Part shown: one piece after another, positions 1 to 64,000 of the stretch | Layout of the letters: each line of letters opens with the position of its first letter | How positions within the stretch are numbered: position 1 is the first letter of the stretch | Virus record (IMG/VR): IMGVR_UViG_3300040801_001572 | Coordinates: 1 to 64,000 of that record | Origin: a virus | DNA: 64,000 nt | Direction: 5' to 3' (one strand) | Program-made: the position numbers and the translations under genes | The notes under the pieces: model-generated | Databases searched by the model: none | Told to the model about the DNA's origin: nothing | The model's input: only the letters and a program-made list of their open reading frames with translations

Positions 1-61
1 AGTCGGCCAAAGTGGGATGTATGGTCAACAGAACAACCGAGTCCAGACAGGAGAAAGACCA

Positions 62-298
62 ATGGAACTCTCGTCACGTAGTCAACATACCAACACGCAC
101 CTGTTCTCCACGGAGAATGCTCCGAACCGATTCGACCTGGGCCAGAAGGCTTTCGAGAATCGCGTCAAGTTCGACGGTCATGAGATCGCCAAGCGTTCCA
201 AGACGGTGATCGTGTATCGCCTGGGCCATCGGTTCACTGGCTGGTACGACACTTCCAAGAAGCACGGTTACGTCTGTGCAATGGGACTGCCTGAGTGA
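62..298 (+). CDS. hypothetical protein, 78 aa
   Basis: The reading frame is open from position 17, but the ATG at 62 is preceded by CAGGAGA at a good distance, so I place the start there. The product is small, basic and Thr/Arg-rich. I recognise no domain. Its TGA overlaps the GTG start of the next gene, so the two are probably translationally coupled. Any promoter lies off the left edge or in the first 40 bases. Confidence 0.65.
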   Translation: MELSSRSQHTNTHLFSTENAPNRFDLGQKAFENRVKFDGHEIAKRSKTVIVYRLGHRFTGWYDTSKKHGYVCAMGLPE

Positions 299-579
299 AG
301 GTCCAGTACGTCAACGACGCCACACCACGTAGCGATGGGAGATCGGGTAAGCCCACGGGCATTACTCTCTTCCAGACGTACACTGTGGTCGCTGTTGAGG
401 GCGACAAATATGTTCTGCTCAACGACGACTACAAGCTTTGTCGCTATTCGCAGGCAAGGTTCTTGGTCACGAGCACACGTAAGATCGAGCCCATACGCAA
501 GGCTTTCAATTCACTGACACATCCCTTGCGTATGGAAGTCAAGCGGCTGAGGCAGTTGGTCACCGAACTAAACGGTTGA
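295..579 (+). CDS. hypothetical protein, 94 aa
   Basis: GTG start inside a GTGA overlap with the preceding stop. The middle (residues about 25-60) alternates as short beta strands with FQTYTVVAVEGDKYVLLNDD, which looks like a small beta-barrel (SH3-like) fold; this is inference. The C-terminus is a basic helix. Its TGA stop is contained in the -35 hexamer of the next promoter. Confidence 0.7.
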   Translation: MKVQYVNDATPRSDGRSGKPTGITLFQTYTVVAVEGDKYVLLNDDYKLCRYSQARFLVTSTRKIEPIRKAFNSLTHPLRMEVKRLRQLVTELNG

Positions 580-604
580 CATTTCCATTCAGTTGTCGTA
601 CTAT
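576..604 (+). promoter_or_regulatory. sigma-70-type early promoter
   Basis: TTGACA, 17-bp spacer, TACTAT. The spacer begins TTTCCATTCA and the predicted transcript starts just before AGTTAGGA. It drives the gene at 636. Confidence 0.85.
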
Positions 605-635
605 ATGCACAGTTAGGACAACAGGAGTAACAGCT

Positions 636-1085
636 ATGGGCTGGTGGGATTACGGTATTATGGGCGGTGACACTCCGCTCGATATGCAGGCACGTTTCGA
701 CGAGAAGTTCGGCTTCGTAGACGAAGAGTACGATCCGGTAACGCCTGCAGTGTTGCCGACCGGTGCACAAGTCGAAGACTTCATGCGCAACGAGCAGCCG
801 GACTGGTGTTACAACCTGGGCTACGAAAATATCTGGCCACAGGTGATCGGTTACCTCGTTATCGACCATAAGCTCGAGATGACCGACGCTGTGCGAGCTG
901 CTGCCATCAAAGGTGCCCAGGACGAGATCGACTCGATCCAGAAAGACAACCTGGACGGCTGGAACTCACCCTGTGAACGTACCGAACGACTGAAGGAGTT
1001 CATCGCTGTAGTCGAGGTGTACGACGGTACCCAGGAAGCGCCCGAGAGCAAGGGCTTGTTCGAAGCAATGGCGGAGGCACTGTAA
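636..1085 (+). CDS. hypothetical protein with MGWWDY..GGDTPLD N-terminus, 149 aa
   Basis: The start is the ATG at 636, behind ACAGGAG; the longer open frame would begin inside the promoter. The N-terminus MGWWDYGIMGGDTPLD is compact and Gly/Trp-rich, of a kind seen in small phage proteins of unknown function. The rest is acidic and helical (Asp/Glu-rich, residues 20-140). It heads a run of coupled genes: its TAA overlaps the ATG of the next gene. No enzymatic motif is visible. Confidence 0.8.
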   Translation: MGWWDYGIMGGDTPLDMQARFDEKFGFVDEEYDPVTPAVLPTGAQVEDFMRNEQPDWCYNLGYENIWPQVIGYLVIDHKLEMTDAVRAAAIKGAQDEIDSIQKDNLDGWNSPCERTERLKEFIAVVEVYDGTQEAPESKGLFEAMAEAL

Positions 1086-1357
1086 TGGAACTCTCCAACA
1101 ATGCAATGATGGTCTTGGGAATCTATCTGGGCCACAAGTCACATGCTCGCCGATCAGAGTGCGAGCACGTAGGCTGCGATTACGATAGCGGTGTTGCTGA
1201 ACTTGCCAAAGCAGGTGTAATGCGAGGTGGCCGTATCAATCGCAAGGAAGGCTATGCTGTGTTCCACGAACGCTTCCCCGATCAACTCGGAAGTCAAACA
1301 CACCAGTATCGCCACAAGTTGGGATTTCCTTACCCGGGAGAAACACAAAGTCGATAA
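1085..1357 (+). CDS. hypothetical protein, 90 aa
   Basis: Starts in a TAATG overlap with the preceding stop. Contains a Cys/His-rich patch (CEHVGCDYD near residue 26) followed by a basic, His-rich C-terminus. The patch alone is not a complete zinc site. Function not recognised. Confidence 0.7.
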   Translation: MELSNNAMMVLGIYLGHKSHARRSECEHVGCDYDSGVAELAKAGVMRGGRINRKEGYAVFHERFPDQLGSQTHQYRHKLGFPYPGETQSR

Positions 1358-1365
1358 GTACTAGC

Positions 1366-1611
1366 ATGAAGTATATCACGTATAAGAACGAAGACGGTCA
1401 CAAGACCATGGTTATCTTCTGCGTGACTGAGCAACATGCCCTTATCGCCCAACAGATGCACGTTACGCCGCTGAGTGCAGGATTCATTAACATCACTGCA
1501 GACTGTGGCCAGGTGTGCGTAGAGATCGAATGCTACGGTGAGTCAACAAGTCTTGGATTGACTCCAACCGAAGAAGACAGTATACTAGCTCGTAAATTGT
1601 TAGACCTCTAG
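1366..1611 (+). CDS. hypothetical protein, paralogue of the gene at 2823; 81 aa
   Basis: Clear relative of the product at 2823-3116. Both have KYI-(T/A)-(Y/F)-(K/E)-NE near the N-terminus, an (S)AGFI-I-AD/GAD segment, CYG-S-SLG, and end DS-LAR-(K/R)-LDL. The fold looks alpha/beta. The two copies flank a tRNA, so this is probably a local duplication. Function unknown. Confidence 0.75.
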   Translation: MKYITYKNEDGHKTMVIFCVTEQHALIAQQMHVTPLSAGFINITADCGQVCVEIECYGESTSLGLTPTEEDSILARKLLDL

Positions 1612-1623
1612 CAGGAGGATCAC

Positions 1624-1869
1624 ATGTTCAACACACCAATGCCCCAGGTACGGTTTCGTGCCGGCGACGATCGCACCCTGTACACCAATGTAAACTTTGC
1701 ACGTGACGTCGCACAGGGCCTGGCCAACACTTCCGGTGTGCCTGTTCCTATTCATCACGTAGTGAACGGCAAGCAAGGCATGATCCTGCACGATGTTCAT
1801 CCAGAGAAGGGCGAACAGAATGTGGTTAGCTTCTTTGGTCGAGTAGCGGAGAAACTGCGTCGTGGTTGA
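1624..1869 (+). CDS. hypothetical protein, 81 aa
   Basis: Strong ribosome site AGGAGG eight bases before the ATG. Soluble, mixed composition, with a basic C-terminus (VAEKLRRG). It sits in the operon started at 576 and overlaps the next ORF by eight bases. Not recognised. Confidence 0.7.
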   Translation: MFNTPMPQVRFRAGDDRTLYTNVNFARDVAQGLANTSGVPVPIHHVVNGKQGMILHDVHPEKGEQNVVSFFGRVAEKLRRG

Positions 1870-2044
1870 GTTCGTTCGTTTCGATGCTGATCCAAAGCTC
1901 CACATGGAACGGCATGTGGTGGCCGTAGGCTGTACGTTCTGGCAGAAGCTATGGCTGATTGGGTTCAGGGGCTTCCAGCCTCATCCCTTTCTGGGTGCCA
2001 AAGGTCACCCGTTTAAGCAGTATCCGATCAAACAAAAAGGTTGA
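1862..2044 (+). CDS. hypothetical protein, 60 aa
   Basis: GTG start overlapping the end of the previous gene. Aromatic and basic: TFWQKLWLIGFRGFQPHPF then a Lys-rich tail. The TGA stop lies inside the TTGACA of the next promoter, a repeated feature of this region. The coupled position supports it as real; no homology is visible. Confidence 0.55.
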   Translation: MVEFVRFDADPKLHMERHVVAVGCTFWQKLWLIGFRGFQPHPFLGAKGHPFKQYPIKQKG

Positions 2045-2069
2045 CATTTCCAGCCAGACCAAATATCAT
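2041..2069 (+). promoter_or_regulatory. sigma-70-type early promoter
   Basis: TTGACA, 17 bp, TATCAT, with TTTCCAGCCA in the spacer and a GTTAGTTAGGAG leader. Transcribes 2101-2591 and probably the tRNA. Confidence 0.8.
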
Positions 2070-2100
2070 ATACTTGTTAGTTAGGAGTTTGGAGAAGACC

Positions 2101-2376
2101 ATGTCACTAGATAGGATCATTGAGCGAGTTAACGCTCGTCGCCAATTCGAGAACGAGTTCTGCACTGGTGCTCGTCGCGAGATGATCGCTCACCCTCTGG
2201 AGTCGGACGACATTGAGTCGCTCTGCTGCCACATCGAGAGTGAGCTCAGTCCTGAGAATCTTCACTGCGACGGAGAAATTTCTCCTCGCGAAGCCAAGCA
2301 CAAAGCCGAAGCACTGCACCGCGCATACGACGAGCTGTGCCAGCGCTATGCTTGTGTGCGGGAGTTGTACGTATGA
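2101..2376 (+). CDS. hypothetical protein, 91 aa
   Basis: ATG at 2101 follows GTTTGGAG. All-helical, charged protein with heptad-like spacing in residues 1-25 and 55-90. Its stop overlaps the next start (ATGA). No domain recognised. Confidence 0.75.
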   Translation: MSLDRIIERVNARRQFENEFCTGARREMIAHPLESDDIESLCCHIESELSPENLHCDGEISPREAKHKAEALHRAYDELCQRYACVRELYV

Positions 2377-2591
2377 CTGAGTATGGTATTGCGACGCCCA
2401 GCGCTCGTGTTAAGATGCAGGGCTTGAGCAAAGAGGAAGCTTTTGCCTACATCGAGACTGAGGGGCAAAGCGGTGAGTTCGTAATTCGCAAGTGCCCGCC
2501 GGGTATGGGTTATCCCAAGGACGAGTGGTATGCAACTGCTACTGGTCATACCCTGGGCCAGATACGGTACGCACTAACGCTGGAGAATTAA
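2373..2591 (+). CDS. hypothetical protein, 72 aa
   Basis: Begins in an ATGA overlap. Short alpha/beta product with a CPPGMGYP turn in the middle. The stop codon ends two bases before the tRNA, so mRNA and tRNA are presumably co-transcribed and then processed. Confidence 0.75.
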   Translation: MTEYGIATPSARVKMQGLSKEEAFAYIETEGQSGEFVIRKCPPGMGYPKDEWYATATGHTLGQIRYALTLEN

Positions 2592-2592
2592 T

Positions 2593-2669
2593 GCCCTGGT
2601 AGCTCAGCTGGATAGAGTAGTGGCCTTCTAAGCCATCGGTCGGGGGTTCGAATCCCTCCCAGGGTGCCA
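2593..2669 (+). tRNA. tRNA-Arg, anticodon UCU
   Basis: All four arms fold: acceptor GCCCTGG/CCAGGGT (G-U first pair), D stem GCTC/GAGT, anticodon stem GTGGC/GCCAT with loop CTTCTAA (anticodon TCT), T stem GGGGG/CCCTC with TTCGAAT loop. CCA is encoded (2667-2669). It decodes AGA, a rare codon in many GC-richer hosts. It lies in a polycistronic unit and so needs 5' processing. Confidence 0.95.
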
Positions 2670-2685
2670 GTTAGAAGAGACCTCT

Positions 2686-2757
2686 CGGTGTATGCACACC
2701 GGCTGGAGCCAAAACTCGCATTATCAGTGTAGCTACCCGGGAAGGGTTATACTGATA
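2686..2757 (+). promoter_or_regulatory. two hairpins between tRNA and gene 2823
   Basis: First stem CGGTGT/ACACCG (2686-2691/2696-2701) with ATGC loop. Second stem TATCAGTGTA/TATACTGATA with one G-U pair (about 2721-2757), capped by ACCC/GGGT. There is no U tract, so these look like RNA processing or leader elements rather than a terminator. Confidence 0.5.
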
Positions 2758-2822
2758 CTAAGGCCCGGTCAAGCGCAGACAAGATCTGTGAGAGAGGAGA
2801 TTCTTTACCAGAGAGGCAAGAC

Positions 2823-3116
2823 ATGAAAGACGTTAAGTACATTGCATTCGAGAACGAATTCGGCAACGACGATCTTGTGATCTTTTCGAACCAGGTTATC
2901 CATTCCGAAATGGCTCGCAATCGACGGATCTTCCGTGAAGTGACGGGTGCTGGATTCATTCGCATTGGTGCTGACACGCACGGTGTGACTGTTCACTGTT
3001 ATGGCAAGAGCGAAAGCCTAGGTGTCGAAAGTCGCGGAGAGATCGATTCCAACCTCGCCCGACGTGTACTGGATCTGCCCAGCAACGAGCGGAAAGTTTT
3101 TGAACAAATAGGTTGA
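2823..3116 (+). CDS. hypothetical protein, paralogue of the gene at 1366; 97 aa
   Basis: Shares with the 1366 product the pattern KYI-x(3)-NE, AGFI-RI-GAD, HCYGKSESLG and DSNLARRVLDL, with a 15-residue C-terminal extension. Function unknown. TGA stop is embedded in the -35 box of the promoter that drives the structured RNA. Confidence 0.75.
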   Translation: MKDVKYIAFENEFGNDDLVIFSNQVIHSEMARNRRIFREVTGAGFIRIGADTHGVTVHCYGKSESLGVESRGEIDSNLARRVLDLPSNERKVFEQIG

Positions 3117-3141
3117 CAAGTGTTGGCAGCATTGCTATACT
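3113..3141 (+). promoter_or_regulatory. strong sigma-70 promoter for a non-coding RNA
   Basis: TTGACA, 17 bp, TATACT: near-perfect consensus. Unlike the mRNA promoters it is not followed by the GTTAG leader element or a start codon, which fits an untranslated product. Confidence 0.85.
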
Positions 3142-3147
3142 ACACTT

Positions 3148-3562
3148 GCACGGCGCAGTAGCGACAATGGTAAGACTACGTTCGGTAGTCAGCAGGTTTA
3201 GCACAATACGCTAGGGCGAGGATAAGGGGCCCACCTGCAATGAACACAACTGTTAGGAGAGGGTACAGAATACCTTCCACTAGCGAGGTATAGCAGAGCA
3301 TACCGCGGAGCAATCCCCGGATAGCACTGTTCGGCAACAAGCCGGCGAGCCAGGCAAGATGGCCAGGCAAGCGCCTGCTACGAGACGAAAGTCTGCCGCG
3401 AAGCTAGTATCTCCTGTCCTAACTGAAGGCCTGCGGATGAGTTATGGGCCACGGTGAATCAACGCACCGACCCATGACAAAGACCTTCCTAACAGAAGTC
3501 CGCTTAATCCCCTACGCCGGGGCCAGCAGCCGACACCCTGTACGGCGCACCCGGCACCCTTT
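3148..3562 (+). ncRNA. structured RNA, candidate phage RNase P RNA (rnpB-like)
   Basis: Bounded by a strong promoter and an intrinsic terminator, with no credible ORF. Landmarks of bacterial A-type RNase P RNA appear in order: a CR-I-like GAGGATAAGGGGC at 3218-3230; a CR-II-like AGAGCATACCGC at 3295-3306 (E. coli GAGCAAACCGCC); a CGGC-AACAA-GCCG hairpin; two successive hairpins with GCAA (3350-3362, 3364-3377) where P13/P14 would be; ATGACA at 3474; and a CR-V-like ACAGAAGTCCGCTTA at 3492-3506. AAGGGGC (3224-3230) can pair with GTCC-g-CTT (3498-3505), about 270 nt away, as helix P4 does, though the bulge is on the other strand. A short hairpin at 3174-3190 fits P3, and GGCG..TAG near 3152 can pair with CTACGCC (3512-3518) as P1. 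Spacings resemble E. coli M1 RNA. The divergence in P4 keeps this a candidate. It could also be a new ornate phage RNA. Confidence 0.5.
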
Positions 3563-3588
3563 AGCCCGCCATATGGCGGGCTTTTTTT
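3563..3588 (+). terminator. intrinsic terminator of the structured RNA
   Basis: AGCCCGCC-ATAT-GGCGGGCT followed by eight T. It is separated by only a few bases from the next TTGACA. Confidence 0.95.
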
Positions 3589-3591
3589 TGG

Positions 3592-3620
3592 TTGACAATA
3601 ATCTCCATCCAGCTTATACT
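3592..3620 (+). promoter_or_regulatory. sigma-70-type early promoter
   Basis: TTGACA, 17 bp (containing TCTCCATCCA), TATACT, then CACAGTTAGATAAGAGGA. Drives 3649-4511. Confidence 0.9.
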
Positions 3621-3648
3621 GTGCACAGTTAGATAAGAGGACAGCACA

Positions 3649-3999
3649 ATGGCAACTGAAGTTTACTTCACTGCAAAACAATCATACAATCCTGTGGGTT
3701 CCAGTCACTGGTTTACTTTTCCCCAGGAACTGCAGGAGACTGTGGATCGTGTGGTGTTTATGCATACGGACTCGGAAGAGCCTGAGATCCGTGCGCTGGC
3801 AAACGATGTATACCAGGACGAGGATTCCGACTACAGTGACCGTATGTGGCTGCGTTGTGGAAGTCGACTGTACGTGCTGTATCGTCGCCAGGGCGAATAT
3901 CGTGTTGCCTCTGGGTTTGATCATTCGGGCGACGCTTCCGTTATGTGGCCCTTTGACAAGGACGAAATCATTGCACACTTTGCTGCATACGCGGAGTAA
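3649..3999 (+). CDS. hypothetical acidic protein, 116 aa
   Basis: ATG follows AGAGGACAGCACA. Soluble and acidic, with an aromatic N-terminal third and a central DEDSDYSD stretch. First gene of a three-gene unit. No motif recognised. Confidence 0.75.
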   Translation: MATEVYFTAKQSYNPVGSSHWFTFPQELQETVDRVVFMHTDSEEPEIRALANDVYQDEDSDYSDRMWLRCGSRLYVLYRRQGEYRVASGFDHSGDASVMWPFDKDEIIAHFAAYAE

Positions 4000-4002
4000 G
4001 CT

Positions 4003-4299
4003 ATGGTCGCAAACACACGAGTAACACTGCCGCAATGTCGTAGCTTGGACTACTGGCATAAAGAGTACACCAGCTCTGACGGTGTAACCAAGTACACGGT
4101 GCACCTCACACACGACGAGCGTCAGTTCTCCTGTGAGTGCAAAGGATTTCAGTATCGTGGCGACTGCAAGCATGTGAAGCAGGCAGCTCAGGACTACTGT
4201 GGTTGGTGTGCACTGTGGTGCGACGAGCCATACGAAGAGAGTTCCAAGAAATGTCCTCGCTGTGGGGACGAAGTTGATTTCAGAAATCATATGGTATAA
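4003..4299 (+). CDS. SWIM zinc-finger protein, 98 aa
   Basis: Residues about 44-63 carry C-x-C-x(n)-C-x-H in FSCECKGFQYRGDCKHVKQA, the SWIM zinc-binding signature used for DNA or protein binding. A second Cys pair set follows (CGWC near 67 and CPRCG near 86), forming a C-terminal zinc ribbon. SWIM domains occur in recombination partners and transposase-like proteins; here it stands alone, so an adaptor role is an inference. Starts three bases after the previous stop. Confidence 0.8.
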   Translation: MVANTRVTLPQCRSLDYWHKEYTSSDGVTKYTVHLTHDERQFSCECKGFQYRGDCKHVKQAAQDYCGWCALWCDEPYEESSKKCPRCGDEVDFRNHMV

Positions 4300-4301
4300 T
4301 C

Positions 4302-4511
4302 ATGAGCTATCCGAATTTCAAATATCTGGTCAAAGTGTTCCAGCCCGGCAACGACTGTGCTGTTGATCACTTCGATCAAGTGTTCCCTAACCCGGTGAGC
4401 AAAGGTGATACCGTTTGCTTTGGCGACGAAGCACTCGAAGTTGATCGTGTTGTTCACCACAACGAACGCGGTGCCACGTGGAGTGAAATCCACTTGACAG
4501 AACACAACTAA
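4302..4511 (+). CDS. hypothetical protein, 69 aa
   Basis: ATG two bases after the preceding stop. The pattern of Val/Phe alternation with GDTVCFGDEALEVDRVVH suggests a small beta-barrel. The next promoter lies inside its 3' end. Confidence 0.7.
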   Translation: MSYPNFKYLVKVFQPGNDCAVDHFDQVFPNPVSKGDTVCFGDEALEVDRVVHHNERGATWSEIHLTEHN

Positions 4512-4522
4512 TCTGTTACTAT
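4494..4522 (+). promoter_or_regulatory. sigma-70-type early promoter
   Basis: TTGACA, 17 bp, TACTAT, located inside the 3' end of the gene at 4302. The leader has AGTTAGGATTCGAGGA. Confidence 0.8.
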
Positions 4523-4551
4523 AAGTACAGTTAGGATTCGAGGATTATGTC

Positions 4552-4770
4552 ATGGCAAGTTTGAAGAAAGCTATCGAAGAAAAGTGCAAGGATTGCATTT
4601 ACGACGACACCAAAAACTCTGGGCTAGGCAGCTGGCGCCAGCAAGTTGAGGCTTGCCCTTGCACCGATTGTCCGCTTTGGCCAGTTCGCCCGGTCACTGT
4701 GAAGACACGGAACGCCAACCGAAAGTCAAAGGGCGGTGATGACAACATTCCTACCAAGGAGGTAGCATGA
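4552..4770 (+). CDS. small Cys-rich (probable zinc) phage protein, 72 aa
   Basis: Carries CKDCIYD, then G-S-WRQQVEAC, then C-TDCPLWPVRP. This layout of Cys pairs with WRxQVxxC and CPLxxxRP is one I recognise from many small phage proteins of unknown role; the six cysteines could bind zinc. The tail is basic. Its stop overlaps the next start (ATGA). Confidence 0.8.
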   Translation: MASLKKAIEEKCKDCIYDDTKNSGLGSWRQQVEACPCTDCPLWPVRPVTVKTRNANRKSKGGDDNIPTKEVA

Positions 4771-5105
4771 GCAACTCAGTTCGAGCCATTATCGTATTCG
4801 CTTTTGCGATGACACTGTTTACCATCGCCAATGTGGCCACTGCTGATTCCATCGACGACTTTCAGCAGTCGCTGCGAACCTTCGATACAGAGGTACTCCG
4901 CGAAGTAAAACAACCGGTCCGTCACGCGGCATCAGTGAGTGCACTGGTGGTATCACTACAGACGGACCTCCTGGGGAACGACAATGTTCAAGCTCCGTTT
5001 GATATCCGCGAGGTATCACAGCATACTGGTCGAGTTAGCCGCCAACGAGACAATCTGGCAACTGCCGCTCGCCGTGTTGATGTGTTCTTGAGATCCATTA
5101 GATAG
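4767..5105 (+). CDS. exported (signal-peptide) protein, 112 aa
   Basis: Residues 1-26 form a typical signal peptide: short polar start, hydrophobic core AIIVFAFAMTLFTIANVA and a likely cleavage after ATA before DSIDD. The mature part is helical and charged, consistent with a small periplasmic protein. A role in the host envelope is an inference. Confidence 0.75.
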   Translation: MSNSVRAIIVFAFAMTLFTIANVATADSIDDFQQSLRTFDTEVLREVKQPVRHAASVSALVVSLQTDLLGNDNVQAPFDIREVSQHTGRVSRQRDNLATAARRVDVFLRSIR

Positions 5106-5189
5106 TTGGATCCATTCTTCTGTTGCAATCTGTCACGGATGGCAATATCCTTTAACTGCACTTTGAACTAACCCCAAGGAGGAGCCTAT

Positions 5190-5552
5190 ATGGCAGGTGC
5201 AAAGACCAACACGAAGAGACGTGTTACCAAGAAGGAGCAGGCTTTCAAGATCTTCGACGCGAAACTGAAGATGCGAGCAGCCGGCAAGTTCGACAGCAAC
5301 AAGGCATTCCGCAGAGCCTGCCTGGATGAGATGGTCAAGAAGATCGGCGTGAGCATTCCGTCTGCTGCTACCATGTACAACCAGGCCAAGCAGGCTGCAG
5401 AAGCTGACAACCCGAGCCTGGGCCTGGGTCGCGATCCCAAGAAGGTTGTGGTCAAGAAGCCCAAGGCAAAGGCAAAGGCAAAGGCAAAGCCCGCTGCACA
5501 GCCGGCTGAAGCTGAGACCCCTGCGGAGAGCAACGAAGAAGCAACTGCTTAA
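5190..5552 (+). CDS. small basic protein of the A-TMYN family, 120 aa
   Basis: Strong AAGGAGGAG ribosome site. Residues 1-70 form a basic helical domain containing FRRACLDEMVKKIG then SAATMYNQAKQA. The same block recurs in the products at 11680 (AATLYNFAKK) and 10857 (STMYNAVCQI), so this is a paralogous family. The C-terminal third is a low-complexity Lys/Ala tail, like histone-type tails. Likely a nucleic-acid-binding protein; inference from charge. An intrinsic terminator follows. Confidence 0.8.
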   Translation: MAGAKTNTKRRVTKKEQAFKIFDAKLKMRAAGKFDSNKAFRRACLDEMVKKIGVSIPSAATMYNQAKQAAEADNPSLGLGRDPKKVVVKKPKAKAKAKAKPAAQPAEAETPAESNEEATA

Positions 5553-5574
5553 TCGCTGCCCTGGGAGAATAAAA

Positions 5575-5601
5575 AGCCCGCCCTGTGGTGGGCTTTTTTT
5601 T
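5575..5601 (+). terminator. intrinsic terminator
   Basis: AGCCCGCC-CTGT-GGTGGGCT followed by eight T, ending two bases before the next TTGACA. Confidence 0.95.
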
Positions 5602-5603
5602 GG

Positions 5604-5632
5604 TTGACATTTATATCCATCCATCTTATAAT
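5604..5632 (+). promoter_or_regulatory. perfect-consensus sigma-70 promoter
   Basis: TTGACA, 17 bp with ATCCATCCA, TATAAT. Leader GTTAGCTAGGAG. Drives 5658-6884. Confidence 0.9.
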
Positions 5633-5657
5633 GTGTTTGTTAGCTAGGAGTTTGGAT

Positions 5658-5978
5658 ATGAAAATGTTCGAAATTGACAAAGGCACCCCTGCATTTCGCA
5701 TCACTCCGAAAGGTGAGATCATCACCTGGATTGTGCGCAAGGACCTTTGCTACGGTGACATGAACATTGCTAGCATGCCTTACCGGTATGCTAACAAAGG
5801 CTCGGCCGATACGCTCGATTACTTGGGCGACCTGGGCATGACACTGGATGCCATCAAATGTGTACTCAACAAGCTGGATCGTTTCTCGCTGTTCTGGGAA
5901 GAAGGTACGCAGACAGGCGAACCCCACTTCTTACTAGTAGACGATCGCTATTGCCGGCTCATGGGAGAAGACCAATGA
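5658..5978 (+). CDS. hypothetical protein, 106 aa
   Basis: ATG behind AGGAGTTTGGAT. Alpha/beta composition with no clear motif. Heads a four-gene unit in which each stop overlaps the next start. Confidence 0.75.
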   Translation: MKMFEIDKGTPAFRITPKGEIITWIVRKDLCYGDMNIASMPYRYANKGSADTLDYLGDLGMTLDAIKCVLNKLDRFSLFWEEGTQTGEPHFLLVDDRYCRLMGEDQ

Positions 5979-6196
5979 CTCAAGTACCAAACTTTCCAGA
6001 TTCTGGAATCCCCTCAAACGAGCCGGACTACAGCTTCTTCGAGGAACAGTTCTGGCAGATGATGCGGGCACTGGAAGAGAGGCATTGCCAGCGAGAAGAA
6101 GTGCTCAACCGTGACACTGTACGTGCTGCGTACAATGCCTGGAACCAACGCTTCGGCACTGACATGGTGCCCAGGTTTGACGAGGAGAAGTGGTAA
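5975..6196 (+). CDS. hypothetical protein, 73 aa
   Basis: ATGA overlap start. Acidic, aromatic N-terminus (DYSFFEEQFWQMM) and helical remainder. Not recognised. Confidence 0.75.
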   Translation: MTQVPNFPDSGIPSNEPDYSFFEEQFWQMMRALEERHCQREEVLNRDTVRAAYNAWNQRFGTDMVPRFDEEKW

Positions 6197-6618
6197 TGAA
6201 AATCGAATATTCATTCTGGTCGATGCTCACTGCTCGACGCAAGTGGTTCCGCAGTCGGATCAGCGATACGCCGATTCGCAACGTGTGGCTGAGCCTGTTC
6301 GACGAAGGTAAGAAGCTGCTGCAGAGCCTGGGTTTCTTTTTGCTCTGCCTGCTGGTTTGTCTTCTCAGCCCGCTGATTCCGCTGTGGCCATACTTCGCTG
6401 CATTCTGCAGTACCTGCATGAACTATCGCAGGGTGCCCACTGTGTGTGAGAAAGACTATGCCTTCGTGCAGAGCATCGATCGGGAGAACGTGTACAAGAT
6501 CAGGAACAACCTCAAGTTGTTGAACACCAAGAAGGAACAATACGGCGTGGACAACATCACGGCTCGTGAATACTGCGAGCAGGCGCTGTCGGTGCAAAAA
6601 CTCAAAGGAGTCGAGTAA
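6196..6618 (+). CDS. membrane protein, 140 aa
   Basis: TAATG overlap start. Residues about 45-73 are strongly hydrophobic (LGFFLLCLLVCLLSPLIP and on), long enough for one long or two close membrane segments. The N-terminus is basic and the C-terminal 65 residues are soluble and helical. Function unknown; lies next to another membrane protein. Confidence 0.75.
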   Translation: MKIEYSFWSMLTARRKWFRSRISDTPIRNVWLSLFDEGKKLLQSLGFFLLCLLVCLLSPLIPLWPYFAAFCSTCMNYRRVPTVCEKDYAFVQSIDRENVYKIRNNLKLLNTKKEQYGVDNITAREYCEQALSVQKLKGVE

Positions 6619-6884
6619 TGAAGCTGGTAGACTACTTCGTGATAATCGCACTGTGGTTTATGTACACGGTCAGCGGCATCTCAGCTGTCATGTATGGCCT
6701 GTATGCTGTCGCTGGATTCCTCAACAACCAAGGAGTCTTTGTGTTTACTGATGCCCATGTGTCTGTAATCACATACGCCCTGCTGTTTGCGATGACCAGC
6801 GGTTCGTGCCGGGCTACTCGAATCTCGCTGACTGCTGTCACTGAAGCACACAAGCCGGTACAGCCCCAGACCAGTACTGGTTGA
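6618..6884 (+). CDS. membrane protein, two segments, 88 aa
   Basis: TAATG overlap start. Two hydrophobic stretches at about residues 5-33 and 46-62, then a polar tail. TGA is embedded in the next TTGACA. Could act with the preceding membrane protein. Confidence 0.75.
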   Translation: MKLVDYFVIIALWFMYTVSGISAVMYGLYAVAGFLNNQGVFVFTDAHVSVITYALLFAMTSGSCRATRISLTAVTEAHKPVQPQTSTG

Positions 6885-6908
6885 CAATTATCTCCAACCT
6901 GCTATAAT
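6881..6908 (+). promoter_or_regulatory. sigma-70-type early promoter
   Basis: TTGACA, 16 bp with TCTCCAACC, TATAAT; leader AGTTAGGAG. Confidence 0.88.
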
Positions 6909-6934
6909 ACCTGCATAGTTAGGAGATCCAAGCA

Positions 6935-7453
6935 ATGGTCAAAGTAGTACTCACATCAACACCTTGCACTGACGTCGAGACGATCACTGTCAAGGTGCCC
7001 AAAGGCAAGAAGCCGACAGTTGCACTGCTCAAGGATGCAGTGAGCAAGGATAAGTGGAAAGAGATCCACGCTGCATCTGACGAGCTGCGTAAAGCTGGCA
7101 ATACACTTGCCGCTGCGTTTGCTGAGGTTCACAACGGCAAGAAGTACGACGACGAACTCAGCGGTGAGCTCACTGTTGCCCTGGACGAGATGATTGCTCC
7201 TCCGGTGCCCAAAGTGAAAGTCAAAGTCGGCAAGAAGAAGGACGGCACTACTGGTCCTGTTGCCGCTGACAAGAAGCCTGCTGCTACTAAGCCCAAAGGC
7301 AAGAGTGTAGCTGCGCAGGTTCGCGAGATGATCAAGGACAACCCCAAGCTGGGTATCCCCGAACTGATCGAACTGGTAGTCAAAGAAGGACTGCTGCCCG
7401 AAGGACGCGCCAAGGTGTATGTGCGCGAGAACGTGAAGAGGGTACGAGGATGA
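6935..7453 (+). CDS. Lys-rich two-part protein, probable nucleic-acid binding; 172 aa
   Basis: An N-terminal domain (residues 1-85) is followed by a Lys/Pro/Ala linker and a C-terminal module (about 123-172) with REMIKDNPKLGIPELIELVV then YVRENVKRV. The tail module looks like a small helix-turn-helix. The layout of a compact domain plus basic linker matches the other basic proteins of this region, but sequence identity is low. Confidence 0.75.
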   Translation: MVKVVLTSTPCTDVETITVKVPKGKKPTVALLKDAVSKDKWKEIHAASDELRKAGNTLAAAFAEVHNGKKYDDELSGELTVALDEMIAPPVPKVKVKVGKKKDGTTGPVAADKKPAATKPKGKSVAAQVREMIKDNPKLGIPELIELVVKEGLLPEGRAKVYVRENVKRVRG

Positions 7454-7743
7454 GAAAGACCTGCCACGGTTGCCCTCACTTGCAGGTGCATCGTTTCGCC
7501 TTCATGGGTGTTATGCCCAGTTGTGGCGCTGTCGAAGAACCTTTCATTGTCCCCCATCGCAGCGAACTACAGTCGATGGCCGAAGCTGCATCCGACCAGG
7601 AGTACGAAGTTACGTACTGGCGAGTGCCGGAGGATTGTCCGCTGAGTGCATCTGAGGTGCACAAGAGCAAAGACAAGGCGCCTGTCAGTGATTGGCAATT
7701 GGTCACACTGCGTCTAGGTGACGTAGAGGAGTACACACCGTGA
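7450..7743 (+). CDS. hypothetical Cys-containing protein, 97 aa
   Basis: ATGA overlap start. Cysteines at CHGCPH near the N-terminus, C25 and C62 could form a metal site; a treble-clef-like site is possible but unproven. Followed by a GTGA-coupled gene. Confidence 0.7.
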   Translation: MRKTCHGCPHLQVHRFAFMGVMPSCGAVEEPFIVPHRSELQSMAEAASDQEYEVTYWRVPEDCPLSASEVHKSKDKAPVSDWQLVTLRLGDVEEYTP

Positions 7744-7907
7744 AGTGCTATGTTGTGCAGCTGGCCGTGCAAGGAACGACCGAAGAACGAGTCGAGGCAA
7801 ACTCCGAAGCTGAAGCCAAGCAATTGGCCATCGAAGAAGCACGGCTTTCTCTTGATCACGCCAATGCCCGTGTCATCGACATTCAAGTCGAAGGAGACGA
7901 CGAATGA
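7740..7907 (+). CDS. hypothetical protein, 55 aa
   Basis: GTG start in a GTGA overlap and ATGA overlap with the next gene. Beta-alpha-beta look: KCYVVQLAVQG, a helix rich in Glu/Ala, then ARVIDIQVEG. Similar small DNA-modification or dsRNA-like folds exist, but nothing specific can be said. Confidence 0.65.
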   Translation: MKCYVVQLAVQGTTEERVEANSEAEAKQLAIEEARLSLDHANARVIDIQVEGDDE

Positions 7908-8125
7908 AGCGCTACTGGGACAAACCGAAGTACTTTACCTGGGAAACACGATGGTTCCTGCTCCAGATCGGAATCTCCGGTGACTGGCTGTGGTCGAACA
8001 CACAGACTGCTACTGCATTCGAGAAACGTACTCACTACTTCACGATCAGTAAAGTATCGCGTGGTGACCTCACTGCTGTGAGCGTGATCATTCTTCCAGT
8101 GAGCATCATGTTTGGCCTAGTTTAA
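7904..8125 (+). CDS. hypothetical protein with C-terminal hydrophobic segment, 73 aa
   Basis: ATGA overlap start. Trp/Tyr-rich N-terminal half and a hydrophobic C-terminus (AVSVIILPVSIMFGLV) that could anchor it in the membrane. Last gene of the 6881 unit. Confidence 0.7.
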   Translation: MKRYWDKPKYFTWETRWFLLQIGISGDWLWSNTQTATAFEKRTHYFTISKVSRGDLTAVSVIILPVSIMFGLV

Positions 8126-8127
8126 GG

Positions 8128-8156
8128 TTGACATCTCCATCCAACTGTCGTACACT
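8128..8156 (+). promoter_or_regulatory. sigma-70-type early promoter
   Basis: TTGACA, 17 bp with TCTCCATCCAACTG, TACACT; leader CACAGTTAGATAAGAGGA, almost the same as that at 3620-3645. Confidence 0.85.
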
Positions 8157-8184
8157 GTGCACAGTTAGATAAGAGGACAGACTC

Positions 8185-8787
8185 ATGCGCAACACGCTCG
8201 CTATTGAACTAATTACCAACGTGATGCAGGAGATACCTGCTGACCGTGCCCAGTCACTGCTGCAGGCCACTGTGAACTTCCTCGCTGTAGCAGAGAAAGA
8301 GAACCTTGCACATTTGCTGGTGCAGGTAGAAAGCCTGGAAGATGCATTCAGCGACATTCTCATCAACCGTGACAAGCTGCTGTCCGAGAAGGCGCCGGTG
8401 GTAGACATGCGTGGCTTCCCGCACATTGGCATGCCTGGAACCGGCAAGCATGAGCGTGTCACCGGGCTGTTCAAGACTGCTGGCATCGCTTCGCTGATCA
8501 CGAATTTCTACGACCTTGCCAGCGAGAACGACTCTACGGAGTACACCCTGGACGACTTCAACACTCGCATCGGTGATCAGCTGCGCAGTGCCGCTGAAGA
8601 TCTGGAAGACGGTGGCGGAGCGAGTTTCGATATGACTGACGTACATTTTGACGTCGAGGACGAGCTGGTACGCTCGGAACTTAACCAGGCCATGCACCGT
8701 GTTACCCACGCGATCATGATTGCCCTCCGCGAACGGGACGAAAGGAACATCCTGGACGCCCTTAACATGATGGGCGAGTCCGAATAA
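8185..8787 (+). CDS. hypothetical helical protein, 200 aa
   Basis: Single-gene unit. Mostly alpha-helical and acidic, with a short Gly/Pro break at FPHIGMPGTGKHERVTG (about residues 75-91). That break resembles a loop but is not a Walker A motif, since no GxxxxGK[ST] fits. Not recognised. Confidence 0.8.
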   Translation: MRNTLAIELITNVMQEIPADRAQSLLQATVNFLAVAEKENLAHLLVQVESLEDAFSDILINRDKLLSEKAPVVDMRGFPHIGMPGTGKHERVTGLFKTAGIASLITNFYDLASENDSTEYTLDDFNTRIGDQLRSAAEDLEDGGGASFDMTDVHFDVEDELVRSELNQAMHRVTHAIMIALRERDERNILDALNMMGESE

Positions 8788-8790
8788 CGG

Positions 8791-8819
8791 TTGACATTTC
8801 CATCCAACTGTCATACTAT
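8791..8819 (+). promoter_or_regulatory. sigma-70-type early promoter
   Basis: TTGACA, 17 bp with TTTCCATCCAACTG, TACTAT; leader AGTTAGTTAGGAG. Confidence 0.88.
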
Positions 8820-8846
8820 ATACGCAGTTAGTTAGGAGATTGCAAC

Positions 8847-9332
8847 ATGTTTGAGATTACCCAAGACCCCAAAGCTGCCGGACAACACTGGCCCGACGTT
8901 TCATACCGCGGCCACAACCTGTTCGACATCTACTGCGACGATAAAGAGATCGGAGACCTGATCAGTGATCAAGGTAACGGCCTTGACATTGACTGTCAGG
9001 AAAGCTACCTGGGTTACATTCCCGACGAGGACTGCTTCCTGTCTGGCTGGGACTGCTGGTACGACGATTCCAACGACTGCGATCACTGCTGGGGCGAAAC
9101 TGTCGACGAGGACACCGGTGAAGAGTGTACCCACTGTGATGGCAACGGTTACCTCGAAAGCGAGGACAGCGAGAACTTCAAAGGCTGCATGGCCAAGTTC
9201 GTGATAGACGACACAGGCAAGCTTTGTGTGCTCGAGATCATCCAGACCCACGGGCGCATGGTGTACTCGGACGATGTGCTAGCAGCCATGCACACTCGAT
9301 ACCCATCGTTGGTTGACCTTCGGTTGGATTGA
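8847..9332 (+). CDS. acidic protein with DnaJ-like Cys motifs, 161 aa
   Basis: Very acidic, with a central Cys cluster CDHCWGE and CTHCDGNG (about residues 75-95), the CxxCxGxG half-repeats of a DnaJ-type zinc finger. There is one pair of repeats, enough for a single zinc site. Flanking segments are not recognised. The next promoter starts within its 3' end. Confidence 0.8.
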   Translation: MFEITQDPKAAGQHWPDVSYRGHNLFDIYCDDKEIGDLISDQGNGLDIDCQESYLGYIPDEDCFLSGWDCWYDDSNDCDHCWGETVDEDTGEECTHCDGNGYLESEDSENFKGCMAKFVIDDTGKLCVLEIIQTHGRMVYSDDVLAAMHTRYPSLVDLRLD

Positions 9333-9341
9333 TCGTATACT
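9313..9341 (+). promoter_or_regulatory. sigma-70-type early promoter
   Basis: TTGACC, 17 bp containing GGTTGGAT (the spacer element in inverted orientation), TATACT; leader GTTAGTTAGGAC. Confidence 0.8.
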
Positions 9342-9373
9342 GTGTGGGTTAGTTAGGACAACGGAGCAACACA

Positions 9374-9703
9374 ATGAACTACCTTCCTGTTAATGTATAC
9401 GGTGTACAGTCGGACAACACCTTTCTGTGCAGCGACAGCTCAAACTGTGGTGTGACCCTTACCCATCGTGACAAGCTGGTCGTGCCGCATGTCAGGGGCC
9501 AGTACACGGAGCAAGACGTCAAGGAACGTGGCATGGTCATCCTGGAACTGATGGAACCTGCTTTCCCTGGTTGCCCTCCGCGCTTCAAGCCTCAGGGCAT
9601 CGCAGGCCACGCAATGTTTGGTGGTCGCTACGTGATGGGTGACAGCCGGTTCACTGAGGCGTACAGTAAGCAGCCTGTCCAGGTACACGATCGGGTGGAG
9701 TAA
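9374..9703 (+). CDS. hypothetical protein, 109 aa
   Basis: ATG behind ACGGAGCAACACA. Mixed alpha/beta with a Pro/Gly-rich central part (FPGCPPRFKPQG). Single gene between a promoter and a large inverted repeat. Not recognised. Confidence 0.75.
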   Translation: MNYLPVNVYGVQSDNTFLCSDSSNCGVTLTHRDKLVVPHVRGQYTEQDVKERGMVILELMEPAFPGCPPRFKPQGIAGHAMFGGRYVMGDSRFTEAYSKQPVQVHDRVE

Positions 9704-9705
9704 TT

Positions 9706-9757
9706 CACCCGGTCCAATTTGGTCAGAGAAATTTCTCAACCAGAATTGGTCACCCGG
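9706..9757. repeat. nested inverted repeat flanked by CACCCGG direct repeats
   Basis: CACCCGG (9706-9712 and 9751-9757) brackets CCAATTTGGT (9714-9723) and ACCAGAATTGG (9739-9749), which can pair around the perfect palindrome GAGAAATTTCTC (9726-9737). No U tract follows, so it is not a standard terminator. It could be a protein-binding site or a stable RNA hairpin in the leader of the gene at 9806, for which no separate promoter is visible. Confidence 0.7.
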
Positions 9758-9805
9758 CCTAAACGGCTTAGACAAATAACCCAGGCAAGATAGGAGGCAT
9801 ACACA

Positions 9806-10018
9806 ATGATTTGGTACACTGTTATCATGCTGTGGTATGCTGTTGCCTGGGGATTCTTCCGTGCTATTGCTTGCGTATGTGCTGCTGCTGTGCTTACGTA
9901 CATGTATCCTGGTGACCACTGGCAAGTGTCAATGTACCTGTGGACTGTGCTTACTGTGCTGTGTGTAACGCCTAGTTTGCTTGCTGCTGTGGCTGCAGGA
10001 GTCTACATTGGTAAATAG
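9806..10018 (+). CDS. membrane protein, two segments, 70 aa
   Basis: ATG follows GATAGGAGGCATACACA. Almost wholly hydrophobic, with segments at about 3-33 and 43-67 and a short loop YPGDHWQVS between them. Same architecture as the large membrane-protein array at 19-23 kb, though at a separate locus. Confidence 0.75.
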   Translation: MIWYTVIMLWYAVAWGFFRAIACVCAAAVLTYMYPGDHWQVSMYLWTVLTVLCVTPSLLAAVAAGVYIGK

Positions 10019-10023
10019 CTAGT

Positions 10024-10413
10024 ATGAGCATTTCACTACTAGCTAACGTCCAAGAAACTGTCAACGCAATTGATCAAGGTCTTCGCCCAGTCGTAGACGA
10101 CGGACGCGGAGATATCTACGTACTTAATACCTCCCGCAAACAGTTCGGCAACTTAGTGTTCACGCAGTTCGATCGTAACACACTGTTTCCTATTGCTAGC
10201 TTCACAGTGAGATATGGAACTCAGCATGTAATCAACGAAGTCCTATTCGGGGCTTTCTCTAGCAGGCGACAACTCGAAGAGATCATCGACATGGAGATCC
10301 CTGGTCAGGTCCGAGAAGAGTTCGACCCACGTATCATCCCTGGTTGCACCCCTACCTTCCCAACTGAGGTTTCGGATACACAAGGTACCCCAAAGTTCAT
10401 ACAAGGTACTTGA
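10024..10413 (+). CDS. hypothetical protein, 129 aa
   Basis: ATG five bases after the previous stop, without an obvious ribosome site. Soluble alpha/beta protein with a Pro/Thr-rich tail. TGA is embedded in the following TTGACA. Confidence 0.7.
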   Translation: MSISLLANVQETVNAIDQGLRPVVDDGRGDIYVLNTSRKQFGNLVFTQFDRNTLFPIASFTVRYGTQHVINEVLFGAFSSRRQLEEIIDMEIPGQVREEFDPRIIPGCTPTFPTEVSDTQGTPKFIQGT

Positions 10414-10437
10414 CATTTCCATCCAATGTGCTATAAT
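10410..10437 (+). promoter_or_regulatory. sigma-70-type early promoter
   Basis: TTGACA, 16 bp with TTTCCATCCA, TATAAT; leader CACAGTTAGATAGGAG. Confidence 0.9.
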
Positions 10438-10465
10438 GTGGCACAGTTAGATAGGAGATGCAGAC

Positions 10466-10777
10466 ATGATACAAGTAACGCTGATAGACCAGACGATTGC
10501 GAAGAAGCGCAGTGACGTTACCTTCACTGAGATCCTCAAGTACAAGTCACACAAGCTGCGCGTTCGTATCCGTAGCAATAGCTACGACTTCCAAAACTCT
10601 GCAGTCATTGACCGGTGGGATGGCGCCAAGTGGAACGTGGTATACACTATCCCCTACACTGCGATGACCACTCCGGACGGACTGGCAACTGTACGTGAGC
10701 CTGCAACCATGCTGGGCAAATACTTCCTGGATGATCGCGAGAAGCTGGTCAAAATGGCCCTGAAAATTATTTCCTAA
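10466..10777 (+). CDS. hypothetical protein, 103 aa
   Basis: ATG behind AGGAGATGCAGAC. Basic, beta-rich N-terminal two thirds (IQVTLIDQTIA, LRVRIRSNSYDF, KWNVVYTIPY) suggest a beta-sandwich. Single-gene cassette. Function unknown. Confidence 0.75.
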   Translation: MIQVTLIDQTIAKKRSDVTFTEILKYKSHKLRVRIRSNSYDFQNSAVIDRWDGAKWNVVYTIPYTAMTTPDGLATVREPATMLGKYFLDDREKLVKMALKIIS

Positions 10778-10782
10778 AAGGG

Positions 10783-10811
10783 TTGACTTTCAATCCTAGT
10801 GAAGGCATAAT
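10783..10811 (+). promoter_or_regulatory. sigma-70-type early promoter
   Basis: TTGACT, 17 bp, CATAAT. The predicted transcript begins immediately before a small hairpin. Confidence 0.75.
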
Positions 10812-10819
10812 GTGTTTGT

Positions 10820-10835
10820 TGGCTGTTAGGAGCCA
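10820..10835 (+). promoter_or_regulatory. 5'-terminal mRNA hairpin, GTTAGG loop
   Basis: TGGCT-GTTAGG-AGCCA at the predicted 5' end of the mRNA. The leader at 15698-15713 has the same loop with a compensated stem (TAGCT/AGCTA). A second ribosome site, CACAGGAG, follows and serves the ATG. Probably an mRNA-stabilising structure. Confidence 0.7.
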
Positions 10836-10856
10836 GCGACACACAGGAGAAAGAAC

Positions 10857-11165
10857 ATGTTGCAAGAAATTCGCGTACAGATCAACGAAGCTGGTGACTA
10901 CTTTACCACTACGCCGTTCCAGCTGAGCCAGTGGCGCACTGGACTGAAGCTGGAGCACGAGACGGGCATGTCACTGTCACGTGGCCAGAAGGTATCAACG
11001 CACCTGCGCAAGCTGTTTGGCTGGAAGCGTTCAGTCAAGATCAGCACCATGTACAATGCGGTATGCCAGATCCAGAAGGACGTTGACGAGTCGCTGGGCC
11101 TGGAGCCGCGTGAGTTCCCCAAGCTGGGCCAGTACTGGAAAGACAAGCAAGAGAGCGCCGCTTAG
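10857..11165 (+). CDS. small basic protein of the A-TMYN family, 102 aa
   Basis: Residues about 42-70 (LSRGQKVSTHLRKLFGWK then ISTMYNAVCQIQKD) match the motif in the products at 5190 and 11680. Basic and helical; probable nucleic-acid binding, by charge. The hairpin leader and good ribosome site suggest strong expression. Confidence 0.75.
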   Translation: MLQEIRVQINEAGDYFTTTPFQLSQWRTGLKLEHETGMSLSRGQKVSTHLRKLFGWKRSVKISTMYNAVCQIQKDVDESLGLEPREFPKLGQYWKDKQESAA

Positions 11166-11193
11166 GCGCTCCACTCCCCAGGAGGATTCCAAA

Positions 11194-11496
11194 ATGGAAA
11201 TGGATTCACGAGACATCGGTCTGATGATCGTTGGTGTGCAAGAAGGCGTCTCAGTAACTGTGTGGCGACCTGGTACTAGCACTGTGCTGATCAAGGACCC
11301 TGTGACCTGGGTGGACCTGGACTGCTTCTCGGTTGACACGGAGATGACTCCGGACGAGATGATTCGCTACGTTGGCGAACGCATCCAGGAAGCCGATGAC
11401 CTGTGCGACGATGGTCAGCCCACCGAGTACGAAGAGTGGCAAGACTTCCACGGTGGTGACGATTGGGACCACGGCCAGTTCAACGACGGTTGCTGA
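11194..11496 (+). CDS. hypothetical acidic protein, 100 aa
   Basis: The start is the ATG at 11194 behind CCCAGGAGG. Contains VWRPGTSTVLI, which recurs as FWRPGTTTVYM in the product at 12902, followed in both by an acidic segment and a helix, so the two are probably paralogues. Acidic, Trp-rich C-terminus. Function unknown. Confidence 0.75.
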   Translation: MEMDSRDIGLMIVGVQEGVSVTVWRPGTSTVLIKDPVTWVDLDCFSVDTEMTPDEMIRYVGERIQEADDLCDDGQPTEYEEWQDFHGGDDWDHGQFNDGC

Positions 11497-11558
11497 GGGG
11501 TTGACTTTTGGATGGATTAGTGCTAAAGGATTGGCTGGAAAATAATTTAAATTTCTGG

Positions 11559-11587
11559 TTGACGAAAGGCACAAGTTTCCATATAAT
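11559..11587 (+). promoter_or_regulatory. sigma-70-type promoter with decayed upstream copy
   Basis: TTGACG, 17 bp ending TTTCC, TATAAT. A second TTGACT lies at 11501 without a usable -10, followed by TTTGGATGGA, the spacer element inverted. The transcript leader (11594-11679) starts with GAAAG..CTTTC and GGGC..GCCC hairpins. Confidence 0.8.
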
Positions 11588-11679
11588 TGTTTTTGAAAGT
11601 TAGGCATACACTGCTTTCAGGGCGTTGCGCTAGGCCCATACTAAACTAGACGCACTGACATATATCAGAGGAGATCACT

Positions 11680-12039
11680 ATGTCAAAGGCAAAAACCAAG
11701 CGCGAGATCGCTAACGGTGTTTTCAACAAGGCTCTGCCCACCCGCGAGAAAGTCGGTGATCGCAAGTTTCGCCAGAACGTCCTGGTAGCGATCGAGAAGC
11801 GCACTGGCGCCACTCGTCCGCAGGCTGCTACGCTGTACAACTTCGCCAAGAAGACTGCTGTTGCTGCCGGCCTGACCCCCGACTTCAGCCGCTCTGCCAA
11901 CACTGCCAATGTACCCCAGCCCGCCGAAGGCGACAACTGGAAGGCCGTGGACAAGGAGTCCGGCGAGATCCTGGGATACGGTCCGAGCCGCGCCAAGACC
12001 CGCGCTGCCTTCGAAGGTGCAACCGTCAGCAAGATCTAA
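11680..12039 (+). CDS. small basic protein of the A-TMYN family, 119 aa
   Basis: Strong ribosome site AGAGGAGATCACT. Residues about 25-70 hold KFRQNVLVAIEKRTGAT then PQAATLYNFAKK, the shared block of this family. The C-terminal half is different: WKAVDKESGEILGYGPSRAK looks like a compact beta hairpin domain. Likely DNA/RNA binding (inference). An intrinsic terminator follows. Confidence 0.8.
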   Translation: MSKAKTKREIANGVFNKALPTREKVGDRKFRQNVLVAIEKRTGATRPQAATLYNFAKKTAVAAGLTPDFSRSANTANVPQPAEGDNWKAVDKESGEILGYGPSRAKTRAAFEGATVSKI

Positions 12040-12064
12040 CGCTGTCGGCCATCCAGGTCTTACA

Positions 12065-12087
12065 GGGCTCTTCGGGGCCCTTTTTTT
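12065..12087 (+). terminator. intrinsic terminator
   Basis: GGGCTC-TTCG-GGGCCC with UUCG tetraloop and seven T. Confidence 0.93.
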
Positions 12088-12147
12088 ATGGCCCCACTTG
12101 GTTGACATTCCATTCAAAAGATAGTAAGCATGGTTGGAAATTAATGG

Positions 12148-12175
12148 TTGACTTTCAACCTGCTGAATGTATACT
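12148..12175 (+). promoter_or_regulatory. sigma-70-type promoter with decayed upstream copy
   Basis: TTGACT, 16 bp, TATACT; leader AGTTAGGTAGGAG. An earlier TTGACATTCCATTCA at 12102 keeps the -35 and spacer element but lacks a good -10. Confidence 0.82.
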
Positions 12176-12203
12176 AGTGGACAGTTAGGTAGGAGATGCA
12201 GAC

Positions 12204-12425
12204 ATGAGTTTAGACCTCGTTATTAAGTACAAAGCGCACAACGAACGCATCACGCAGATTCGTGACCTTGCTGCTGAAGCTGTGTTGCTTGAAGAAGCTG
12301 CTATACAAGCTGAGCGCAAGTTCGACCACGAGAAGGCGGAAGAGCTGCGCCACGACAAGCGCAATGCACAGAGCTTGATCGGTATGCTGGTCATTAACTC
12401 ACTCAAGGAACAAGGAGAGCTGTAA
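12204..12425 (+). CDS. hypothetical helical protein, 73 aa
   Basis: Behind GTAGGAGATGCAGAC. Continuous amphipathic helix, Glu/Ala/Lys-rich, probably coiled coil over residues 10-55. TAATG overlap with the next gene. Not recognised. Confidence 0.75.
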   Translation: MSLDLVIKYKAHNERITQIRDLAAEAVLLEEAAIQAERKFDHEKAEELRHDKRNAQSLIGMLVINSLKEQGEL

Positions 12426-12682
12426 TGGGCGCTGACACGTTCACAGCTACCGAAGCGGAAGTCGAGAAAGCTCGCATCGGGATCGAGATGCAGGCTCAGG
12501 CCGCTGGGTTGGATTTCGAAGACCCCAAGGTACGCCGGTTCCTGGACCAGATGATCGAGACCACCGCTGCCCACTTGGCCTGTGAGCGGTTCCAGCAAGA
12601 TGTGATCCATCGGGTCACTGCAGAAGGACACTGGTCACCCGATGGCTGCCAACACGTACACAAGCCCGAGGAGGAAGTCTAA
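12425..12682 (+). CDS. hypothetical helical protein, 85 aa
   Basis: TAATG overlap at both ends. Helical, with a His/Cys-containing C-terminus (GHWSPDGCQHVH). It could pair with the preceding coiled-coil protein. Not recognised. Confidence 0.72.
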   Translation: MGADTFTATEAEVEKARIGIEMQAQAAGLDFEDPKVRRFLDQMIETTAAHLACERFQQDVIHRVTAEGHWSPDGCQHVHKPEEEV

Positions 12683-12846
12683 TGTATTTCGCAGTCTTCC
12701 TCACAGCGGTACTGATGGCGTCCGGGTTCAAACGTTTGCCCGATCAACCGGCCCTTGTTATCGCGGTTTCTATCATCTTCCTAGCCATGTGCCGGTCGGA
12801 GTATCTGAAAGATAAGAAACGGCGTGAGATTGAAACTAGTGGTTGA
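12682..12846 (+). CDS. small membrane protein, 54 aa
   Basis: ATG in TAATG overlap. Hydrophobic stretches at about residues 2-14 and 25-38, separated by FKRLPDQP; basic C-terminal tail KDKKRREIE. TGA is embedded in the next -35 box. Confidence 0.7.
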   Translation: MYFAVFLTAVLMASGFKRLPDQPALVIAVSIIFLAMCRSEYLKDKKRREIETSG

Positions 12847-12870
12847 CATTCCATCCAACTGTGCTATACT
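12843..12870 (+). promoter_or_regulatory. sigma-70-type early promoter
   Basis: TTGACA, 16 bp with TTCCATCCAACTG, TATACT; leader ACAGTTAGGAAACGAGGAG. Confidence 0.9.
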
Positions 12871-12901
12871 AGCGGACAGTTAGGAAACGAGGAGAACTGC
12901 A

Positions 12902-13132
12902 ATGGCAACTAACATGGCAACTGGTGAAGAGATGTTTGCCGCTGGCATGATGAATCTCGGAGGGTCTGGCTGCGGTACCTACGAGTATTTCTGGAGGCCT
13001 GGAACTACCACAGTGTACATGCGCAACATTGACACCGATGACATGCGCGAGTGGGGAGAGTTTGACACTGTGCCCGAGGATGCCGAGGAAGCCGAGGTAC
13101 TCATAGAATATATGGAAGGGGACGAATGGTAA
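12902..13132 (+). CDS. hypothetical acidic protein, 76 aa
   Basis: Behind GAGGAGAACTGCA. FWRPGTTTVYM followed by an acidic helix relates it to the 11194 product. Strongly acidic C-terminus. TAATG overlap with the next gene. Confidence 0.72.
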   Translation: MATNMATGEEMFAAGMMNLGGSGCGTYEYFWRPGTTTVYMRNIDTDDMREWGEFDTVPEDAEEAEVLIEYMEGDEW

Positions 13133-13293
13133 TGGAAAAGTCTACGAAGGTACGTTACTCCACTCGTAAGTATGACGGCGATGACCAGTATAGCTGGGCA
13201 GTCTTCGCCAGCAACCAAACCCACCCCGTGGTAACGGGCTGCTCTAGATCTGAAGCGCAGTACCACAAGAAAAAGCTCGAAAAGAAAGGTTGA
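13132..13293 (+). CDS. hypothetical basic protein, 53 aa
   Basis: Starts in the TAATG overlap. Basic, with VRYSTRKYDGDDQYSWAVFA and a Lys-rich tail HKKKLEKKG. TGA is within the next TTGACA. No domain recognised. Confidence 0.65.
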   Translation: MEKSTKVRYSTRKYDGDDQYSWAVFASNQTHPVVTGCSRSEAQYHKKKLEKKG

Positions 13294-13317
13294 CATTTCC
13301 AACCAAGACGCTATACT
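13290..13317 (+). promoter_or_regulatory. sigma-70-type early promoter
   Basis: TTGACA, 16 bp with TTTCCAACCA, TATACT; leader ACAGTTAGGAAAGGAG. Confidence 0.9.
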
Positions 13318-13346
13318 AGTGGACAGTTAGGAAAGGAGCACGGAAC

Positions 13347-13775
13347 ATGAGCAACGAAGTCATCGAGCACATCAAGCAGATCAACGAAGAGAGCCGCAAG
13401 CGCATGGCCGACAACCCCAACCTGTTCATTGGTCTCCTCACTGAGGACCCCAACCACTGGGAAGAGTACAAGACCGTTGAAGAGTTCGAGGTGGCCATGG
13501 CCAAGGAGAGCTTCATTAACGTGTTCAAGAGCTACGAGGGCATCAAGCCTCGCTGGGAAGACTTCACCCACGAAGATGGTACTCCGATGACTTCCAAGGA
13601 GATCAACAAGATGACCTCCGACTTCATCGAGCGGGAGGAGAAGTGGGCACGGGAAGAGGCCGAGCGTGAAGAACGCGAAGAGCGCGAGCGTAAGGCCCGT
13701 GTAGCCAAGCAGGCTCGTGAGTGCACCCCTACACTGGGTGACGTGTTCGGTGACGTGCTGAGAGGTGCACTGTGA
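13347..13775 (+). CDS. hypothetical charged helical protein, 142 aa
   Basis: Behind AAAGGAGCACGGAAC. The C-terminal third is a long Glu/Arg helix (REEAEREEREERERKARVAK), a probable coiled coil or single alpha-helix. The N-terminal two thirds are soluble and unrecognised. GTGA overlap with the next gene. Confidence 0.77.
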   Translation: MSNEVIEHIKQINEESRKRMADNPNLFIGLLTEDPNHWEEYKTVEEFEVAMAKESFINVFKSYEGIKPRWEDFTHEDGTPMTSKEINKMTSDFIEREEKWAREEAEREEREERERKARVAKQARECTPTLGDVFGDVLRGAL

Positions 13776-14005
13776 AGACTGTAGAGGGTGTCATTGGACT
13801 GAAGGTAGCCAACGGCAGTATGTCCGTTCAGGAAGCCGACAGGATGCTGCGGCACTATCGATCAGAGCTGGCGTTCATCCAAGCTGGCAAGGACGATACC
13901 GAGATCCCCAAGTTCCCCTGGGGACTAGCATGGGCAATCACTATACCTTGGTTCGTGTTCGGTGCAGTTCACATCTTCTACTTAGTAGCGGAGTTAGTAT
14001 CATGA
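13772..14005 (+). CDS. tail-anchored small membrane protein, 77 aa
   Basis: GTG start in GTGA overlap. Soluble helical N-terminal 50 residues and a single C-terminal hydrophobic segment (GLAWAITIPWFVFGAVHIFY). Stop overlaps the next ATG. Confidence 0.72.
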   Translation: MKTVEGVIGLKVANGSMSVQEADRMLRHYRSELAFIQAGKDDTEIPKFPWGLAWAITIPWFVFGAVHIFYLVAELVS

Positions 14006-14385
14006 CCATATCCACAAAGTTTGGTAGCCGCTGGTACGAGTTCCCGAATCACAGTCAAGTCCAAGATGCATACGTGCTCTGGGGCGATGGCTGGGAGGAC
14101 GAGGAAGGTGACCAGGAGGCTTTCGAGAACGAAATGACTGCTCGAGGTATTGACTGGATCTTCGATGAGAGTGCCTTGGTGGATTCCTATGTCGACGAAG
14201 CACTGGAGGAATCGGAACTCGGGCAGCATTGCCGCTACATTGAAAGCCAGTTTGAAGGTCTGGCCCAGAGCGAAGACTATCCGATGATGCTCCAGGTGCG
14301 AGACTCCGAAGGTGGTCAGACCAACTGGCTGAATATCACGCCTCGCCAGGCCCAAAAGATCAAACAGATCCTCCGAGACGAGTAA
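14002..14385 (+). CDS. hypothetical acidic protein, 127 aa
   Basis: The ATG in the ATGA overlap (14002) is the natural start; the frame is open further upstream. Acidic and Trp-rich with helical C-terminus (ITPRQAQKIKQIL). Charge and size would suit a DNA-mimic or inhibitor, but that is only a suggestion. Confidence 0.75.
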   Translation: MTISTKFGSRWYEFPNHSQVQDAYVLWGDGWEDEEGDQEAFENEMTARGIDWIFDESALVDSYVDEALEESELGQHCRYIESQFEGLAQSEDYPMMLQVRDSEGGQTNWLNITPRQAQKIKQILRDE

Positions 14386-14404
14386 CCACTGTATAAATGT
14401 ACAG

Positions 14405-14432
14405 TTGACAAAAGTTTCCATCCTGCTATACT
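14405..14432 (+). promoter_or_regulatory. sigma-70-type early promoter
   Basis: TTGACA, 16 bp with TTTCCATCC, TATACT; leader ACAGTTAGGTAGGAG. Confidence 0.9.
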
Positions 14433-14460
14433 AGTGGACAGTTAGGTAGGAGATGAAACA

Positions 14461-14910
14461 ATGGCAAAGCAGAAATTGGTAACGCGCCAGCAGGTCATTG
14501 CAATCGTGAACGCCAAGTGGGAAGCGGCACAGAAAGGTGACACCGAAGCACGCCGCTTCCTGGAACAGTACATCGGCAAGGCTCTGATGGTACTGTTGGA
14601 TCGTCAGACGCAAGACGAGCAACGCGACACCACTGTGAAGTACCGCAACGAAATGGGCTTCACTGGCGCTGATGGACGTAGTGGCACTATTGCTGCTCGC
14701 ACCTACCTCAAGTACAAGGGCTTCCCGGAAGACTGGATGCTGAAGCAATGGGTCAAGCCCAATCGCAGAGGCGTGCCGCGTATCGCCAAGTACTGGAGAC
14801 AGCTGAACGAAGCTGCTATCCAGAAGGCCCGAAAGGCAGCCTACCAACAACTGAAACTGAACACTGGTTGCACTGCAGAAGACTATCGCACTGCAACCCA
14901 CGGAGCGTAA
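14461..14910 (+). CDS. hypothetical basic protein, 149 aa
   Basis: Starts behind TAGGAGATGAAACA. Basic helical protein with a central IGKALMVLLDRQT segment and a Lys/Arg/Trp-rich second half (WVKPNRRGVPRIAKYW). Nucleic-acid binding is plausible from charge. First of four closely spaced genes. Confidence 0.77.
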   Translation: MAKQKLVTRQQVIAIVNAKWEAAQKGDTEARRFLEQYIGKALMVLLDRQTQDEQRDTTVKYRNEMGFTGADGRSGTIAARTYLKYKGFPEDWMLKQWVKPNRRGVPRIAKYWRQLNEAAIQKARKAAYQQLKLNTGCTAEDYRTATHGA

Positions 14911-14911
14911 C

Positions 14912-15097
14912 ATGTACTTCGACAACTGCGGACTCGTAACCGACGATCAGGGTGACCAGCGCATTTACATTGCCTGGAGACATGTGCACGGGATCATGAA
15001 GTGGCTCCAGGACGGGAAGTCCTACTTGACCTACCCTGGGCATTCATTCACTCGCCAGCAAGTAGGCTTCCTACTTGCTTACTATGGAGAGGACTAA
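14912..15097 (+). CDS. hypothetical protein, 61 aa
   Basis: ATG one base after the previous stop. Small aromatic-rich alpha/beta protein. No domain seen. Confidence 0.68.
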   Translation: MYFDNCGLVTDDQGDQRIYIAWRHVHGIMKWLQDGKSYLTYPGHSFTRQQVGFLLAYYGED

Positions 15098-15098
15098 A

Positions 15099-15383
15099 AT
15101 GCAGGCAGTAGCCCTACTCGAGATCCATCGCAAGTTCCACGGCAAGGTGCGAGAGTTTCGATTCCAGAATTCCCAGTACCGTGGCTTCTATGGTGCTCTG
15201 GTCGATGATCCGCAGATGGTGGCCCAGCGCACTGCCGTTCACGCAGTCCGGCACGATCCCCACCTCACTGCTCAGCTCAGTTTCATGAGCTTCGACACCA
15301 ACGAGCTGCCCGACTATAGCAAGTGGTGGCACGTGAAGGTGGACCGCACCAACGTTGATGACTACCAGGAGATTGATCTGTGA
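15099..15383 (+). CDS. hypothetical protein, 94 aa
   Basis: Start at 15099 is behind ATGGAGAGGACTAAA; the longer frame would overlap the preceding gene. His-rich (VHAVRHDPHLT). Unknown. Confidence 0.72.
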   Translation: MQAVALLEIHRKFHGKVREFRFQNSQYRGFYGALVDDPQMVAQRTAVHAVRHDPHLTAQLSFMSFDTNELPDYSKWWHVKVDRTNVDDYQEIDL

Positions 15384-15613
15384 AGAGTGTATTGACCTCC
15401 ATTGTGCATCACCAGTTCGCTCAGTGTTGCATCCAAAACACATTGGTAGAGCTTGGCAGGCATCCTCGTAAGTTCGAGCTCGATCAAGCCCGCTGGCGCG
15501 CCGACGAGTTCATCCAGCTGGCCAATCAAAGCTGGGGCCGTGGTAACTGGTACATCACAGGCTTCCGCAGAGTAGGAGTCTTCCTGCGCCCCAGGGTGAG
15601 GTTGACAAACTGA
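15380..15613 (+). CDS. hypothetical basic protein, 77 aa
   Basis: GTG in GTGA overlap. Basic alpha/beta product. Its 3' end overlaps a promoter (15602). Confidence 0.68.
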   Translation: MKSVLTSIVHHQFAQCCIQNTLVELGRHPRKFELDQARWRADEFIQLANQSWGRGNWYITGFRRVGVFLRPRVRLTN

Positions 15614-15688
15614 CCAATTGATGCTATAGCCACCCAAAAAGAAATGGTCGAATAAATGGTTGACGTTGGGGCTGGTTGGATGTATCAT
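15602..15688 (+). promoter_or_regulatory. tandem sigma-70-type promoters for the ATPase gene
   Basis: Upstream pair TTGACA-17-TATAGC (15602-15630) and downstream pair TTGACG-17-TATCAT (15660-15688). The second has GGTTGGAT, the inverted spacer element. Both transcribe 15737. Confidence 0.75.
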
Positions 15689-15697
15689 GTGTTTTGT

Positions 15698-15713
15698 TAG
15701 CTGTTAGGAGCTA
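15698..15713 (+). promoter_or_regulatory. 5'-terminal mRNA hairpin, GTTAGG loop
   Basis: TAGCT-GTTAGG-AGCTA at the predicted 5' end of the downstream transcript. It covaries with the stem at 10820-10835 and is followed by the same CACACAGGAGA ribosome site. Confidence 0.72.
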
Positions 15714-15736
15714 GCAACAACACACAGGAGATAGAA

Positions 15737-16846
15737 ATGTTTTTTGTTAAGATTGAAAACGCCAAGCACAGAAATCAAAAAGTGCCCGTTGATGTCTACC
15801 CTGTCGTTAAGGACTACGACGAAGACAAGGGTCAGATGACGATCCTCACTGACGGGAAGACCAAGCCCTTCCAAGTCAAGAACGCTCGCATCAAGCTGGA
15901 CGAGGGCGACTTCTTCTACTGCAACAAGGACGGGGAAGCTATTGACCCGGACACGATCCGCTCTATGCAGAGCGCTGCAGGCGAAGTTGAAACTGACGAA
16001 GCTGCTATTGCTGAGTTCCTCGCTAACGAAAGCGAAGACGACGCAATGGAGCGCATCGGCAAGCAGTTCCAAATGCTGGAGCGTATCACTGACGCGAGTG
16101 CGCGAGGCATTGTGCGCGGGCTTGTAGTGAGTGGTCCTCCCGGCATCGGTAAGAGCTTCGGCGTGTACAAGCAATTGGCCGAAGCGAACCTGACCCGCAA
16201 GCTTGCAGACGACGCTACCTGCTACGACATCGTGAAAGGCACTTGTACTGCGATCGCACTGTATCAGTCGCTGTACTTGAATCGTCACAAGGGCTTCGTT
16301 ACTGTGTTCGACGACTGTGACGACATCCTGTTCGACGACACTTGCCTGAACATGCTCAAGGCAGCACTGGACTCGGGCAACAAGCGCATACTGAGCTATC
16401 GCGCAGAGAGCCGTGTGCTGAAGGAAGCTGACATCCCCGACAGCTTCGAGTTCGAGGGCAGCATCATCTTCCTTACGAACTTGGACTTCGAGGCCCTGAG
16501 CCAGTCGGACAAGAAGAAGGCCATGCACTTGGGTGCTATCGTGTCGCGCTGTCACTACCTGGACTTGGAGATCAGCACTCAGCGTGATCAGCTGCTTCGC
16601 ATCAAGCAGATTGTACGCGCAGGCATGCTGGACGAGTTCGAGTTTGAGAACGGCGAAGAGCAGATGATCGTAGACTGGATCTTCCAGGAAGCGAACTACT
16701 TGCGTGAGCTGAGCCTGCGCATGGTCAAGAAGATTGCTGACTTCGTAGCAGCTGAACCTAACAACTGGGAAGACTTTGCTGTGAGCACTTGCTTGCGCAA
16801 GGACGCTCGTTACAGAAGGATGCTGGAGGCCAAGAAGGAGTCCTAA
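15737..16846 (+). CDS. AAA-type ATPase, 369 aa
   Basis: Walker A GPPGIGKS at 133-140, Walker B VTVFDDCDD at 188-196, and a sensor-1-like FLTNLD near 245-250. An N-terminal domain (1-80) precedes it and may choose the substrate. It is the largest product of the early region, with tandem promoters and a stabilising leader. Phage AAA proteins of this size act as DNA-associated motors or remodelling factors, but nothing here shows the substrate. The C-terminal 100 residues are helical (lid-like). An intrinsic terminator follows. Confidence 0.88.
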   Translation: MFFVKIENAKHRNQKVPVDVYPVVKDYDEDKGQMTILTDGKTKPFQVKNARIKLDEGDFFYCNKDGEAIDPDTIRSMQSAAGEVETDEAAIAEFLANESEDDAMERIGKQFQMLERITDASARGIVRGLVVSGPPGIGKSFGVYKQLAEANLTRKLADDATCYDIVKGTCTAIALYQSLYLNRHKGFVTVFDDCDDILFDDTCLNMLKAALDSGNKRILSYRAESRVLKEADIPDSFEFEGSIIFLTNLDFEALSQSDKKKAMHLGAIVSRCHYLDLEISTQRDQLLRIKQIVRAGMLDEFEFENGEEQMIVDWIFQEANYLRELSLRMVKKIADFVAAEPNNWEDFAVSTCLRKDARYRRMLEAKKES

Positions 16847-16884
16847 GGGACTCCAACCTCCCCCGACCGAACATCTCCTGACCT

Positions 16885-16911
16885 GGACGCCCTAACACGG
16901 CGTCCTTTTTT
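16885..16911 (+). terminator. intrinsic terminator
   Basis: GGACGCC-CTAACAC-GGCGTCC followed by six T. Confidence 0.93.
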
Positions 16912-16929
16912 GTTGGAGCCATTTCGAGC

Positions 16930-16959
16930 TTGCGCTCCAACACAGGAGCCCGGTATACT
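16930..16959 (+). promoter_or_regulatory. weak sigma-70-type promoter
   Basis: TTGCGC, 18 bp, TATACT. It lacks both the TCCATCCA spacer element and the GTTAG leader, so the next gene may be outside the common early regulation. Confidence 0.6.
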
Positions 16960-16989
16960 GTGCCCAACAATAACAAAGGAGGTTCAGCA

Positions 16990-17178
16990 ATGAACACACA
17001 ACTAGTCCTGGTCAACACAGAGACCAACGAAGCAACATTCTTTTCTACCATCACTGATGCAGCTCAGTACCTGCGTCGTGACACCAGCACTGTGAGTCGT
17101 GCGCTGAGTGGCGATCGTAACTGCCGCACTGTAGCAGGCCACGTAGCAGTAGCAGTACCTGAGTACCTGCTAGGCTAA
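16990..17178 (+). CDS. NUMOD1-type DNA-binding protein, 62 aa
   Basis: Behind AAAGGAGGTTCAGCA. Residues about 20-50 (TITDAAQYLRRDTSTVSRAL then AGHVAV) match the NUMOD1 helix-turn-helix module that accompanies homing nucleases. Here it stands alone without a nuclease domain, so it is either a remnant of a homing enzyme or a small repressor. Own weak promoter and terminator. Confidence 0.75.
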   Translation: MNTQLVLVNTETNEATFFSTITDAAQYLRRDTSTVSRALSGDRNCRTVAGHVAVAVPEYLLG

Positions 17179-17202
17179 CACACTGCTAGCCCCCTACCCG
17201 AT

Positions 17203-17226
17203 AAGCCCGCTCCGTGCGGGCTTTTT
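17203..17226 (+). terminator. intrinsic terminator
   Basis: AAGCCCGC-TCCGT-GCGGGCTT followed by a T run. Confidence 0.92.
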
Positions 17227-17232
17227 CTTGGA

Positions 17233-17261
17233 TTGACATTTTGGTCCATTGGCAGTATCAT
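17233..17261 (+). promoter_or_regulatory. sigma-70-type early promoter
   Basis: TTGACA, 17 bp with GGTCCATTGG, TATCAT; leader GTTAGTTAGGAGTTAGGAG. Confidence 0.85.
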
Positions 17262-17294
17262 ATGCTTGTTAGTTAGGAGTTAGGAGATCAACCC

Positions 17295-18044
17295 ATGCAC
17301 AACCTGAGCCAACTCAAGCGTGAATGTGAACAGCGCATTGAAGAGACCATCCAGAAGGTTGAAGCACACTACGACATCGAGTTCCCCCGTGTGCCTATCG
17401 TGTGGAGTCGCAAGATGACATCCACTGCTGGTACTGCTCGGTACTCGCGATTGACCTACAAGCCCGTTCGCATCACACTGAGCGAGCCCTTGCTGAAACT
17501 GAACCCCACTGAGTTCGTGGACGACACCCCTGCCCACGAAGCAGTACACCTGCTGGCCAACTTCATTCACCAAACGGACTGTGGTCATGGTCCCAAGTGG
17601 AAGAGCATGATGCGCTTGGTAGGTGCACCCACAGATCGTACTCACAACATGGAGACGCCCAAGACTGGTACCGCACACCACTGTCGCTGTCGTGTGTATC
17701 ACCTGGGCCCAGTTCGCACTCGCAAGATTGCCAACGGCTTAGCTTACACCTGCAAGACCTGTAAGCACAAGCTGGTAAGGGGCATGGGTCCTTTCCAGTC
17801 AGCCAGTGACCGAGTAGAGGTCCGCCCTGAGAAGCCGCAGGAGAAACTGTTCCGCCCCGAAACTGAGTCAGGTACCAAGAGCTCCATGGTGCGTGATTGG
17901 ATCCGCAAGTTTCAGAAGTCGGGCATCATGGACGCGAATGTGATCTGCGGCTCGGACAAGATCATGAGTGAGATCTGTGCATCAACTGGTTTGGATCTCG
18001 CCCTGGCCCGCAAGTATGTACGCAACAACTGGAGCAAGGTATGA
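17295..18044 (+). CDS. SprT-like zinc metalloprotease, 249 aa
   Basis: HEAVH at 81-85 is the HExxH zinc site. Downstream CGHGPKWKSMM supplies the third His, as in SprT/Spartan enzymes. Residues about 130-157 have HCRC..YTCKTC, the zinc ribbon at the end of SprT domains. Residues 165-249 are an extra basic/helical part, with a final helix-turn-helix-like segment (DKIMSEICASTGLDLALARK). SprT-type proteases cut DNA-bound or cross-linked proteins; here the likely role is clearing host or phage DNA-bound proteins (inference). ATGA overlap with a tiny membrane gene. Confidence 0.88.
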   Translation: MHNLSQLKRECEQRIEETIQKVEAHYDIEFPRVPIVWSRKMTSTAGTARYSRLTYKPVRITLSEPLLKLNPTEFVDDTPAHEAVHLLANFIHQTDCGHGPKWKSMMRLVGAPTDRTHNMETPKTGTAHHCRCRVYHLGPVRTRKIANGLAYTCKTCKHKLVRGMGPFQSASDRVEVRPEKPQEKLFRPETESGTKSSMVRDWIRKFQKSGIMDANVICGSDKIMSEICASTGLDLALARKYVRNNWSKV

Positions 18045-18130
18045 AGCGACTGGCACGTAAGATGGCAGGCCCACTGTGCTTGATACTGATGGGCGCACTG
18101 TTCGGACTGGTAATAGGAGTACAACTATGA
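18041..18130 (+). CDS. single-span micro-membrane protein, 29 aa
   Basis: ATGA overlap with the protease stop and with the next ATG. Basic start MKRLARK, then one hydrophobic helix (GPLCLILMGALFGLVIGV). Too short for comparisons; the perfect coupling on both sides supports it. Confidence 0.6.
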   Translation: MKRLARKMAGPLCLILMGALFGLVIGVQL

Positions 18131-18234
18131 ACTGGCTCAAGTTTGTGGGAGCACTGGTAATCTTGCTCCTCATATCGTTCATGGCAGTGAGAGCATTCCA
18201 AATGCTGTGCGAAGACCAGGGGTCAGACGAATGA
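18127..18234 (+). CDS. single-span micro-membrane protein, 35 aa
   Basis: ATGA overlaps on both sides, with GGAG just upstream. One membrane segment (VGALVILLLISFMAV) and an acidic tail (CEDQGSDE). Confidence 0.62.
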   Translation: MNWLKFVGALVILLLISFMAVRAFQMLCEDQGSDE

Positions 18235-18392
18235 GACTGATACCTTTCTTGTTGCTCATTGTGTTTCTAATGGGCGCACTGATCACTGTGATGCTATCGG
18301 AATGGGATGCCCAGTATGAAAGAAGCCAAGCGGAAAGAGTCAGAGATGCCATTGGTCATGTGTCTACCCGTGATCATATGGATCGTGTGTGA
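18231..18392 (+). CDS. single-span membrane protein, 53 aa
   Basis: ATGA overlap start. N-terminal segment LIPFLLLIVFLMGALITVML, then a soluble charged tail. FLMGALI resembles ILMGALF in the product at 18041. Confidence 0.65.
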   Translation: MRLIPFLLLIVFLMGALITVMLSEWDAQYERSQAERVRDAIGHVSTRDHMDRV

Positions 18393-18421
18393 ACTCAGTT
18401 ACAGAGTGTAGGAGGAAGGTA

Positions 18422-18613
18422 ATGTACAGCCCTAGAAGAGGATGGGTGATACACCATATAGTCATACTGGTTATCAACGCAGTGGGCTTTGGTGCGCTGA
18501 TGCCCATCGACGCGATCGCGTACAAGATGCTGACTGCCTTGGGAGCAATGACATCCACTTGGCTGCTACTGAGCGAAGTGTTTCGAAAGGCACCCGAGGA
18601 GAGCAGTGACTGA
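18422..18613 (+). CDS. two-span membrane protein, 63 aa
   Basis: ATG behind GTAGGAGGAAGGTA; a GTG at 18389 in the same frame is possible but lacks a ribosome site. Two hydrophobic segments (HIVILVINAVGFGALM and LTALGAMTSTWLLL) and an acidic tail. Confidence 0.68.
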   Translation: MYSPRRGWVIHHIVILVINAVGFGALMPIDAIAYKMLTALGAMTSTWLLLSEVFRKAPEESSD

Positions 18614-19004
18614 GTGACTTCCTAAAATATCCCACGGAGCCGGCTGTGTGCTGAAAACCCCAGAACTTGGAAGCCGGTGGCAATCCGCTACTCAAATTTT
18701 TTGGGTACAGTATAGGCCTCCCCTCCGTATACTATTAATGCCCCTCTCTAGAACTATTCACTAACTGTGTGCTCTACTGTATATGCATAATCTGTGTTCT
18801 CAATCTGGGTGAGCTAGATATATGGGCAAATCTCACTTTAACTTGTAAAAATACCCCTCAAACCGGGCAAAATCACAGAACAAATCCGGTCTGCATAATG
18901 TGAGCAAGGGTTTTGGTTTTTGAATGTATTCGACCCGAAATCATAAGTTGACTATTCACTAACTGTGCTGTACAGTGTGAGCTCTATTAACTGAGTTACT
19001 CACT
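18614..19004 (+). other. intergenic region with a 16-bp direct repeat
   Basis: No credible ORF in about 390 bases. CTATTCACTAACTGTG occurs twice, at about 18754 and 18951, the second copy forming the spacer of the promoter at 18948. Near the left end AGCCGG recurs (palindrome AGCCGGCT), and AT-rich stretches follow. Probably a promoter-control region for the membrane array. Confidence 0.6.
18948..18976 (+). promoter_or_regulatory. promoter of the membrane-protein array
   Basis: TTGACT, 17 bp (ATTCACTAACTGTGCTG), TACAGT. No TCCATCCA element and no GTTAG leader, so it differs from the early cassettes. Another is not visible until 24434. Confidence 0.65.
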
Positions 19005-19202
19005 ATGCACAAGCGTCAAGTACAAGGTATTCAATTTGAAGCGGGCTACACAGGCTTTATGGTTGGTTTAGGGATAGCTATGAGCATGGCAGCATTTCAG
19101 CAAAGTGAAACATTCATAGGTTGGGTGTTTGCTGTGGGTAGCTTGTCACTTTTTGGCTTGTTTGTACGCAACTACATTCGTGCACCAGGAGAAACAGATT
19201 AA
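19005..19202 (+). CDS. array membrane protein 1, 65 aa
   Basis: First ORF after the 18948 promoter. Two membrane segments (GFMVGLGIAMSMAAF; GWVFAVGSLSLFGLFV), basic loop RNYIRAP at the end. TAATG overlap to the next ORF. Confidence 0.68.
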   Translation: MHKRQVQGIQFEAGYTGFMVGLGIAMSMAAFQQSETFIGWVFAVGSLSLFGLFVRNYIRAPGETD

Positions 19203-19354
19203 TGTTTAACTCATTCTTTTTAGGTGTGCTGTTTGCAAGCTCTACCATAGTGAGCGTGTCAGCAGTGGTAGGTGCAGGTCCATTTTCAATAGCGCTAGCA
19301 AGTGGTGCTATCAGTGTAGCTTCACTGTTTGGGTTTTGGTATATTTCACGATGA
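19202..19354 (+). CDS. array membrane protein 2, 50 aa
   Basis: TAATG overlap start and ATGA overlap end. Almost entirely two hydrophobic segments rich in Ser/Ala/Gly, joined by GAGP. Confidence 0.63.
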   Translation: MFNSFFLGVLFASSTIVSVSAVVGAGPFSIALASGAISVASLFGFWYISR

Positions 19355-19518
19355 CATTCAATTCTGTACAACTCAATCGTTTTACTGGGGCAGTATTCAC
19401 TGTGCTGGGTTTTGTGCTGCTGGGTTCCGAAACAGATGCTCACTTGGGGATATGCTTGCTGGCAGGAATGGGCATATTTGTAGGTGGGGTATTCACAGGA
19501 GCAGCTACTCGTGAGTAA
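19351..19518 (+). CDS. array membrane protein 3, 55 aa
   Basis: ATGA overlap start. Two spans (FTGAVFTVLGFVLLG; LGICLLAGMGIFVGGVFTGAA) around an acidic loop SETDAH. Confidence 0.65.
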   Translation: MTFNSVQLNRFTGAVFTVLGFVLLGSETDAHLGICLLAGMGIFVGGVFTGAATRE

Positions 19519-19723
19519 CTTGGATAGATTCACTGCCGTTGTTACTGCGGTTTGGTACTTGGTATTCGTGCCCTGGTTTGTGATCACATTTACTGATTCT
19601 GCGTGGGCGTGGTTTGTGCTGGGTGTGATTGTGGTCCTAGCACTGGTTGATCTGTATGTGCTTTGTGTACATCGTGTGTGGCCATGGCAGTGGTATCGGC
19701 TTAGAGAGGAACACAATGACTAA
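19511..19723 (+). CDS. array membrane protein 4, 70 aa
   Basis: GTG at 19511 overlaps the preceding gene by eight bases. Two spans (VVTAVWYLVFVPWFVITF; FVLGVIVVLALVDLYVL) and a Trp-rich, charged tail. Confidence 0.65.
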   Translation: MSNLDRFTAVVTAVWYLVFVPWFVITFTDSAWAWFVLGVIVVLALVDLYVLCVHRVWPWQWYRLREEHND

Positions 19724-19922
19724 ATGGGCGTGGGCTGCGGCAGCGGCGGCGTGGTTCAGTCTAGCGGTGTGGGTCTTGTTTCTCGACCTGGGCCCAGATT
19801 GCCAGCCGGATATCAGCCAGAGCTGTGTGCTGGTGCCAGCCCTAGGTCTAGCTGTGTTTGTGGCTCTGTGTGCTGTGTGCATGGCACAAGCTGTGTGTTA
19901 TCCCGGAGAGGCAGATGACTAA
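19716..19922 (+). CDS. array membrane protein 5, 68 aa
   Basis: ATG behind AGAGAGGAACACA. First span is a poly-Ala run (WAWAAAAAAWFSLAVWVLFL). The loop has two Cys (C-QPDISQSC) that could form a disulfide if periplasmic. Second span is Cys-rich. Confidence 0.66.
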   Translation: MTKWAWAAAAAAWFSLAVWVLFLDLGPDCQPDISQSCVLVPALGLAVFVALCAVCMAQAVCYPGEADD

Positions 19923-20076
19923 ACTGACCAAACTGTTGATCTGTGGTGGTAGTTTGATTGTGGGTGGTACTGCTATGACTCTTGCGGGCTCGGATCTGGG
20001 CTTGATCGGATGCTTTCTGGGTGGACTGCTCTTAGGTCGAGCTGTTAGACTGTGGGATTCAGGAGAAAACCTGTGA
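19915..20076 (+). CDS. array membrane protein 6, 53 aa
   Basis: Overlaps the preceding gene by eight bases. Two Gly-rich spans (LLICGGSLIVGGTAMTLAG; LGLIGCFLGGLLLGRAV). Confidence 0.65.
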   Translation: MTKLTKLLICGGSLIVGGTAMTLAGSDLGLIGCFLGGLLLGRAVRLWDSGENL

Positions 20077-20252
20077 GCTTTCGACCTTTCCGTGATCTGC
20101 GAGACAACTTTACTCTAATTGCGTTTGCAGCAGGTGTTTCGGTTGGAGCGTTCCTAACTGCTCCTTCGGTGACTACTCTGCTGGCTGTGGTGGGTTGTGC
20201 TGTAGTTACCCGACTGGCCTATCTTAGATCGGAGAAAACTGATGAATTTTAA
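20073..20252 (+). CDS. array membrane protein 7, 59 aa
   Basis: GTG in GTGA overlap, behind AGGAGAAAACCT. Basic N-terminus (FRPFRDLRD), then two Ala/Val-rich spans. Confidence 0.66.
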   Translation: MSFRPFRDLRDNFTLIAFAAGVSVGAFLTAPSVTTLLAVVGCAVVTRLAYLRSEKTDEF

Positions 20253-20427
20253 TCCTATTGAAAACCCCCTAGATGAGCTGTGTGTGAACTGCTTTATCTC
20301 AGGTATCCTGGCAACCATGTGCTATTTTCGGCCCAGCTTTCTAGCTGCGTTCTGTGTGTCGGTTGCTATTATCCTTACTTACCGAGCCTATTCTAAAACT
20401 CGGCAGGAGATGACAGATGAAGTTTAA
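20242..20427 (+). CDS. array membrane protein 8, 61 aa
   Basis: Opens MNFNPIENPLDEL, matched by MKFNPFENSIDML in the next ORF: a tandem duplicate pair. Two spans follow (NCFISGILATMCYF; FLAAFCVSVAIILTY), with TYRAYSK corresponding to QAYRRVR. Confidence 0.7.
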   Translation: MNFNPIENPLDELCVNCFISGILATMCYFRPSFLAAFCVSVAIILTYRAYSKTRQEMTDEV

Positions 20428-20587
20428 CCCCTTTGAAAACTCTATTGATATGTTGACTGTCCAAGCTGTTCTTTCGGGCGCGATCCTGGGAGTGTTTGTC
20501 AGTAATAAGCCCAGTATGGTTGGTGCTGTGTTTCTGGGACTGGCAGCAGTGTTCCTGGTCCAAGCATACAGGCGTGTGCGAAGATAA
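20417..20587 (+). CDS. array membrane protein 9, 56 aa
   Basis: Paralogue of the preceding ORF: same FNP-EN-D-L opening, ISG/LSG at the start of span 1 and an AY-R ending. Overlaps it by 11 bases. Confidence 0.68.
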   Translation: MKFNPFENSIDMLTVQAVLSGAILGVFVSNKPSMVGAVFLGLAAVFLVQAYRRVRR

Positions 20588-20639
20588 CTGTGCTGATAAT
20601 TGTTCAGGGAGAAACCAGCGCTAGCGGCGGGCTGCGGCG

Positions 20640-20855
20640 GTGAGATCCGAACTCCACAGCTTCCTGGGCGTGATCCTTCTGCTCTGGAACTGTTTTCAAA
20701 CAGGCATGACTGCGATCATATTCTCCATTGAGCAGTTCGGTGATCTAAACGTTGTGGTTGCGGGTCTTATGCTTGGGTTTGGTATGTGGTACACCATGAA
20801 CTTCGCTGGGCATTGGATGGATCCAAGAAGCACCGAGGAACAACTGGGTGGGTGA
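20640..20855 (+). CDS. array membrane protein 10, 71 aa
   Basis: Opens at GTG 20640 with a poor ribosome site in a GC-rich patch, after a 52-base gap; the true start may differ. LGVILLLW in span 1 and YTMNF at the end of span 2 place it in the Asn-signature subfamily. Confidence 0.62.
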   Translation: MRSELHSFLGVILLLWNCFQTGMTAIIFSIEQFGDLNVVVAGLMLGFGMWYTMNFAGHWMDPRSTEEQLGG

Positions 20856-21042
20856 AACTGGTGTACTTTTACTGTGCATAGTGATCACGGTGTGGTACCT
20901 AGTCACAGTGTCTTTGACTGCTGCACTGCTAGGACACTATGTTGATGTGAGTGATGCTCTGCTGGTGTTCTTTTGGGGTATTGCTACCTGCGCGAATGTG
21001 ATCAATTATATGGAAAGTGTACACCTGGAGAGTCGTTTATGA
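20848..21042 (+). CDS. array membrane protein 11, 64 aa
   Basis: GTG start overlapping by eight bases. Spans LLLCIVITVWYLVTVSL and ALLVFFWGIATCANVIN; the Asn and then ESVHLES follow span 2. Confidence 0.66.
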   Translation: MGETGVLLLCIVITVWYLVTVSLTAALLGHYVDVSDALLVFFWGIATCANVINYMESVHLESRL

Positions 21043-21230
21043 ACCCGGGATTTGTAGCTGTGCACATCGGTCAGATCATATGGTACTGGGCACTGGCTAG
21101 CTTGTGTTCTGAAGCGATGTATGCTGCTAATGAACTTTGGTGGGTTAGCAAACCGGCCACTGTGAGCTCAGTGGCTATTCCTATCATGCTTCACTGCCTC
21201 AACAACTTGATCAGCATGGACGACTTTTAA
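21039..21230 (+). CDS. array membrane protein 12, 63 aa
   Basis: ATGA overlap start. HIGQIIWYWALASL in span 1 with acidic residues after it; SVAIPIMLHCLNNL in span 2 carries the Asn signature. Confidence 0.67.
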   Translation: MNPGFVAVHIGQIIWYWALASLCSEAMYAANELWWVSKPATVSSVAIPIMLHCLNNLISMDDF

Positions 21231-21436
21231 TGCTCATGCCCTTTCGAACTGCTCTTGGTGTGATTGTGATCCTGTGGTGTTGCACACTGGGCGGTGCAGT
21301 GGCCCAGGCACTAGAGTTAGTGGAAACAGCACTGAACTGGCCCCGGGGCATTTTATCTCTCAGTTGGATGGTGTTCACAGTGTATTCTGCACTGAACTGG
21401 GTAGACGGTGTAGCGCCAGAGGAGATGGAGTGGTGA
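21230..21436 (+). CDS. array membrane protein 13, 68 aa
   Basis: TAATG overlap start. ALGVIVILW closely matches LGVILLLW of member 10; span 2 ends YSALNW, followed by an acidic tail. Confidence 0.68.
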   Translation: MLMPFRTALGVIVILWCCTLGGAVAQALELVETALNWPRGILSLSWMVFTVYSALNWVDGVAPEEMEW

Positions 21437-21648
21437 GTGGCTGGCAAATGACACTGGGTGTATGCTTCATAGTATGGTGGAGCTCGGTTGCTTCGAGCAT
21501 AACCACATTCTGGATATTTTACGGCATGAACTTGGGTGACATACCTGTTGTGCTGTGTGTGCTGACTCTGTGCCTCGTGAACAGTTTTCGATGTGCCGAA
21601 CTGTGCTGGAATCCGCAGCAGTGGTACTATAGGATGATGCTGCAATGA
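21433..21648 (+). CDS. array membrane protein 14, 71 aa
   Basis: GTG in GTGA overlap. TLGVCFIVWW in span 1; VLTLCLVNSFRCAE at the end of span 2 (Asn then Glu). Confidence 0.67.
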   Translation: MSGWQMTLGVCFIVWWSSVASSITTFWIFYGMNLGDIPVVLCVLTLCLVNSFRCAELCWNPQQWYYRMMLQ

Positions 21649-21872
21649 TAAGTCCGTGGGAACTGCTTGGTACTCTGTGTACCATAGTATGGTGTATGTT
21701 TATGATCAGTCTCATACTGTCTGTATCACTGTACATTGTGTCTCCTTATCTTTTGAGCGCGATTGCCATAGCAGTGTCGATAGTTTCTACTGTGCTGTTT
21801 GGTCTCAATCTTTCAGAAATTATACATCCCACCCCCCGTTCTCCCGGTGACTTTTTTAGCCATGGATTTTAG
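21645..21872 (+). CDS. array membrane protein 15, 75 aa
   Basis: ATGA overlap start. LGTLCTIVW in span 1 and STVLFGLNLSE at the end of span 2. Overlaps the next gene by 11 bases. Confidence 0.67.
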   Translation: MISPWELLGTLCTIVWCMFMISLILSVSLYIVSPYLLSAIAIAVSIVSTVLFGLNLSEIIHPTPRSPGDFFSHGF

Positions 21873-22053
21873 TCCGGGGTGGTTAACGGTTCACAGCACA
21901 CTACAGATAGTGACCTGTAGCTTAGGCGCTGTGTACTGTGCACAAAGTTTCACAGAAGCCGGAGTGCTGGTATCAATGCTGTTTGTGTTTACCACGTGGT
22001 GGTTGTTCAACATGCTGGAATATTGCTGGGAAGAGCAGAGGGCACCCCTATGA
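21862..22053 (+). CDS. array membrane protein 16, 63 aa
   Basis: ATG 21862. Spans STLQIVTCSLGAVYCA and VSMLFVFTTWWLFNMLE, the last with the Asn-x-x-Glu pattern. Confidence 0.66.
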   Translation: MDFSPGWLTVHSTLQIVTCSLGAVYCAQSFTEAGVLVSMLFVFTTWWLFNMLEYCWEEQRAPL

Positions 22054-22241
22054 GTTTTCGCACTAGGGCCACAGTGTTTTGGTTTTTTGCACAGTACATG
22101 ATAGTGTCAAGTGGAATACTGATTTCGATGCCAGGAAATGGAGCTCTTCCAATCGCAATAGGGTTCGTACTGTTTAACATTCATGCGTGTTATAACTTTG
22201 ATCGAGAGCCCCAATCAACAATATGGTACTGGCATGAGTGA
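22050..22241 (+). CDS. array membrane protein 17, 63 aa
   Basis: ATGA overlap start. Spans VFWFFAQYMIVSSGILI and LPIAIGFVLFNIHACYN, then DREPQ. Confidence 0.66.
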   Translation: MSFRTRATVFWFFAQYMIVSSGILISMPGNGALPIAIGFVLFNIHACYNFDREPQSTIWYWHE

Positions 22242-22440
22242 ATCGCAATACATGGACATAGCTTCTTTTGGTGCTCTCTGGTGTATAGCACTGGGTGTAC
22301 TTGGAGGCTGGTTCTGCTTGAACTACAATGCAGTGTGGGCACTTCTGTACATGGCGATGTGCGCTGGCACAGGACTGAACTGGATTTTCTGGTGTGTTAG
22401 TCAGACACATTATTTCCATTTTCGATTCGGAGATGCCTAA
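22234..22440 (+). CDS. array membrane protein 18, 68 aa
   Basis: Overlaps the previous gene by eight bases. Spans FGALWCIALGVLGGWFCL and LLYMAMCAGTGLNWIFW. Confidence 0.66.
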   Translation: MSESQYMDIASFGALWCIALGVLGGWFCLNYNAVWALLYMAMCAGTGLNWIFWCVSQTHYFHFRFGDA

Positions 22441-22644
22441 GTGACTGGCAGAAGCCGGCCCAGGTCTGGCAGCTCTAGCTGGCTGTTCATAATCTCATCG
22501 GTCAGCTATGGCTTTGCAGGCAGTACCATGTTCATGTTGATACTAATGGGCATCCTAAATGATCCAATCACTGTATCAGCTGCACTGGTGGTAGGAACAC
22601 TGTATATTCATCAGATTCATCTGTTTGTGAAGCTAATACCGTGA
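22441..22644 (+). CDS. array membrane protein 19, 67 aa
   Basis: GTG immediately after the previous stop. Basic Arg/Ser-rich start (GRSRPRSGSSS), then two spans. The second ends LYIHQIHLF, lacking the Asn signature. Confidence 0.62.
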   Translation: MTGRSRPRSGSSSWLFIISSVSYGFAGSTMFMLILMGILNDPITVSAALVVGTLYIHQIHLFVKLIP

Positions 22645-22817
22645 CAGTTCAGTTTCGTTGGATATTTTTATTAGTGCTATTTGTGTGCATAGGCAACAGT
22701 GTGTACAGCACCTGCTTAGAAAACTTTGAGCATCCTGAGTTAGTGTTGGGCTCAATGACTGCGATGATGGTAAACTTCGGTACTGTAATGAACTTAGCTC
22801 GTTGTGCTCAATCGTGA
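22641..22817 (+). CDS. array membrane protein 20, 58 aa
   Basis: GTG in GTGA overlap at both ends. Spans WIFLLVLFVCIGNSVYS and LGSMTAMMVNFGTVMNLA, with Asn at the end of span 2; the loop is acidic (LENFEHPE). Confidence 0.63.
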   Translation: MTVQFRWIFLLVLFVCIGNSVYSTCLENFEHPELVLGSMTAMMVNFGTVMNLARCAQS

Positions 22818-23032
22818 CTAGTGGAACAAAACATACCCTTGTACAGTTACTGAACCTAGTAACATGGGGTGCAATTGCAGTACTGTGTAACCACATCGAG
22901 GTCAGTCCCCACCCTGCTGTGAGCTTTTTACTGTGGTTCTTTTTGGTAGTGACCACAGTGTTGCTATTTCTTCATCCTTTTTGTTATTATGCACAAGGAC
23001 GAAGCGACAAGGGATCAACGGAACCATGGTAA
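22814..23032 (+). CDS. array membrane protein 21, 72 aa
   Basis: GTG in GTGA overlap. Spans LLNLVTWGAIAVLC and FLLWFFLVVTTVLLFL; charged tail. No Asn signature. Confidence 0.63.
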   Translation: MTSGTKHTLVQLLNLVTWGAIAVLCNHIEVSPHPAVSFLLWFFLVVTTVLLFLHPFCYYAQGRSDKGSTEPW

Positions 23033-23241
23033 CTGCTACAAAGTCTATCTTGCAGGGTATCCTTGTGCTTTGGATGCTGGCTAACCTAGCTCTTGCTTTG
23101 TTGGCAATTGGCGGGGGCCTAGGACTACTAGTATTCTGGGGAGATTGGGACGCAGCAGTTACAGCTGGTCACATATTGTATTCCCAGTCGTCGCAGATGA
23201 CATTTGCTGTGTTCGCGTATTCCGAGATCGAAGAGATTTGA
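23026..23241 (+). CDS. array membrane protein 22, 71 aa
   Basis: ATG 23026, overlapping the previous gene. One long Gly/Leu-rich hydrophobic stretch (ILVLWMLANLALALLAIGGG and on), then a loop and a weak second span; acidic end SEIEEI. Confidence 0.63.
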   Translation: MVTATKSILQGILVLWMLANLALALLAIGGGLGLLVFWGDWDAAVTAGHILYSQSSQMTFAVFAYSEIEEI

Positions 23242-23242
23242 T

Positions 23243-23548
23243 ATGTTGGCATTGTTTTTCAGTGCAATGACTGTGGTGGCTCTGCTGTTTTATGGAATAG
23301 TGACGTTGCTGTGGCTAGATACTAAACAGTACCATCGTCGAGCAAAAGGATGGTGTGCTTCGGTTATCGTTTCGTCTATGTTTGCGATGTTACTCACAGT
23401 AGGCCTAATTGATTATCAATTAGTCAAACCGGAAGCTCACGCATTGCTAGCTTCGTTTGGTGCACTAAGCGTGTTCGTATTGACAGGGATATACGGAGAT
23501 TTAATTCACGACATGACTTTGATAGATTGGTGGGACGATGACAGTTAA
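23243..23548 (+). CDS. membrane protein, three spans, 101 aa
   Basis: ATG one base after the preceding stop. Larger than its neighbours: spans at about 5-25, 40-58 and 68-88, and an acidic tail WWDDDS. Confidence 0.66.
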   Translation: MLALFFSAMTVVALLFYGIVTLLWLDTKQYHRRAKGWCASVIVSSMFAMLLTVGLIDYQLVKPEAHALLASFGALSVFVLTGIYGDLIHDMTLIDWWDDDS

Positions 23549-23720
23549 CATTCAGGTGATGGTTAACAAATTATCATTCTTTATACACGTCGGTCTGTTT
23601 GTGGCTATCGCACTGAGCATGGTGTTCCGAGGTGTGCACGATATTGTGACTGAGTGCCTGTTCTTTAGTCTGCTTGTGATAATTCCCTTAGGTATGGGCT
23701 TTGGTTCGGAGGATGAATGA
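23538..23720 (+). CDS. two-span membrane protein, 60 aa
   Basis: Overlaps by 11 bases. Spans FFIHVGLFVAIALSMVF and CLFFSLLVIIPLGMGF; acidic end. Confidence 0.64.
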   Translation: MTVNIQVMVNKLSFFIHVGLFVAIALSMVFRGVHDIVTECLFFSLLVIIPLGMGFGSEDE

Positions 23721-23947
23721 AACTTACAAATCTTTTGTGTCCAGCTGATCTTTCATCTGCTAGCAACTCGGAACTGGTGTTAATGTTCTTTCGGCAGAGT
23801 TTCAGTCTAGCAGTGACTCTTATTCTGTCGTTGCTTGCATGGCACTGGTGGATCCTTGTGTTGTTGGCCTTCCTTGCTTGGTTGTCTGGATCGTTCTGCT
23901 ATCACGGATGGCAAGAGCTTGAGCGTCGGCTAGACAGTGACAGTTGA
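23717..23947 (+). CDS. two-span membrane protein, 76 aa
   Basis: ATGA overlap start. Polar N-terminal 25 residues, then spans SLAVTLILSLLAW and ILVLLAFLAWLSGSF; charged tail ELERRLDSDS. Confidence 0.65.
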   Translation: MKLTNLLCPADLSSASNSELVLMFFRQSFSLAVTLILSLLAWHWWILVLLAFLAWLSGSFCYHGWQELERRLDSDS

Positions 23948-24107
23948 AGAACTCATAACTGCCTTTTTCTCTGCCACGTGCTTCTGTTCTGTGATGACCG
24001 CAGGGCTCGTTGTGCAATCGGCAGGACTGGGATGTGTGATGCTGTATTTCACACTGCTGTTCATGCTACCAATGGTTTCCGACGATATGTCGCCTGGATT
24101 GCTTTGA
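23937..24107 (+). CDS. two-span membrane protein, 56 aa
   Basis: GTG start overlapping by 11 bases. Spans AFFSATCFCSVMTAGLVV and VMLYFTLLFMLPMV. A late-promoter-like motif follows. Confidence 0.58.
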   Translation: MTVEELITAFFSATCFCSVMTAGLVVQSAGLGCVMLYFTLLFMLPMVSDDMSPGLL

Positions 24108-24110
24108 TCT

Positions 24111-24118
24111 AATAAATA
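24111..24118 (+). promoter_or_regulatory. T4-type late promoter motif
   Basis: AATAAATA, about 28 bases before the ATG at 24146. Confidence 0.5.
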
Positions 24119-24145
24119 ACTGCATCACTGTTGTTGGAGATATCG

Positions 24146-24433
24146 ATGCACTGGCCGTGGCAACCGAAACAGAACGAACTGGACAGCCAATCCTTGCGTC
24201 GCCTAAAACAGTGGTACAGAATTCTCCTCGCTTCACGTTATATCTTTACTGCTGCACTGCTAATATCTTTGCTTGTGCTGATATCAAACTCACTGTTTGT
24301 GCCTTGCTTAATCTTACCCCTTATGTGGTGGTATATGTGGTGGATTTTGGGCAAATTTATCGACGATGTGGTGGATTATGCCCAAGACATCGTGGTATAC
24401 GATCATTGTCCTAAATTCAAGCACAAAATCTAA
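24146..24433 (+). CDS. two-span membrane protein, 95 aa
   Basis: ATG at 24146 follows TTGGAG at a good distance; TTG at 24131 is an alternative. Basic N-terminal 35 residues, then FTAALLISLLVLISN and LILPLMWWYMWWILG, and a soluble tail. Stop TAA abuts the next -35 box. Confidence 0.66.
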   Translation: MHWPWQPKQNELDSQSLRRLKQWYRILLASRYIFTAALLISLLVLISNSLFVPCLILPLMWWYMWWILGKFIDDVVDYAQDIVVYDHCPKFKHKI

Positions 24434-24462
24434 TTGACATTACCACAGTTTGGTGCCATACT
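24434..24462 (+). promoter_or_regulatory. sigma-70-type promoter
   Basis: TTGACA, 17 bp, CATACT. No GTTAG leader. Confidence 0.7.
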
Positions 24463-24496
24463 TCACTGAACTAAATGTGTTGCTAGAGGAAACACT

Positions 24497-24853
24497 GTGA
24501 CCGCTAATCGTATTGGGCCAGGCTGGCTAATCTTCATGGGTGTTATTTTTGTGCTACAGGCCCTAGGCGCTGTTGCTCTTCAAACAGCATCAGAAATTCT
24601 CGCATTTGTTGGCATCGGCTGTTTCTTTGTGTACGAGCTTGTACGCTACATGCGACAGGTAGAATGGTCCGATTGGCATCGTAATCAATTCTTTGCATTC
24701 GGGTGTTTCTTTCTCATGATGGCATTTTATGCAGACCCAGATCCGTCTGGGTTTGGACAGGTCTTGAAATGGTTCTACATACTGGGCACAGTGTGGTTCA
24801 CTTTCGGACTCATCGGAATCTACTATCAGTCAGTGAGAGGCGAAGATGATTAA
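24497..24853 (+). CDS. four-span membrane protein, 118 aa
   Basis: GTG behind AGAGGAAACACT. Four hydrophobic segments at about 9-28, 33-49, 65-80 and 92-112, with a basic loop between 2 and 3. Double the usual size of its neighbours, so possibly a fused duplication. Confidence 0.68.
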   Translation: MTANRIGPGWLIFMGVIFVLQALGAVALQTASEILAFVGIGCFFVYELVRYMRQVEWSDWHRNQFFAFGCFFLMMAFYADPDPSGFGQVLKWFYILGTVWFTFGLIGIYYQSVRGEDD

Positions 24854-25058
24854 ATATGTGCTGATCCTGTTCATCAATTTTGGTCATCCGGATATTCCCA
24901 GCGACCAGTGGAGCATCTCGGTAACCAAGATCGACAAACAGTTCCAGAGCGAGAAAGACTGTCACCAGTTCGCTCGTGAAATACGAGAAGCAAACAACAT
25001 GTTGAGCAAGGTCACGGAAGCTCACATTTGCCAACCTGTGGAGTTCGAGGCGCCATGA
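24846..25058 (+). CDS. hypothetical protein, 70 aa
   Basis: Overlaps the preceding gene by eight bases. Short hydrophobic start (MIKYVLILFINFG) and a soluble alpha/beta body; not a typical two-span protein. Possibly peripheral to the membrane. Confidence 0.66.
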   Translation: MIKYVLILFINFGHPDIPSDQWSISVTKIDKQFQSEKDCHQFAREIREANNMLSKVTEAHICQPVEFEAP

Positions 25059-25327
25059 ACCAAACGATCAATTGGAAAATCCGTCTGTTCCATACCAAGA
25101 GCAGTTTTTACTGGCTGTGGACCGGAACACTGTTCTTTGGCCTTGCTGCAAGATTCTTGGTGTTACGAGGAACCGTAGAAGCCGAGCAAGTCTCCTTGCT
25201 TACTGTGTGCATAGGCATGCTGTGTGTGAGTGGCACTATTGCTTACGTAATGGCACACAAGGTTCGCCACGAATTTGATAAAGTGAGAGTTTCTAAGTGG
25301 CACAGAGAACGTTACACCGAAGAATAA
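25055..25327 (+). CDS. two-span membrane protein, 90 aa
   Basis: ATGA overlap start. Spans FYWLWTGTLFFGLAARFLV and LTVCIGMLCVSGTIAYVMA. C-terminal soluble helix KVRVSKWHRERY resembles SIEVAQWIRFR of the next product. Confidence 0.67.
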   Translation: MNQTINWKIRLFHTKSSFYWLWTGTLFFGLAARFLVLRGTVEAEQVSLLTVCIGMLCVSGTIAYVMAHKVRHEFDKVRVSKWHRERYTEE

Positions 25328-25578
25328 TGGACAGAAATGATCCGGTGTGTAACCTTGCAGGTGCAACACTTTGGTTCATTGTCGCTATCGGTCAGTTTCT
25401 TCTGCTCGAAGATTATCACTCAGAGTCAATACCATTTATGACAGTGATGGTTGCGGTTTCCGTTGCATGTTCTGTGCTGTTAGCAACCGGCCAGATATTC
25501 ACTGCATACGAAAACTACACCAAGCACACTGTTGAGTCGATAGAAGTAGCACAGTGGATTCGCTTCCGAAACAGCTAG
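25327..25578 (+). CDS. two-span membrane protein, 83 aa
   Basis: TAATG overlap start. Spans LAGATLWFIVAIGQFLLL and MTVMVAVSVACSVLLATGQIF, then a soluble helix like that of the preceding protein; the two may be diverged duplicates. Confidence 0.66.
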   Translation: MDRNDPVCNLAGATLWFIVAIGQFLLLEDYHSESIPFMTVMVAVSVACSVLLATGQIFTAYENYTKHTVESIEVAQWIRFRNS

Positions 25579-25766
25579 ATCCAGGACGCTACGCAACCAT
25601 GTGTGACTACATTCAGTGTGGCATCGACAATGGTCTGGATATAGAAGAAATCACTCCCTGTGATCTGCATACCGAACTTTGCGACTATGCAGATCTTCCT
25701 CAAGAGTTAGGTATTTCTTCCAGAGATCTACAAACCTATCTTTTTTATTGGTACTGGTTACGATAA
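25554..25766 (+). CDS. hypothetical acidic protein, 70 aa
   Basis: GTG start overlapping the preceding ORF by 25 bases; ATG 25599 is an alternative. Acidic, Cys-containing, no membrane segment except an aromatic end (YLFYWYWLR). Lower certainty because of the long overlap. Confidence 0.55.
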   Translation: MDSLPKQLDPGRYATMCDYIQCGIDNGLDIEEITPCDLHTELCDYADLPQELGISSRDLQTYLFYWYWLR

Positions 25767-25785
25767 CAGGATAGCCGCTAAATAA

Positions 25786-25794
25786 CAGTATCAA
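25786..25794 (+). promoter_or_regulatory. T4-type late promoter-like motif
   Basis: GCTAAATAAC upstream of the ORF at 25811. Variant of the GATAAATA motif found before structural genes. Confidence 0.4.
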
Positions 25795-25810
25795 TTCCAA
25801 CGAGGCAGAG

Positions 25811-25990
25811 ATGCTGCAAAAACTGTATTTAGGGCTATGTTTTACTCTGCTGTTTTCTGCAATGGGCTTCTTCTTTCTCGCTGCATACACACTGCACTGG
25901 CTATGGGCAGGCTTAATGATATTGTGCTTAATAGCAGCTCAAGGATCATGGCGACGAATGGAGCGTCTTCAAGACCGTCGGCCTGATTGA
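25811..25990 (+). CDS. two-span membrane protein, 59 aa
   Basis: ATG behind GAGGCAGAG. Spans LCFTLLFSAMGFFFLAAY and LWAGLMILCLIAA; basic tail SWRRMERLQDRR. TGA is embedded in the next TTGACA. Confidence 0.66.
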   Translation: MLQKLYLGLCFTLLFSAMGFFFLAAYTLHWLWAGLMILCLIAAQGSWRRMERLQDRRPD

Positions 25991-26015
25991 CAATATCGCC
26001 AACATGTCTTATAAT
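25987..26015 (+). promoter_or_regulatory. perfect-consensus sigma-70 promoter
   Basis: TTGACA, 17 bp, TATAAT. The predicted start point falls on or next to the ATG at 26022. Confidence 0.75.
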
Positions 26016-26021
26016 TACGGC

Positions 26022-26255
26022 ATGTCAAACTCTGATAACGAACAACCTATACTGCTCGGCAATTTTTTGCTGTTTTTTGGGCACGCCTTAGGAATTTTCC
26101 TTGCATATCTTACGCTGGGTGCAATATTCGCGCCAGGCGAGAAAGTATGGCTCGGTATACTGTTGATGGGAGGAATCACTGTCTGGCAGGCACGTAGCAC
26201 AGGAATACTCCAGCAAAGAATGAGATCTTTAGAACAAAACGATCATGAAGAATAG
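26022..26255 (+). CDS. two-span membrane protein, possibly leaderless; 77 aa
   Basis: ATG 26022 lies seven bases after the -10 box; the upstream ATG at 26004 lies inside the promoter. No ribosome site is seen, so a leaderless mRNA is likely. Spans LLGNFLLFFGHALGIFLAYLTLG and VWLGILLMGGITV, then a charged helix. Confidence 0.65.
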   Translation: MSNSDNEQPILLGNFLLFFGHALGIFLAYLTLGAIFAPGEKVWLGILLMGGITVWQARSTGILQQRMRSLEQNDHEE

Positions 26256-26586
26256 AAAACCTAAACCACCTTTTTTGTTTTTTCCGTCTGAGGGGAAGGA
26301 TTTAGACAAGCTGAAAAAAGAGCTGCTGGTTCTAGTGAACGGACTGATCATCGGAATAACAGTTTCTGTGTTGTCGTTTTGGTTTGCATTTACTGTTGCG
26401 ACTATTTTGCCAATGGCCGAGCTTAATCCTGTCTTAGAATTTTTAGCAGTAGCATGGATAGCTGCTACCCTAATCGGCAGCATGTTTCTGTCATATCTGT
26501 CAGTTAGCACAATCAGTTCAATCAGTTCCAAGATCAGAGCGATAAGGAGCAAGAGAAATGACCTCAGGAGTAACACAACGAGCTAA
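26245..26586 (+). CDS. two-span membrane protein, 113 aa
   Basis: Overlaps the preceding gene by 11 bases. Basic/Pro-rich N-terminal 30 residues, spans GLIIGITVSVLSFWFAFTVA and LAVAWIAATLIGSMFLSYL, then a Ser/Arg/Lys-rich tail. Confidence 0.68.
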   Translation: MKNRKPKPPFLFFPSEGKDLDKLKKELLVLVNGLIIGITVSVLSFWFAFTVATILPMAELNPVLEFLAVAWIAATLIGSMFLSYLSVSTISSISSKIRAIRSKRNDLRSNTTS

Positions 26587-26857
26587 AGACAAGCTGATGG
26601 TTCTTGCTGGTCTAATTTTGTTTTTGTTGGGCACTGTGGTAGGAGTTTACATGAGGCCAGACATACCTAGTCTAGAACCAGTAATGGAAACCTACGCACA
26701 AATGGAAACCCAGTTCTCTAATCTTGCTGCGGCTTGTGCTAGACCGCAGCAAGGCACAGTCACAATTACAGGCGAAGATATTGTCGATGCTGTTCGAAAC
26801 AAACAGCTTCGATTTATCGTCAACACTGAAACTGTCGGAGGCACTCCGGTTAGATGA
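26558..26857 (+). CDS. membrane-anchored protein with soluble C-terminal domain, 99 aa
   Basis: One N-terminal anchor (LMVLAGLILFLLGTVVGVYM, about 13-32), then a helical stretch and a domain GTVTITGEDIVDAVRNKQLR. Topology resembles an inner-membrane spanin or anchored periplasmic protein, but the body is too short to say. Confidence 0.66.
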   Translation: MTSGVTQRAKDKLMVLAGLILFLLGTVVGVYMRPDIPSLEPVMETYAQMETQFSNLAAACARPQQGTVTITGEDIVDAVRNKQLRFIVNTETVGGTPVR

Positions 26858-27186
26858 GTTTCATTGATCATCATCGACTGCAATCTATTACTTCTCGTGC
26901 TGCTAGAACTAATATACGTCAAGTAATGCGTCGAATAAAAGAGAACGAGCAGGAACTGCACGATAAGATCGCAAATACGTTTCATTGCGGATTTGCTTTC
27001 ATGCCGGTTCGACTGTCAAATGGAAAGTGGATCTGGCTCAAGAAATACTATTACAATTTTTTGCCTAAAGAAACACGACCGGGCGACAAATACTTTTCGT
27101 CATTGGTAAGGTACGTTCCTAGTCGCAAAAAAGACATAAAATTAACCCCAGATGAATATCTCATACGGAAGTTAAAAAATGGCTGA
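26854..27186 (+). CDS. hypothetical soluble basic protein, 110 aa
   Basis: ATGA overlap start. Helical basic N-terminal half, then an aromatic segment (NGKWIWLKKYYYNFLP) and a basic tail. Not recognised. Confidence 0.68.
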   Translation: MSFIDHHRLQSITSRAARTNIRQVMRRIKENEQELHDKIANTFHCGFAFMPVRLSNGKWIWLKKYYYNFLPKETRPGDKYFSSLVRYVPSRKKDIKLTPDEYLIRKLKNG

Positions 27187-27271
27187 GGTACTAGGCTTCT
27201 TAGTAGTTACTGGGTTTTGTATCGGTTTCTGCTGGCTAGTATACCAAGGCGATCCCTGGAAAAAGAAATGA
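27179..27271 (+). CDS. single-span micro-membrane protein, 30 aa
   Basis: Overlaps the preceding gene by eight bases and the next by four (ATGA). One segment LGFLVVTGFCIGFCWLVY and a basic tail PWKKK. Confidence 0.55.
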   Translation: MAEVLGFLVVTGFCIGFCWLVYQGDPWKKK

Positions 27272-27618
27272 CCCCTTACATACTTAAATTTCCCATATAC
27301 GAAATCTTCGGAAGTGTATACCCGAAGGTTGCAAAGGATATCACGATCGGTAGCTCGAACTTGACTGAGATTTACAACGACCAGGGCGCCGGCGCAAGTC
27401 TAGTGAGGAAGTGTGTAGCAAAGGATAACTTGGTGTTTGAGTTTGAAACAGAAGACGCCATGCTGATGTTTACGTTAGGATGGGATAAGCACAGAATTCG
27501 TGACTGCTATATTAAGTATGTGATACAGTGGCTCAATGATATACTCGATACTAACCCAGGAAGACTTGAAGCCGACTATTACAAGAGTCTTGCTGCTCGC
27601 TTACAAGGTTTGATTTGA
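27268..27618 (+). CDS. hypothetical protein with DAMLMF-LGW motif, 116 aa
   Basis: ATGA overlap start. The segment FEFETEDAMLMFTLGWDK is related in pattern to the ATLFNLQLGKDK, ATIYNLKHGASS and ASLFELKYGREQ motifs of the three genes that follow, each near the C-terminus. First of this soluble cluster. Confidence 0.7.
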   Translation: MTPYILKFPIYEIFGSVYPKVAKDITIGSSNLTEIYNDQGAGASLVRKCVAKDNLVFEFETEDAMLMFTLGWDKHRIRDCYIKYVIQWLNDILDTNPGRLEADYYKSLAARLQGLI

Positions 27619-27622
27619 GTCA

Positions 27623-27871
27623 ATGATTACAATCGGCATCATAAACAGTACATCAGAAAAAGAAGAATACAGTATTCGCACTGTAAAGAGTGCTTTAGAT
27701 AGATTGGGTTACACAGAATACGAATCTGTGATTTACGAAGATCAGGAAGTAAAATTGGTACTCACCGAAGAACAAGCAACCCTGTTTAATTTGCAGCTCG
27801 GGAAAGACAAGGTCTTTCAGGAAATTATAGATCACGTAATGGAAAGGACTAACGCATGGCTGAAACCGTAG
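27623..27871 (+). CDS. hypothetical protein, ATLFNL-G family, 82 aa
   Basis: Beta-alpha-beta layout: IGIINSTSE, helix, ESVIYEDQEVKLVLTEEQ, then ATLFNLQLGKDK and a closing helix. Looks like a small ACT/ferredoxin-like fold. Confidence 0.7.
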   Translation: MITIGIINSTSEKEEYSIRTVKSALDRLGYTEYESVIYEDQEVKLVLTEEQATLFNLQLGKDKVFQEIIDHVMERTNAWLKP

Positions 27872-28101
27872 AATTTAGACTAGCCTTACGTAACCTCCCG
27901 GAATTTGTTGATCTATGCAATCAGGCATTACAAGAAATGGGTTATTCCTCTGCTAAGGTTTATTCATACAGACACACAGCACTAAGCACTGAGTTGCTGT
28001 GTTTTTCTCTTTCAGAGCAAGAAGCAACCATTTATAACTTAAAGCACGGTGCTAGCTCTGATCTATTAGAAAAAATGAAAGAATTAGCATTAAAGAGATA
28101 A
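27856..28101 (+). CDS. hypothetical protein, ATLFNL-G family, 81 aa
   Basis: Overlaps the preceding gene by 16 bases. Same layout as its neighbour, with FSLSEQEATIYNLKHG. Tandem duplicate. Confidence 0.7.
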   Translation: MAETVEFRLALRNLPEFVDLCNQALQEMGYSSAKVYSYRHTALSTELLCFSLSEQEATIYNLKHGASSDLLEKMKELALKR

Positions 28102-28105
28102 TCGA

Positions 28106-28459
28106 ATGCGCAAGACTGTAAGAAACATTTTAAATTGGATTGAGTTAGTTGTTAAGATTGTTTTCGTGATGATTATGATCCCTCTCTCGCCTATCACGGT
28201 ATATCGATTTTGCCGTGCAAAGAGGTTGCCACTTTCTGGTGTACCTTACAGTGATACTACGGAACACCAGATACTGATGCTGTTGCGTGATAAAGAATTA
28301 GACGTTCACTTAATGGATAAGGACCTTTGTGCACTAGGCTGCGACGATTCCGACGAAATGGAAATTTGGTTCAAAAGCAAACACGATGCATCTTTGTTTG
28401 AATTGAAGTACGGTCGAGAACAGCTCAAAAAGGACCTTTTAAAGCAATACTGGGTATAA
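28106..28459 (+). CDS. membrane-anchored ATLFNL-G family protein, 117 aa
   Basis: An N-terminal membrane helix (VVKIVFVMIMIPLSPITVY) is joined to the same soluble domain, ending IWFKSKHDASLFELKYG. A domain fusion within the tandem cluster that links it to the membrane array. Last rightward gene before the leftward structural block. Confidence 0.72.
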   Translation: MRKTVRNILNWIELVVKIVFVMIMIPLSPITVYRFCRAKRLPLSGVPYSDTTEHQILMLLRDKELDVHLMDKDLCALGCDDSDEMEIWFKSKHDASLFELKYGREQLKKDLLKQYWV

Positions 28460-28461
28460 AC

Positions 28462-28532
28462 AAGACCAGAGCACACAATATGTATACTCTGGCCTTAAAA
28501 ATAGCAATTTTCGGTGAATTAATCACGGAAAA
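28462..28532. terminator. convergent intergenic hairpins
   Basis: Stem AAGaCCAGAG/CTCTGGcCTT (28462-28471/28487-28496) and stem TTTTCGGTGA/TCACGGAAAA (28508-28517/28523-28532, one mismatch). They lie between convergent genes and probably stop transcription from both sides. The left one is followed by T on the minus strand. Confidence 0.6.
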
Positions 28533-28554
28533 CTGCTGAATTTGCCCTACTCTA

Positions 28555-30000
28555 TTACGGGAACGGACTTACGCCAGTAAACGTTATTCCTGTTACTCTC
28601 ACAAGCTGTGCACTGTTCAGAGTATTCACTGTTACTGTCTGGAAGTTACTTGCAGAAACGCTGATGTGTACCGAACCTGTATTATCCGATGTATACGCAG
28701 GACCAATAGCATAGTTTACGCCAAATCTCATCTGCCTTACATCGAGTGTAATTGTAGAATATGCTGCACCAAGCTGTGCACTTGGGAAGAATCCTTCCAC
28801 AACAATTTGATCATAGTAAATTGTGCTACCAGCTGTTCTTAGTGGATGATCAAGTAACACAGTACCAGATGTTGCACTAGCGTTATACAGTGTTTCACTG
28901 AAATATGTGCTAGTCGAGAACTGGTTGTCTACATATTCTTTGGTTGCAAGGTCTGCAGGGTTAGCAGGTGTTACACCAGCAGTTAGTCGAATGTTTCCAT
29001 CGATGCCGAACAACACCTGACGATTGTTTGCAGGGGTAGATGAATCTAGGTTAGTCTGGAAACTGAATACTACGTTCGAGTTGGTTCCGCCTGGTGTATC
29101 GTTTGCCGGGCCCATAATAAACAAAGGATTACCGAAAGAAGTAAATCTTGCCTGTAAGTTCTCTGCTGCTGGTACAGTTTCGTTTTCCCATTCGATCCAG
29201 TTACCGTTCGTTTCAAGTACGCCACCTAGCTGAGGGGAAGTGTCGTCTACTACAGCAGCTAGGCCACCGCCTCCGCCTGTTGAGTTAATGGTTAACTCGG
29301 TTGCAGTGTTTGTGATGGTTACACCGGTGCCTGCTACCAGGCTCTTAAACTCTAATGCAACACCATTCTTCTGAGCAAATACACCTTCGCCTGCTCCTAG
29401 GTTTGCACCAGTGTTTACTTCTCCGCCACCTGCGCCAGTCGCATCAATCTGAATGCTATCTGCGTTGTTGGTTAGTGTTACACCTGAGCCAGCTACTAGC
29501 GATTTAAATTCTAAATCTACACCAGTCTTCTGTGCAAAAATAGTGCCTGTTCCAGCACCAATGTTGCTAGCAGTGTTGACTTCGCCAGCACCTGTGATTG
29601 TGGTAAACTCCAAGCCAGTTCCGCCTGCATTTACTGCAACTACTTGGCCAGCTGCTCCAGCATAGTTAGCCGGGGTATCTGTTAGTCCGACAAAGGTCGA
29701 TGACCCTCCACCGGAGCCCACAGGGGTCCACGCAAGTGTGTCACCGTCTACTATGCCTGTGTTAACAAATAGAGTTCCAGCTACGTTGTTATACCACAAC
29801 TGTCCCGGAATAGGATTAGCAGGCGGAGCACTGTTGGCAAAATTTTCCAACAGGTGCACTTGAGTTTCTGCAATGATTGCTCCGTAGTTAGGTGCGTTAC
29901 GTCCTAACAGAGCAATACTGGTGTCGGCAGTGTTTGTTGTTGCATCATTAACAACAATATCCGGTAAATTCGGATCCGACCTTGGAATATTATATGCCAT
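28555..30000 (-). CDS. tail fibre-like structural protein A, 481 aa
   Basis: Residues 1-150 share strong similarity with the next gene: MAY-(N/S)-(I/V)-PRS, LLGRNA/LVGRNA, AETQV-LLENFA, NPIPGQLWY, FVGLTDTP. This opening is typical of fibre proteins of T4-like marine phages. Residues 150-270 contain two near-identical repeats (EVNT-NIGAGTG/GANLGAGEG, FAQK-GV-LEFKSLVAG). The C-terminal half differs from the neighbour and probably trimerises as a beta-structure. Transcribed leftward with the baseplate genes. Receptor binding is an inference. Confidence 0.82.
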   Translation of the reverse strand: MAYNIPRSDPNLPDIVVNDATTNTADTSIALLGRNAPNYGAIIAETQVHLLENFANSAPPANPIPGQLWYNNVAGTLFVNTGIVDGDTLAWTPVGSGGGSSTFVGLTDTPANYAGAAGQVVAVNAGGTGLEFTTITGAGEVNTASNIGAGTGTIFAQKTGVDLEFKSLVAGSGVTLTNNADSIQIDATGAGGGEVNTGANLGAGEGVFAQKNGVALEFKSLVAGTGVTITNTATELTINSTGGGGGLAAVVDDTSPQLGGVLETNGNWIEWENETVPAAENLQARFTSFGNPLFIMGPANDTPGGTNSNVVFSFQTNLDSSTPANNRQVLFGIDGNIRLTAGVTPANPADLATKEYVDNQFSTSTYFSETLYNASATSGTVLLDHPLRTAGSTIYYDQIVVEGFFPSAQLGAAYSTITLDVRQMRFGVNYAIGPAYTSDNTGSVHISVSASNFQTVTVNTLNSAQLVRVTGITFTGVSPFP

Positions 30001-30012
30001 GTTTTTATCCTA

Positions 30013-31401
30013 TTAGTACGTAAATGTATCGTAAATAATTACCTGCACAACTTGGTTATCAGGAGGAGATGTAACCAATGGGCTTGTATACTGACCAAAC
30101 AATACAGTTTGGGCGCCTGGGTTAGCGATAATGTCGTCATTTTCCACGACGCTATTGTATGCGCTAATTGTTACCCAACCATCGTCGATTGTTCTTCCTG
30201 ATGCGCCTGAGTTAAAGCCCTGGGCACCTACTGCTGCTCCGATACCGACAGTTCCTAACGTGTATGCTTGAACCGAACCTACTACACTAAATGCACGATC
30301 TGCTAGTGTTGCACCCGGTATTGTGAGTGCGTCGAGTTCAGGTAGATAAAAGTCCCACACACCTGCAGGAATTGTGGTAGAAGTTGCTAGAGCAGGGTCG
30401 TCTGATCTTACCGGTGCATTTGGTCCTACAGTGTCAACACCGTACGGGTTACCAAAGAATGAACCTGCACCTGCCATGCTAAATGAAAATGCAGTAAGTA
30501 CTCTCGGTCCTTGGAAACCTCTTGTTATTAGATCTCGTTCGTTGACTGGATCTGCAGCATCGGTGTCTCTTCTTAGGTTACCGTCGTTTTGGAAACGAAG
30601 TGATTGTGTGCCTGGGTTAAGTGCGCCTGGCGCTTCAATAAACACTTCGCCGTTTTCGTCTGCACCGAAGAATGTCTGGTTCGCTTTAGTTGCAGTATCT
30701 CCGACATCCAGTCTATCACTGAACTGCATACGTAGTGTTGCTTCGCCGCCACCTAGTGGTCCGCCGCCTGCTATGATTACAGTAGGACGGTTGGTAGTAG
30801 CGTTAACGTCGATGTCAGTTAAGAAGAAGCCCGGGCTAGTGCCCACAGTTCCTTCAATCTTTGCAGCACGTTGAATAACGACGTTTTCAGATGTATCAGT
30901 AGTAAGCAGTCGGAATGTGCTGGTGTCTAAGTTGCCGCCTAGTACAGGACTAGGGTCATCAGATACAGCATTTAATCCACCTGAGCCAGAACCTGTAACA
31001 AACTCTAGTCCAGTCTCTGCAACGTTTACACGAACAAACTGTCCGCCTTGGCCAGCATAGCTAGTAGGGGTATCAGTTAGTCCTAGGAACACAGAAGTTC
31101 CTCCGCCTGCTCCGACAGCAGTCCATGTCTGTTCGCCGTCTGTGGTTCCGGTATTTACATTTAGTTGTGAAGTTCCACTGTCATACCATAGCTGCCCTGG
31201 AATAGGGTTAGCAGGTGCAGTAGGACTTGCAAAATTTTCGAGTAATCTAACCTGAGTCTCTGCAATGTTATCTCCGTAATCAATTGCATTCCTGCCCACT
31301 AGGTCAATACTTAGTGCAGGTGTAGAGCTGCCTTCGATTAAGTTATCCTGAACAGTAACCACACCGTTGGCTGGGTTCGATCTTGGTACACTATAAGCCA
31401 T
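30013..31401 (-). CDS. tail fibre-like structural protein B, 462 aa
   Basis: N-terminal 150 residues match fibre protein A; the C-terminal 250 do not (YDSGTSQL, DDPSPVLGGNLDTS, and a different end domain). This is the usual result of duplication and divergence of the distal tip. Only 12 bases separate it from protein A. It likely attaches to the same tail position or replaces it. Confidence 0.82.
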   Translation of the reverse strand: MAYSVPRSNPANGVVTVQDNLIEGSSTPALSIDLVGRNAIDYGDNIAETQVRLLENFASPTAPANPIPGQLWYDSGTSQLNVNTGTTDGEQTWTAVGAGGGTSVFLGLTDTPTSYAGQGGQFVRVNVAETGLEFVTGSGSGGLNAVSDDPSPVLGGNLDTSTFRLLTTDTSENVVIQRAAKIEGTVGTSPGFFLTDIDVNATTNRPTVIIAGGGPLGGGEATLRMQFSDRLDVGDTATKANQTFFGADENGEVFIEAPGALNPGTQSLRFQNDGNLRRDTDAADPVNERDLITRGFQGPRVLTAFSFSMAGAGSFFGNPYGVDTVGPNAPVRSDDPALATSTTIPAGVWDFYLPELDALTIPGATLADRAFSVVGSVQAYTLGTVGIGAAVGAQGFNSGASGRTIDDGWVTISAYNSVVENDDIIANPGAQTVLFGQYTSPLVTSPPDNQVVQVIIYDTFTY

Positions 31402-31407
31402 TTTGAA

Positions 31408-32079
31408 TTAATCTCCCATTTGAATTCTTAACGTGTATGTCACTTCCAGTGTTCTGTTCAATGATTTTTGAACTGGGTGGAAAATAACATGAGTAATTAG
31501 TATTTTGTCTGCTTCGGCGAGGAAGTTGTTAATTGAAGATTGATCTTCTAGCACAGATCCTCCGCCTGTTCCAATTTCGCCTGTATACAAAGCAATTTCG
31601 TTGAACACAAAGTTGCTCTGTGTATCTGAGTTAGCTTGGTCGTTAACGTTACCTGCGTTATCAATATTCTGTTGTGTTGAAGGTGTGCCTGGTTCTAGAA
31701 CCACTGTGGTCACGATATCTTCAAAGTTAGAAGTGTTGCCGCCTGGAACGTCTACATCGACATCTCCGAGTGGATTGTCGTTGTTGTCTAGTTCGTAAAT
31801 AAGAACAGTGTTGTAAAGCTGATCATTTGGATTTTTATTTACGCTAGTGTTAGTGTCTCTGTAAATAATATTACCGGCGTTGTCTACGATGACTCCGCCG
31901 TTGCCGAATGCCATGTATCTAATAAAAGAATCGTTGCGTCCGGTCAGTGCTTGAGCAATTTCAGTACTGATATTCCCGAAATGAATTGCATTGTCTTTGT
32001 CTACAATCACTTCGCCAGTGTCACGATCACGTATTGTGATATGACCTTTGATAAAGCTTTTCAATGTTTCGCCCAGCAT
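31408..32079 (-). CDS. virion structural protein, 223 aa
   Basis: Beta-rich and acidic, opening LKSFIKGHITIRDRDTGEVIVDK. It lies between fibre and giant-protein genes and its C-terminus LEVTYTLRIQMG is typical of adaptor-like tail proteins in this group. T4 counterpart not identified. Six bases upstream of fibre gene B. Confidence 0.75.
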   Translation of the reverse strand: MLGETLKSFIKGHITIRDRDTGEVIVDKDNAIHFGNISTEIAQALTGRNDSFIRYMAFGNGGVIVDNAGNIIYRDTNTSVNKNPNDQLYNTVLIYELDNNDNPLGDVDVDVPGGNTSNFEDIVTTVVLEPGTPSTQQNIDNAGNVNDQANSDTQSNFVFNEIALYTGEIGTGGGSVLEDQSSINNFLAEADKILITHVIFHPVQKSLNRTLEVTYTLRIQMGD

Positions 32080-32080
32080 C

Positions 32081-32218
32081 TTATCCTCGTTTATTGACTA
32101 GAACAGTCCCGGTATTCGGATCTTTGATCACAATGTATGCTGATACGTCGACTTTGGCATTTTCGTCAGGCTTATCGCTAGATTGCGTCTGTTTCTGTTC
32201 GTTTTCATTATTTATCAT
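32081..32218 (-). CDS. small conserved phage protein, 45 aa
   Basis: Encoded on the minus strand between the giant gene and the 223-aa gene. Acidic start, then AYIVIKDPNTGTVLVNKRG, a sequence that fits a small beta hairpin and resembles tiny ORFs beside tail genes in T4-like phages. A late-promoter-like ATAAATA overlaps its first codons, so transcription may also start inside it. Confidence 0.7.
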   Translation of the reverse strand: MINNENEQKQTQSSDKPDENAKVDVSAYIVIKDPNTGTVLVNKRG

Positions 32219-32241
32219 AAAGAATTAACCACCCTGTTTAT

Positions 32242-35200
32242 TTACGTGATACTTCGCACAAATTCCAAAACTTCTGGATACTTGTTAGGGAAGAAGGTAT
32301 GATTTTCACCTTCGATCTCGATGTATTCAATTTGTGGGAACGTAGCTGCCATTAGCTGTGCCTGCGAAACGTCTACGATGATATCATCTGTTCCGTGCAG
32401 GATTAGATATTCAACTGTGCCCGGCAATGGGTTCAGCGTAGGTGAAACTGCTGAACTTGGGAACGCACCTTGATATGCCGCAGCAAATGCGCCGCCTAGT
32501 GTTGCAGGATCTAGCGTATCGAAATCATAAACTCCGTAGAAGCTGACTACACCGGAAACGTCTGTCGGGTCAAGCTGAGATGCTAGCGTTGCTAGATGGC
32601 CGCCTGCGCTGAAGCCCATCATTATCACAGGCTGTCCGTATGTTGCTGCCATGAAGTTTTTAGCTTCGATTATGTCTTGTACGCCCAGGTCATGCACTCC
32701 TAGTTCGTAGTTGATGTTCACTGTTGGATAGCCAAGTCGTGCATACTGTTGCATGATCTTAGAATCGAATTGAGGTCCAATCTGCTTGTCGCCAGTGAAC
32801 CAGCCTCCGCCATGCACAAACATAACAACCGGCTTGTTGATCTGATTAGGAAGCACTGCATCGTATAAATTAAACACAGTATCGGCGCCGTACAATTCGT
32901 CATACAAATATGTCAGGTTGCTTGTTGTTCCTGGGCAATCTAATAGGAAGCTTGCTTGTGCTGTACGTGCAAACAAAACTATGTCTCCGTTGGCATCTAC
33001 TTGAACTTCGCCGCTTCCTGCGACATCTGCTGAGAACCAAGGATCAGTTAGAGGTACACGATCGCCTCCGGTGTTAACAAACGTTTGATTAGTAGGCAGC
33101 GCTGCCACATCGTTTGGATCTTGAATTGCTTGTAGTTCGCTTCCGTCGTTTACTCGTGAACCCTGCGGATGACTTGCAATTCTGGTTCCGTTGGTTCCTC
33201 GGCGAATGTCGATTAGTGTATCACCGCTTATGATCCAGTATTCAATTCTTTCTGCATTAATCCAAATTACGCCTGGCTCGCCTACGTCTGGTACTGCTAG
33301 TACACTTGCGTCAGCAACGTCGATTGTTGTCGACAGTGGGGTCAAATCTTCTTCTAGTGTCGTAGAAGCAGCGTCACATGTTCTGCTGTACTCAAATGTT
33401 CCAAATGGAGTCTTGTGCAGTCTGTAGCCAATGTCAGTTGGTGCACCTGTGGTTGCATCCCACAAATCGCCGTCCCAGTTGCCTAGCAGAATAGGATCGG
33501 AGTTATCGTCAGTAAATCCGCTGTCAGTTGTATCCTGGTTGTCCCAGCCTACGCTTGCAGTTGCAATATAGTCTAGAGAAATCACAACGTCTTCTACAGG
33601 CGCAAGTAGGATCTGCTCTTCTGGAGTTTCCCCTGCAGAACCAAACGCACTAGCGTCGACAAGAAGATCAGGATCAGTTTCGCTGAACAAGAAGTCGCCA
33701 ATTGAACCGTTAAAGGTGTTTAGGTCCCATCCGTAAAGTAATTCGCCTAGTCCGTTCGAAACTTGTGTCCACACAATTCCTTGTGGAGTCACTGTAGATT
33801 CGTATCCACTCGGTACACCAGTTATTTCGTCAAAACCGAAAATAGTGATGTTGCCGTCTGACGGAACAGTGTCCCAGCCAAGCAAAAACGCTCCGCCTGA
33901 AATTGCAAGTCTGCTACAGTCTCCTGCCTGCGTATCTAGCAAGTATGACGGGCCGGTTGATGCAGCAAGGTCACCGTCGAATGCTGTAGTGTCCCATGGC
34001 TCCGAATCAAACTGCTCAGTGAAGGTAGACAGATATTCGTCGCGCTCTTCTTCGGAGCACCATACACGAGAATAATTCAGCCTAATGTTGAATAGTCTGA
34101 GGTTCTCTGTAATACTGTCATCGTCCCAATAGCAGCTTTCAGTAATTTCTTGGTCCGGGTTAATTGGATCAACAATCGGTGTATCTAGTGGCACACAAAT
34201 TCTTTCGCCAATGGCGTCGTCAAATGCAGTACCCGGTGCTAAGTCCTCTGTGGATACTAGAACTGTTGTTGCGTCACGCAGTTTGGTATGATATGGCTTC
34301 GCTTCCTCTACATATGACAAGAACTCGTCTAGTAGGTCCGGTTCGAAGTTTGGACGCTGTTCTAGTAGAACGTTATCCTGCAAGAATCTAATATAGGTAG
34401 TCTTGAATACCCAGTCCACATCTTTCTGCTCACTTAATGCATAATTAACCATCGAGAAGAAGAAGAAGTTTTCGTTAATCTCTAGCTCGCTGATGAACAC
34501 ATTGTCTCTTAGTGCAGTAAGAAGCTCACGAATTTCTCTGTACAGTGTTACATTGTTTTGATCAGTGTAAACAGTATCTAAGAAATTGATAGTTCCGTTC
34601 TGTCTGCGAACCAATGTGAAAGTTTCGTCAGATGCTGCATATTCGTAAATCTCGAATACGTCGTTTACGTCAGGTACTGTTGGGAATACTCTTACTAGCG
34701 TTCCGTCGGGTATTGTGCCTGCTAGTGCAAGCAACTCAGTTAAGTTTTCGACCTGCAGTTTTGCGGTTGTGTTTGTGGCATCGTAGCCGTCCTCGAACCA
34801 ATCTACAAACTGCCAGTATGTTCCGCCAGCAAAAGGATCAAGTGGATCATATCCTGTTAAGTCTTCGTTCCAGTTCAAGAATCTTGCATTCCACAACTGA
34901 ATATCGTTCATTATAGAATTGATTTTCTGCGCCATGACTTTACGGGCGCCATTGACGTCAACAAACAACGATTGCTGCGGCCTAATACGTATTCCGTATT
35001 TTTCGTTCTCGCTTAGTGTTGGGCTAGGCACAGGAAGAACAACCTCTGTGTCACTAACTGGCACACCTTGTGAATATTCATCTGCAGGCAGTACATCTGT
35101 GTAACCTACAAGAGAATCGATAGTTTTGTTCCAGAGATAATCCGGGATTTCTGAGAACCGGTCGCCTTCACCAATTAGTTGCCACTGGTCGTGCGCCACG

Positions 35201-38200
35201 TTTGCATCTTCACGCAGCTTGTAGTTAACCTGCAGAACAGCATTCCTGTTAGAAAGAATGTTGTCGACATTTGCAAAGGTCACGCTGTTTGTTTGCTCAG
35301 TTAACTGTATTGGGCTGAACCAGCTGTAACCAAGCGCACGAGGATTCGAAATCAGTCTTTCGATTTCTATAGTAGTTAACGTTCTGTTCGGTATGTTACT
35401 CGGCTTTTCGGTTTTGTCGGTAACCCAGAAATAATAATTTGTAGTTGTAATACGGTTAAACGTATCGAACTCGTCAATCTGCACAAAGTCAGTTGTGTTT
35501 CTTGGTGTGCCGTCTCCGTTGTATTGTGCCGGAGGAACAGGACTCTTAACCCATTCGTACACATCAGCAGAACTACCCGGGAACAATCTGCCCCAGTTGT
35601 CTCTTCTGTATAGAAGGTTGTTTGTTCTCTCAGTGAAGTCATTTCTCTGAGGGAAGATAGGTGGCTGTTCGTAATACAAGAATCTTGTATTAGTGTAGTC
35701 CCACCATATCATGCCAACTTGTGCTTCGCCGAATGTCCTAGAAGGATTAATCAGTCTCTCATCACTTGCATTAGTGTATCTAGCCGGGTCTCTTGCTGAT
35801 TTGAAATCGATGTTCTGATCTGCTGGGCCAGCTAGGATGTCCTTAAACGGATCATACACAGGCAAGCGAGAAAGTGTATCAGCAGTTCTGATATCACGTA
35901 TAAATGCGTTCTCGTACAGACTTGTATCTACTAGGACATTCTGCTGTCTGAATAGTGTGGTTCCTGTGTCAAATCCTTCGGTTCCGCTATCCCATGCAAG
36001 CGTATCCCATGCTTGGATACCGTCGCCTAGGAATTCGACTCTCCATAGTCCGTCGACATCGTCTACCCATGACAGATAGTTTCTATCAAAGTTATATTTT
36101 ACACGTTCGCTCTGTGTACGGAATCTCAAATTAAATGGCGTATACGCATTTATGAACGAAGTGTCAGTAGGTGCAAAAGTTTCGTCCCAAGACACAGGTG
36201 TTCCGTCTTGATTTTGCAAGAACCAGACACCTAAGTCACTGTCGTAGCTATAACGGTACACCTCGTTGAGGTCCGGTGTCTCAATAACAATTATTCCGCT
36301 GTCATTGAATGATCCGCTAAACTCGTGGTCAAGATATCTTCTTGGCAGCTCTTCGCTGTCGCCAATAAAGAAACTGTTGTCGATATCTAGCAGAACCATG
36401 TCTCCAGTTCCACCAGTCTCGCTATCCCAAGGATTGTTATCGAATTGGTTGTTACCGAATCCGTCTGCGCTAGATCTTATGTTTGATGCTGCTCCGGAGA
36501 ACAGAATATAAACGCCCCAATCTTCCTGTTTGTTAACTGCTACCCAAATAGTATCCTCGAATCCAAGTGGTTCGATGTCAGGCAACGAGAAAACTGCTTC
36601 AGTGTTAAATGCTGTACGGTTAACGTCATCTAGGTGCACGTAACCTGCGTTTGGTGCAGTGTAATCTAACCAATTTTTTTCTGTTGTCGGAACTGCAAAT
36701 CTTGCATCGACGCCGCGAGGACGAAGTACCCACTTGTCTGTGTCATCGATGTCGACTTCTACAATTGCATCAGTTGACAGATCTTGCACAACGTCAGGCT
36801 GGAACACACTGTATGCAAAGTCAGTCTGAGGATTTGATGTATCTACTCTCGTGTCTTCGATTACAATATCGGGTGCACCGGTGTATCCTTCGCCGGCGTT
36901 GGTTACTGTGATAGATTCTAGTCGGTTGTTGCTGTTCAGTGTTGCAGTTGCAGTTGCTTCTACAGTTGGTGTTTCACCATTAGCAGGTACTACAGTGATG
37001 CCTGGTACAGATGCATAGAAATCTTCTGCGTTATAGATCACAATGTCTCTAACAGAACCTGTGCCGCTGCGAACATAGTTCAAGCGATATGTCTGCGGGT
37101 CACTTCTTACTTCGTCGAAATTAGAAACAAACTCAATAGTAATGTTTTCATCTGTTCCGCCAAAGTCTGCGATCTTGAACGCCCACTCTTCAGTAAAGCT
37201 GATGTCATCTTTTCCGGTAATTGCATCGGAACGCAGCAGCTTGTCAACTGCATTAGCAGTACCTTTTTGGCGAATAAATCCTTGGTAGAAGTTAAACTGC
37301 ACATCGTCTGAAATTTCTAGTTCGTCTAAGAACTCTCTATTTTCTTGGCCAATAAGGTGTCTAGCACCTGCTTCGATTTCAGGATTGTCAAGCGCAGTTT
37401 CTGTGTCGTAGTAACGACGGATACTTTCTGCAAGGTTGTCAAAGTTCTGTATTAGTGTGTTGTCTTGCACAAGGAAGCCCGGCGCTTCTAGTTTACCGAA
37501 CCAGTTGTTAGTCTTGGTTCCTGTAAACTGTAGACGGTCTTGTCGCACACGAAGTAGCGGATCATACACAGTATCGTTGAACTCTGTAATGTTATCAAAC
37601 AGAACAATATGCTCTGTTTCTTTTGCACTAACTCGTAGATAGTATACACCGGTTCCGAGATCATTAGGAACAACCTGGATAAATCTATCCTGTCTGTTAA
37701 TCAGTGTATCTTGTGGATTGATGCTTACACCGCGCTTGTCGAGAATACTGTAAACACCGTTGCTTAATTTCTCAACGTTTGCTGGATAACCTGTTTCGAC
37801 TTCTAGTGTTACTGCATCTGCGCCTGGGCTCAGGAACAGCGCATTGTCTGGAGCCCACTCGTTAACAACCCAGAACAAGAACTGATCGCCTGCTAGGCGC
37901 CAGTTCAGTATTTGATTAAGATCGTTTGATCTTTCAAAGTTAAATCCTTCACTTTCTAAGAAAGCACCGTATCCGATTAGGAAATCGAATACTGCCTGTG
38001 CGTCTGGAAGGATGGTTGCATAAGGTACAATTTCTGGTTCGTCTACTCTGTCTGGGAAATAGGTAACAGTGATTCCGCCTACCTCTGGCAATGCATTTAG
38101 TCTAGTCCAGTTTGCAGACACAAACGTATCGGCAGTATGTGAAACATTTGCCTGATAGAATTGTGTGCGGTATCTTACAATATCGCCAGCTGAGTAAGTC

Positions 38201-41200
38201 TCACCGAATTCAAATTCACGGAACGCTGCTGGCGTGCCGCCTTGATTGACCTGTATTGCGCGACTGGTGTCTCTTGCCGGCAACACTTTAAATGTTTGGC
38301 ACAGTAGATCATAGCCATAAACAGTGAATGTTCCGTCTGCATTTGCGCGAACAATTACACCGCTGTATGTGTAATCTCTAATGCTAGATCCAGTGTAGAG
38401 GAATGTCTGGTAGTTATTAGTCGGTACCAATAAGTTTCCTGTTGACGACCCAGTGCTGCTGCTTGATAATCTAAAGCGCAGTGTATCCTGGTTAGTGAAC
38501 GATGCTGTTTTGTAACCCAGATTGATGTCTAGGTTGCGCACAAGATTACCGAAGTTGTCGGTAATATTCTTGCTCAAGAAAAACAGCCTGTCGGAAATAT
38601 ATTGCTGGTAACCAGTACGGTATACTACAGAGCCGCTAACGGTTTCGCCGTGAACAGTTTGTGTTTCGTTCTTAAGTCTTTCGTTTGTGAGCAGGTCAAG
38701 TAACTGGTCTCCACGGAAATCTAAATCAGCGGGTGCCCAGAAAAATTCTCCGAACTCTGCAGGACGCATTAGGTAATAAAATTCTAGTTGACTGAAATAG
38801 TATTCACTCGATTCGTACCATGCTCTTTCTACTGGCGCGCCATCACCGTATACCCACGGTCCGTCTACTCCGTCCCACTGACCAAGAGGATCTAGCCCAA
38901 AGATATCTGCAATAGGTCGTATTGCTCCTGCGCCGTCTACAGGAAGCACTGTGCTTAGTCCTGGACGTACAAATTCTTCATTAACGCCTGCGCGAGTTCC
39001 ACGACGAACTAATCCTGCTTCTAGGTCAGCCCACAGAGGATCTGTGCTAGGGTATGGTCCAGGGCCGTATCCGTTGAAGCCGTCTCCTGTATCAGGTGTA
39101 GCTTCCCACCAGTCTGGCTCTCTACTAAATCCAAGCATCTCCCACGGGGCATCAGCAGGATCACAAGTATCGTATAACCACTCGAATATTCCTTTCCAGT
39201 GTCCTGGTAAGTTTTCTCCTGTTAGCGGATCTACTTGAGTACTGTAATTCCATGTTCTCCATTCTGCAGAATTATAGAATTCGTTAATCCTGTAATCTGC
39301 TCTGTTCTCTGCGCTCCACTTTGAGAAGAAGCTTTCTGTAATCTTATAAAATTCGTCTCGGGTGTAACGATTAATATCAGTTTCGATAATCTCGTTGTTT
39401 ACTGTGTCTAACTGACGGAAATATCCAGGACGAATATCCTCGATGCGAAGCAATGTGTTCGGATCACGGTTAAATTTCGGATTAATGCCGTTGTAAATTC
39501 TTTTCTCAAGTTCGTACAGCAGTAGATCCCTAATATCGGTACTAGTCGGAATATTTTCCGCATCAAATGTGATATCACCGAATGTAGGAGTTTTAGATCC
39601 GTCGTGACCAACAAGAACAAAAATTGGTGTAACATAAGAATCGTCTAGTTCAAACCTAGGCTGAACTGCTGGCGCCATTCCTAGCTTGGCAGGAGTTGCA
39701 GGAATAAATGCCGGAGGAGAATCTTCGTAAATTCTTCCGATAATCTCGTCACCAAACGAAAGTATGTCGCTAGGCAGGAACGTAATTTCTGTGCCGAGCT
39801 CTGTGCCAGTCACAATATAATCACGGTCAACAAGCAACAGCTCTGCCTGCTCGTAGATGTCGTTGTTATCTGTATCTACAATTTTGTATAGGTACAGCAC
39901 ATTAGTCGGGTCGGACAAATCGACATCAAAGAAACTAGGATTGTTAAAGTCTACTGTGGTTTCTTCTGTACGGAAAACATCAGACCTGCCAATCATATAA
40001 CTGAAAGCAAAAGAGTCAGAAAACTCTCTAGTAGCCGACAGCACAGCTAGGATTTCTTCTAGCCACAGGTCGATGAAGATTTCATTCTCTCCTACAAGTG
40101 GACTAAATCCTGCAATGTCTCTTTGTGTTGCAATTTTCAAGAACCTGGCCTTGAAGTTTACATACTCATTTTGTGCAAAACGAATTGCCGGAATTACATC
40201 AACATCATCTGTAGAAGATGCAAACATTGTGCGCAACAGGCTGGCTTGGTTTTGTAGAATGAATGTACCCAGCGAAGGATCTTGAAGCGTATCTCTGTAT
40301 GTATTCTTGCCTAGGCTGTTTCCTGTTACACCGATTTGGTTACCAATGATTGTGGTAAAGTGCGGAGTAAGATCACTAAAGCTCTGGTCAAACACTTCTA
40401 GGTTAGTCGGGTTAGCTTCTATCTGCTGAGGTATCTCAAAATAGCCTAAGTCTTCTTCTTGCAGGCGCCCATAAGTATAAGTGAAAGCTTCAATCACATC
40501 GTTCTGTACGATGTCTTGTGCTTCTGGTTCATCGCTGTTTACACCGTTGATTAGTCTAAGAGTTGGTTCCCCGTTCACATACAAGAACTGGAAATTAGTT
40601 GTCGGTTCGCTGTTAACAAACACTTCCATGTTTGCAGCATCGTCATTAAGCGGTGCAAGGCTAAGAATATAATCAATTTGTGTGCTATCAGTTCGGAAAG
40701 CAGCATAGCGATCGATTACTCGCTGGCGACTCTCGGCTTCGGTTTGGTACCAGCCGTTATCTAGTTGCCATGTTGTCTGATCAGCTTCGTCGTCGGTTAA
40801 GCTAGTTGTTCTGTAATAGTAATAACCAGGAATAGAAACAAGGTTGTTGTCTACAACATAACTGTATCTTTCAGTCTGTAAATCGTTTTCGAATACAATG
40901 TCACTTAGCTGGCCAAGCGATTCAAATACAATTGGTAGTCCTAAAACGCCATCGATAACTGCTTCAGGATCAGTAGACAATTTGTAAGAGAATATTTCTG
41001 ATCCACCGAAGTTGCTGCCTGGGAATAGCACATCGTCATCTAGTGGGACATATGTTTCTCCACCTAGTGAGTCTAGTGCGTAAAGGTTGAACTTAGGAAA
41101 AGGTGTGTCCGCAGTTTTCTGCGATTCTGCCAGTACCCACAGTCCTGGTTCCCATGTTGCGTTGTCGCTTGGTGTGCCAACGTCAGCTGTGAAGAAGTGT

Positions 41201-42708
41201 GTTTCACCGAAGTGGTTATACACATTGTTTCTAGGACCATTATTAATTAGAATAATGTCGCCTTCGTTGATAGCTGCGTTCTGTGGCATAAGTGGGTCAA
41301 CAACTTCGCCTTCTTTATAAGGCACAAGTACCACAGTGTCGGTGCCACCGTCGTCGACAATTGTGATTTGCCACACAAACTGTCGTACAGTTAGAGGGTT
41401 ACCTTCGTCGTCGAGTACTTGGTCGTAATCCCATTCTAGGCCGTCCCAGTTACCCCTCAGTATCGGCGAGAATGTTTCGTCTAGTTCACCAGTTGGTGTC
41501 GGGTCCTGGTTATCCCAACCCGACGGAATTGACAGGGTAGAAAAATCACAAGGGAAAACAATTCTAGTTCCTGCAGAAACAGGACCTTCACTGAATATCG
41601 GAAGCGCTTGTACATCTGCAAGCGGCTGTCCTTGTACTGTGTTGAACTGCAAAGAGTTCACATCGCAACAGGTTATGCTGTTTCCGTTACCATTATCGTC
41701 TTTGTTTACGACCTGTGCAAAGTATTCTACTTCTGTTAAGAAATTTGTACCCGAACGGAATAATTCAATGTCACGGAAGAACTCGATGATTGGTCGTTGT
41801 GCTCTAACTGCATTGTCTGGGAAACCTTGTCCAGCGCCTGCAGATATAGCTTGGTTAATTACATCAATGTGATACCATTTGTTAGTTCTGCTCCATGCAT
41901 TAAGGTCTAGTGCACCTCGTTGCATAGTTACGTAATCAGGATTGAAGTTTGCAGTGTTGATACTGTCGAACGGCTGCGAATCCCATCTTGTGTTGTCGGA
42001 ACTAGGATCATTCGGGAACGAACTATCCCATGGCAAGTTAGCAGGATCTTCTTGTATTTGAATTTCTGTCTGATCAGCAACTAACAGTATTGCATCACCT
42101 ACATTTTCCACAGTGTAGATACGATTGTAACTTGCCGAACCTTGGAAACGAACACGCAGACCGCTAGTAAATTCTATGTCTTGTGGCGAAGCTGCTACGA
42201 CCTGAGTAGTATTGAAGTTTGCTTGTCCTAACACAAGTGTCTCAACATCAGTGTCAGTCATTCCTGAGATAATGATGTCGCTTAGTCTGTTAGGTAGCCA
42301 GAAATAGTTCTGGAAGTTTACAAACTTGTCTACGTCAATCGGAGGACTGTAGCTGTAGTATTCACCGTTAAACAATCTGTCGTGATTCTCAACGTCGCCT
42401 CCGTAGAAGCGAATTCGATCAATCATGTCTTTGTAGAAGAACTGATTGGTTTTCTCGAGCGTGTCGATATTAGTCGAATATGCAGTCGGTTCAAGCTGAT
42501 ACCAAGTTCTGTCTTTATCTGGCTCCGGCAAATAGAAATCGTTAATAGGATCGAACTCGCCGCCTACGCGACGACCGATAAATCCAGTTAGTCTATCTGC
42601 ATCTCTTTTAGAAAATACCTGATCAAACGTCGCATCAAAGAACTTGCGTTCTGTTACTGTTTGAAAGACGCTAGGTAAGCGACGGATGGTATCTGTGTTA
42701 TTTGCCAT
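32242..42708 (-). CDS. giant tail/baseplate structural protein with C-terminal esterase domain, 3488 aa
   Basis: The largest gene in the window (10.5 kb). Residues 1-150 (LPSVFQTVTERKFFDATFDQ, GFIGRRVGGEFDP) form a conserved start; the next 3100 residues are beta-rich with many Trp-Asp motifs. The segment SGWDNQDP..D..SPIL-GNWDG occurs near residue 390 and again near 3020 (GNWDGDLWD). A late part (about 2600-2760) has QRPNFEPDLLDEFLSYVEEAKPYHTK, as in large tail proteins of marine T4-like phages. The last 220 residues are an alpha/beta hydrolase: HGGG at 3299-3302 (oxyanion hole), GFSAG at 3365-3369 with nucleophile Ser3367, Asp3442 in HGTDD and His3470 in ENHT. That is a complete catalytic triad, so an active carboxyl-esterase is expected, perhaps deacetylating surface polysaccharide (inference). 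Lies three bases downstream of gp6. Confidence 0.88.
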   Translation of the reverse strand: MANNTDTIRRLPSVFQTVTERKFFDATFDQVFSKRDADRLTGFIGRRVGGEFDPINDFYLPEPDKDRTWYQLEPTAYSTNIDTLEKTNQFFYKDMIDRIRFYGGDVENHDRLFNGEYYSYSPPIDVDKFVNFQNYFWLPNRLSDIIISGMTDTDVETLVLGQANFNTTQVVAASPQDIEFTSGLRVRFQGSASYNRIYTVENVGDAILLVADQTEIQIQEDPANLPWDSSFPNDPSSDNTRWDSQPFDSINTANFNPDYVTMQRGALDLNAWSRTNKWYHIDVINQAISAGAGQGFPDNAVRAQRPIIEFFRDIELFRSGTNFLTEVEYFAQVVNKDDNGNGNSITCCDVNSLQFNTVQGQPLADVQALPIFSEGPVSAGTRIVFPCDFSTLSIPSGWDNQDPTPTGELDETFSPILRGNWDGLEWDYDQVLDDEGNPLTVRQFVWQITIVDDGGTDTVVLVPYKEGEVVDPLMPQNAAINEGDIILINNGPRNNVYNHFGETHFFTADVGTPSDNATWEPGLWVLAESQKTADTPFPKFNLYALDSLGGETYVPLDDDVLFPGSNFGGSEIFSYKLSTDPEAVIDGVLGLPIVFESLGQLSDIVFENDLQTERYSYVVDNNLVSIPGYYYYRTTSLTDDEADQTTWQLDNGWYQTEAESRQRVIDRYAAFRTDSTQIDYILSLAPLNDDAANMEVFVNSEPTTNFQFLYVNGEPTLRLINGVNSDEPEAQDIVQNDVIEAFTYTYGRLQEEDLGYFEIPQQIEANPTNLEVFDQSFSDLTPHFTTIIGNQIGVTGNSLGKNTYRDTLQDPSLGTFILQNQASLLRTMFASSTDDVDVIPAIRFAQNEYVNFKARFLKIATQRDIAGFSPLVGENEIFIDLWLEEILAVLSATREFSDSFAFSYMIGRSDVFRTEETTVDFNNPSFFDVDLSDPTNVLYLYKIVDTDNNDIYEQAELLLVDRDYIVTGTELGTEITFLPSDILSFGDEIIGRIYEDSPPAFIPATPAKLGMAPAVQPRFELDDSYVTPIFVLVGHDGSKTPTFGDITFDAENIPTSTDIRDLLLYELEKRIYNGINPKFNRDPNTLLRIEDIRPGYFRQLDTVNNEIIETDINRYTRDEFYKITESFFSKWSAENRADYRINEFYNSAEWRTWNYSTQVDPLTGENLPGHWKGIFEWLYDTCDPADAPWEMLGFSREPDWWEATPDTGDGFNGYGPGPYPSTDPLWADLEAGLVRRGTRAGVNEEFVRPGLSTVLPVDGAGAIRPIADIFGLDPLGQWDGVDGPWVYGDGAPVERAWYESSEYYFSQLEFYYLMRPAEFGEFFWAPADLDFRGDQLLDLLTNERLKNETQTVHGETVSGSVVYRTGYQQYISDRLFFLSKNITDNFGNLVRNLDINLGYKTASFTNQDTLRFRLSSSSTGSSTGNLLVPTNNYQTFLYTGSSIRDYTYSGVIVRANADGTFTVYGYDLLCQTFKVLPARDTSRAIQVNQGGTPAAFREFEFGETYSAGDIVRYRTQFYQANVSHTADTFVSANWTRLNALPEVGGITVTYFPDRVDEPEIVPYATILPDAQAVFDFLIGYGAFLESEGFNFERSNDLNQILNWRLAGDQFLFWVVNEWAPDNALFLSPGADAVTLEVETGYPANVEKLSNGVYSILDKRGVSINPQDTLINRQDRFIQVVPNDLGTGVYYLRVSAKETEHIVLFDNITEFNDTVYDPLLRVRQDRLQFTGTKTNNWFGKLEAPGFLVQDNTLIQNFDNLAESIRRYYDTETALDNPEIEAGARHLIGQENREFLDELEISDDVQFNFYQGFIRQKGTANAVDKLLRSDAITGKDDISFTEEWAFKIADFGGTDENITIEFVSNFDEVRSDPQTYRLNYVRSGTGSVRDIVIYNAEDFYASVPGITVVPANGETPTVEATATATLNSNNRLESITVTNAGEGYTGAPDIVIEDTRVDTSNPQTDFAYSVFQPDVVQDLSTDAIVEVDIDDTDKWVLRPRGVDARFAVPTTEKNWLDYTAPNAGYVHLDDVNRTAFNTEAVFSLPDIEPLGFEDTIWVAVNKQEDWGVYILFSGAASNIRSSADGFGNNQFDNNPWDSETGGTGDMVLLDIDNSFFIGDSEELPRRYLDHEFSGSFNDSGIIVIETPDLNEVYRYSYDSDLGVWFLQNQDGTPVSWDETFAPTDTSFINAYTPFNLRFRTQSERVKYNFDRNYLSWVDDVDGLWRVEFLGDGIQAWDTLAWDSGTEGFDTGTTLFRQQNVLVDTSLYENAFIRDIRTADTLSRLPVYDPFKDILAGPADQNIDFKSARDPARYTNASDERLINPSRTFGEAQVGMIWWDYTNTRFLYYEQPPIFPQRNDFTERTNNLLYRRDNWGRLFPGSSADVYEWVKSPVPPAQYNGDGTPRNTTDFVQIDEFDTFNRITTTNYYFWVTDKTEKPSNIPNRTLTTIEIERLISNPRALGYSWFSPIQLTEQTNSVTFANVDNILSNRNAVLQVNYKLREDANVAHDQWQLIGEGDRFSEIPDYLWNKTIDSLVGYTDVLPADEYSQGVPVSDTEVVLPVPSPTLSENEKYGIRIRPQQSLFVDVNGARKVMAQKINSIMNDIQLWNARFLNWNEDLTGYDPLDPFAGGTYWQFVDWFEDGYDATNTTAKLQVENLTELLALAGTIPDGTLVRVFPTVPDVNDVFEIYEYAASDETFTLVRRQNGTINFLDTVYTDQNNVTLYREIRELLTALRDNVFISELEINENFFFFSMVNYALSEQKDVDWVFKTTYIRFLQDNVLLEQRPNFEPDLLDEFLSYVEEAKPYHTKLRDATTVLVSTEDLAPGTAFDDAIGERICVPLDTPIVDPINPDQEITESCYWDDDSITENLRLFNIRLNYSRVWCSEEERDEYLSTFTEQFDSEPWDTTAFDGDLAASTGPSYLLDTQAGDCSRLAISGGAFLLGWDTVPSDGNITIFGFDEITGVPSGYESTVTPQGIVWTQVSNGLGELLYGWDLNTFNGSIGDFLFSETDPDLLVDASAFGSAGETPEEQILLAPVEDVVISLDYIATASVGWDNQDTTDSGFTDDNSDPILLGNWDGDLWDATTGAPTDIGYRLHKTPFGTFEYSRTCDAASTTLEEDLTPLSTTIDVADASVLAVPDVGEPGVIWINAERIEYWIISGDTLIDIRRGTNGTRIASHPQGSRVNDGSELQAIQDPNDVAALPTNQTFVNTGGDRVPLTDPWFSADVAGSGEVQVDANGDIVLFARTAQASFLLDCPGTTSNLTYLYDELYGADTVFNLYDAVLPNQINKPVVMFVHGGGWFTGDKQIGPQFDSKIMQQYARLGYPTVNINYELGVHDLGVQDIIEAKNFMAATYGQPVIMMGFSAGGHLATLASQLDPTDVSGVVSFYGVYDFDTLDPATLGGAFAAAYQGAFPSSAVSPTLNPLPGTVEYLILHGTDDIIVDVSQAQLMAATFPQIEYIEIEGENHTFFPNKYPEVLEFVRSIT

Positions 42709-42711
42709 GTA

Positions 42712-45700
42712 TTAAAGTCTCAAGTTTGTATCAGTATAGTTTGCTACAATTACCACGCTGTCTACTGTAGCAGTAGACAGGAATATTTCATCTGGGTTTG
42801 ATGTAATTTCGAATAAGTCGCCGAATTCTGATTCTTCCTTTTCAGGAACAATCACCACTGAGCTAAGGAATCTACTTAGCTGTGTATGGATAAACGCAGC
42901 TAGTTCTGTATAGTAGAATGTTTCACCGAAGTCCCAGTTATCAATATCAAAGTATTCATCAATTGCATCGATAATTCTTGTTTTCAACTCGTTGTCACTA
43001 ATTGTTGCAGTCGGTATTTTTACTGCCTTAAATGTTGCTCTTAGCTCTGGCTCTGCTTGCGGACCAAACAGAATTTTAAACTTGCCCGAGTTGTAAATAA
43101 TCTCATCTGAGATGCTCTTAAACTGGTTAAGTTCCCCAAACTGAACTCTTAGCTCTTCAGTTGTCGGAGGAGCCGGCAGATCAGCAGCAGTTCCTCTTTC
43201 GTCTTTCCATACTAAGACTGCATCGTTATACGAATTTGTTAATAGAACAGTGTCAATGATGTTAGTCGAGCTCGGATCAATTCTTTGGTCGGCTGGAGCA
43301 ACATGATTCCATTTGTAAACTAAAATCTCTCTGTCCGGAATCGGCACATTAGTATCTTGGTTGAACGATATGCCGTTTCTTCCGAAGTGGTTTGGATCTT
43401 GTTCTTCTGTAACAACAGTTCCATTTAACACTAAGTTTCGATACACAGGTGTGCCAATGTTTGTGCCCACAGGGCCTACGCGAAGTGTCTTGCTGTTAAT
43501 TGTAGAAACAAACGTTGACAGGTTCACGTTGGTCGAATACGTTGCATTTAGGATGTTCACAATCTCATCAATTACTGCTTGATCTAAGAAGATGAATATG
43601 TCCGCATCGCTTAATGCTAGTTCCAGGCCGCTGCCTTGTCCGAATCCCATCTCATCAATTGTTGCATTTGGTGTAGTAGGAATAATCACTTCTATGTTTG
43701 CCGCAGTTACAGATCCTAACAAATCACTCTGCCCGGACACCCACGGTCTTGTTCTTTCGTATCCGTCGATGTCTATAAATCTTTCAAAGATCACTTCGTC
43801 GTCGTCTGCTACTAGTTTTCTAAACGCAGCAGGTACATCCGGTGCTCCGTCTTCGTCTTGGTCAGCAGCTACTACTTCTATCTTTGCAGGATCCTGGAAA
43901 CCATCTTCCTGAATGAATACACCGGAAAGCTCCCAGCTTACTGTCTCGTCTAGTGGCTGGCCGTCTGCGTCGGTGTTTACATTTTTCACAATGTCAATTG
44001 TGTCTTGTACTGGTCTACCTGTTTGTGCGCTGAACACCTGCTGGTCAGGATCGAAGAAAAATCTAGCTTGGTTAAGTGATTCGAAAATTGTCACTGTTCC
44101 TCTAGAAATAAATTCGTAACTGTCGGCCTGGCCTTGTCCGCTGTTAAACTTCGCAAGTATTAACCACTCGCCTGGCTCAGCTCCTTGGATTAAGTTGCCG
44201 CCTGGTGCATTTAATTGGAATTGTGCAAATTCATCGACTTGTGCTGCATCTAGCACATACCACGGGTCAGCATTGTTACCGACGTTGTAGCCAAGTGCAA
44301 AGTCAACTCTCGCGGTAATTCTCGATTCGATGTCTGCTAACACCGATGCACTAAAGCTGTCGTTGAAGTTCGGGAAAACTTCAACGGCTTGATAATTTCT
44401 AATTACTTCCGCACCTAGTTCGATTGGACCGATACTGAATCCACTGCCAACAACACCGTTGTTAACAATTGACCTTACTGCAATGTTTCTAGTTTCTGTA
44501 GGAGTAGTTGCATTATCTTGGAAGATAAGTGTTGCTCCGCCCTCAATGTAAGAGTATGCAGGATTAGCCTGAGTAGAAACATTAATGCTGCTGTTTGGAT
44601 TATTCGAAGAAGAGTCTGTACTCAAGAAGCCAGTATCGTTTTTGGTCTTGTCTGGCAGATTCCTCCAGAAGTTCCCGTTAGTTCCAGTGAGCTCGAAATA
44701 ATTTTCGCCCGCATTACTAGGCTCTAAGAATTCACTTAGGTAATCGTTGTCAAAGAATGTTTGCAACGCCGTACTTTGTGCAAATTGTTCAATTTGGAAA
44801 GTAACTGCATCAGTAATCTCACTTTCTACTGTGCTGGTCAATTCAATTACAGATCTTTGTTCTTCGTTGTCGTTGTACAAGGCGCCATCGTCGCCCAACA
44901 CTGTTAGATCGGTATGGAAACCAGTCGGATCGTTTACTGCGATATAACGACTGTGACCTGCGTGAGTCCTATTAATAGCACGTATTTTTGCAATTTCGTT
45001 TCCGCGTAGCAAAGGAAAGACATTATAGTCTTCGTTGTTCACCATGCGCTCTTGCGTATAGTAGGTTTGCGGAGCACGTAGTTTAATCTGCTCGTCTGTT
45101 TCCGTTGCTGCACCATTTGCCACAGTCTGTAGCAAATCAAATGTAATAGTTAAGTTATAAGTCTGTCCATCTACACCAACATAAGGAATAGTGATTTGCA
45201 ATCCTGTTGCATCTTCCGGGCGAATAACAATGTTACGTCCGATGCTGGTTCTGTACCAGTAACGCAAAATGCCAGTTGGTGTATTACCGAAATTACCATC
45301 AGCATACTTGACAGAGATTCTATCGTTAACTTGTGTGATAACTTCGAATATATTTCTTTCGTTAAAGTTGACACTGTTAAAAATAACATTCGAGCCACTA
45401 ACACTAGGAACCTGCTCCCACTGGTTAATCACAACGCCCTGGTCGTCAATCTCTTGTACATACACATCAGTTTGGTTAATGTTGTCAACGTTAATGTCTT
45501 CTACACGGTTAGGAACAGGGAAATCATAACGGAAGTCCTGTTTCTGTAGTGTTCCCTGGCGGAAGTACAAAAAGAAACCTGTGTTATCGGAACTAGTGCC
45601 TAAACTGTCGTTTCTGTACAGCATGCCAAACGGTGCATCTGGATCTGGATCTCTCTCAAATATAGTCTCACCGTCGACAAAGTCAGGATTAACAACATCA

Positions 45701-46335
45701 ACAGGAACAGTCTCTCCGTTTACACGTATTGACACAGGCTGTGTCACGTTAAGACCCAGCACATTGTTTAGTTCGTACAGGTCAGTAGGAATACTGCCAA
45801 TTGTTCCGCTTTTAGTAGGACGGCCAAATGGATTAGTAGGGCTCAGTGCATTATTAATGATAGTAAGGAACTGATCGAACCAGTCTGGGTTGTTAGGATC
45901 ACTCCAAAATACCGCAGTGTTTTGCAAGCTGTTACCGACGCTGTCTGTAAGGGGCTGCGTTGTTCTTATGCTTGCTACTTTAAACAGTCCATTTGCTGCT
46001 AGGTTGCGTCGAGGCTGATAATTAATAAGTCTCGCAAGACGCACAATGCTTTCGCGTCTTTGGGCAGTGTCCATGATGTTTTCACGGCTGTTAAGATCGA
46101 CACGAAACGCTAGGCTAGTTCCTAGATACGCTAACAATTCAATGATTGCAATAAATTCTGAACTTTCAATGTAGTCATTGAAATCTTCTGGATACTGTGT
46201 TCTTACGTACTCAACCAATGCTTGTTTGATTGTGTCGAAATCATATGCGGTAAAATCAATGTCCTGGAAAGACTTATAGATTTTAGTGAAATCTTCAGCC
46301 GCAAACAGATTGCTCTGTCTAACTATCTGACTCAT
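42712..46335 (-). CDS. 6: baseplate wedge protein, gp6-like, 1207 aa
   Basis: N-terminal 200 residues match T4 gp6/J-type wedge proteins: FDTIKQALVEYVRTQYPEDF, SSEFIAIIELLAYLG, RVDLNSRENIMDTAQRRESI, ARLINYQPRR. The T4 protein is about 660 aa; this one is nearly twice as long, with the extra sequence in the middle and C-terminal parts. It dimerises in the wedge and contacts gp25 and gp53. Its start overlaps the gp25 stop by one base, the gene order of T4-like phages. Confidence 0.92.
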   Translation of the reverse strand: MSQIVRQSNLFAAEDFTKIYKSFQDIDFTAYDFDTIKQALVEYVRTQYPEDFNDYIESSEFIAIIELLAYLGTSLAFRVDLNSRENIMDTAQRRESIVRLARLINYQPRRNLAANGLFKVASIRTTQPLTDSVGNSLQNTAVFWSDPNNPDWFDQFLTIINNALSPTNPFGRPTKSGTIGSIPTDLYELNNVLGLNVTQPVSIRVNGETVPVDVVNPDFVDGETIFERDPDPDAPFGMLYRNDSLGTSSDNTGFFLYFRQGTLQKQDFRYDFPVPNRVEDINVDNINQTDVYVQEIDDQGVVINQWEQVPSVSGSNVIFNSVNFNERNIFEVITQVNDRISVKYADGNFGNTPTGILRYWYRTSIGRNIVIRPEDATGLQITIPYVGVDGQTYNLTITFDLLQTVANGAATETDEQIKLRAPQTYYTQERMVNNEDYNVFPLLRGNEIAKIRAINRTHAGHSRYIAVNDPTGFHTDLTVLGDDGALYNDNEEQRSVIELTSTVESEITDAVTFQIEQFAQSTALQTFFDNDYLSEFLEPSNAGENYFELTGTNGNFWRNLPDKTKNDTGFLSTDSSSNNPNSSINVSTQANPAYSYIEGGATLIFQDNATTPTETRNIAVRSIVNNGVVGSGFSIGPIELGAEVIRNYQAVEVFPNFNDSFSASVLADIESRITARVDFALGYNVGNNADPWYVLDAAQVDEFAQFQLNAPGGNLIQGAEPGEWLILAKFNSGQGQADSYEFISRGTVTIFESLNQARFFFDPDQQVFSAQTGRPVQDTIDIVKNVNTDADGQPLDETVSWELSGVFIQEDGFQDPAKIEVVAADQDEDGAPDVPAAFRKLVADDDEVIFERFIDIDGYERTRPWVSGQSDLLGSVTAANIEVIIPTTPNATIDEMGFGQGSGLELALSDADIFIFLDQAVIDEIVNILNATYSTNVNLSTFVSTINSKTLRVGPVGTNIGTPVYRNLVLNGTVVTEEQDPNHFGRNGISFNQDTNVPIPDREILVYKWNHVAPADQRIDPSSTNIIDTVLLTNSYNDAVLVWKDERGTAADLPAPPTTEELRVQFGELNQFKSISDEIIYNSGKFKILFGPQAEPELRATFKAVKIPTATISDNELKTRIIDAIDEYFDIDNWDFGETFYYTELAAFIHTQLSRFLSSVVIVPEKEESEFGDLFEITSNPDEIFLSTATVDSVVIVANYTDTNLRL

Positions 46336-46739
46336 TAAACTGCGTCCTCGCTGTCTCTGACAAAGTCAATAAACAATGTCTCTGCTGTGTCGCCTGGCGT
46401 ATAAATTAATCTTAGTTCGATCTGAAGACCGTAGTCTGTTTCGACTACATTGGAACTTTCTAGTGTTGCACGAGGCTCAAATGTAAGAACACGGTCGATG
46501 TCTTCTAGTACTTCATCTCTAGTAAAGTCATCAAACGGCTCAAACAACAAATCATGAATTCTGCTTCCGAACTCTGGTAACATCACACGTTCGCCGATTC
46601 TAGTCTGAAACACATTAAGTAGATCTTGCTTAACACACTCAATATCGGTAACCGTGTAAGGCGGCTGAGTTCTTTGGTAGGTAGTGAATCCAACATATGT
46701 TGGTGTGCTAGCTCTGCTTTGCTGTGTAATAATCGGCAT
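46335..46739 (-). CDS. 25: baseplate wedge protein, gp25-like, 134 aa
   Basis: Size equals T4 gp25 (132 aa). Typical features: DLLNVFQTRIGERVMLPEFGS, EPFDD, and a C-terminal LRLIYTPGD. ATG at 46739 is chosen; the frame extends to a TTG at 46751, but GGAA lies before the ATG. First gene of a leftward late operon, with a GATAAATA motif about 35 bases upstream. Confidence 0.93.
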   Translation of the reverse strand: MPIITQQSRASTPTYVGFTTYQRTQPPYTVTDIECVKQDLLNVFQTRIGERVMLPEFGSRIHDLLFEPFDDFTRDEVLEDIDRVLTFEPRATLESSNVVETDYGLQIELRLIYTPGDTAETLFIDFVRDSEDAV

Positions 46740-46763
46740 TTTTGTTTCCAAAATTCATTTTCG

Positions 46764-46772
46764 TTTATTTAT
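46764..46772 (-). promoter_or_regulatory. T4-type late promoter
   Basis: Minus strand reads GATAAATAAACG, upstream of gp25. Confidence 0.65.
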
Positions 46773-46801
46773 CATGGAATAATTAAGTGGTGTTTTAATT
46801 C

Positions 46802-46830
46802 TTGACATCAGCATTTCACGGTGCTATTAT
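46802..46830 (+). promoter_or_regulatory. sigma-70-type promoter
   Basis: TTGACA, 17 bp, TATTAT, for the rightward gene at 46880. Lies back to back with the late promoter of gp25. Confidence 0.75.
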
Positions 46831-46879
46831 TAGCGAGTGACTTAGGTCATACTGTGTTCAATAACCGAGAAATATAATA

Positions 46880-47116
46880 ATGAGCAGAAAAATTGACATC
46901 TCTCGTTTCGAATCTTTAGTTGGTGCTGCTGAGAAATATAACAGCAGCCATCCTGGCAAAAGATTTTACCCAATCCAAACACGAGAAGGAAAGATCTTGA
47001 TCTTCGGTATGTATGATTACAAGACCAAGAAATATTCCGTGTCTAAGCCGTTTGAGGACGTCAATAAGATTTTTGACGAAATTGAACAGATGCTCAAGCG
47101 AGCAAAAGCGCTTTAA
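46880..47116 (+). CDS. hypothetical basic protein, 78 aa
   Basis: Rightward gene inserted between two leftward blocks, with its own sigma-70 promoter. Basic alpha/beta product (FYPIQTREGKILIFGMYDY). Followed by a hairpin. Confidence 0.72.
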   Translation: MSRKIDISRFESLVGAAEKYNSSHPGKRFYPIQTREGKILIFGMYDYKTKKYSVSKPFEDVNKIFDEIEQMLKRAKAL

Positions 47117-47120
47117 TTAA

Positions 47121-47136
47121 AGGGGCTTCGGCCCCT
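47121..47136 (+). terminator. hairpin with UUCG loop
   Basis: AGGGGC-TTCG-GCCCCT; the T run is weak, so termination may be partial. Confidence 0.6.
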
Positions 47137-47185
47137 ATTCAAGAATAAAAGACCTTCAACTGTCGGGAAAAAACTCTTTTTCTGA

Positions 47186-47193
47186 CATAAATA
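47186..47193 (+). promoter_or_regulatory. late-promoter-like motif
   Basis: CATAAATA six bases before the ATG at 47199, so a transcript would start at or near that ATG. Confidence 0.45.
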
Positions 47194-47198
47194 TCTAT

Positions 47199-47411
47199 AT
47201 GAATATTAAAGAAGAACTCGAGTTAGCTGAAAGAGAACGCAGAGAATTCGAAGATAGTTTACCCCTAGAAGAAGAGAAAATTCGTCGGCTGATGAAGCGT
47301 AATCCTGAGTTAGAATATCCTAGATCCAGGGAATGGGCAATCGAAGAAATTCGAAAAATGTACAAGATAAGAATCGATTTACTAGAAAAAATACTAAAGT
47401 ACTCTAAATAA
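47199..47411 (+). CDS. coiled-coil protein, possibly leaderless; 70 aa
   Basis: No ribosome site; ATG sits just behind a late-promoter-like motif. Fully helical with Glu/Leu/Arg heptads. Overlaps the convergent HNH gene by eight bases. Function unknown. Confidence 0.6.
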   Translation: MNIKEELELAERERREFEDSLPLEEEKIRRLMKRNPELEYPRSREWAIEEIRKMYKIRIDLLEKILKYSK

Positions 47412-48063
47412 CTTTGCAATTTTCGAAATGCCACCTAACCATTCCCGATTTGTGTCCGGATTTATTGCAATGTGGGCAAGTCACAACGGGCGATAGCTGA
47501 GGTTTTCCTTTCTGTCTGGCAGATATTGCTTCGCCGAAAGATTTATCGTATTTTCTGCCCTTCTGATTTTGCGATCGTTTTTGACGCAACTCGTCAGAGA
47601 TGCCATTTTTGCGAAAATGTGATTTAAGTGATTCGCTAATCTTGATTTTAGTCGAATCAGAGATCTCTCTAGTGCTATTAGATTCCGAAATTCTCTGTCG
47701 CTGGTAGTCGGATAGTTCTCTGCCGGTCATTTGCTCTGAAACAGCATTGGCGTGTTTCCTTCGTAACCAGCCATACATTTTGTTGTTGCCGGCATTGCAA
47801 GTGGATCCGTCGGTCATCCTTTTAACAGCATAGATTAGACTGCGATTGTTGGGATTTAATTTAACCAGTAACTGATGAACGACAAAGTGTTCTTCAGGTG
47901 TCAGATACACTAGATTTTCTATATCATCTGAGCCTCCCAAACACCTAGGTACAATGTGGTGTAACTCAAAGTATCCTTTTTTATTTTTCTTTTGAAGCTT
48001 ACGAATTTTAAATTGATTTAAAGCCGAATATATTATATTGTCGTGTATCTTTTTATAATTCAT
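47404..48063 (-). CDS. HNH homing endonuclease with NUMOD3 repeats, 219 aa
   Basis: HNH core ELHHIVPRCLGG, then N-L-YLTPEEHFVVHQLL. Next come NUMOD3-type DNA-binding segments (about residues 110-190, including LSDYQRQRISESNSTRE and ISDELRQKRSQNQKG) and a C-terminal CPHC..H zinc finger. ATG 48063 is taken; a GTG at 48075 is in frame. It overlaps the end of the spike gene, so it was probably acquired by homing next to it. Confidence 0.88.
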   Translation of the reverse strand: MNYKKIHDNIIYSALNQFKIRKLQKKNKKGYFELHHIVPRCLGGSDDIENLVYLTPEEHFVVHQLLVKLNPNNRSLIYAVKRMTDGSTCNAGNNKMYGWLRRKHANAVSEQMTGRELSDYQRQRISESNSTREISDSTKIKISESLKSHFRKNGISDELRQKRSQNQKGRKYDKSFGEAISARQKGKPQLSPVVTCPHCNKSGHKSGMVRWHFENCKVI

Positions 48064-49756
48064 CCTGATCACCACGATTTAAATGTTCTCTGCAGGGTTC
48101 GTAGGTCATGAGCCTTTGAACTATAGTCTGGATCTCTTCTGTGTTGCGATCCCAGTAATTTGGAATTGTAGCGGTCCTCTGTGCGGAAGCAGCAGACACT
48201 CGACTGTTAGGGCCTTGGTCGTTTCCTAGCTTAATTACTGCGTCACCATTAAATTCCGCTAGAACGTTGGTTTTAGTAACTGTAGGAATTGCATCAATTG
48301 GTGTTGCTTCTGCAGCTTCCGGGCCAGTTGGAGGCGAAGGCTGTGATCCAGCACCGCCTCCACCTACGGCAGGATTCGATCCGCCGTGTACGTGTCCTAC
48401 CAATCCTACTGTTGGTGTTTGGAAATTAGTAGCAAACATCGACCCTTCAGCAACGACATTGCCATCTGTTCCGATGGTGCCACCTGCTAGGAATGTACCG
48501 GTAATTTCTAAATTGCCAGAGCTGTCTAAGTTAAAATTAGTTGACTTAGTAGCAGTTGAACCGCCCATGGTCTCTTGGTAATCGCCGTCTACACGTAAAT
48601 CTGCATTACCAGCAACACGCTCTGTTCTATTACCAGTTTGGATATCTGTATCAACATTGCCATTAGTAACTGTCGTGGAAACATTGTCGTCGACTAGAAC
48701 GTTTAGATTATTGGCCGCTTGGATGTTGATATCGCCGCCGGTGCCAGCACCTTCACCTACAATAGCAGTTCCGTCACTGTCTTGGGCAGCTTTCATGTTG
48801 ATACTCTGGCCGGCTTCGATGTTTACATTGCCATCTGCACGTAAATTAAAATCTTGCTCAGACCTCATAGATATGCTTTGGGCGCCAAAGATGTCCACGT
48901 TACCGTCAGCATCCATTTGTATCCACGATGTTCCTGCTTTGTTTATAGCATAAATTAAGCCGTTGGTTTCGTCTAGACGTATCATTGCACCAGAACGTGT
49001 ACGAAAACCGATGTACTCATCGTTGCCGTCAGTGTCGCCGTCGTCCATTACAAAGGTGTGGCCGCCCAGTCTCCCAATTCCTTGCTCCGGGTTGTTTCGT
49101 CTCGGATCAACAGGCCCTGGTGTACTAAGACCAAACACACGACTTGGCGATTCTCTCATTGCAGAGCTAGAAGTTAGCCCTCTCACACGATCACGTATTA
49201 GTCCTTGCTGGCCGATTCCTCTTGTTCTTGTTTCGTGCCAAGGACGTCTAGGGAAAATCTCATCAACTGTATCTAGTGTTCTGTCCCACTTGTTGTATTC
49301 TGATACCGGAACAGGTTCGTCTGGATTAGTTACGCTGACTCCGCCTGGTGCATTGTTCTTGTTCATAGAACTCGATGCGATACCTGGCACTTCATGTAGC
49401 ATGTATTCTTTAAATAGACTTCCGATCCAAAATGCTCTGTCAACTTGTCCACTGGCAAAAATTACCAAAACTTCGTTGTTGATATCGGGAGGCACAGCCC
49501 AAAAACCGTATGCATTTTGTGTGTCTTGTTGCGTATCAACAATGCTTTGCGAGTTAGCATTGCGGTCTGTTGCGCCTGCAAACGGCGAACAATAGTCGCA
49601 GGTAATCCACGTAGACTCGTCGAATTCGTCTCCGTCTTGATCAGGTATCCACACACGAATACGACCTGCTCTTTTTGAGTCTTGGTTATCTTTTACTATA
49701 CCGATATAAATTCGGTCTAGAAATTTTTCGCCTATAGTTCTATGTTGCTTTGGCAT
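48053..49756 (-). CDS. 5: baseplate central spike, gp5-like, 567 aa
   Basis: N-terminal OB-fold (about 1-130: RIYIGIVKDNQDSKRAGRIRVWIPDQDG, FWAVPPDINNEVLVIFASG) and a beta-helical repeat region (about 260-440, e.g. DGNVDIFGAQSISM, DGNVNIEAGQSINM) match T4 gp5/VgrG-type spikes. No lysozyme motif is evident between them, unlike T4 gp5. The tail about 440-567 is Gly/Pro-rich then helical. Length is close to T4 gp5 (575). Confidence 0.87.
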   Translation of the reverse strand: MPKQHRTIGEKFLDRIYIGIVKDNQDSKRAGRIRVWIPDQDGDEFDESTWITCDYCSPFAGATDRNANSQSIVDTQQDTQNAYGFWAVPPDINNEVLVIFASGQVDRAFWIGSLFKEYMLHEVPGIASSSMNKNNAPGGVSVTNPDEPVPVSEYNKWDRTLDTVDEIFPRRPWHETRTRGIGQQGLIRDRVRGLTSSSAMRESPSRVFGLSTPGPVDPRRNNPEQGIGRLGGHTFVMDDGDTDGNDEYIGFRTRSGAMIRLDETNGLIYAINKAGTSWIQMDADGNVDIFGAQSISMRSEQDFNLRADGNVNIEAGQSINMKAAQDSDGTAIVGEGAGTGGDINIQAANNLNVLVDDNVSTTVTNGNVDTDIQTGNRTERVAGNADLRVDGDYQETMGGSTATKSTNFNLDSSGNLEITGTFLAGGTIGTDGNVVAEGSMFATNFQTPTVGLVGHVHGGSNPAVGGGGAGSQPSPPTGPEAAEATPIDAIPTVTKTNVLAEFNGDAVIKLGNDQGPNSRVSAASAQRTATIPNYWDRNTEEIQTIVQRLMTYEPCREHLNRGDQDEL

Positions 49757-51795
49757 TATTCTTCAATTCTGTTGAATACTTCTTCAATGTTTAATGTCGG
49801 ATCAACAGTTGCAGTCAATCTCTGTGTAAACTTGCCGTTTGAAAATTCGTGATCAATTGTGTTAACTAGATACACACCGTTAATTGCAGTTTCTCTTGCA
49901 CGTACTGTTCCGGTATTAACACCAGGCAATTCTGGAGTTCTTAGCGTGAACACAAACGCCGGCTGACCGATGAAAGAAGCAATCGGCTCGGGTATGTTTG
50001 GGAACGGTTGTCCGGAAGGGTCAGTAGGCTGAACTTCGTCCGGTTCAACAGAAGCGCCGAGCCAGTACGGGTCTCCTTTGATCATAACTTCAATATTAGC
50101 AAGGTCGCCACTCGGTCCCGTGAATGCCTGGTTAAACAAACTGTTCACATATGCTGGGCCACTAGATCTAGTTGTGTCTTGTCCCCTGTTGGTTTTATTA
50201 CCTTCTCTGTTTTTCTCAACAGACGTTTCTAGGAACGCAAGAGGGTACTTTCTAAACTGTGTGCCCTTCTCGAGGTCTTCGATTGTGATTTCCTCAACAA
50301 ATCTTGTTCTGCTTTGTCTTTCTGCAAATGGTATTCTTTCTTCTCGTGCATTATTCAGCAAACGAGTAATTGTTTCTTGTTCTTCGGGCGTTAGTTCGAT
50401 CTGCTGTATTTGTGCTGCTACAGACTCTGCTTCACGAGCAAATTCTGTCGGTGTAAGTTCTCTTGATCTTGCACTGGCTAGCTTGTCTAACAGCTCTGCA
50501 ACCTGTCTTTTGTTATCTCTCAGTCGTTGCAGGTCTTCTGCGAACTTCTTGCCTTCCGCTACGTGAGCATAGTCAGTTCCAAACCCTCCCTGCACTGGCA
50601 TGTTTACGTACCAGGAGAAGTTAAAGGTCAAATCAAACTCTAGCACCTGGTCGTTCTGGCCGGTAAATATGAAATAATATCTTTTGGCAAGAAGATCATT
50701 GTTTAAGTATTGCTGAAAACGATCTGAAGAACTGATATTAGTGTCAGCATTGTTAGCAACAATCTGCCCCATGAGATGAGGAACAACAATGTATGTAAAT
50801 TCACGCTGATATACTCCACGGCCGGTGTCGTACTCAAGCTGTCTTGTTTTAGTAATCACTCGGTGCAACTGTTTTAGTTCACCGTCTCTCTTGTCACGCT
50901 TGGCATCGTTGTTTTCTGTGTCGGTTTGCTGAGCAACTCGTTGGTAATCGGGACTAGAGGTCACAATTCTATTCACAGTATCAATGATGCTGATATTCTG
51001 TTCTGTTTTGATGGTTTTAACTTCGCTGCTGCCGACTTCGTCTTCCGTAAAGCCCGCATTACGATTAAGGTTAGCAAGGTCAGCATCTGTTAAGCGATAT
51101 GCAGCAATAGTAGGGTCTACAACAAATCGATACTGGTCAGGCTTCGTTAGGCCCGTAACAGACTGCTGCACAGATCTTAACGACATTTGCGTTGCTAATT
51201 GGTCAAGTGCTCCGCCTACTGTTCGGTCTGTAATTTGCCAGCTCTTGCTTACCATTCCGAACTCGTCTCTTTGTACAGCTTCGTCGTAATGATATGCAGT
51301 TACAGAATACGTGGAGCCACCTGCATCGATTGCAGTTTCTACTGAACCAATCAGTACTGGCCAGCGATATGTTAGGTTCGGAATAGAACCCTGTGGCTCG
51401 GATCCATTTGGCTCTTGCCTGTTTGCTTTGAACGTTAACTGAATGAAATATGGAATCTGAAAATAATTTTCTACGCCTAACTCTAAACTTGCAGCAATAA
51501 TTTTGTCAATTAAACTTGCGCCTGTGAATTCTCTCAGTGTCATGCTGAGCTGAGTAAATGTAGAGTTTTTAGAAGCCTTTGAATAACTAGGGTGGCTGCG
51601 AAATGTGAAATCTTCAATAAACACCTGGCTAGTTACACCAGACTGTGCAATCACAATTCCGTTAGACGGATCCCAGTCGACGGATCGGTTCTCGCTGCGA
51701 ATACTACGGTTCGGCAACATATAAAATGTTAAGTTATATGTTGTTAAGTTGTATTCGTCTAGTATGTTTCCCTGTGGTGTAAAGGTAGTGCTCAT
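49756..51795 (-). CDS. baseplate hub protein, probable gp27 counterpart, 679 aa
   Basis: Lies between gp53 and the spike, the place of the hub subunit. N-terminal half beta-rich (DEYNLTTYNLTFYML, IPYFIQLTFKA, YSVTAYHYDEAV); a central coiled part (about 400-490, rich in Glu/Arg/Gln); C-terminal MIKGDPYWLG and a final NGKFTQRLTATVDP. Longer than T4 gp27 (391), so the coiled insert may be a lineage addition. Assigned mainly by position. Confidence 0.65.
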   Translation of the reverse strand: MSTTFTPQGNILDEYNLTTYNLTFYMLPNRSIRSENRSVDWDPSNGIVIAQSGVTSQVFIEDFTFRSHPSYSKASKNSTFTQLSMTLREFTGASLIDKIIAASLELGVENYFQIPYFIQLTFKANRQEPNGSEPQGSIPNLTYRWPVLIGSVETAIDAGGSTYSVTAYHYDEAVQRDEFGMVSKSWQITDRTVGGALDQLATQMSLRSVQQSVTGLTKPDQYRFVVDPTIAAYRLTDADLANLNRNAGFTEDEVGSSEVKTIKTEQNISIIDTVNRIVTSSPDYQRVAQQTDTENNDAKRDKRDGELKQLHRVITKTRQLEYDTGRGVYQREFTYIVVPHLMGQIVANNADTNISSSDRFQQYLNNDLLAKRYYFIFTGQNDQVLEFDLTFNFSWYVNMPVQGGFGTDYAHVAEGKKFAEDLQRLRDNKRQVAELLDKLASARSRELTPTEFAREAESVAAQIQQIELTPEEQETITRLLNNAREERIPFAERQSRTRFVEEITIEDLEKGTQFRKYPLAFLETSVEKNREGNKTNRGQDTTRSSGPAYVNSLFNQAFTGPSGDLANIEVMIKGDPYWLGASVEPDEVQPTDPSGQPFPNIPEPIASFIGQPAFVFTLRTPELPGVNTGTVRARETAINGVYLVNTIDHEFSNGKFTQRLTATVDPTLNIEEVFNRIEE

Positions 51796-52100
51796 TAGCT
51801 CAGTGATGGTAGTCTTTCAACTGCGTCTCTTGTTGGCGCAAAGATTAATATGCCCGACCTAAAATCATTGATAGGATCGATCAGTGTATCTGGATTTCTT
51901 ATTGCAAATACCCACCACAATCTTGGTGTACCGTACAGATCAAATGATAGCAGGTCTGGTCTTTCGTCGTACTTCGGGTCAACTTCAATCAACAGATCGT
52001 TTGGACTTTCGGGTATTTCTATTTCGGTCCAGAGATCCAAATAGAAATCTTTAATCGGTGTCCCGCGATATCTACTAGTAAACTTATGAATATCAGCCAT
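51795..52100 (-). CDS. 53: baseplate wedge protein, gp53-like, 101 aa
   Basis: PKYDERPDLLSFDLYGTPRL then WWVFAIRNPDTLIDP and a final hydrophobic strand are the gp53/LysM-like core of T4-type wedges. Only about half the length of T4 gp53 (196). Overlaps both neighbours by one base. Confidence 0.82.
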   Translation of the reverse strand: MADIHKFTSRYRGTPIKDFYLDLWTEIEIPESPNDLLIEVDPKYDERPDLLSFDLYGTPRLWWVFAIRNPDTLIDPINDFRSGILIFAPTRDAVERLPSLS

Positions 52101-52756
52101 TAGATAAATCCTGTATTACCGTCTCTATCTGCTAACAAGTCGCCATTTCTAAACTTAGCAAGATCGAAGTTTTCTCTAACTGTTCTTGGATTGTAGTTAA
52201 CATCCATAGTTATTGTGATGTTAATAAAAGTAGGCACATATGTGGTTTTGCCGTCTACTTCGACTGCAACGTAATCAACATCAGGCTGTAGAGCATAGGT
52301 GTAAGATTTGATAATAACTGGAACGTTAGTGAACATCTTTTCACCTAAGTAACTGAAGTTAACAATAGGAGGTGGAGTTCCTGCTAGGTTGCCGCCTTGT
52401 CTACCAAAGTTACTTTTAGTCACTGTCCTAAAGAAGTGCATACAGCCTAGCGTGTATTCGGCTTCTTCTTGTGTTTGACTAGTAAAGTCACAGGTAAGCA
52501 CAATTTCACTGATATAGGATCTAGAATACGCATTGTATTTGTAGATAGCATGAGTAAAGGTGTACTCTTCGTATTCTGCGTTGCCGGTTACCTGAATTGT
52601 CGGAGTGTAAGGAAACACTAATCCTCTTTTGTCTCGCAGCGGTCTAGTGATGTCTCCGGAGCCAAACAAATTCTCAAGTCTCGACGGGGCACCTGCACCA
52701 CTGGTCGCAGTGTTTCCTGTGCCTCTAGGGGTAATTCTCGCTCTAAAGTCTGGCAT
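52100..52756 (-). CDS. tail-tube/baseplate junction protein (gp48/gp54-type candidate), 218 aa
   Basis: Beta-rich with YTLGCMHFFRTVTKSNFG, GTPPPIVNFSYLGEKMF and PTFINITITMDVNYNP, features of baseplate tube-cap proteins in T4-like phages. It is first in the leftward operon, with a GATAAATAATG late promoter upstream. Whether it equals gp48 or gp54 cannot be settled here. Confidence 0.6.
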   Translation of the reverse strand: MPDFRARITPRGTGNTATSGAGAPSRLENLFGSGDITRPLRDKRGLVFPYTPTIQVTGNAEYEEYTFTHAIYKYNAYSRSYISEIVLTCDFTSQTQEEAEYTLGCMHFFRTVTKSNFGRQGGNLAGTPPPIVNFSYLGEKMFTNVPVIIKSYTYALQPDVDYVAVEVDGKTTYVPTFINITITMDVNYNPRTVRENFDLAKFRNGDLLADRDGNTGFI

Positions 52757-52774
52757 AATGTTCTCCGGTTTTCA

Positions 52775-52784
52775 TTATTTATCA
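52775..52784 (-). promoter_or_regulatory. T4-type late promoter
   Basis: Minus strand reads TGATAAATAATGAAA, upstream of the 52756 start. Confidence 0.65.
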
Positions 52785-52811
52785 GAACATAATTAACTGC
52801 GTATTTAACTC

Positions 52812-52820
52812 GATAAATAG
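52812..52820 (+). promoter_or_regulatory. late-promoter-like motif
   Basis: CGATAAATAG on the plus strand ahead of the sigma-factor gene. It lies close to the opposite-facing late promoter. Confidence 0.5.
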
Positions 52821-52828
52821 TATGTCGG

Positions 52829-52858
52829 TTGACATCCTGTTCCGATTTCACGTATAAT
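52829..52858 (+). promoter_or_regulatory. sigma-70-type promoter of the late sigma gene
   Basis: TTGACA, 18 bp, TATAAT. Lets host polymerase make the late sigma factor before late transcription begins. Confidence 0.78.
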
Positions 52859-52897
52859 TGCAGCATAATAACTATAACACTTGCAAAGGATTGCTTA

Positions 52898-53749
52898 GTG
52901 AAAAAGAAAATCAATTATCTCAATAACAAGGATATGTTGTTAGAGATACACAGAAGCAAATTGTCCTTTTGCGACTACAAAGATCCTGAACATGGTTGGT
53001 TCGATCTGATCGTAGAAAATGTCGAAGATATCACAGCAGATGTAATTGACGAAGCAAAAGAGCGCAGAGCTGCTAGAATTGCTGACATGGCTTACAGAAA
53101 GGCTTTGTACGAGTCTACTAGCACGCCACGGCCAAAATTAAGCGAATACAAGTTCGATCCACAAACAATCGACGATTCGGAATTGGTATTTCGAGTGGTT
53201 ACTTGGGAACATATTCCGGAAGAACCAGGCCGTAAGAAGAACCCTAAAACAGTTGCTGACCACCATGTTCGCCTGAACTTTATTCCGTTCAAGCATTATG
53301 TGCTAGATCTAAGTAAAACTGTAAAGAAAGGCCCATTGCCTGTTATTGAAGTTTTGCGTTCTCACACAAAGGACGGCGAGTTCTGCATGACCCACGGATC
53401 AATTACCGATAAATTGGCTAAAATGTACATGCTGATGGTAAACAAGTATAGTCAGAAATCCAACTGGCGTGGGTACACATATCTAGAAGAAATGAAAGGA
53501 CAAGCGCTGTTACAGCTTAGTCAAATGGGACTACAGTTCAACGAAGCAAAATCGGATAATCCTTTCTCATATTACACAGCTTCTATCACAAATAGCTTTA
53601 CTCGTGTTCTGAACATTGAAAAGAAAAATCAGAACCTCAGGGATGACCTGCTCGTAGATGCAGGACAGAATCCAAGTTTCACTCGCCAGCTCGAGATTGA
53701 ACAAGAGATTCGAAAAATGCGAGAAGACGCTGCAATAGACAGCGAATAA
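52898..53749 (+). CDS. 55: late sigma factor, gp55-like, 283 aa
   Basis: The C-terminal third has NPFSYYTASITNSFTRVLN then EKKNQNLRDDLL, the region-2-like core of T4 gp55 that reads late promoters. A preceding helix (ITDKLAKMYMLMVNKYSQKS, WRGYTYLEEM) also fits. At 283 aa it is longer than T4 gp55 (185), with the extra part at the N-terminus. GTG start behind AAAGGA; the upstream frame runs through the promoter. Its presence matches the GATAAATA motifs at late genes. Confidence 0.88.
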   Translation: MKKKINYLNNKDMLLEIHRSKLSFCDYKDPEHGWFDLIVENVEDITADVIDEAKERRAARIADMAYRKALYESTSTPRPKLSEYKFDPQTIDDSELVFRVVTWEHIPEEPGRKKNPKTVADHHVRLNFIPFKHYVLDLSKTVKKGPLPVIEVLRSHTKDGEFCMTHGSITDKLAKMYMLMVNKYSQKSNWRGYTYLEEMKGQALLQLSQMGLQFNEAKSDNPFSYYTASITNSFTRVLNIEKKNQNLRDDLLVDAGQNPSFTRQLEIEQEIRKMREDAAIDSE

Positions 53750-53760
53750 GGAGGGAAACC

Positions 53761-54048
53761 GTGAGTTTTATACGGGTATCTCAAGACGGGTATGATCAAG
53801 TTGAGGTTGACCCTGCACATCGGCACACCATAAAAAAATCTTTAGAAGGATGGGTCGATTTCGATAGTTGTTTTAGATCAGGAGTAATCGAAGGCGAAAT
53901 TTGTCCTTACGAAGTCGGTGTTGGTGTTCCTCCAGCGATCACAGGCAATTTCGCACAAGAAAAGGAATACGTAAGGGAAGTTCGGTCATTTCGCGAATTG
54001 CAAGGCGAATGTGCCCCCCAGAAGCAATCATGCAACAGGCTCCCCTAA
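53761..54048 (+). CDS. hypothetical protein, N-terminal part of a frameshifted gene; 95 aa
   Basis: GTG behind AAGGAGGG. Reads well to about residue 83, then reaches a run of six C (54013-54018) after which the same frame soon stops, while the +1 frame stays open for another 60 codons. The true gene is probably 53761-54196. Product not recognised. Confidence 0.6.
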   Translation: MSFIRVSQDGYDQVEVDPAHRHTIKKSLEGWVDFDSCFRSGVIEGEICPYEVGVGVPPAITGNFAQEKEYVREVRSFRELQGECAPQKQSCNRLP

Positions 54049-54196
54049 GATATACGACGAAGATATTTTAATTGTCGAGACTTACTACGACCAAGACGAA
54101 AACAATTTCGGCATATTCGTACACTATGACAATGATAAGCTAAAAGAATATTGGGTATACGACGTTTGTTCATCTACAAAATCACAAATCTGGTAA
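54011..54196 (+). pseudogene. C-terminal part of the frameshifted gene, about 61 codons
   Basis: Acidic, natural-looking sequence (EDILIVETYYDQDENNFGIF) continuing the 53761 gene in the +1 frame across the C6 run. It ends where the GIY-YIG gene starts, so it may also be truncated by that insertion. Confidence 0.5.
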
Positions 54197-54978
54197 ACAA
54201 GAAAATTTACATCGGATACGACACTAGCAGTACCGACGAGTGTTTACGCTGGAAGTATCACTTAATTGCATACAAAAGAAAGAATGCAAAAAAGCGACTT
54301 TATCTAGCAATGAAAAAATACGGCGCTGAGAAATTTTGTCACGAAGTTCTCGATACTGCCGAATCACTCGACGAGCTTAAAGAAAAAGAGATACTGTACA
54401 TCAGTATATTAGAGTCTACCGATCGAAGCGTCGGCTATAACGATACACGCGGCGGCGACGGAGGTGACACATTTATATATAAGTCCGAAGACGAGCTTAA
54501 CCTCATCAAAGAAAGGATGAGTATTTCAGCAAAAACAAGATGGGAGAATATCTCAGACAGCGAAAAAGAGCTTATATTAAAGAATTTTATCGGGTCTAAA
54601 TGGAAGAACGTGTCTGTGCAAGATAGAAAAAGAAAAATGCAACACCTCTACACCAGCGAAGTTAGCAGCAAGAAGTCGCAGACACTGAAGAAATTTTACG
54701 CAGGCTGCTCTGATCGAGGAGCTGAAAAAGGGCGAGCCATTAAAGAGTGGCAAAACAAGAACAAAAACATCGTTAGAAAACAGAATAAAATTGCAGCGGA
54801 AAAAGCAGCAGAAAAGAAAAGACAAAGAATAAAAGCAATCAGCCCTTTGGGAGAAACACTTTTCTTTAACTCAAAGAAAGAGTTCAAAGAAAAACACGGG
54901 TATATCCTAGATAGAATAATTAAAAAGACAGCTAATAATAGCAGTCACAACGGATGGAGAGCATGGGAAATTGAGTGA
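54151..54978 (+). CDS. GIY-YIG homing endonuclease, about 270 aa
   Basis: FIYKITNLVNKKIYIGY is the GIY-YIG core; KYGAEKFCHEVLDTAES, and E-x-YI near residue 85, complete the nuclease domain. The rest is Lys-rich with DNA-binding helices, as in Seg-type enzymes. No ATG fits; TTG at 54151 or 54166 is the likely start, without a good ribosome site. It overlaps both the frameshifted gene and gp47 and so looks inserted between them. Confidence 0.82.
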   Translation: MGIRRLFIYKITNLVNKKIYIGYDTSSTDECLRWKYHLIAYKRKNAKKRLYLAMKKYGAEKFCHEVLDTAESLDELKEKEILYISILESTDRSVGYNDTRGGDGGDTFIYKSEDELNLIKERMSISAKTRWENISDSEKELILKNFIGSKWKNVSVQDRKRKMQHLYTSEVSSKKSQTLKKFYAGCSDRGAEKGRAIKEWQNKNKNIVRKQNKIAAEKAAEKKRQRIKAISPLGETLFFNSKKEFKEKHGYILDRIIKKTANNSSHNGWRAWEIE

Positions 54979-55987
54979 CCAACTATTTAAACGGTTAGCT
55001 GCGTTTACAGATATCCACTTTGGAAATAAACACAACAGCAGACTACACAATGCAGATTGTGAAGAGTTTGTGTTGTGGTTTATTGACGAAGCTAAAAAGA
55101 GAAATTGTGATACTTGCATCTTCTTAGGAGACTGGCACCATCACAGAGCAGCAGTTAATGTTTCCACAATGAATTACACTGTGAGTAACATCGGCTTTTT
55201 AAACGATGCTTTCGAGAAAGTATACATCATTACCGGCAACCACGACCTGTTTTACAGAGAAAAACGAGAGATCCATTCCTTAGTAATGGGTAAGAACTTT
55301 GAGAATGTGGTTCTAGTCGACGAACCTGTAATAGATGGTGACGTTGCTATTGTGCCATGGCTAATTGAAGACGAATGGAAGAAAGTCAAAAAGATTAAGA
55401 CCAAGTACATGTTCGGTCACTTTGAGATCCCCGGGTTCAAAATGAACGCACAGATTGAGATGCCAGACCATGGTGCAATCAACAAGCGTCATTTCGAGCA
55501 TCAGGACTTAGTGTTCAGTGGACACTTTCACAAAAGACAAAACGATGGGCACATTCACTACATTGGCAATCCGTTCGGACACAACTTTGCAGATGCATGG
55601 GACTTTAATCGTGGGGCAATGTTCTTGGAATGGGACAAAGAACCAGAGTATGTGAATTATCCGCATGGTCCTAGATACATTACTTGTTATCTTAGCGAAC
55701 TGCTTGACAACACCGAAGATTATCTTAAGCCAAAGACATATGTCCGTGTGACACTGGACTCAAATATCTCTTACGAAGAAATTAACTTCTTGAGAGAAAC
55801 ACTAATCGAAAACTATGAGATTCGAGATTTAAAACTAATATACGATCGCACTGTTGAAGAAGATATTGAATTCGAGGGTGAGATCACTTTCCAGACTGTT
55901 GATCAGATTGTAACCGAACAATTGAGCAACCTGGACCTAGGAACGTACGACCGTAAAAAACTTGTTGAGATTTACAATAACCTATAA
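54971..55987 (+). CDS. 47: recombination nuclease subunit gp47 (Mre11/SbcD-like), 338 aa
   Basis: Metallophosphoesterase motifs are complete: D14-x-H16, GD53-54, GNHD at 89-92, FGHFE and GHFHK further on. Length is that of T4 gp47 (339). It forms the nuclease of the gp46/gp47 complex that resects DNA ends for recombination-dependent replication. TTG start overlapping the GIY-YIG stop; two bases before gp46. Confidence 0.93.
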   Translation: MSDQLFKRLAAFTDIHFGNKHNSRLHNADCEEFVLWFIDEAKKRNCDTCIFLGDWHHHRAAVNVSTMNYTVSNIGFLNDAFEKVYIITGNHDLFYREKREIHSLVMGKNFENVVLVDEPVIDGDVAIVPWLIEDEWKKVKKIKTKYMFGHFEIPGFKMNAQIEMPDHGAINKRHFEHQDLVFSGHFHKRQNDGHIHYIGNPFGHNFADAWDFNRGAMFLEWDKEPEYVNYPHGPRYITCYLSELLDNTEDYLKPKTYVRVTLDSNISYEEINFLRETLIENYEIRDLKLIYDRTVEEDIEFEGEITFQTVDQIVTEQLSNLDLGTYDRKKLVEIYNNL

Positions 55988-55989
55988 AC

Positions 55990-57759
55990 ATGATTAATCT
56001 TAAAAACGTCACTATCAAAAATTTCATGTCTGTGGGCAATGTGTCTCAGGCAATTAGCTTTTCCGAAAACGAACTTGTGCTAGTGCTAGGTGAGAATCTA
56101 GACCTAGGCGGCAATGACAGCAGGAACGGTGTAGGTAAGAGTACTGCACTTAATGCGCTCAGTTACGCACTGTACGGAGAGGCACTTGTAAAGATCAAGC
56201 GAGATAACTTGATTAACAAGGTTAACGGGAAAGGCATGATGGTTACGCTGGACTTCGAAAAAGACGGAGTAACCTATCGTATCGAACGCGGACGCAAGCC
56301 TAACATATTCAAGTTCATTGTGAACGGGCACGAGATTGAGGATGAGACTGACGAAGCACAAGGCGACAGTCGTCTCACTCAGGAAGAAGTCGAAAGAGTC
56401 ATGGGCATCTCCCATGACATGTTCAAGCAGATTGTGGCACTTAACACATACAGCGAACCGTTTCTTAGCTTACGTGCCAACGATCAAAGATCAATCATTG
56501 AGCAGCTACTAGGCATCACCAAGTTGTCAGAAAAAGCCGAAGTGCTAAAGACACAGCTCAAGGAGGTTAGAGATGCCATTAAGGAAGAGGAGTTCCGGGT
56601 TAAAGCGACCCAGGAGGCGAATAAAAAGATTGAGGAGAACATTAAGACGCTTACGCTCCGTTCCCAAGCGTGGGAGAAAACCAAAACTAACACGATTAAA
56701 GACTACGAAGACAGCCTCCTCGCCCTCGACGAAGTCGACATCGAAAAAGAGCTTGAGACGCATAAAGAGAATAAGAAGGCTCGGGAGTCGATAAGAGAGC
56801 GCGACAAACTGGAACGTGAGATTAAATCTCTAACTCGCGAAATCAAGCTGCACAAGAACAGTTTAGAGCAAGTCGAAAAGAACATACACAGAACTTCTGA
56901 AGGCAAAGAGTGTCCTACTTGTCACCAAGAAATGGACAAAGAAACACACGAAAGGGTCCATGCAGAGTACGAAGCACAGGCACTGCAAGCTCGTGATAAA
57001 ATTGCCGAAAAGCAGCAAGAATTAGATGAGCTAGAAGCAGTGTTGTCGTCTACTCCTGACGTAAACGAAGAAGACACCTTTTATAGCTTTGTGGAAGATG
57101 CATATAACCACAGATCCACAATGCAAGAGCTTGCGAACAATCTTGCACGTGAGCAAAGTTCGGAAAATCCGTACACTGAACAGATCGAAAGCTTACAGAC
57201 ATCTGGTATTCAGCAGGTTGATTACTCGTACATTAACGAAATGACCAGCTTGCGTGATCACCAAGAGTTTCTGCTCAGTCTACTAATCAACAAAGACAGT
57301 TTTATTCGCAAGAAAATTATTGATCAGAATCTGCTGTATCTAAACAACAGACTGTCTCACTACTTAGGCAAGTTAGGTTTGCCCCACGAAGTTAAGTTTA
57401 AGTCAGATCTCGAAGTCGAAATCACACAATACGGCAGAGACTTTGACTTTGACAACCTCAGCCGAGGTGAACGCACACGACTAATACTAAGCCTCAGCTT
57501 TGCTTTCCGTGATGTTTACGAAAGCTTAAACACCAAGATCAATCTGCTGTTCATTGACGAACTAATAGATAGTGGTCTTGACACAGCTGGTGTAGAAAAC
57601 GCACTAGCAGTATTCAAAGGTATGACAAGGGAACAAAGAAGAAACATCTTCTTGATCAGTCATCGTGACGAACTCATTGGACGAGTTACTAGCGTATTAA
57701 AAGTGATCAAAGAAGGGGGCTTTACATCCTTTGATAGTACCGACACAAACTTAATATAA
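55990..57759 (+). CDS. 46: recombination ATPase subunit gp46 (Rad50/SbcC-like), 589 aa
   Basis: Walker A NGVGKST near residues 46-52, a long coiled coil (about 175-400) split by the zinc hook CPTCHQ (about 310), ABC signature LSRGERTRLILSLS (about 490) and Walker B LLFIDELID (about 520). T4 gp46 is 560 aa. Acts with gp47. ATG two bases after the gp47 stop. Confidence 0.95.
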   Translation: MINLKNVTIKNFMSVGNVSQAISFSENELVLVLGENLDLGGNDSRNGVGKSTALNALSYALYGEALVKIKRDNLINKVNGKGMMVTLDFEKDGVTYRIERGRKPNIFKFIVNGHEIEDETDEAQGDSRLTQEEVERVMGISHDMFKQIVALNTYSEPFLSLRANDQRSIIEQLLGITKLSEKAEVLKTQLKEVRDAIKEEEFRVKATQEANKKIEENIKTLTLRSQAWEKTKTNTIKDYEDSLLALDEVDIEKELETHKENKKARESIRERDKLEREIKSLTREIKLHKNSLEQVEKNIHRTSEGKECPTCHQEMDKETHERVHAEYEAQALQARDKIAEKQQELDELEAVLSSTPDVNEEDTFYSFVEDAYNHRSTMQELANNLAREQSSENPYTEQIESLQTSGIQQVDYSYINEMTSLRDHQEFLLSLLINKDSFIRKKIIDQNLLYLNNRLSHYLGKLGLPHEVKFKSDLEVEITQYGRDFDFDNLSRGERTRLILSLSFAFRDVYESLNTKINLLFIDELIDSGLDTAGVENALAVFKGMTREQRRNIFLISHRDELIGRVTSVLKVIKEGGFTSFDSTDTNLI

Positions 57760-57777
57760 AAATAAAAAGGTACACAC

Positions 57778-58443
57778 ATGAAATTTACCCCGAGCTACCT
57801 CTGCAAGGAGGACACACTTAAGGTTTTACCGGGATCCCTTTATAGAGAAGTGCTGTATAAGCAGCAAGAGCTCTACTACAACAACCTCAGTAATCTAAAT
57901 TTCAAACAGATACGTTTTGCAAATTTAGATCCTTCTGAAGTTCCTCCGACAGATTCTATCGACTATATACGTGACTGGATGGGCTGTGTTCCTGTCGGTG
58001 TTCTGCCTATCTACGGTAGACACGGCGACGATGGTATTACACCAGACGGCACAGGCATCGAAACAAAGACACTTATGATTGACGAAGACAAATGGGAACG
58101 CGGCCCAAGAGGTGGTATTCGCTCAAAAAGCAAAGGTAATTGCAACATGGGCAGCTACTACAACATCGGCTACGGAAACGACCATGGTATTTTTGACACA
58201 GAACATAAAGTCAAAGACACCTATGTGATTATCATTTCCCGTGCATTAGATCAAGTAGTGTCGGTGTTCTACTTAGATCCAGATGCTGTAAGAGAACGCC
58301 TCAACAATTACGGCGGTAGTTGCAAAAAGATCTATCTACGTCACATTTTAAACGATGGTATTGACGTTAGCGGACAAGGCGACGTAATGGAAGCGATTGG
58401 TTGGGAACGATATCAACAGTTTTTAGACAGCTATATCGTTTAA
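57778..58443 (+). CDS. hypothetical protein, 221 aa
   Basis: ATG behind AAAAAGGTACACAC. Soluble alpha/beta protein with SKGNCNMGSYYNIGYGNDHG in the middle. It follows gp46 closely and may belong to the same operon. No domain recognised. Overlaps the convergent gene by four bases. Confidence 0.78.
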   Translation: MKFTPSYLCKEDTLKVLPGSLYREVLYKQQELYYNNLSNLNFKQIRFANLDPSEVPPTDSIDYIRDWMGCVPVGVLPIYGRHGDDGITPDGTGIETKTLMIDEDKWERGPRGGIRSKSKGNCNMGSYYNIGYGNDHGIFDTEHKVKDTYVIIISRALDQVVSVFYLDPDAVRERLNNYGGSCKKIYLRHILNDGIDVSGQGDVMEAIGWERYQQFLDSYIV

Positions 58444-58859
58444 TCTAGTCGCGCCTTTTCAGGGCACTTTCCGGTCTTCCCAAGGAACTCATTGTAATAG
58501 CGTCTGCTTGGTATAGCATCTTCCATTACAATGCGTTTGGTTTCGCCGTAGCTAAGTTCCCACTTGGTATCATACAATTCCAGTATAGTAAAGGTAAACT
58601 TGTCTTTGCCTAATTTTTCTATATCTGCGTTTAGCTCTTTAGATGAGCCTGTGTATGTGCGCCAATCTGACTCTTTAGTGCTGCGGCGGCGGTTCTTTCG
58701 GCCTTTGAGCGGAGGCTTAGAGACTTTGAAATGCAAGAGTTTTTGCCCTATGTATTTGCGGCCATCTACAGTGTTTACTATCTCGTAAACAAAGCCTAGA
58801 TGGTCAGCAGGATCGAATTCGGGGCCGGACCAATGTCCGTAATCAGTTTTTTCGCTCAT
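58440..58859 (-). CDS. GIY-YIG-like nuclease, 139 aa
   Basis: FVYEIVNTVDGRKYIGQKLL (about 23-42) is a GIY-YIG start, and WRTYTGSSKELNADIEKLG with YNEFLGK is the shape of small phage GIY-YIG proteins found in many T4-like phages. The domain is compact, without a DNA-binding tail, so it may be a structure-specific nuclease rather than a homing enzyme. Confidence 0.78.
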   Translation of the reverse strand: MSEKTDYGHWSGPEFDPADHLGFVYEIVNTVDGRKYIGQKLLHFKVSKPPLKGRKNRRRSTKESDWRTYTGSSKELNADIEKLGKDKFTFTILELYDTKWELSYGETKRIVMEDAIPSRRYYNEFLGKTGKCPEKARLD

Positions 58860-58888
58860 TTTAAAACAGCTTGCATAATTATGTATGC

Positions 58889-58899
58889 TGTTATTTACC
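58889..58899 (-). promoter_or_regulatory. late-promoter-like motif
   Basis: Minus strand reads GGTAAATAACAG, upstream of the 58859 start. Confidence 0.45.
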
Positions 58900-58915
58900 A
58901 GGCAAAAAGTTTCGG

Positions 58916-58945
58916 TTGACTGCCAAATGGTAAAGACATTATACT
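58916..58945 (+). promoter_or_regulatory. sigma-70-type promoter of a structured RNA
   Basis: TTGACT, 18 bp, TATACT. Followed by about 270 nt with no start codon. Confidence 0.7.
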
Positions 58946-58951
58946 TTTATA

Positions 58952-59420
58952 TAGAAGCTTGTGAGACTATCGCGACTCGCAAGTCGAAAATCGCAGCGTT
59001 AGATTACTTCGCAAAGCCCCCGCTGACAATGCTAGGCGGGAATTGGTACTCAGCATTAAATTAGGCTATCTGACTCACTACAATCGGCAATATCGCACAG
59101 CACTCGGCCATTTGTGCTGTGTCCTATTGAGACTGCCAGCGCGAGCTGTTGCCGTCGGACACTTAGGAGCCGAATCTCAATAACGATTGTGCTCTACGCC
59201 TCCGATATCGGAGAATAAATCGAATGCAGATATGCAGCGTAACACAGTCCGAAATACATTACTTCACTATGGTGTATTTTGGTTCCGTTGTTGGCGGATC
59301 GATGGTACCGGGCAACCGCCTACTAGCCATGCGTTAGTACTTTGCTGTGAGTCGCAAGGATCGATTGTAGTGAAAGACCCAGATGGCCTCAACCAAGGCA
59401 CTGACTGTTAACTAGAAGAA
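58952..59420 (+). ncRNA. structured RNA or long regulatory leader
   Basis: Between the promoter and a strong terminator. Visible helices: CGACT-CGCA-AGTCG near 58980; CACAGCAC/GTGCTGTG (59096-59103/59114-59121); TATTGAGA/TCTCAATA (59125-59132/59175-59182) enclosing CAGC-GCGA-GCTG; and GTGTCC (59119-59124), which can instead pair with GGACAC (59157-59162), giving two alternative folds or a pseudoknot. CTCC-GATATC-GGAG (59200-59213) hides a ribosome site in front of ATG 59224. This favours a riboregulator, but an independent RNA is equally possible. Confidence 0.5.
59224..59334 (+). CDS. possible small ORF, 37 aa
   Basis: ATG nine to ten bases after GGAG, inside the structured RNA. Low complexity is absent and there is no recognisable domain. 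A 59-codon ORF in another frame starts at 59232. Only one, or neither, may be translated. Confidence 0.3.
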
Positions 59421-59446
59421 GATTACCCTCTGGGTGATCTTTTTTT
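59421..59446 (+). terminator. intrinsic terminator
   Basis: GATTACCC-TCT-GGGTGATC followed by seven T. Confidence 0.92.
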
Positions 59447-59501
59447 AGTGGCCCTGAAAAGGGCTAGAGTCATGACCGATAAATCAGTCATTCCTCTTTT
59501 G

Positions 59502-59530
59502 TTGACAGACAATTCCTAACCAATCATATT
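59502..59530 (+). promoter_or_regulatory. sigma-70-type promoter
   Basis: TTGACA, 17 bp, CATATT. Starts a leader of about 140 nt. Confidence 0.65.
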
Positions 59531-59573
59531 CAGTTCGTCTGCTCAAGCAGCCGTATTTAAACAGAACCAGAAT

Positions 59574-59650
59574 AAGATATGGTAGATAAACCAACGAGCT
59601 TGCGAGTTAGGGATAGATACCATATCTTCGAGAGCAGCTTCGCTGCCTCG
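59574..59650 (+). promoter_or_regulatory. structured leader, 11-bp perfect inverted repeat
   Basis: AAGATATGGTA (59574-59584) pairs with TACCATATCTT (59618-59628). Then CGAG-a-GCAG..CTGC-CTCG (59629-59650) forms a second hairpin. Both precede the gene at 59675. Confidence 0.65.
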
Positions 59651-59674
59651 ATTAACTATTAGGGAGTAACAGTT

Positions 59675-59968
59675 ATTTCTAAACAATCTCGAGTTATGCT
59701 AGGGCAAGTTCTGAGTATTGCAAAGACAATAGGGTACTCAGATACAATTCAACGTTTCGTAATTAATGAACTTCGCAAAGATCTCAGTGATGATTGTGCG
59801 AGTGTTTGTAAGAAATGTGGCAGGAAAATATATCAGGTAGTGCTACAGAGCTATGTGAATCAATTGCCAAGAAAAAAGCGCATCTGTTCCCAGTGCGCTC
59901 ATTTAAAAGATGATTTTAAACCCAACTGCACATATCAAGCAGCTTGGGATAAAAATGTCAAGGTGTAG
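59675..59968 (+). CDS. small Cys4 protein with probable ATT start, 97 aa
   Basis: The first ATG (59696) has no ribosome site. AGGGAG at 59661-59666 is eight bases before an in-frame ATT at 59675 (ISKQSRV then MLGQVL). No GTG or TTG is available. Residues after 45 contain CASVCKKCG and CSQCAH, two Cys pairs for one zinc. Probably nucleic-acid binding. An ATT start would imply start-codon-based control, as known for infC. Convergent with the gp26 operon, overlapping by 11 bases. Confidence 0.6.
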   Translation: MSKQSRVMLGQVLSIAKTIGYSDTIQRFVINELRKDLSDDCASVCKKCGRKIYQVVLQSYVNQLPRKKRICSQCAHLKDDFKPNCTYQAAWDKNVKV

Positions 59969-60464
59969 GTAACTTCTTATACACTTTCTTAAATAGCTTT
60001 TCGGCTTCTGGTGGGAATTGTGCTAGGGCTGGCTGAAATGGCTTGAGCCATACACGACGAATATCACTGCCTACTGATTCAAATGTGACACAGCCTGAAT
60101 GTTTCTGCATGTACATGGTCACAAATGCACTGATTCTCAAATCCACTGCACCCACAACTTCATCCTCAAATTGCTCACTGAAATGATCCCAGTGAGCTAA
60201 CCACTTGACTTCTCCTCTCTGCACAATTGCTTGTGTGAATTTTACCTGGCCGGTATTTTCTTCTAGATACACATCTGTTGATACTTCAGTGATTGTGTTG
60301 AGAAATTGTGGCTCCGAATGGTAAAATGGTTCCTGGAGGAACGGTAGCCATTGTATGTTTTGTGCGTCTAGTACACGAGTAAGATCATATACCCAGTTTA
60401 GCTTAGGGTATCTTGTGTATGCTTCTCTATCTATGCGGGGAAAATCATATTCTAGGTAATTCAT
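59958..60464 (-). CDS. hypothetical protein in the hub operon, 168 aa
   Basis: Last gene of a three-gene leftward unit, TAATG-coupled. Soluble, aromatic, mixed alpha/beta. In the place of baseplate hub assembly genes; role inferred only from position. Confidence 0.72.
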   Translation of the reverse strand: MNYLEYDFPRIDREAYTRYPKLNWVYDLTRVLDAQNIQWLPFLQEPFYHSEPQFLNTITEVSTDVYLEENTGQVKFTQAIVQRGEVKWLAHWDHFSEQFEDEVVGAVDLRISAFVTMYMQKHSGCVTFESVGSDIRRVWLKPFQPALAQFPPEAEKLFKKVYKKLPTP

Positions 60465-60682
60465 TACATGTACTCCCTTCCGTCTCCGCTCATTTTCTGT
60501 AGTGTCTTGTTGATCATTGTGATTATCTTTTTGCGGCTGATGTGATCAATTGCCCACGCTTGATCCCAGGTCACTCCGCCTCTCATCCAGTAACATATAT
60601 CAATAATCTGCTGGGTCAGTGCATTTGTGTCTCGATCTAAATCTTTAATGAACTCGGAAATCTCTTCAGGACTTCTGGTCAT
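60464..60682 (-). CDS. small helical protein, possible hub-assembly chaperone, 72 aa
   Basis: ICYWMRGGVTWDQAWAI is a pattern met in small proteins that follow the hub gene in T4-like marine phages. Overlaps both neighbours by one base. The T4 analogue could be gp51 but this is unproven. Confidence 0.68.
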   Translation of the reverse strand: MTRSPEEISEFIKDLDRDTNALTQQIIDICYWMRGGVTWDQAWAIDHISRKKIITMINKTLQKMSGDGREYM

Positions 60683-61524
60683 TAAGACCCCATAAAAAAA
60701 TTTACAGGATTAAAGTCCACTGTAGATTTCCACTTGTGCTCGCACTTTTCACATGTAGCATCAAAATCTTTGCGCACACCGATTGAATTAATGCTAGAAA
60801 TAAGATTGTCTACAGCTTTGTAGGTTTTCTTATCGAGGTTAGCCATATATTCGTCTATGTGTGCTCGTTCTGTTACTTCCACTCCGTCTGGTGTAACAAT
60901 TTTCTGAATGCTGTTGATTAACAGCTCGATGTTTGTTTCTGATATCTTTTGATAGCTCTTAGAGAACAGAGCAAGTCTAGTGTCTTCGTCTATGTTTTCT
61001 TTTGCAAACACTTTGCTGGCTTTGATCTGTTCAAACTGAATTTTAAGGGCACTTACGCCGTCTTTATACGTGTACGGTCTTACGTATATGACTACCCCGC
61101 TCTCTGTGTGAACTGTGTATTCTGGGTCTAAATGATCCATTTGTGCCAAGTTTACACTGAGGTCAACGGTGTAAGTATTTTCGTGCTGACAGTTCGGACA
61201 AGGAGTTTTGATTTCCAAATCCTCTGCATATGTAGCGTGTCGAATACCAATCATAATAGCATCAACGTCGTTTGCCAGTAGCTGCTTTGGGTCTTTGATG
61301 CTAGGTGCACAGCTTTTGATAATATCTAGGATAGCATCGCCGTTAAGTAGTGCATCTGGATTTTTAGTGATCATTTCATCACGTGCTGTCATTGGCATGA
61401 TGCCAATTTCGCCTGAATCATTGAAGTCCACTACATCCGAGCCATAGTAGTTTGTGCCACTAGGCAAGCCGATGTAGATCTTTGTTGTCCTGAAATACTG
61501 TTGTAGCGGATTAGCTTCAGACAT
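60682..61524 (-). CDS. 26: basepl hub protein, gp26-type (T4 baseplate family), 280 aa
   Basis: Opens with TTKIYIGLPSGTNYY and contains YVRPYTYKDG, the head of gp26-type baseplate proteins. Two Cys pairs, CPNCQHE (about 110) and CEKCEHKW (about 265), make a zinc site. T4 gp26 is 208 aa. First gene of the leftward unit, with a GATAAATA late promoter upstream. Confidence 0.75.
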   Translation of the reverse strand: MSEANPLQQYFRTTKIYIGLPSGTNYYGSDVVDFNDSGEIGIMPMTARDEMITKNPDALLNGDAILDIIKSCAPSIKDPKQLLANDVDAIMIGIRHATYAEDLEIKTPCPNCQHENTYTVDLSVNLAQMDHLDPEYTVHTESGVVIYVRPYTYKDGVSALKIQFEQIKASKVFAKENIDEDTRLALFSKSYQKISETNIELLINSIQKIVTPDGVEVTERAHIDEYMANLDKKTYKAVDNLISSINSIGVRKDFDATCEKCEHKWKSTVDFNPVNFFMGS

Positions 61525-61542
61525 TTCGCAGTCTCCAAAAAG

Positions 61543-61576
61543 GTAGATAAATAATAAACTACGACTATTTATCTAC
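61543..61576. promoter_or_regulatory. face-to-face late promoters as an inverted repeat
   Basis: GTAGATAAATA (61543-61553, plus strand) and TATTTATCTAC (61566-61576, minus strand), a perfect 11-bp inverted repeat with a 12-bp spacer. Each half reads as a late promoter, one for the tape-measure-like gene, the other for gp26. Confidence 0.7.
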
Positions 61577-61599
61577 GTATTTAATGGTGGAAACAAAGA

Positions 61600-63666
61600 G
61601 TGGCTGATGGAGTAATTATTGAGGGCTATGGCCCCGGCGCGAAGCAGTGGGCAACTGAAGCTACTCAGGCTCAGGTACTAGCGACCCTGCAAAAGCTAGG
61701 CAGGCTTTCAGAAGACCAAATCAAAGAGATCAAAAAGGCAGCAGATGCCCAGTCTCCTGACGAATTGTTTAAAGGTGTCAAAAAAGAAGCAGACGAGCTA
61801 GACGAAGCTTTAGACGAACTAGAAAGTAGTACTAAAGGTCAAACCAAAGCCACAAAAGCAGCCACAAAAGAAACCAAAAACTATGCCGCAGCATTAGGTA
61901 AGTCTCTGCAAGAAACTGGTATTGCTACAGCAGCAACACTGGCAGCAGCAGGCACAGCATTCGCAGTTGGAGCAGCAGATCAGCTGCAGATGTACCTACA
62001 ATTAAATGCAGCAGGTATGAATTTAACTAGTTCAGTCGACGGAGTTCGCTCAGGGCTAGAAACATTTGCACGTTCAGCAGAAACAGCAGAATTAAGATTT
62101 GCTGATCTAGCAGATCTACAGCAACGTTACGGCAACGTACTAAACCTGTACGGTGTGCAACAGTTTGCTCGTGATTCTCAGCAACTAAACAATCAATTGA
62201 GTGTGCTAGGTTTTACTAGCCAAGAAACAGCAGAGTTCTTGTCTAGCTATGCAGAACAACAGCGTTTCTTTAGTCTCCAAGAACAGCTAGGCTCCCAAGA
62301 AAACATTAGACGAATAAACGAGTCTGCAAAAAGCTTAGATTCGTGGAGTAAGGTACTAGGTCGTTCCAGAACAGAGTTGTTAGATGATATCAAAGAAAGC
62401 CAGCAATCTAGTATAAATGTAGCAGGTTTCATTGCACAGCAGCTTGCAGGCGGAAACAACGATATTAAACAAGCAATGGCCGAAGTAGCCATCGGATTTG
62501 GTGATGCCGGTCAAGACGTAGCAGAATTATTTGCAGCTAGGGCAGCAGCAGAAGCTCCGATATTTCAACAATTAGCGATTACTGCACCTGATGCACTTAA
62601 TGCATTATTAGATATGCGTGAGCAGGTCAGAAACGGAGTAATACCTACCACAGAAGAAATGGCGAGAGTTACTTCGCTGGTAACTGATGCATCTATCACC
62701 TCAGCAAAGGCTATGGGTCCGTTGGGCGACGAAGCTATGGCAACTATTTTAAGTATGCAGAGGGCTAACGCAAATATAACGAAACGAGCAGAAATAGAAG
62801 CGAAAGAACAAGACAAAGCACTAGGTGCGCTTGCTGAGACAGCTAATGCTGTAACTAATGTTCAGGGTTCATTTGAAAGATCAGAGGCAAAAGCAGTCGG
62901 CACAGAAGAGTCGATGGACATTATAACTCGACAGTTAGATAAACTAGCTAACGAAGTGTTGGCACCTCAAAAGCTAGCTGAGATAACAGATAACATCGGT
63001 GAAGCAGGCGCAGACCTAATTTCAGCATTAGATGGTACTGCAAACGGATTGTTAGATCTGGCCAACGATATTATCAGTCCAGACTACAGTACAGGCGAAA
63101 TAATTGCTGCTGGTCTTGCAGGAATGTTCCTGAGTACCACGGTAGTAAAAGCAGCAGGTAGTGCTATTCTCGGCGGATTAGGAAAGTTATTAGGAGTTAA
63201 GTCCTTAGGCGGTGCACTAAGTACTACCGGAGCGGCCGCTGGCGGCCTTAGTACTGGCGCAGCTTTAGGAGTTGCAGGTGCAGGTATTGTAGGCTACGGT
63301 GCAGGCTCCCTCTTTAATACAGGGTACGAAAGATTAACTGGATCTTCTGTCGGTAGTGACTTGTTTGATTTCTTTACTGGTGGTAGCCAAGAAGCGCAAG
63401 TGGCTGCAATGCTATCTTCATCTAACGTTAATGTGAGAAACTCACCTGGTGTAATGCCTACTGATCAAGGAGCGTCAGTTAGTAAATCTACTCCTCCGAC
63501 GTCGGCTAGCTTAACCACATCCTCTAGTCAAACCACAATGGACTCGATAAATAGCTTGATATCGGTTGTTCAAGAACAAACTTCTGCAGTACACAGATCA
63601 AATGAACAGCTAGACATGGCAGTAAGCCACCTCAAACAGATTAGAAGAAACACGGAAGATACTTAA
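61600..63666 (+). CDS. tape-measure-like tail protein, 688 aa
   Basis: GTG start. Helical, Ala/Gln-rich, with coiled-coil stretches at 30-100 and a central part with LQMYLQLNAAG and QRYGNVLNL. A Gly/Ala-rich hydrophobic region follows (about 500-580: IIAAGLAGMFLSTTVVKAAG, GGALSTTGAAAGGL). The C-terminus has NSLISVVQEQTSAVHRSNEQ. The composition is like a tape measure with a membrane-insertion part; T4 gp29 is 590 aa. Identity by position and composition only. Next gene is the portal, overlapping by one base. Confidence 0.6.
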   Translation: MADGVIIEGYGPGAKQWATEATQAQVLATLQKLGRLSEDQIKEIKKAADAQSPDELFKGVKKEADELDEALDELESSTKGQTKATKAATKETKNYAAALGKSLQETGIATAATLAAAGTAFAVGAADQLQMYLQLNAAGMNLTSSVDGVRSGLETFARSAETAELRFADLADLQQRYGNVLNLYGVQQFARDSQQLNNQLSVLGFTSQETAEFLSSYAEQQRFFSLQEQLGSQENIRRINESAKSLDSWSKVLGRSRTELLDDIKESQQSSINVAGFIAQQLAGGNNDIKQAMAEVAIGFGDAGQDVAELFAARAAAEAPIFQQLAITAPDALNALLDMREQVRNGVIPTTEEMARVTSLVTDASITSAKAMGPLGDEAMATILSMQRANANITKRAEIEAKEQDKALGALAETANAVTNVQGSFERSEAKAVGTEESMDIITRQLDKLANEVLAPQKLAEITDNIGEAGADLISALDGTANGLLDLANDIISPDYSTGEIIAAGLAGMFLSTTVVKAAGSAILGGLGKLLGVKSLGGALSTTGAAAGGLSTGAALGVAGAGIVGYGAGSLFNTGYERLTGSSVGSDLFDFFTGGSQEAQVAAMLSSSNVNVRNSPGVMPTDQGASVSKSTPPTSASLTTSSSQTTMDSINSLISVVQEQTSAVHRSNEQLDMAVSHLKQIRRNTEDT

Positions 63667-64000
63667 TGTCTTGGAAAAAACATTTTCGACCAGTCAACTC
63701 GGTGTTGCCTGCACAGTCTAGAAACATAGACAGCTCGTATGCTAGCGCAAGCAAGTACAATTCTTGGCTGCCGGAAGTGTATGCAGGTCCGCCTGACAGA
63801 TTGCAGCGTTACAACATATACGAAACAATGAATCTGGACCATGAGATTCATGCAGCCCTAGACACTATTGCTGATTTTTCAACAGAAGAAGATAACGAGA
63901 CTAAACTTCCGTTTGTGTTTGAGTGGGGTGATGATCCTACTCCGAACGAAATGCAAATCTTAGAAAAGAGTTTGCGTCAATGGTGTATTCTGAACGAATG
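63666..64000 (+). CDS. 20: portal protein, gp20-like (partial, 5' end)
   Basis: ATG overlaps the previous TAA. Only 111 codons are inside the window and the gene continues beyond it. PDRLQRYNIYETMNLDHEI then AALDTIADFSTEEDN is the conserved start of T4-type portal proteins, which form the dodecameric DNA entry ring of the head. Confidence 0.87.
   Translation, partial: MSWKKHFRPVNSVLPAQSRNIDSSYASASKYNSWLPEVYAGPPDRLQRYNIYETMNLDHEIHAALDTIADFSTEEDNETKLPFVFEWGDDPTPNEMQILEKSLRQWCILNE

Follow-up and report, generated by a model that had tools for sequence, protein, structure and literature searches.

We analysed a 64,000-nt window of viral DNA (positions 1 to 64,000 of IMG/VR record IMGVR_UViG_3300040801_001572), in which a reading of the letters alone (hereafter the original prediction) had proposed an array of over 30 coupled, tiny two-span membrane proteins from 19.0 kb onwards, forming a diverged tandem family. 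The coordinates and anatomy of this array hold: 26 consecutive + strand open reading frames (ORFs) of 50–101 aa (median 64.5 aa), nearly all encoding two-span membrane hairpins, are strictly coupled between 19005 and 24107 and fall into two runs of 9 and 17 genes. Neighbouring ORFs overlap at 22 of the 25 junctions, by 4 nt (nine times), 8 nt (five times), 11 nt (five times), 1 nt (twice), or 7 nt (once), with the other junctions at 0, -1, and a single 52-nt gap (20588–20639). Past 24107, the array becomes mixed and its packing looser (38- and 63-nt gaps), and 31 of the 33 ORFs within 19005–25990 encode membrane proteins, the exceptions being genes 29 and 32; “over 30 coupled” was therefore slightly generous. 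The features of the locus are as follows.

17295..18044, + strand: SprT-like gene, 249 aa, upstream landmark; 41–43% identity to relative G005, profile match in relative G012
18041–18130, 18127–18234, 18231–18392, 18389–18613, + strand: four coupled small membrane ORFs before the main array (overlaps, hydropathy)
18753–18769 and 18951–18967, + strand: 17-nt direct repeat ACTATTCACTAACTGTG, both copies in the noncoding 391 nt that precede gene 1
18948..18976, + strand: 29 nt before gene 1, sigma-70-type promoter candidate for the main operon (9/12, TTGACT-17-TACAGT)
19005..19202, + strand: array gene 1, 65 aa, two spans (hydropathy)
19202..19354, + strand: array gene 2, 50 aa, two spans
19351..19518, + strand: array gene 3, 55 aa, two spans
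19511..19723, + strand: array gene 4, 70 aa, two spans
19716..19922, + strand: array gene 5, 68 aa, two spans
19915..20076, + strand: array gene 6, 53 aa, two spans
20073..20252, + strand: array gene 7, 59 aa, paralogue of 8 and 9
20242..20427, + strand: array gene 8, 61 aa, paralogue of 7 and 9
20417..20587, + strand: array gene 9, 56 aa, paralogous to 7 and 8, helical hairpin predicted
20640..20855, + strand: array gene 10, 71 aa, Trp/Asn group, paralogue of 13, predicted helical hairpin
20848..21042, + strand: array gene 11, 64 aa, Trp/Asn group
21039..21230, + strand: array gene 12, 63 aa, Trp/Asn group
21230..21436, + strand: array gene 13, 68 aa, Trp/Asn group, paralogue of 10
21433..21648, + strand: array gene 14, 71 aa, Trp/Asn group
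21645..21872, + strand: array gene 15, 75 aa, Trp/Asn group
21862..22053, + strand: array gene 16, 63 aa, Asn signature
22050..22241, + strand: array gene 17, 63 aa, Trp/Asn by eye, weak second span (hydropathy)
22234..22440, + strand: array gene 18, 68 aa, Trp/Asn group
22441..22644, + strand: array gene 19, 67 aa, membrane protein, no kinship detected
22641..22817, + strand: array gene 20, 58 aa, two spans, Asn signature
22814..23032, + strand: array gene 21, 72 aa, two spans
23026..23241, + strand: array gene 22, 71 aa, membrane protein
23243..23548, + strand: array gene 23, 101 aa, three spans
23538..23720, + strand: array gene 24, 60 aa, two spans
23717..23947, + strand: array gene 25, 76 aa, membrane protein
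23937..24107, + strand: array gene 26, 56 aa, two spans, closes the strictly coupled run
24146..24433, + strand: gene 27, 95 aa, membrane protein, 38-nt gap before
24434..24462, + strand: candidate sigma-70-type promoter before gene 28, 10/12
24497–24853, + strand: gene 28, membrane protein (hydropathy)
24846–25058, + strand: gene 29, soluble
25055–25327, + strand: gene 30, membrane protein, related to 31
25327–25578, + strand: gene 31, membrane protein, related to 30
25554–25766, + strand: gene 32, soluble
25811..25990, + strand: gene 33, 59 aa, two spans, last in the originally predicted interval
25987..26015, + strand: exact sigma-70-type promoter sequence (TTGACA-17-TATAAT) in front of gene 34’s second ATG
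26004–26255, + strand: gene 34, membrane protein
26245–26586, + strand: gene 35, membrane protein
26558–26857, + strand: gene 36, membrane protein, homologue at the same place in G005
26854..27186, + strand: gene 37, soluble, downstream landmark with a G005 homologue at the matching position

The array of small membrane ORFs was confirmed as a real observation. Coupled runs never exceeded three ORFs in 100 dinucleotide shuffles of 18900–24200, the antisense strand of the array gave a coupled run of 0, and the longest run outside the array in ~3.6 Mb of phage DNA, mostly from related large phages, was six, in the syntenic locus of a relative. Membrane genes make up 37 of 40 curated ORFs at the locus vs 7 of 120 predicted ORFs elsewhere on the record, and GGAG-type ribosome-binding sites often lie within the last codons of the upstream array gene. 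Long antisense ORFs are also present in the region, and codon usage is moderately frame-specific, a gene’s own frame being the best of six in 16 of 26 array genes; both would fit an artefact in which the + strand ORFs are not genes but a product of base composition or of coding on the other strand. However, given the shuffle and antisense results, the protein-level paralogy seen in the + frames, and the overlap of starts with stops, many genes also carrying ribosome-binding sites, such an artefact is exceedingly improbable.

Hydropathy assigns two spans to most members, as originally predicted, and three to gene 23, with a weak second span in genes 7, 8, 17, 19, 22, and 25. The inter-span loop is poor in K/R and rich in D/E, and charge distribution places both ends of the members with two clear spans inside, which is the class II holin format. 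Structure prediction returned a helical hairpin for genes 9 and 10, and the array products are predicted to fold as hairpins in the host inner membrane.

Kinship among members was patchy. Pairwise alignments, scored against shuffles that preserve the hydropathy pattern, supported the pairs 8–9 (z 17), 10–13 (z 7.6), 7–8 (z 6.2), 7–9 (z 5.4), and 30–31 (z 4.4), and the mean z of all pairs within genes 1–26 was only 0.26. When each gene was left out in turn and compared with a hidden Markov model (HMM) of its group, genes 10, 12, 13, 15, and 18 were recognised by the rest of 10–18 (p 0.0025–0.025) and genes 11, 14, 16, and 17 were not; within genes 1–9 only 3, 7, 8, and 9 were recognised, and none of 19–26 were (all p about 0.1 or more). 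Both motifs named in the original prediction were recovered, namely a hydrophobic-Asn signature in genes 10–18 (8/9 by rule, 9/9 by eye) and gene 20, vs 1/17 other members of 1–26 (Fisher p 5e-5), and a first-span Trp in 7/9 of genes 10–18 vs 2/17 (p 0.002), although these p values are optimistic since both motifs and the group were picked after looking. The alignments and profiles thus show common descent for subsets only, i.e. genes 7, 8, and 9, the pair 10 and 13, and, more weakly, the Trp/Asn group of 10–18, and no kinship with the proposed single tandem family was detected for genes 19–26. Given this patchiness within 1–26, either the genes without detected kinship have diverged beyond recognition, or the locus also collects unrelated hairpins.

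The record comes from an uncultured phage whose lineage, one of large myoviruses, has a distant relationship to Pseudomonas phage PA5oct; a 3488-aa protein considered as an N4-like virion RNA polymerase was dropped once this relationship was established. The nearest relatives found, G005 and G012, share the position of the locus, from the SprT-like gene to the tail/baseplate cluster, and also encode small coupled membrane proteins there. The G012 locus is a seven-gene run with repeated junctions and larger ORFs (67–123 aa, mostly three spans), whereas G005 carries a tandem pair, scattered small sets, and apparent outer-membrane barrels. These sets are smaller and mostly unrelated to the array; one member of the G005 tandem pair, 7391, matches the 10–18 profile, and a GC-rich element shared by the regions before gene 10 and before 7391 was not significant. 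Among viral contigs, a scan with gene 36 recovered G005 only, and a SprT scan gave no match from the window sequence alone, and G005 plus one distant contig once G005 was added. In G014 and G009, SprT-bearing phages at a greater distance, that place holds no more than one or two small transmembrane genes, and a run of four in G016 was rejected as an equivalent locus as it does not lie at an SprT locus. Hence the site is conserved while its content turns over, and this positional conservation of a membrane-protein locus with content turnover across relatives is new. The syntenic comparison favours a fast-turnover membrane locus, with no specific support for pores; the mixed pores, blocked host sensors, and escape from defence suggested in the original prediction are guesses.

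Database searches returned little. There was no DNA similarity in phages, no match of the concatenated array proteins by tblastn against 50,697 phage records (E ≤ 1), and nothing in array-protein scans of viral contigs, and family and fold searches of these proteins were uninformative. A small local database yielded only a 33-residue match to Caterpillar (E 0.003), PADLOC anti-phage defence profiles just two matches among 41 proteins (E 0.018 and 0.041), and profile searches no match to exclusion and defence families. The published analogues are looser, namely the small-membrane-protein arrays of actinobacteriophages (Arthrobacter AM/AU, Rhodococcus CC, including Pepy6/Poco6, and Gordonia DJ), which mix membrane, periplasmic, and soluble genes, with cluster AU array proteins averaging 137 aa and mostly one span (PMC5513430, PMC5679793, PMC13313380). 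These likewise gather many small, largely membrane genes of unknown function in one place near tail genes, but belong to another phage lineage and gave no tblastn match to the array, and the longest tightly coupled run in Poco6 and Caterpillar is 2 (“loose” chain counts, in which nested ORFs counted twice, were left out). T4 Imm, an 83-aa superinfection immunity membrane protein annotated as an exclusion protein, has two predicted spans, which suggests that the hairpin format can serve exclusion. Unlike the array, however, Imm is a single gene, and unlike most array members it carries K/R in its loop, so that its topology may differ. The similarity of gene 8 to Imm (z 5.1) is isolated and the best of 41 proteins tried, and the Imm family was not among the best 25 of 33 Pfam families at E ≤ 0.5, the other 8 ranking below E 0.09.

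Upstream of gene 1, the 17-nt repeat has no third copy in the window (≤3 mismatches allowed); the same 17-mer was found in two other viral contigs without an adjoining array, by estimate no more than chance. The main-operon promoter candidate is at chance level by count in a consensus scan, its position being its sole support. Strong sigma-70-type promoter sequences occur across the locus in all three phages (this record, G005, and G012), and a separate phage late sigma factor is encoded, which together suggest that the array is expressed early, as predicted from these sequences.

Building on the ORFs, their coupling, their partial paralogy, and the positional conservation with content turnover, we tentatively propose that this is a hypervariable membrane-protein locus of the PA5oct-related lineage, expanded here to a 26-gene coupled operon, and acting as a membrane-interference kit for superinfection exclusion or anti-defence, the likeliest of the readings, to which we give somewhat less than an even chance. 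Since starts overlap upstream stops and ribosome-binding sites often sit in the upstream last codons, ribosomes would pass from cistron to cistron along the operon, and many different hairpins would thus be made together in similar amounts, probably early and from host sigma-70-type promoters. Each product would insert into the host inner membrane as a two-helix hairpin whose short acidic loop faces outwards while its two ends stay inside. There, single members may bind membrane components of the host or of a competitor and block membrane-anchored defence or the entry of other phages’ genomes. Members would be duplicated in tandem, diverge, and be replaced, which would change the repertoire. 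What the members target, and a role in exclusion or anti-defence, are proposals only, and content turnover would also be expected from neutral replacement, which counts against interference.

The size, topology, and early-type promoters of the array would fit equally well a takeover of the host membrane, in which each hairpin binds one host transporter, respiratory or envelope enzyme, like bacterial small regulatory membrane proteins, with no defence or exclusion role. The record encodes an SbtA-like bicarbonate transporter, and the phage therefore acts on host membrane transport, but fast set replacement between related phages is less expected with fixed physiological targets, and we consider such a takeover rather unlikely. 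Alternatively, the expansion may be neutral or selfish, the array growing and decaying with little benefit to the phage: coupled cistrons would duplicate easily because each carries the next one’s ribosome-binding site, consistent with the repeated junctions, the duplicates, and the many members without detectable kinship. Yet reading frames are intact in 26 of 26 array genes though phage genomes are compact, the hydrophobic-hairpin format is kept despite divergence, and in the pair 8–9, the only one with a usable estimate, dN (0.70) is below dS (1.85, near saturation), making a neutral origin quite unlikely.

Class II holins are proteins of 50–100 aa with two spans and both ends inside. This shared format, along with one weak PHROG holin match (E 0.026), would suit a lysis module of holins, antiholins, or pinholins forming mixed pores. 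Such holins, however, usually number one or two per phage, lie beside lysis genes, and are expressed late, and none of these features is seen in the array: 26 genes go far beyond lysis needs, no lysis gene occurs among the proteins scanned around the locus (part of the genes of a record that is itself a fragment), and the promoters look early, not late. We thus regard a lysis role as very unlikely.

Returning to membrane interference, a further reading, which we hold to be unlikely, is that the lineage keeps a dedicated site generating hairpin repertoires, and that defence at the membrane, or rival phages, would be blocked by the whole set and not by a single protein. Because the next gene’s ribosome-binding site sits in the previous gene’s last codons, coupled cistrons would duplicate as units, each adding a ready-to-translate hairpin in fixed proportion. 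Many phage small membrane proteins are without known function, and 26 in one operon, at a site that keeps its position among relatives as its content turns over, make up a defined set for expression. Should members turn out to act in exclusion or anti-defence, this site would show where to look for further such factors in related phages.

The record is a 114,654-bp fragment, of which the window covers the first 64 kb. Because it encodes a late sigma factor besides baseplate, tail, sheath and head protease, and because two of its proteins are 42-43% identical to Pseudomonas phage PA5oct by tblastn, it falls within the large myoviruses distantly related to that phage. G+C content is 51-55% across positions 1-18000, where many small ORFs have no known function, vs 39-47% in most of the remainder. 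Further along, the record carries an SbtA-like Na+-dependent bicarbonate transporter at 89496-90419 (L084:5496-6419, +; Pfam Sbt_1, E 9.5e-91), which is 40% identical to marine Bacteroidota proteins and had no match among 50,697 phage records, as well as a protein that combines TPR repeats with a C-terminal TonB domain at 95324-96412 (L084:11324-12412, +).

Layout of the locus in the record
17295-18044: SprT-like gene, upstream of the array
Between the SprT-like gene and a 391-nt gap: four coupled small membrane ORFs
Between these four ORFs and gene 1: the 391-nt gap
19005-24107, +: main array of 26 ORFs (genes 1-26)
From 24146: genes 27, 28, 30, 31 and 33-36, membrane proteins
From 24146: genes 29 and 32, non-membrane proteins

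Array genes are 50-101 aa long (median 64.5) and start with ATG or GTG, and many are preceded, 4-9 nt upstream and inside the final codons of the previous gene, by GGAG-type sites. Neighbors overlap by 1, 4, 7, 8 or 11 nt at 22 of 25 junctions; of the other three, two are abutting, at 0 and 1 nt, and the third has a gap of 52 nt, with packing becoming looser from 24146 on. Hydropathy-based prediction identified membrane proteins in 37 of the 40 ORFs of the locus vs 7 of 120 predicted ORFs elsewhere on the record. When coupled small ORFs with at least one membrane span each were chained, the window yielded one run of 17 and one of 9, and the antisense strand none; the longest run in 100 dinucleotide shuffles was at most 3, and the best elsewhere in ~3.6 Mb of phage DNA were 6, 4, and 3. 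Codon preference lends moderate support to the coding status of these frames, which were favored on average, with the proposed frame the best of six for 16 of 26 array genes. Beyond the array, three small soluble ORFs (27268-28101), aligned once, look similar to ORFs at the same position in both nearest relatives; these could be another family of paralogues.

Loops of two-span members are short of K/R and rich in D/E (summed charge +8/-22 in members with two clear spans, +4 of the +8 coming from three-span gene 23), hence the hairpins are predicted to have both termini inside and a short acidic loop outside. AlphaFold2, supplied with alignments of paralogues, modeled genes 9 and 10 as helical hairpins with modest confidence (pLDDT 76 and 77, pTM 0.41 and 0.49), and fold searches gave no significant match.

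The original prediction described a single diverged tandem family of more than 30 members. Since membrane proteins are alike by composition, pair scores were judged against shuffles preserving the hydropathy pattern. Relatedness was detected for pairs 8-9 (z 17), 10-13 (z 7.6), 7-8 (z 6.2), 7-9 (z 5.4), and 30-31 (z 4.4), and the majority of array pairs scored at background. Leave-one-out HMMs recognized genes 3, 7, 8, and 9 within group 1-9, genes 10, 12, 13, 15, and 18 within group 10-18, and none of genes 19-26. The Asn and Trp signatures noted in the original prediction are real and concentrated in genes 10-18. Taken together, these results indicate at least two families sharing one format: kinship holds for subsets, and a common ancestor of the whole array is unproven.

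The analysis turned up just two close relatives of the locus, G005 (47 kb) and G012 (328 kb), both syntenic with the record across tail, baseplate, sigma-factor, and SbcCD genes (identity mostly 35-79%) and both carrying the SprT-like gene.

Features of the same interval in the two relatives
G012, L156:3389: perfect sigma-70-type promoter sequence, 5' of the seven-ORF set
G012, L156:3441-5864: seven ORFs, 67-123 aa, 2-3 spans
G005, 2139-2982: small TM genes
G005, 7391-7745: tandem pair of hairpins
G005, L107:7825-8478 and 8472-9170: two tandem apparent outer-membrane barrels with signal peptides, judged by eye

The seven G012 ORFs mostly overlap or abut, with a repeated junction sequence, TTGGAGAGTTAAATG, and a gap of ~200 nt between Q2 and Q3 given the chosen Q3 start. 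Its ORFs Q1-Q4 are mutually related (z 3.3-4.2 for 5 of 6 pairs; Q3-Q4 at background). The G005 interval holds homologues of genes 36 and 37, and its hairpin at 7391 was the only match (E 3.9e-4) when 27 related records were searched with a profile of genes 10-20; scored against shuffles, it reached z 4.0 with a 10-18 model. It also includes a protein reading as a CCA-adding tRNA nucleotidyltransferase (L107:3447-4652), with its own near-perfect sigma-70-type promoter upstream. More distant SprT-bearing phages have just one or two small TM genes at this site, and the chain search found no coupled run above 3 in PA5oct. Another phage, G016, has four coupled small membrane ORFs (L187:10674-11686, -), whose C-terminal "RLK" endings resemble those of the G012 set and which are flanked by a glycosyltransferase-like and a structural-looking ORF. 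Given the differing membrane-gene sets in this SprT-linked interval, the locus has kept its position in three phages of one lineage, with its content replaced.

Arrays of small membrane-protein genes are already known in Arthrobacter, Rhodococcus, and Gordonia phages (PMC5513430, PMC5679793, PMC13313380). The present locus, from an unrelated phage lineage, is denser and nearly hairpin-only, whereas the two such arrays checked, in Poco6 and Caterpillar, are of mixed content and lack tight coupling; against the open-access literature, this dense form is new. The array had no sequence relatives in the phage records searched. T4 Imm, with 83 aa and two spans, has the same format as the array hairpins and shows that such small proteins can serve exclusion, although no array member belonged to the Imm family by the tests run.

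In each of the three phages, strong host-type (sigma-70-type) promoter sequences are spread over the locus, the candidate for the main array operon matching at only 9 of 12 positions. Together with the separate phage late sigma factor, these sequences suggest early expression, and tight coupling suggests that the array proteins would be produced in similar amounts. Toxicity alone would be poor evidence of function, since overproduced membrane proteins of mycobacteriophage Hammy were not uniformly toxic (PMC10700055). Rapid turnover at a fixed site is the expected outcome of an arms race, although neutral replacement would give such turnover too. Because the fast turnover matches an arms race, we favor a role for the array in inner-membrane interference, either with defence or with the entry of rival genomes.
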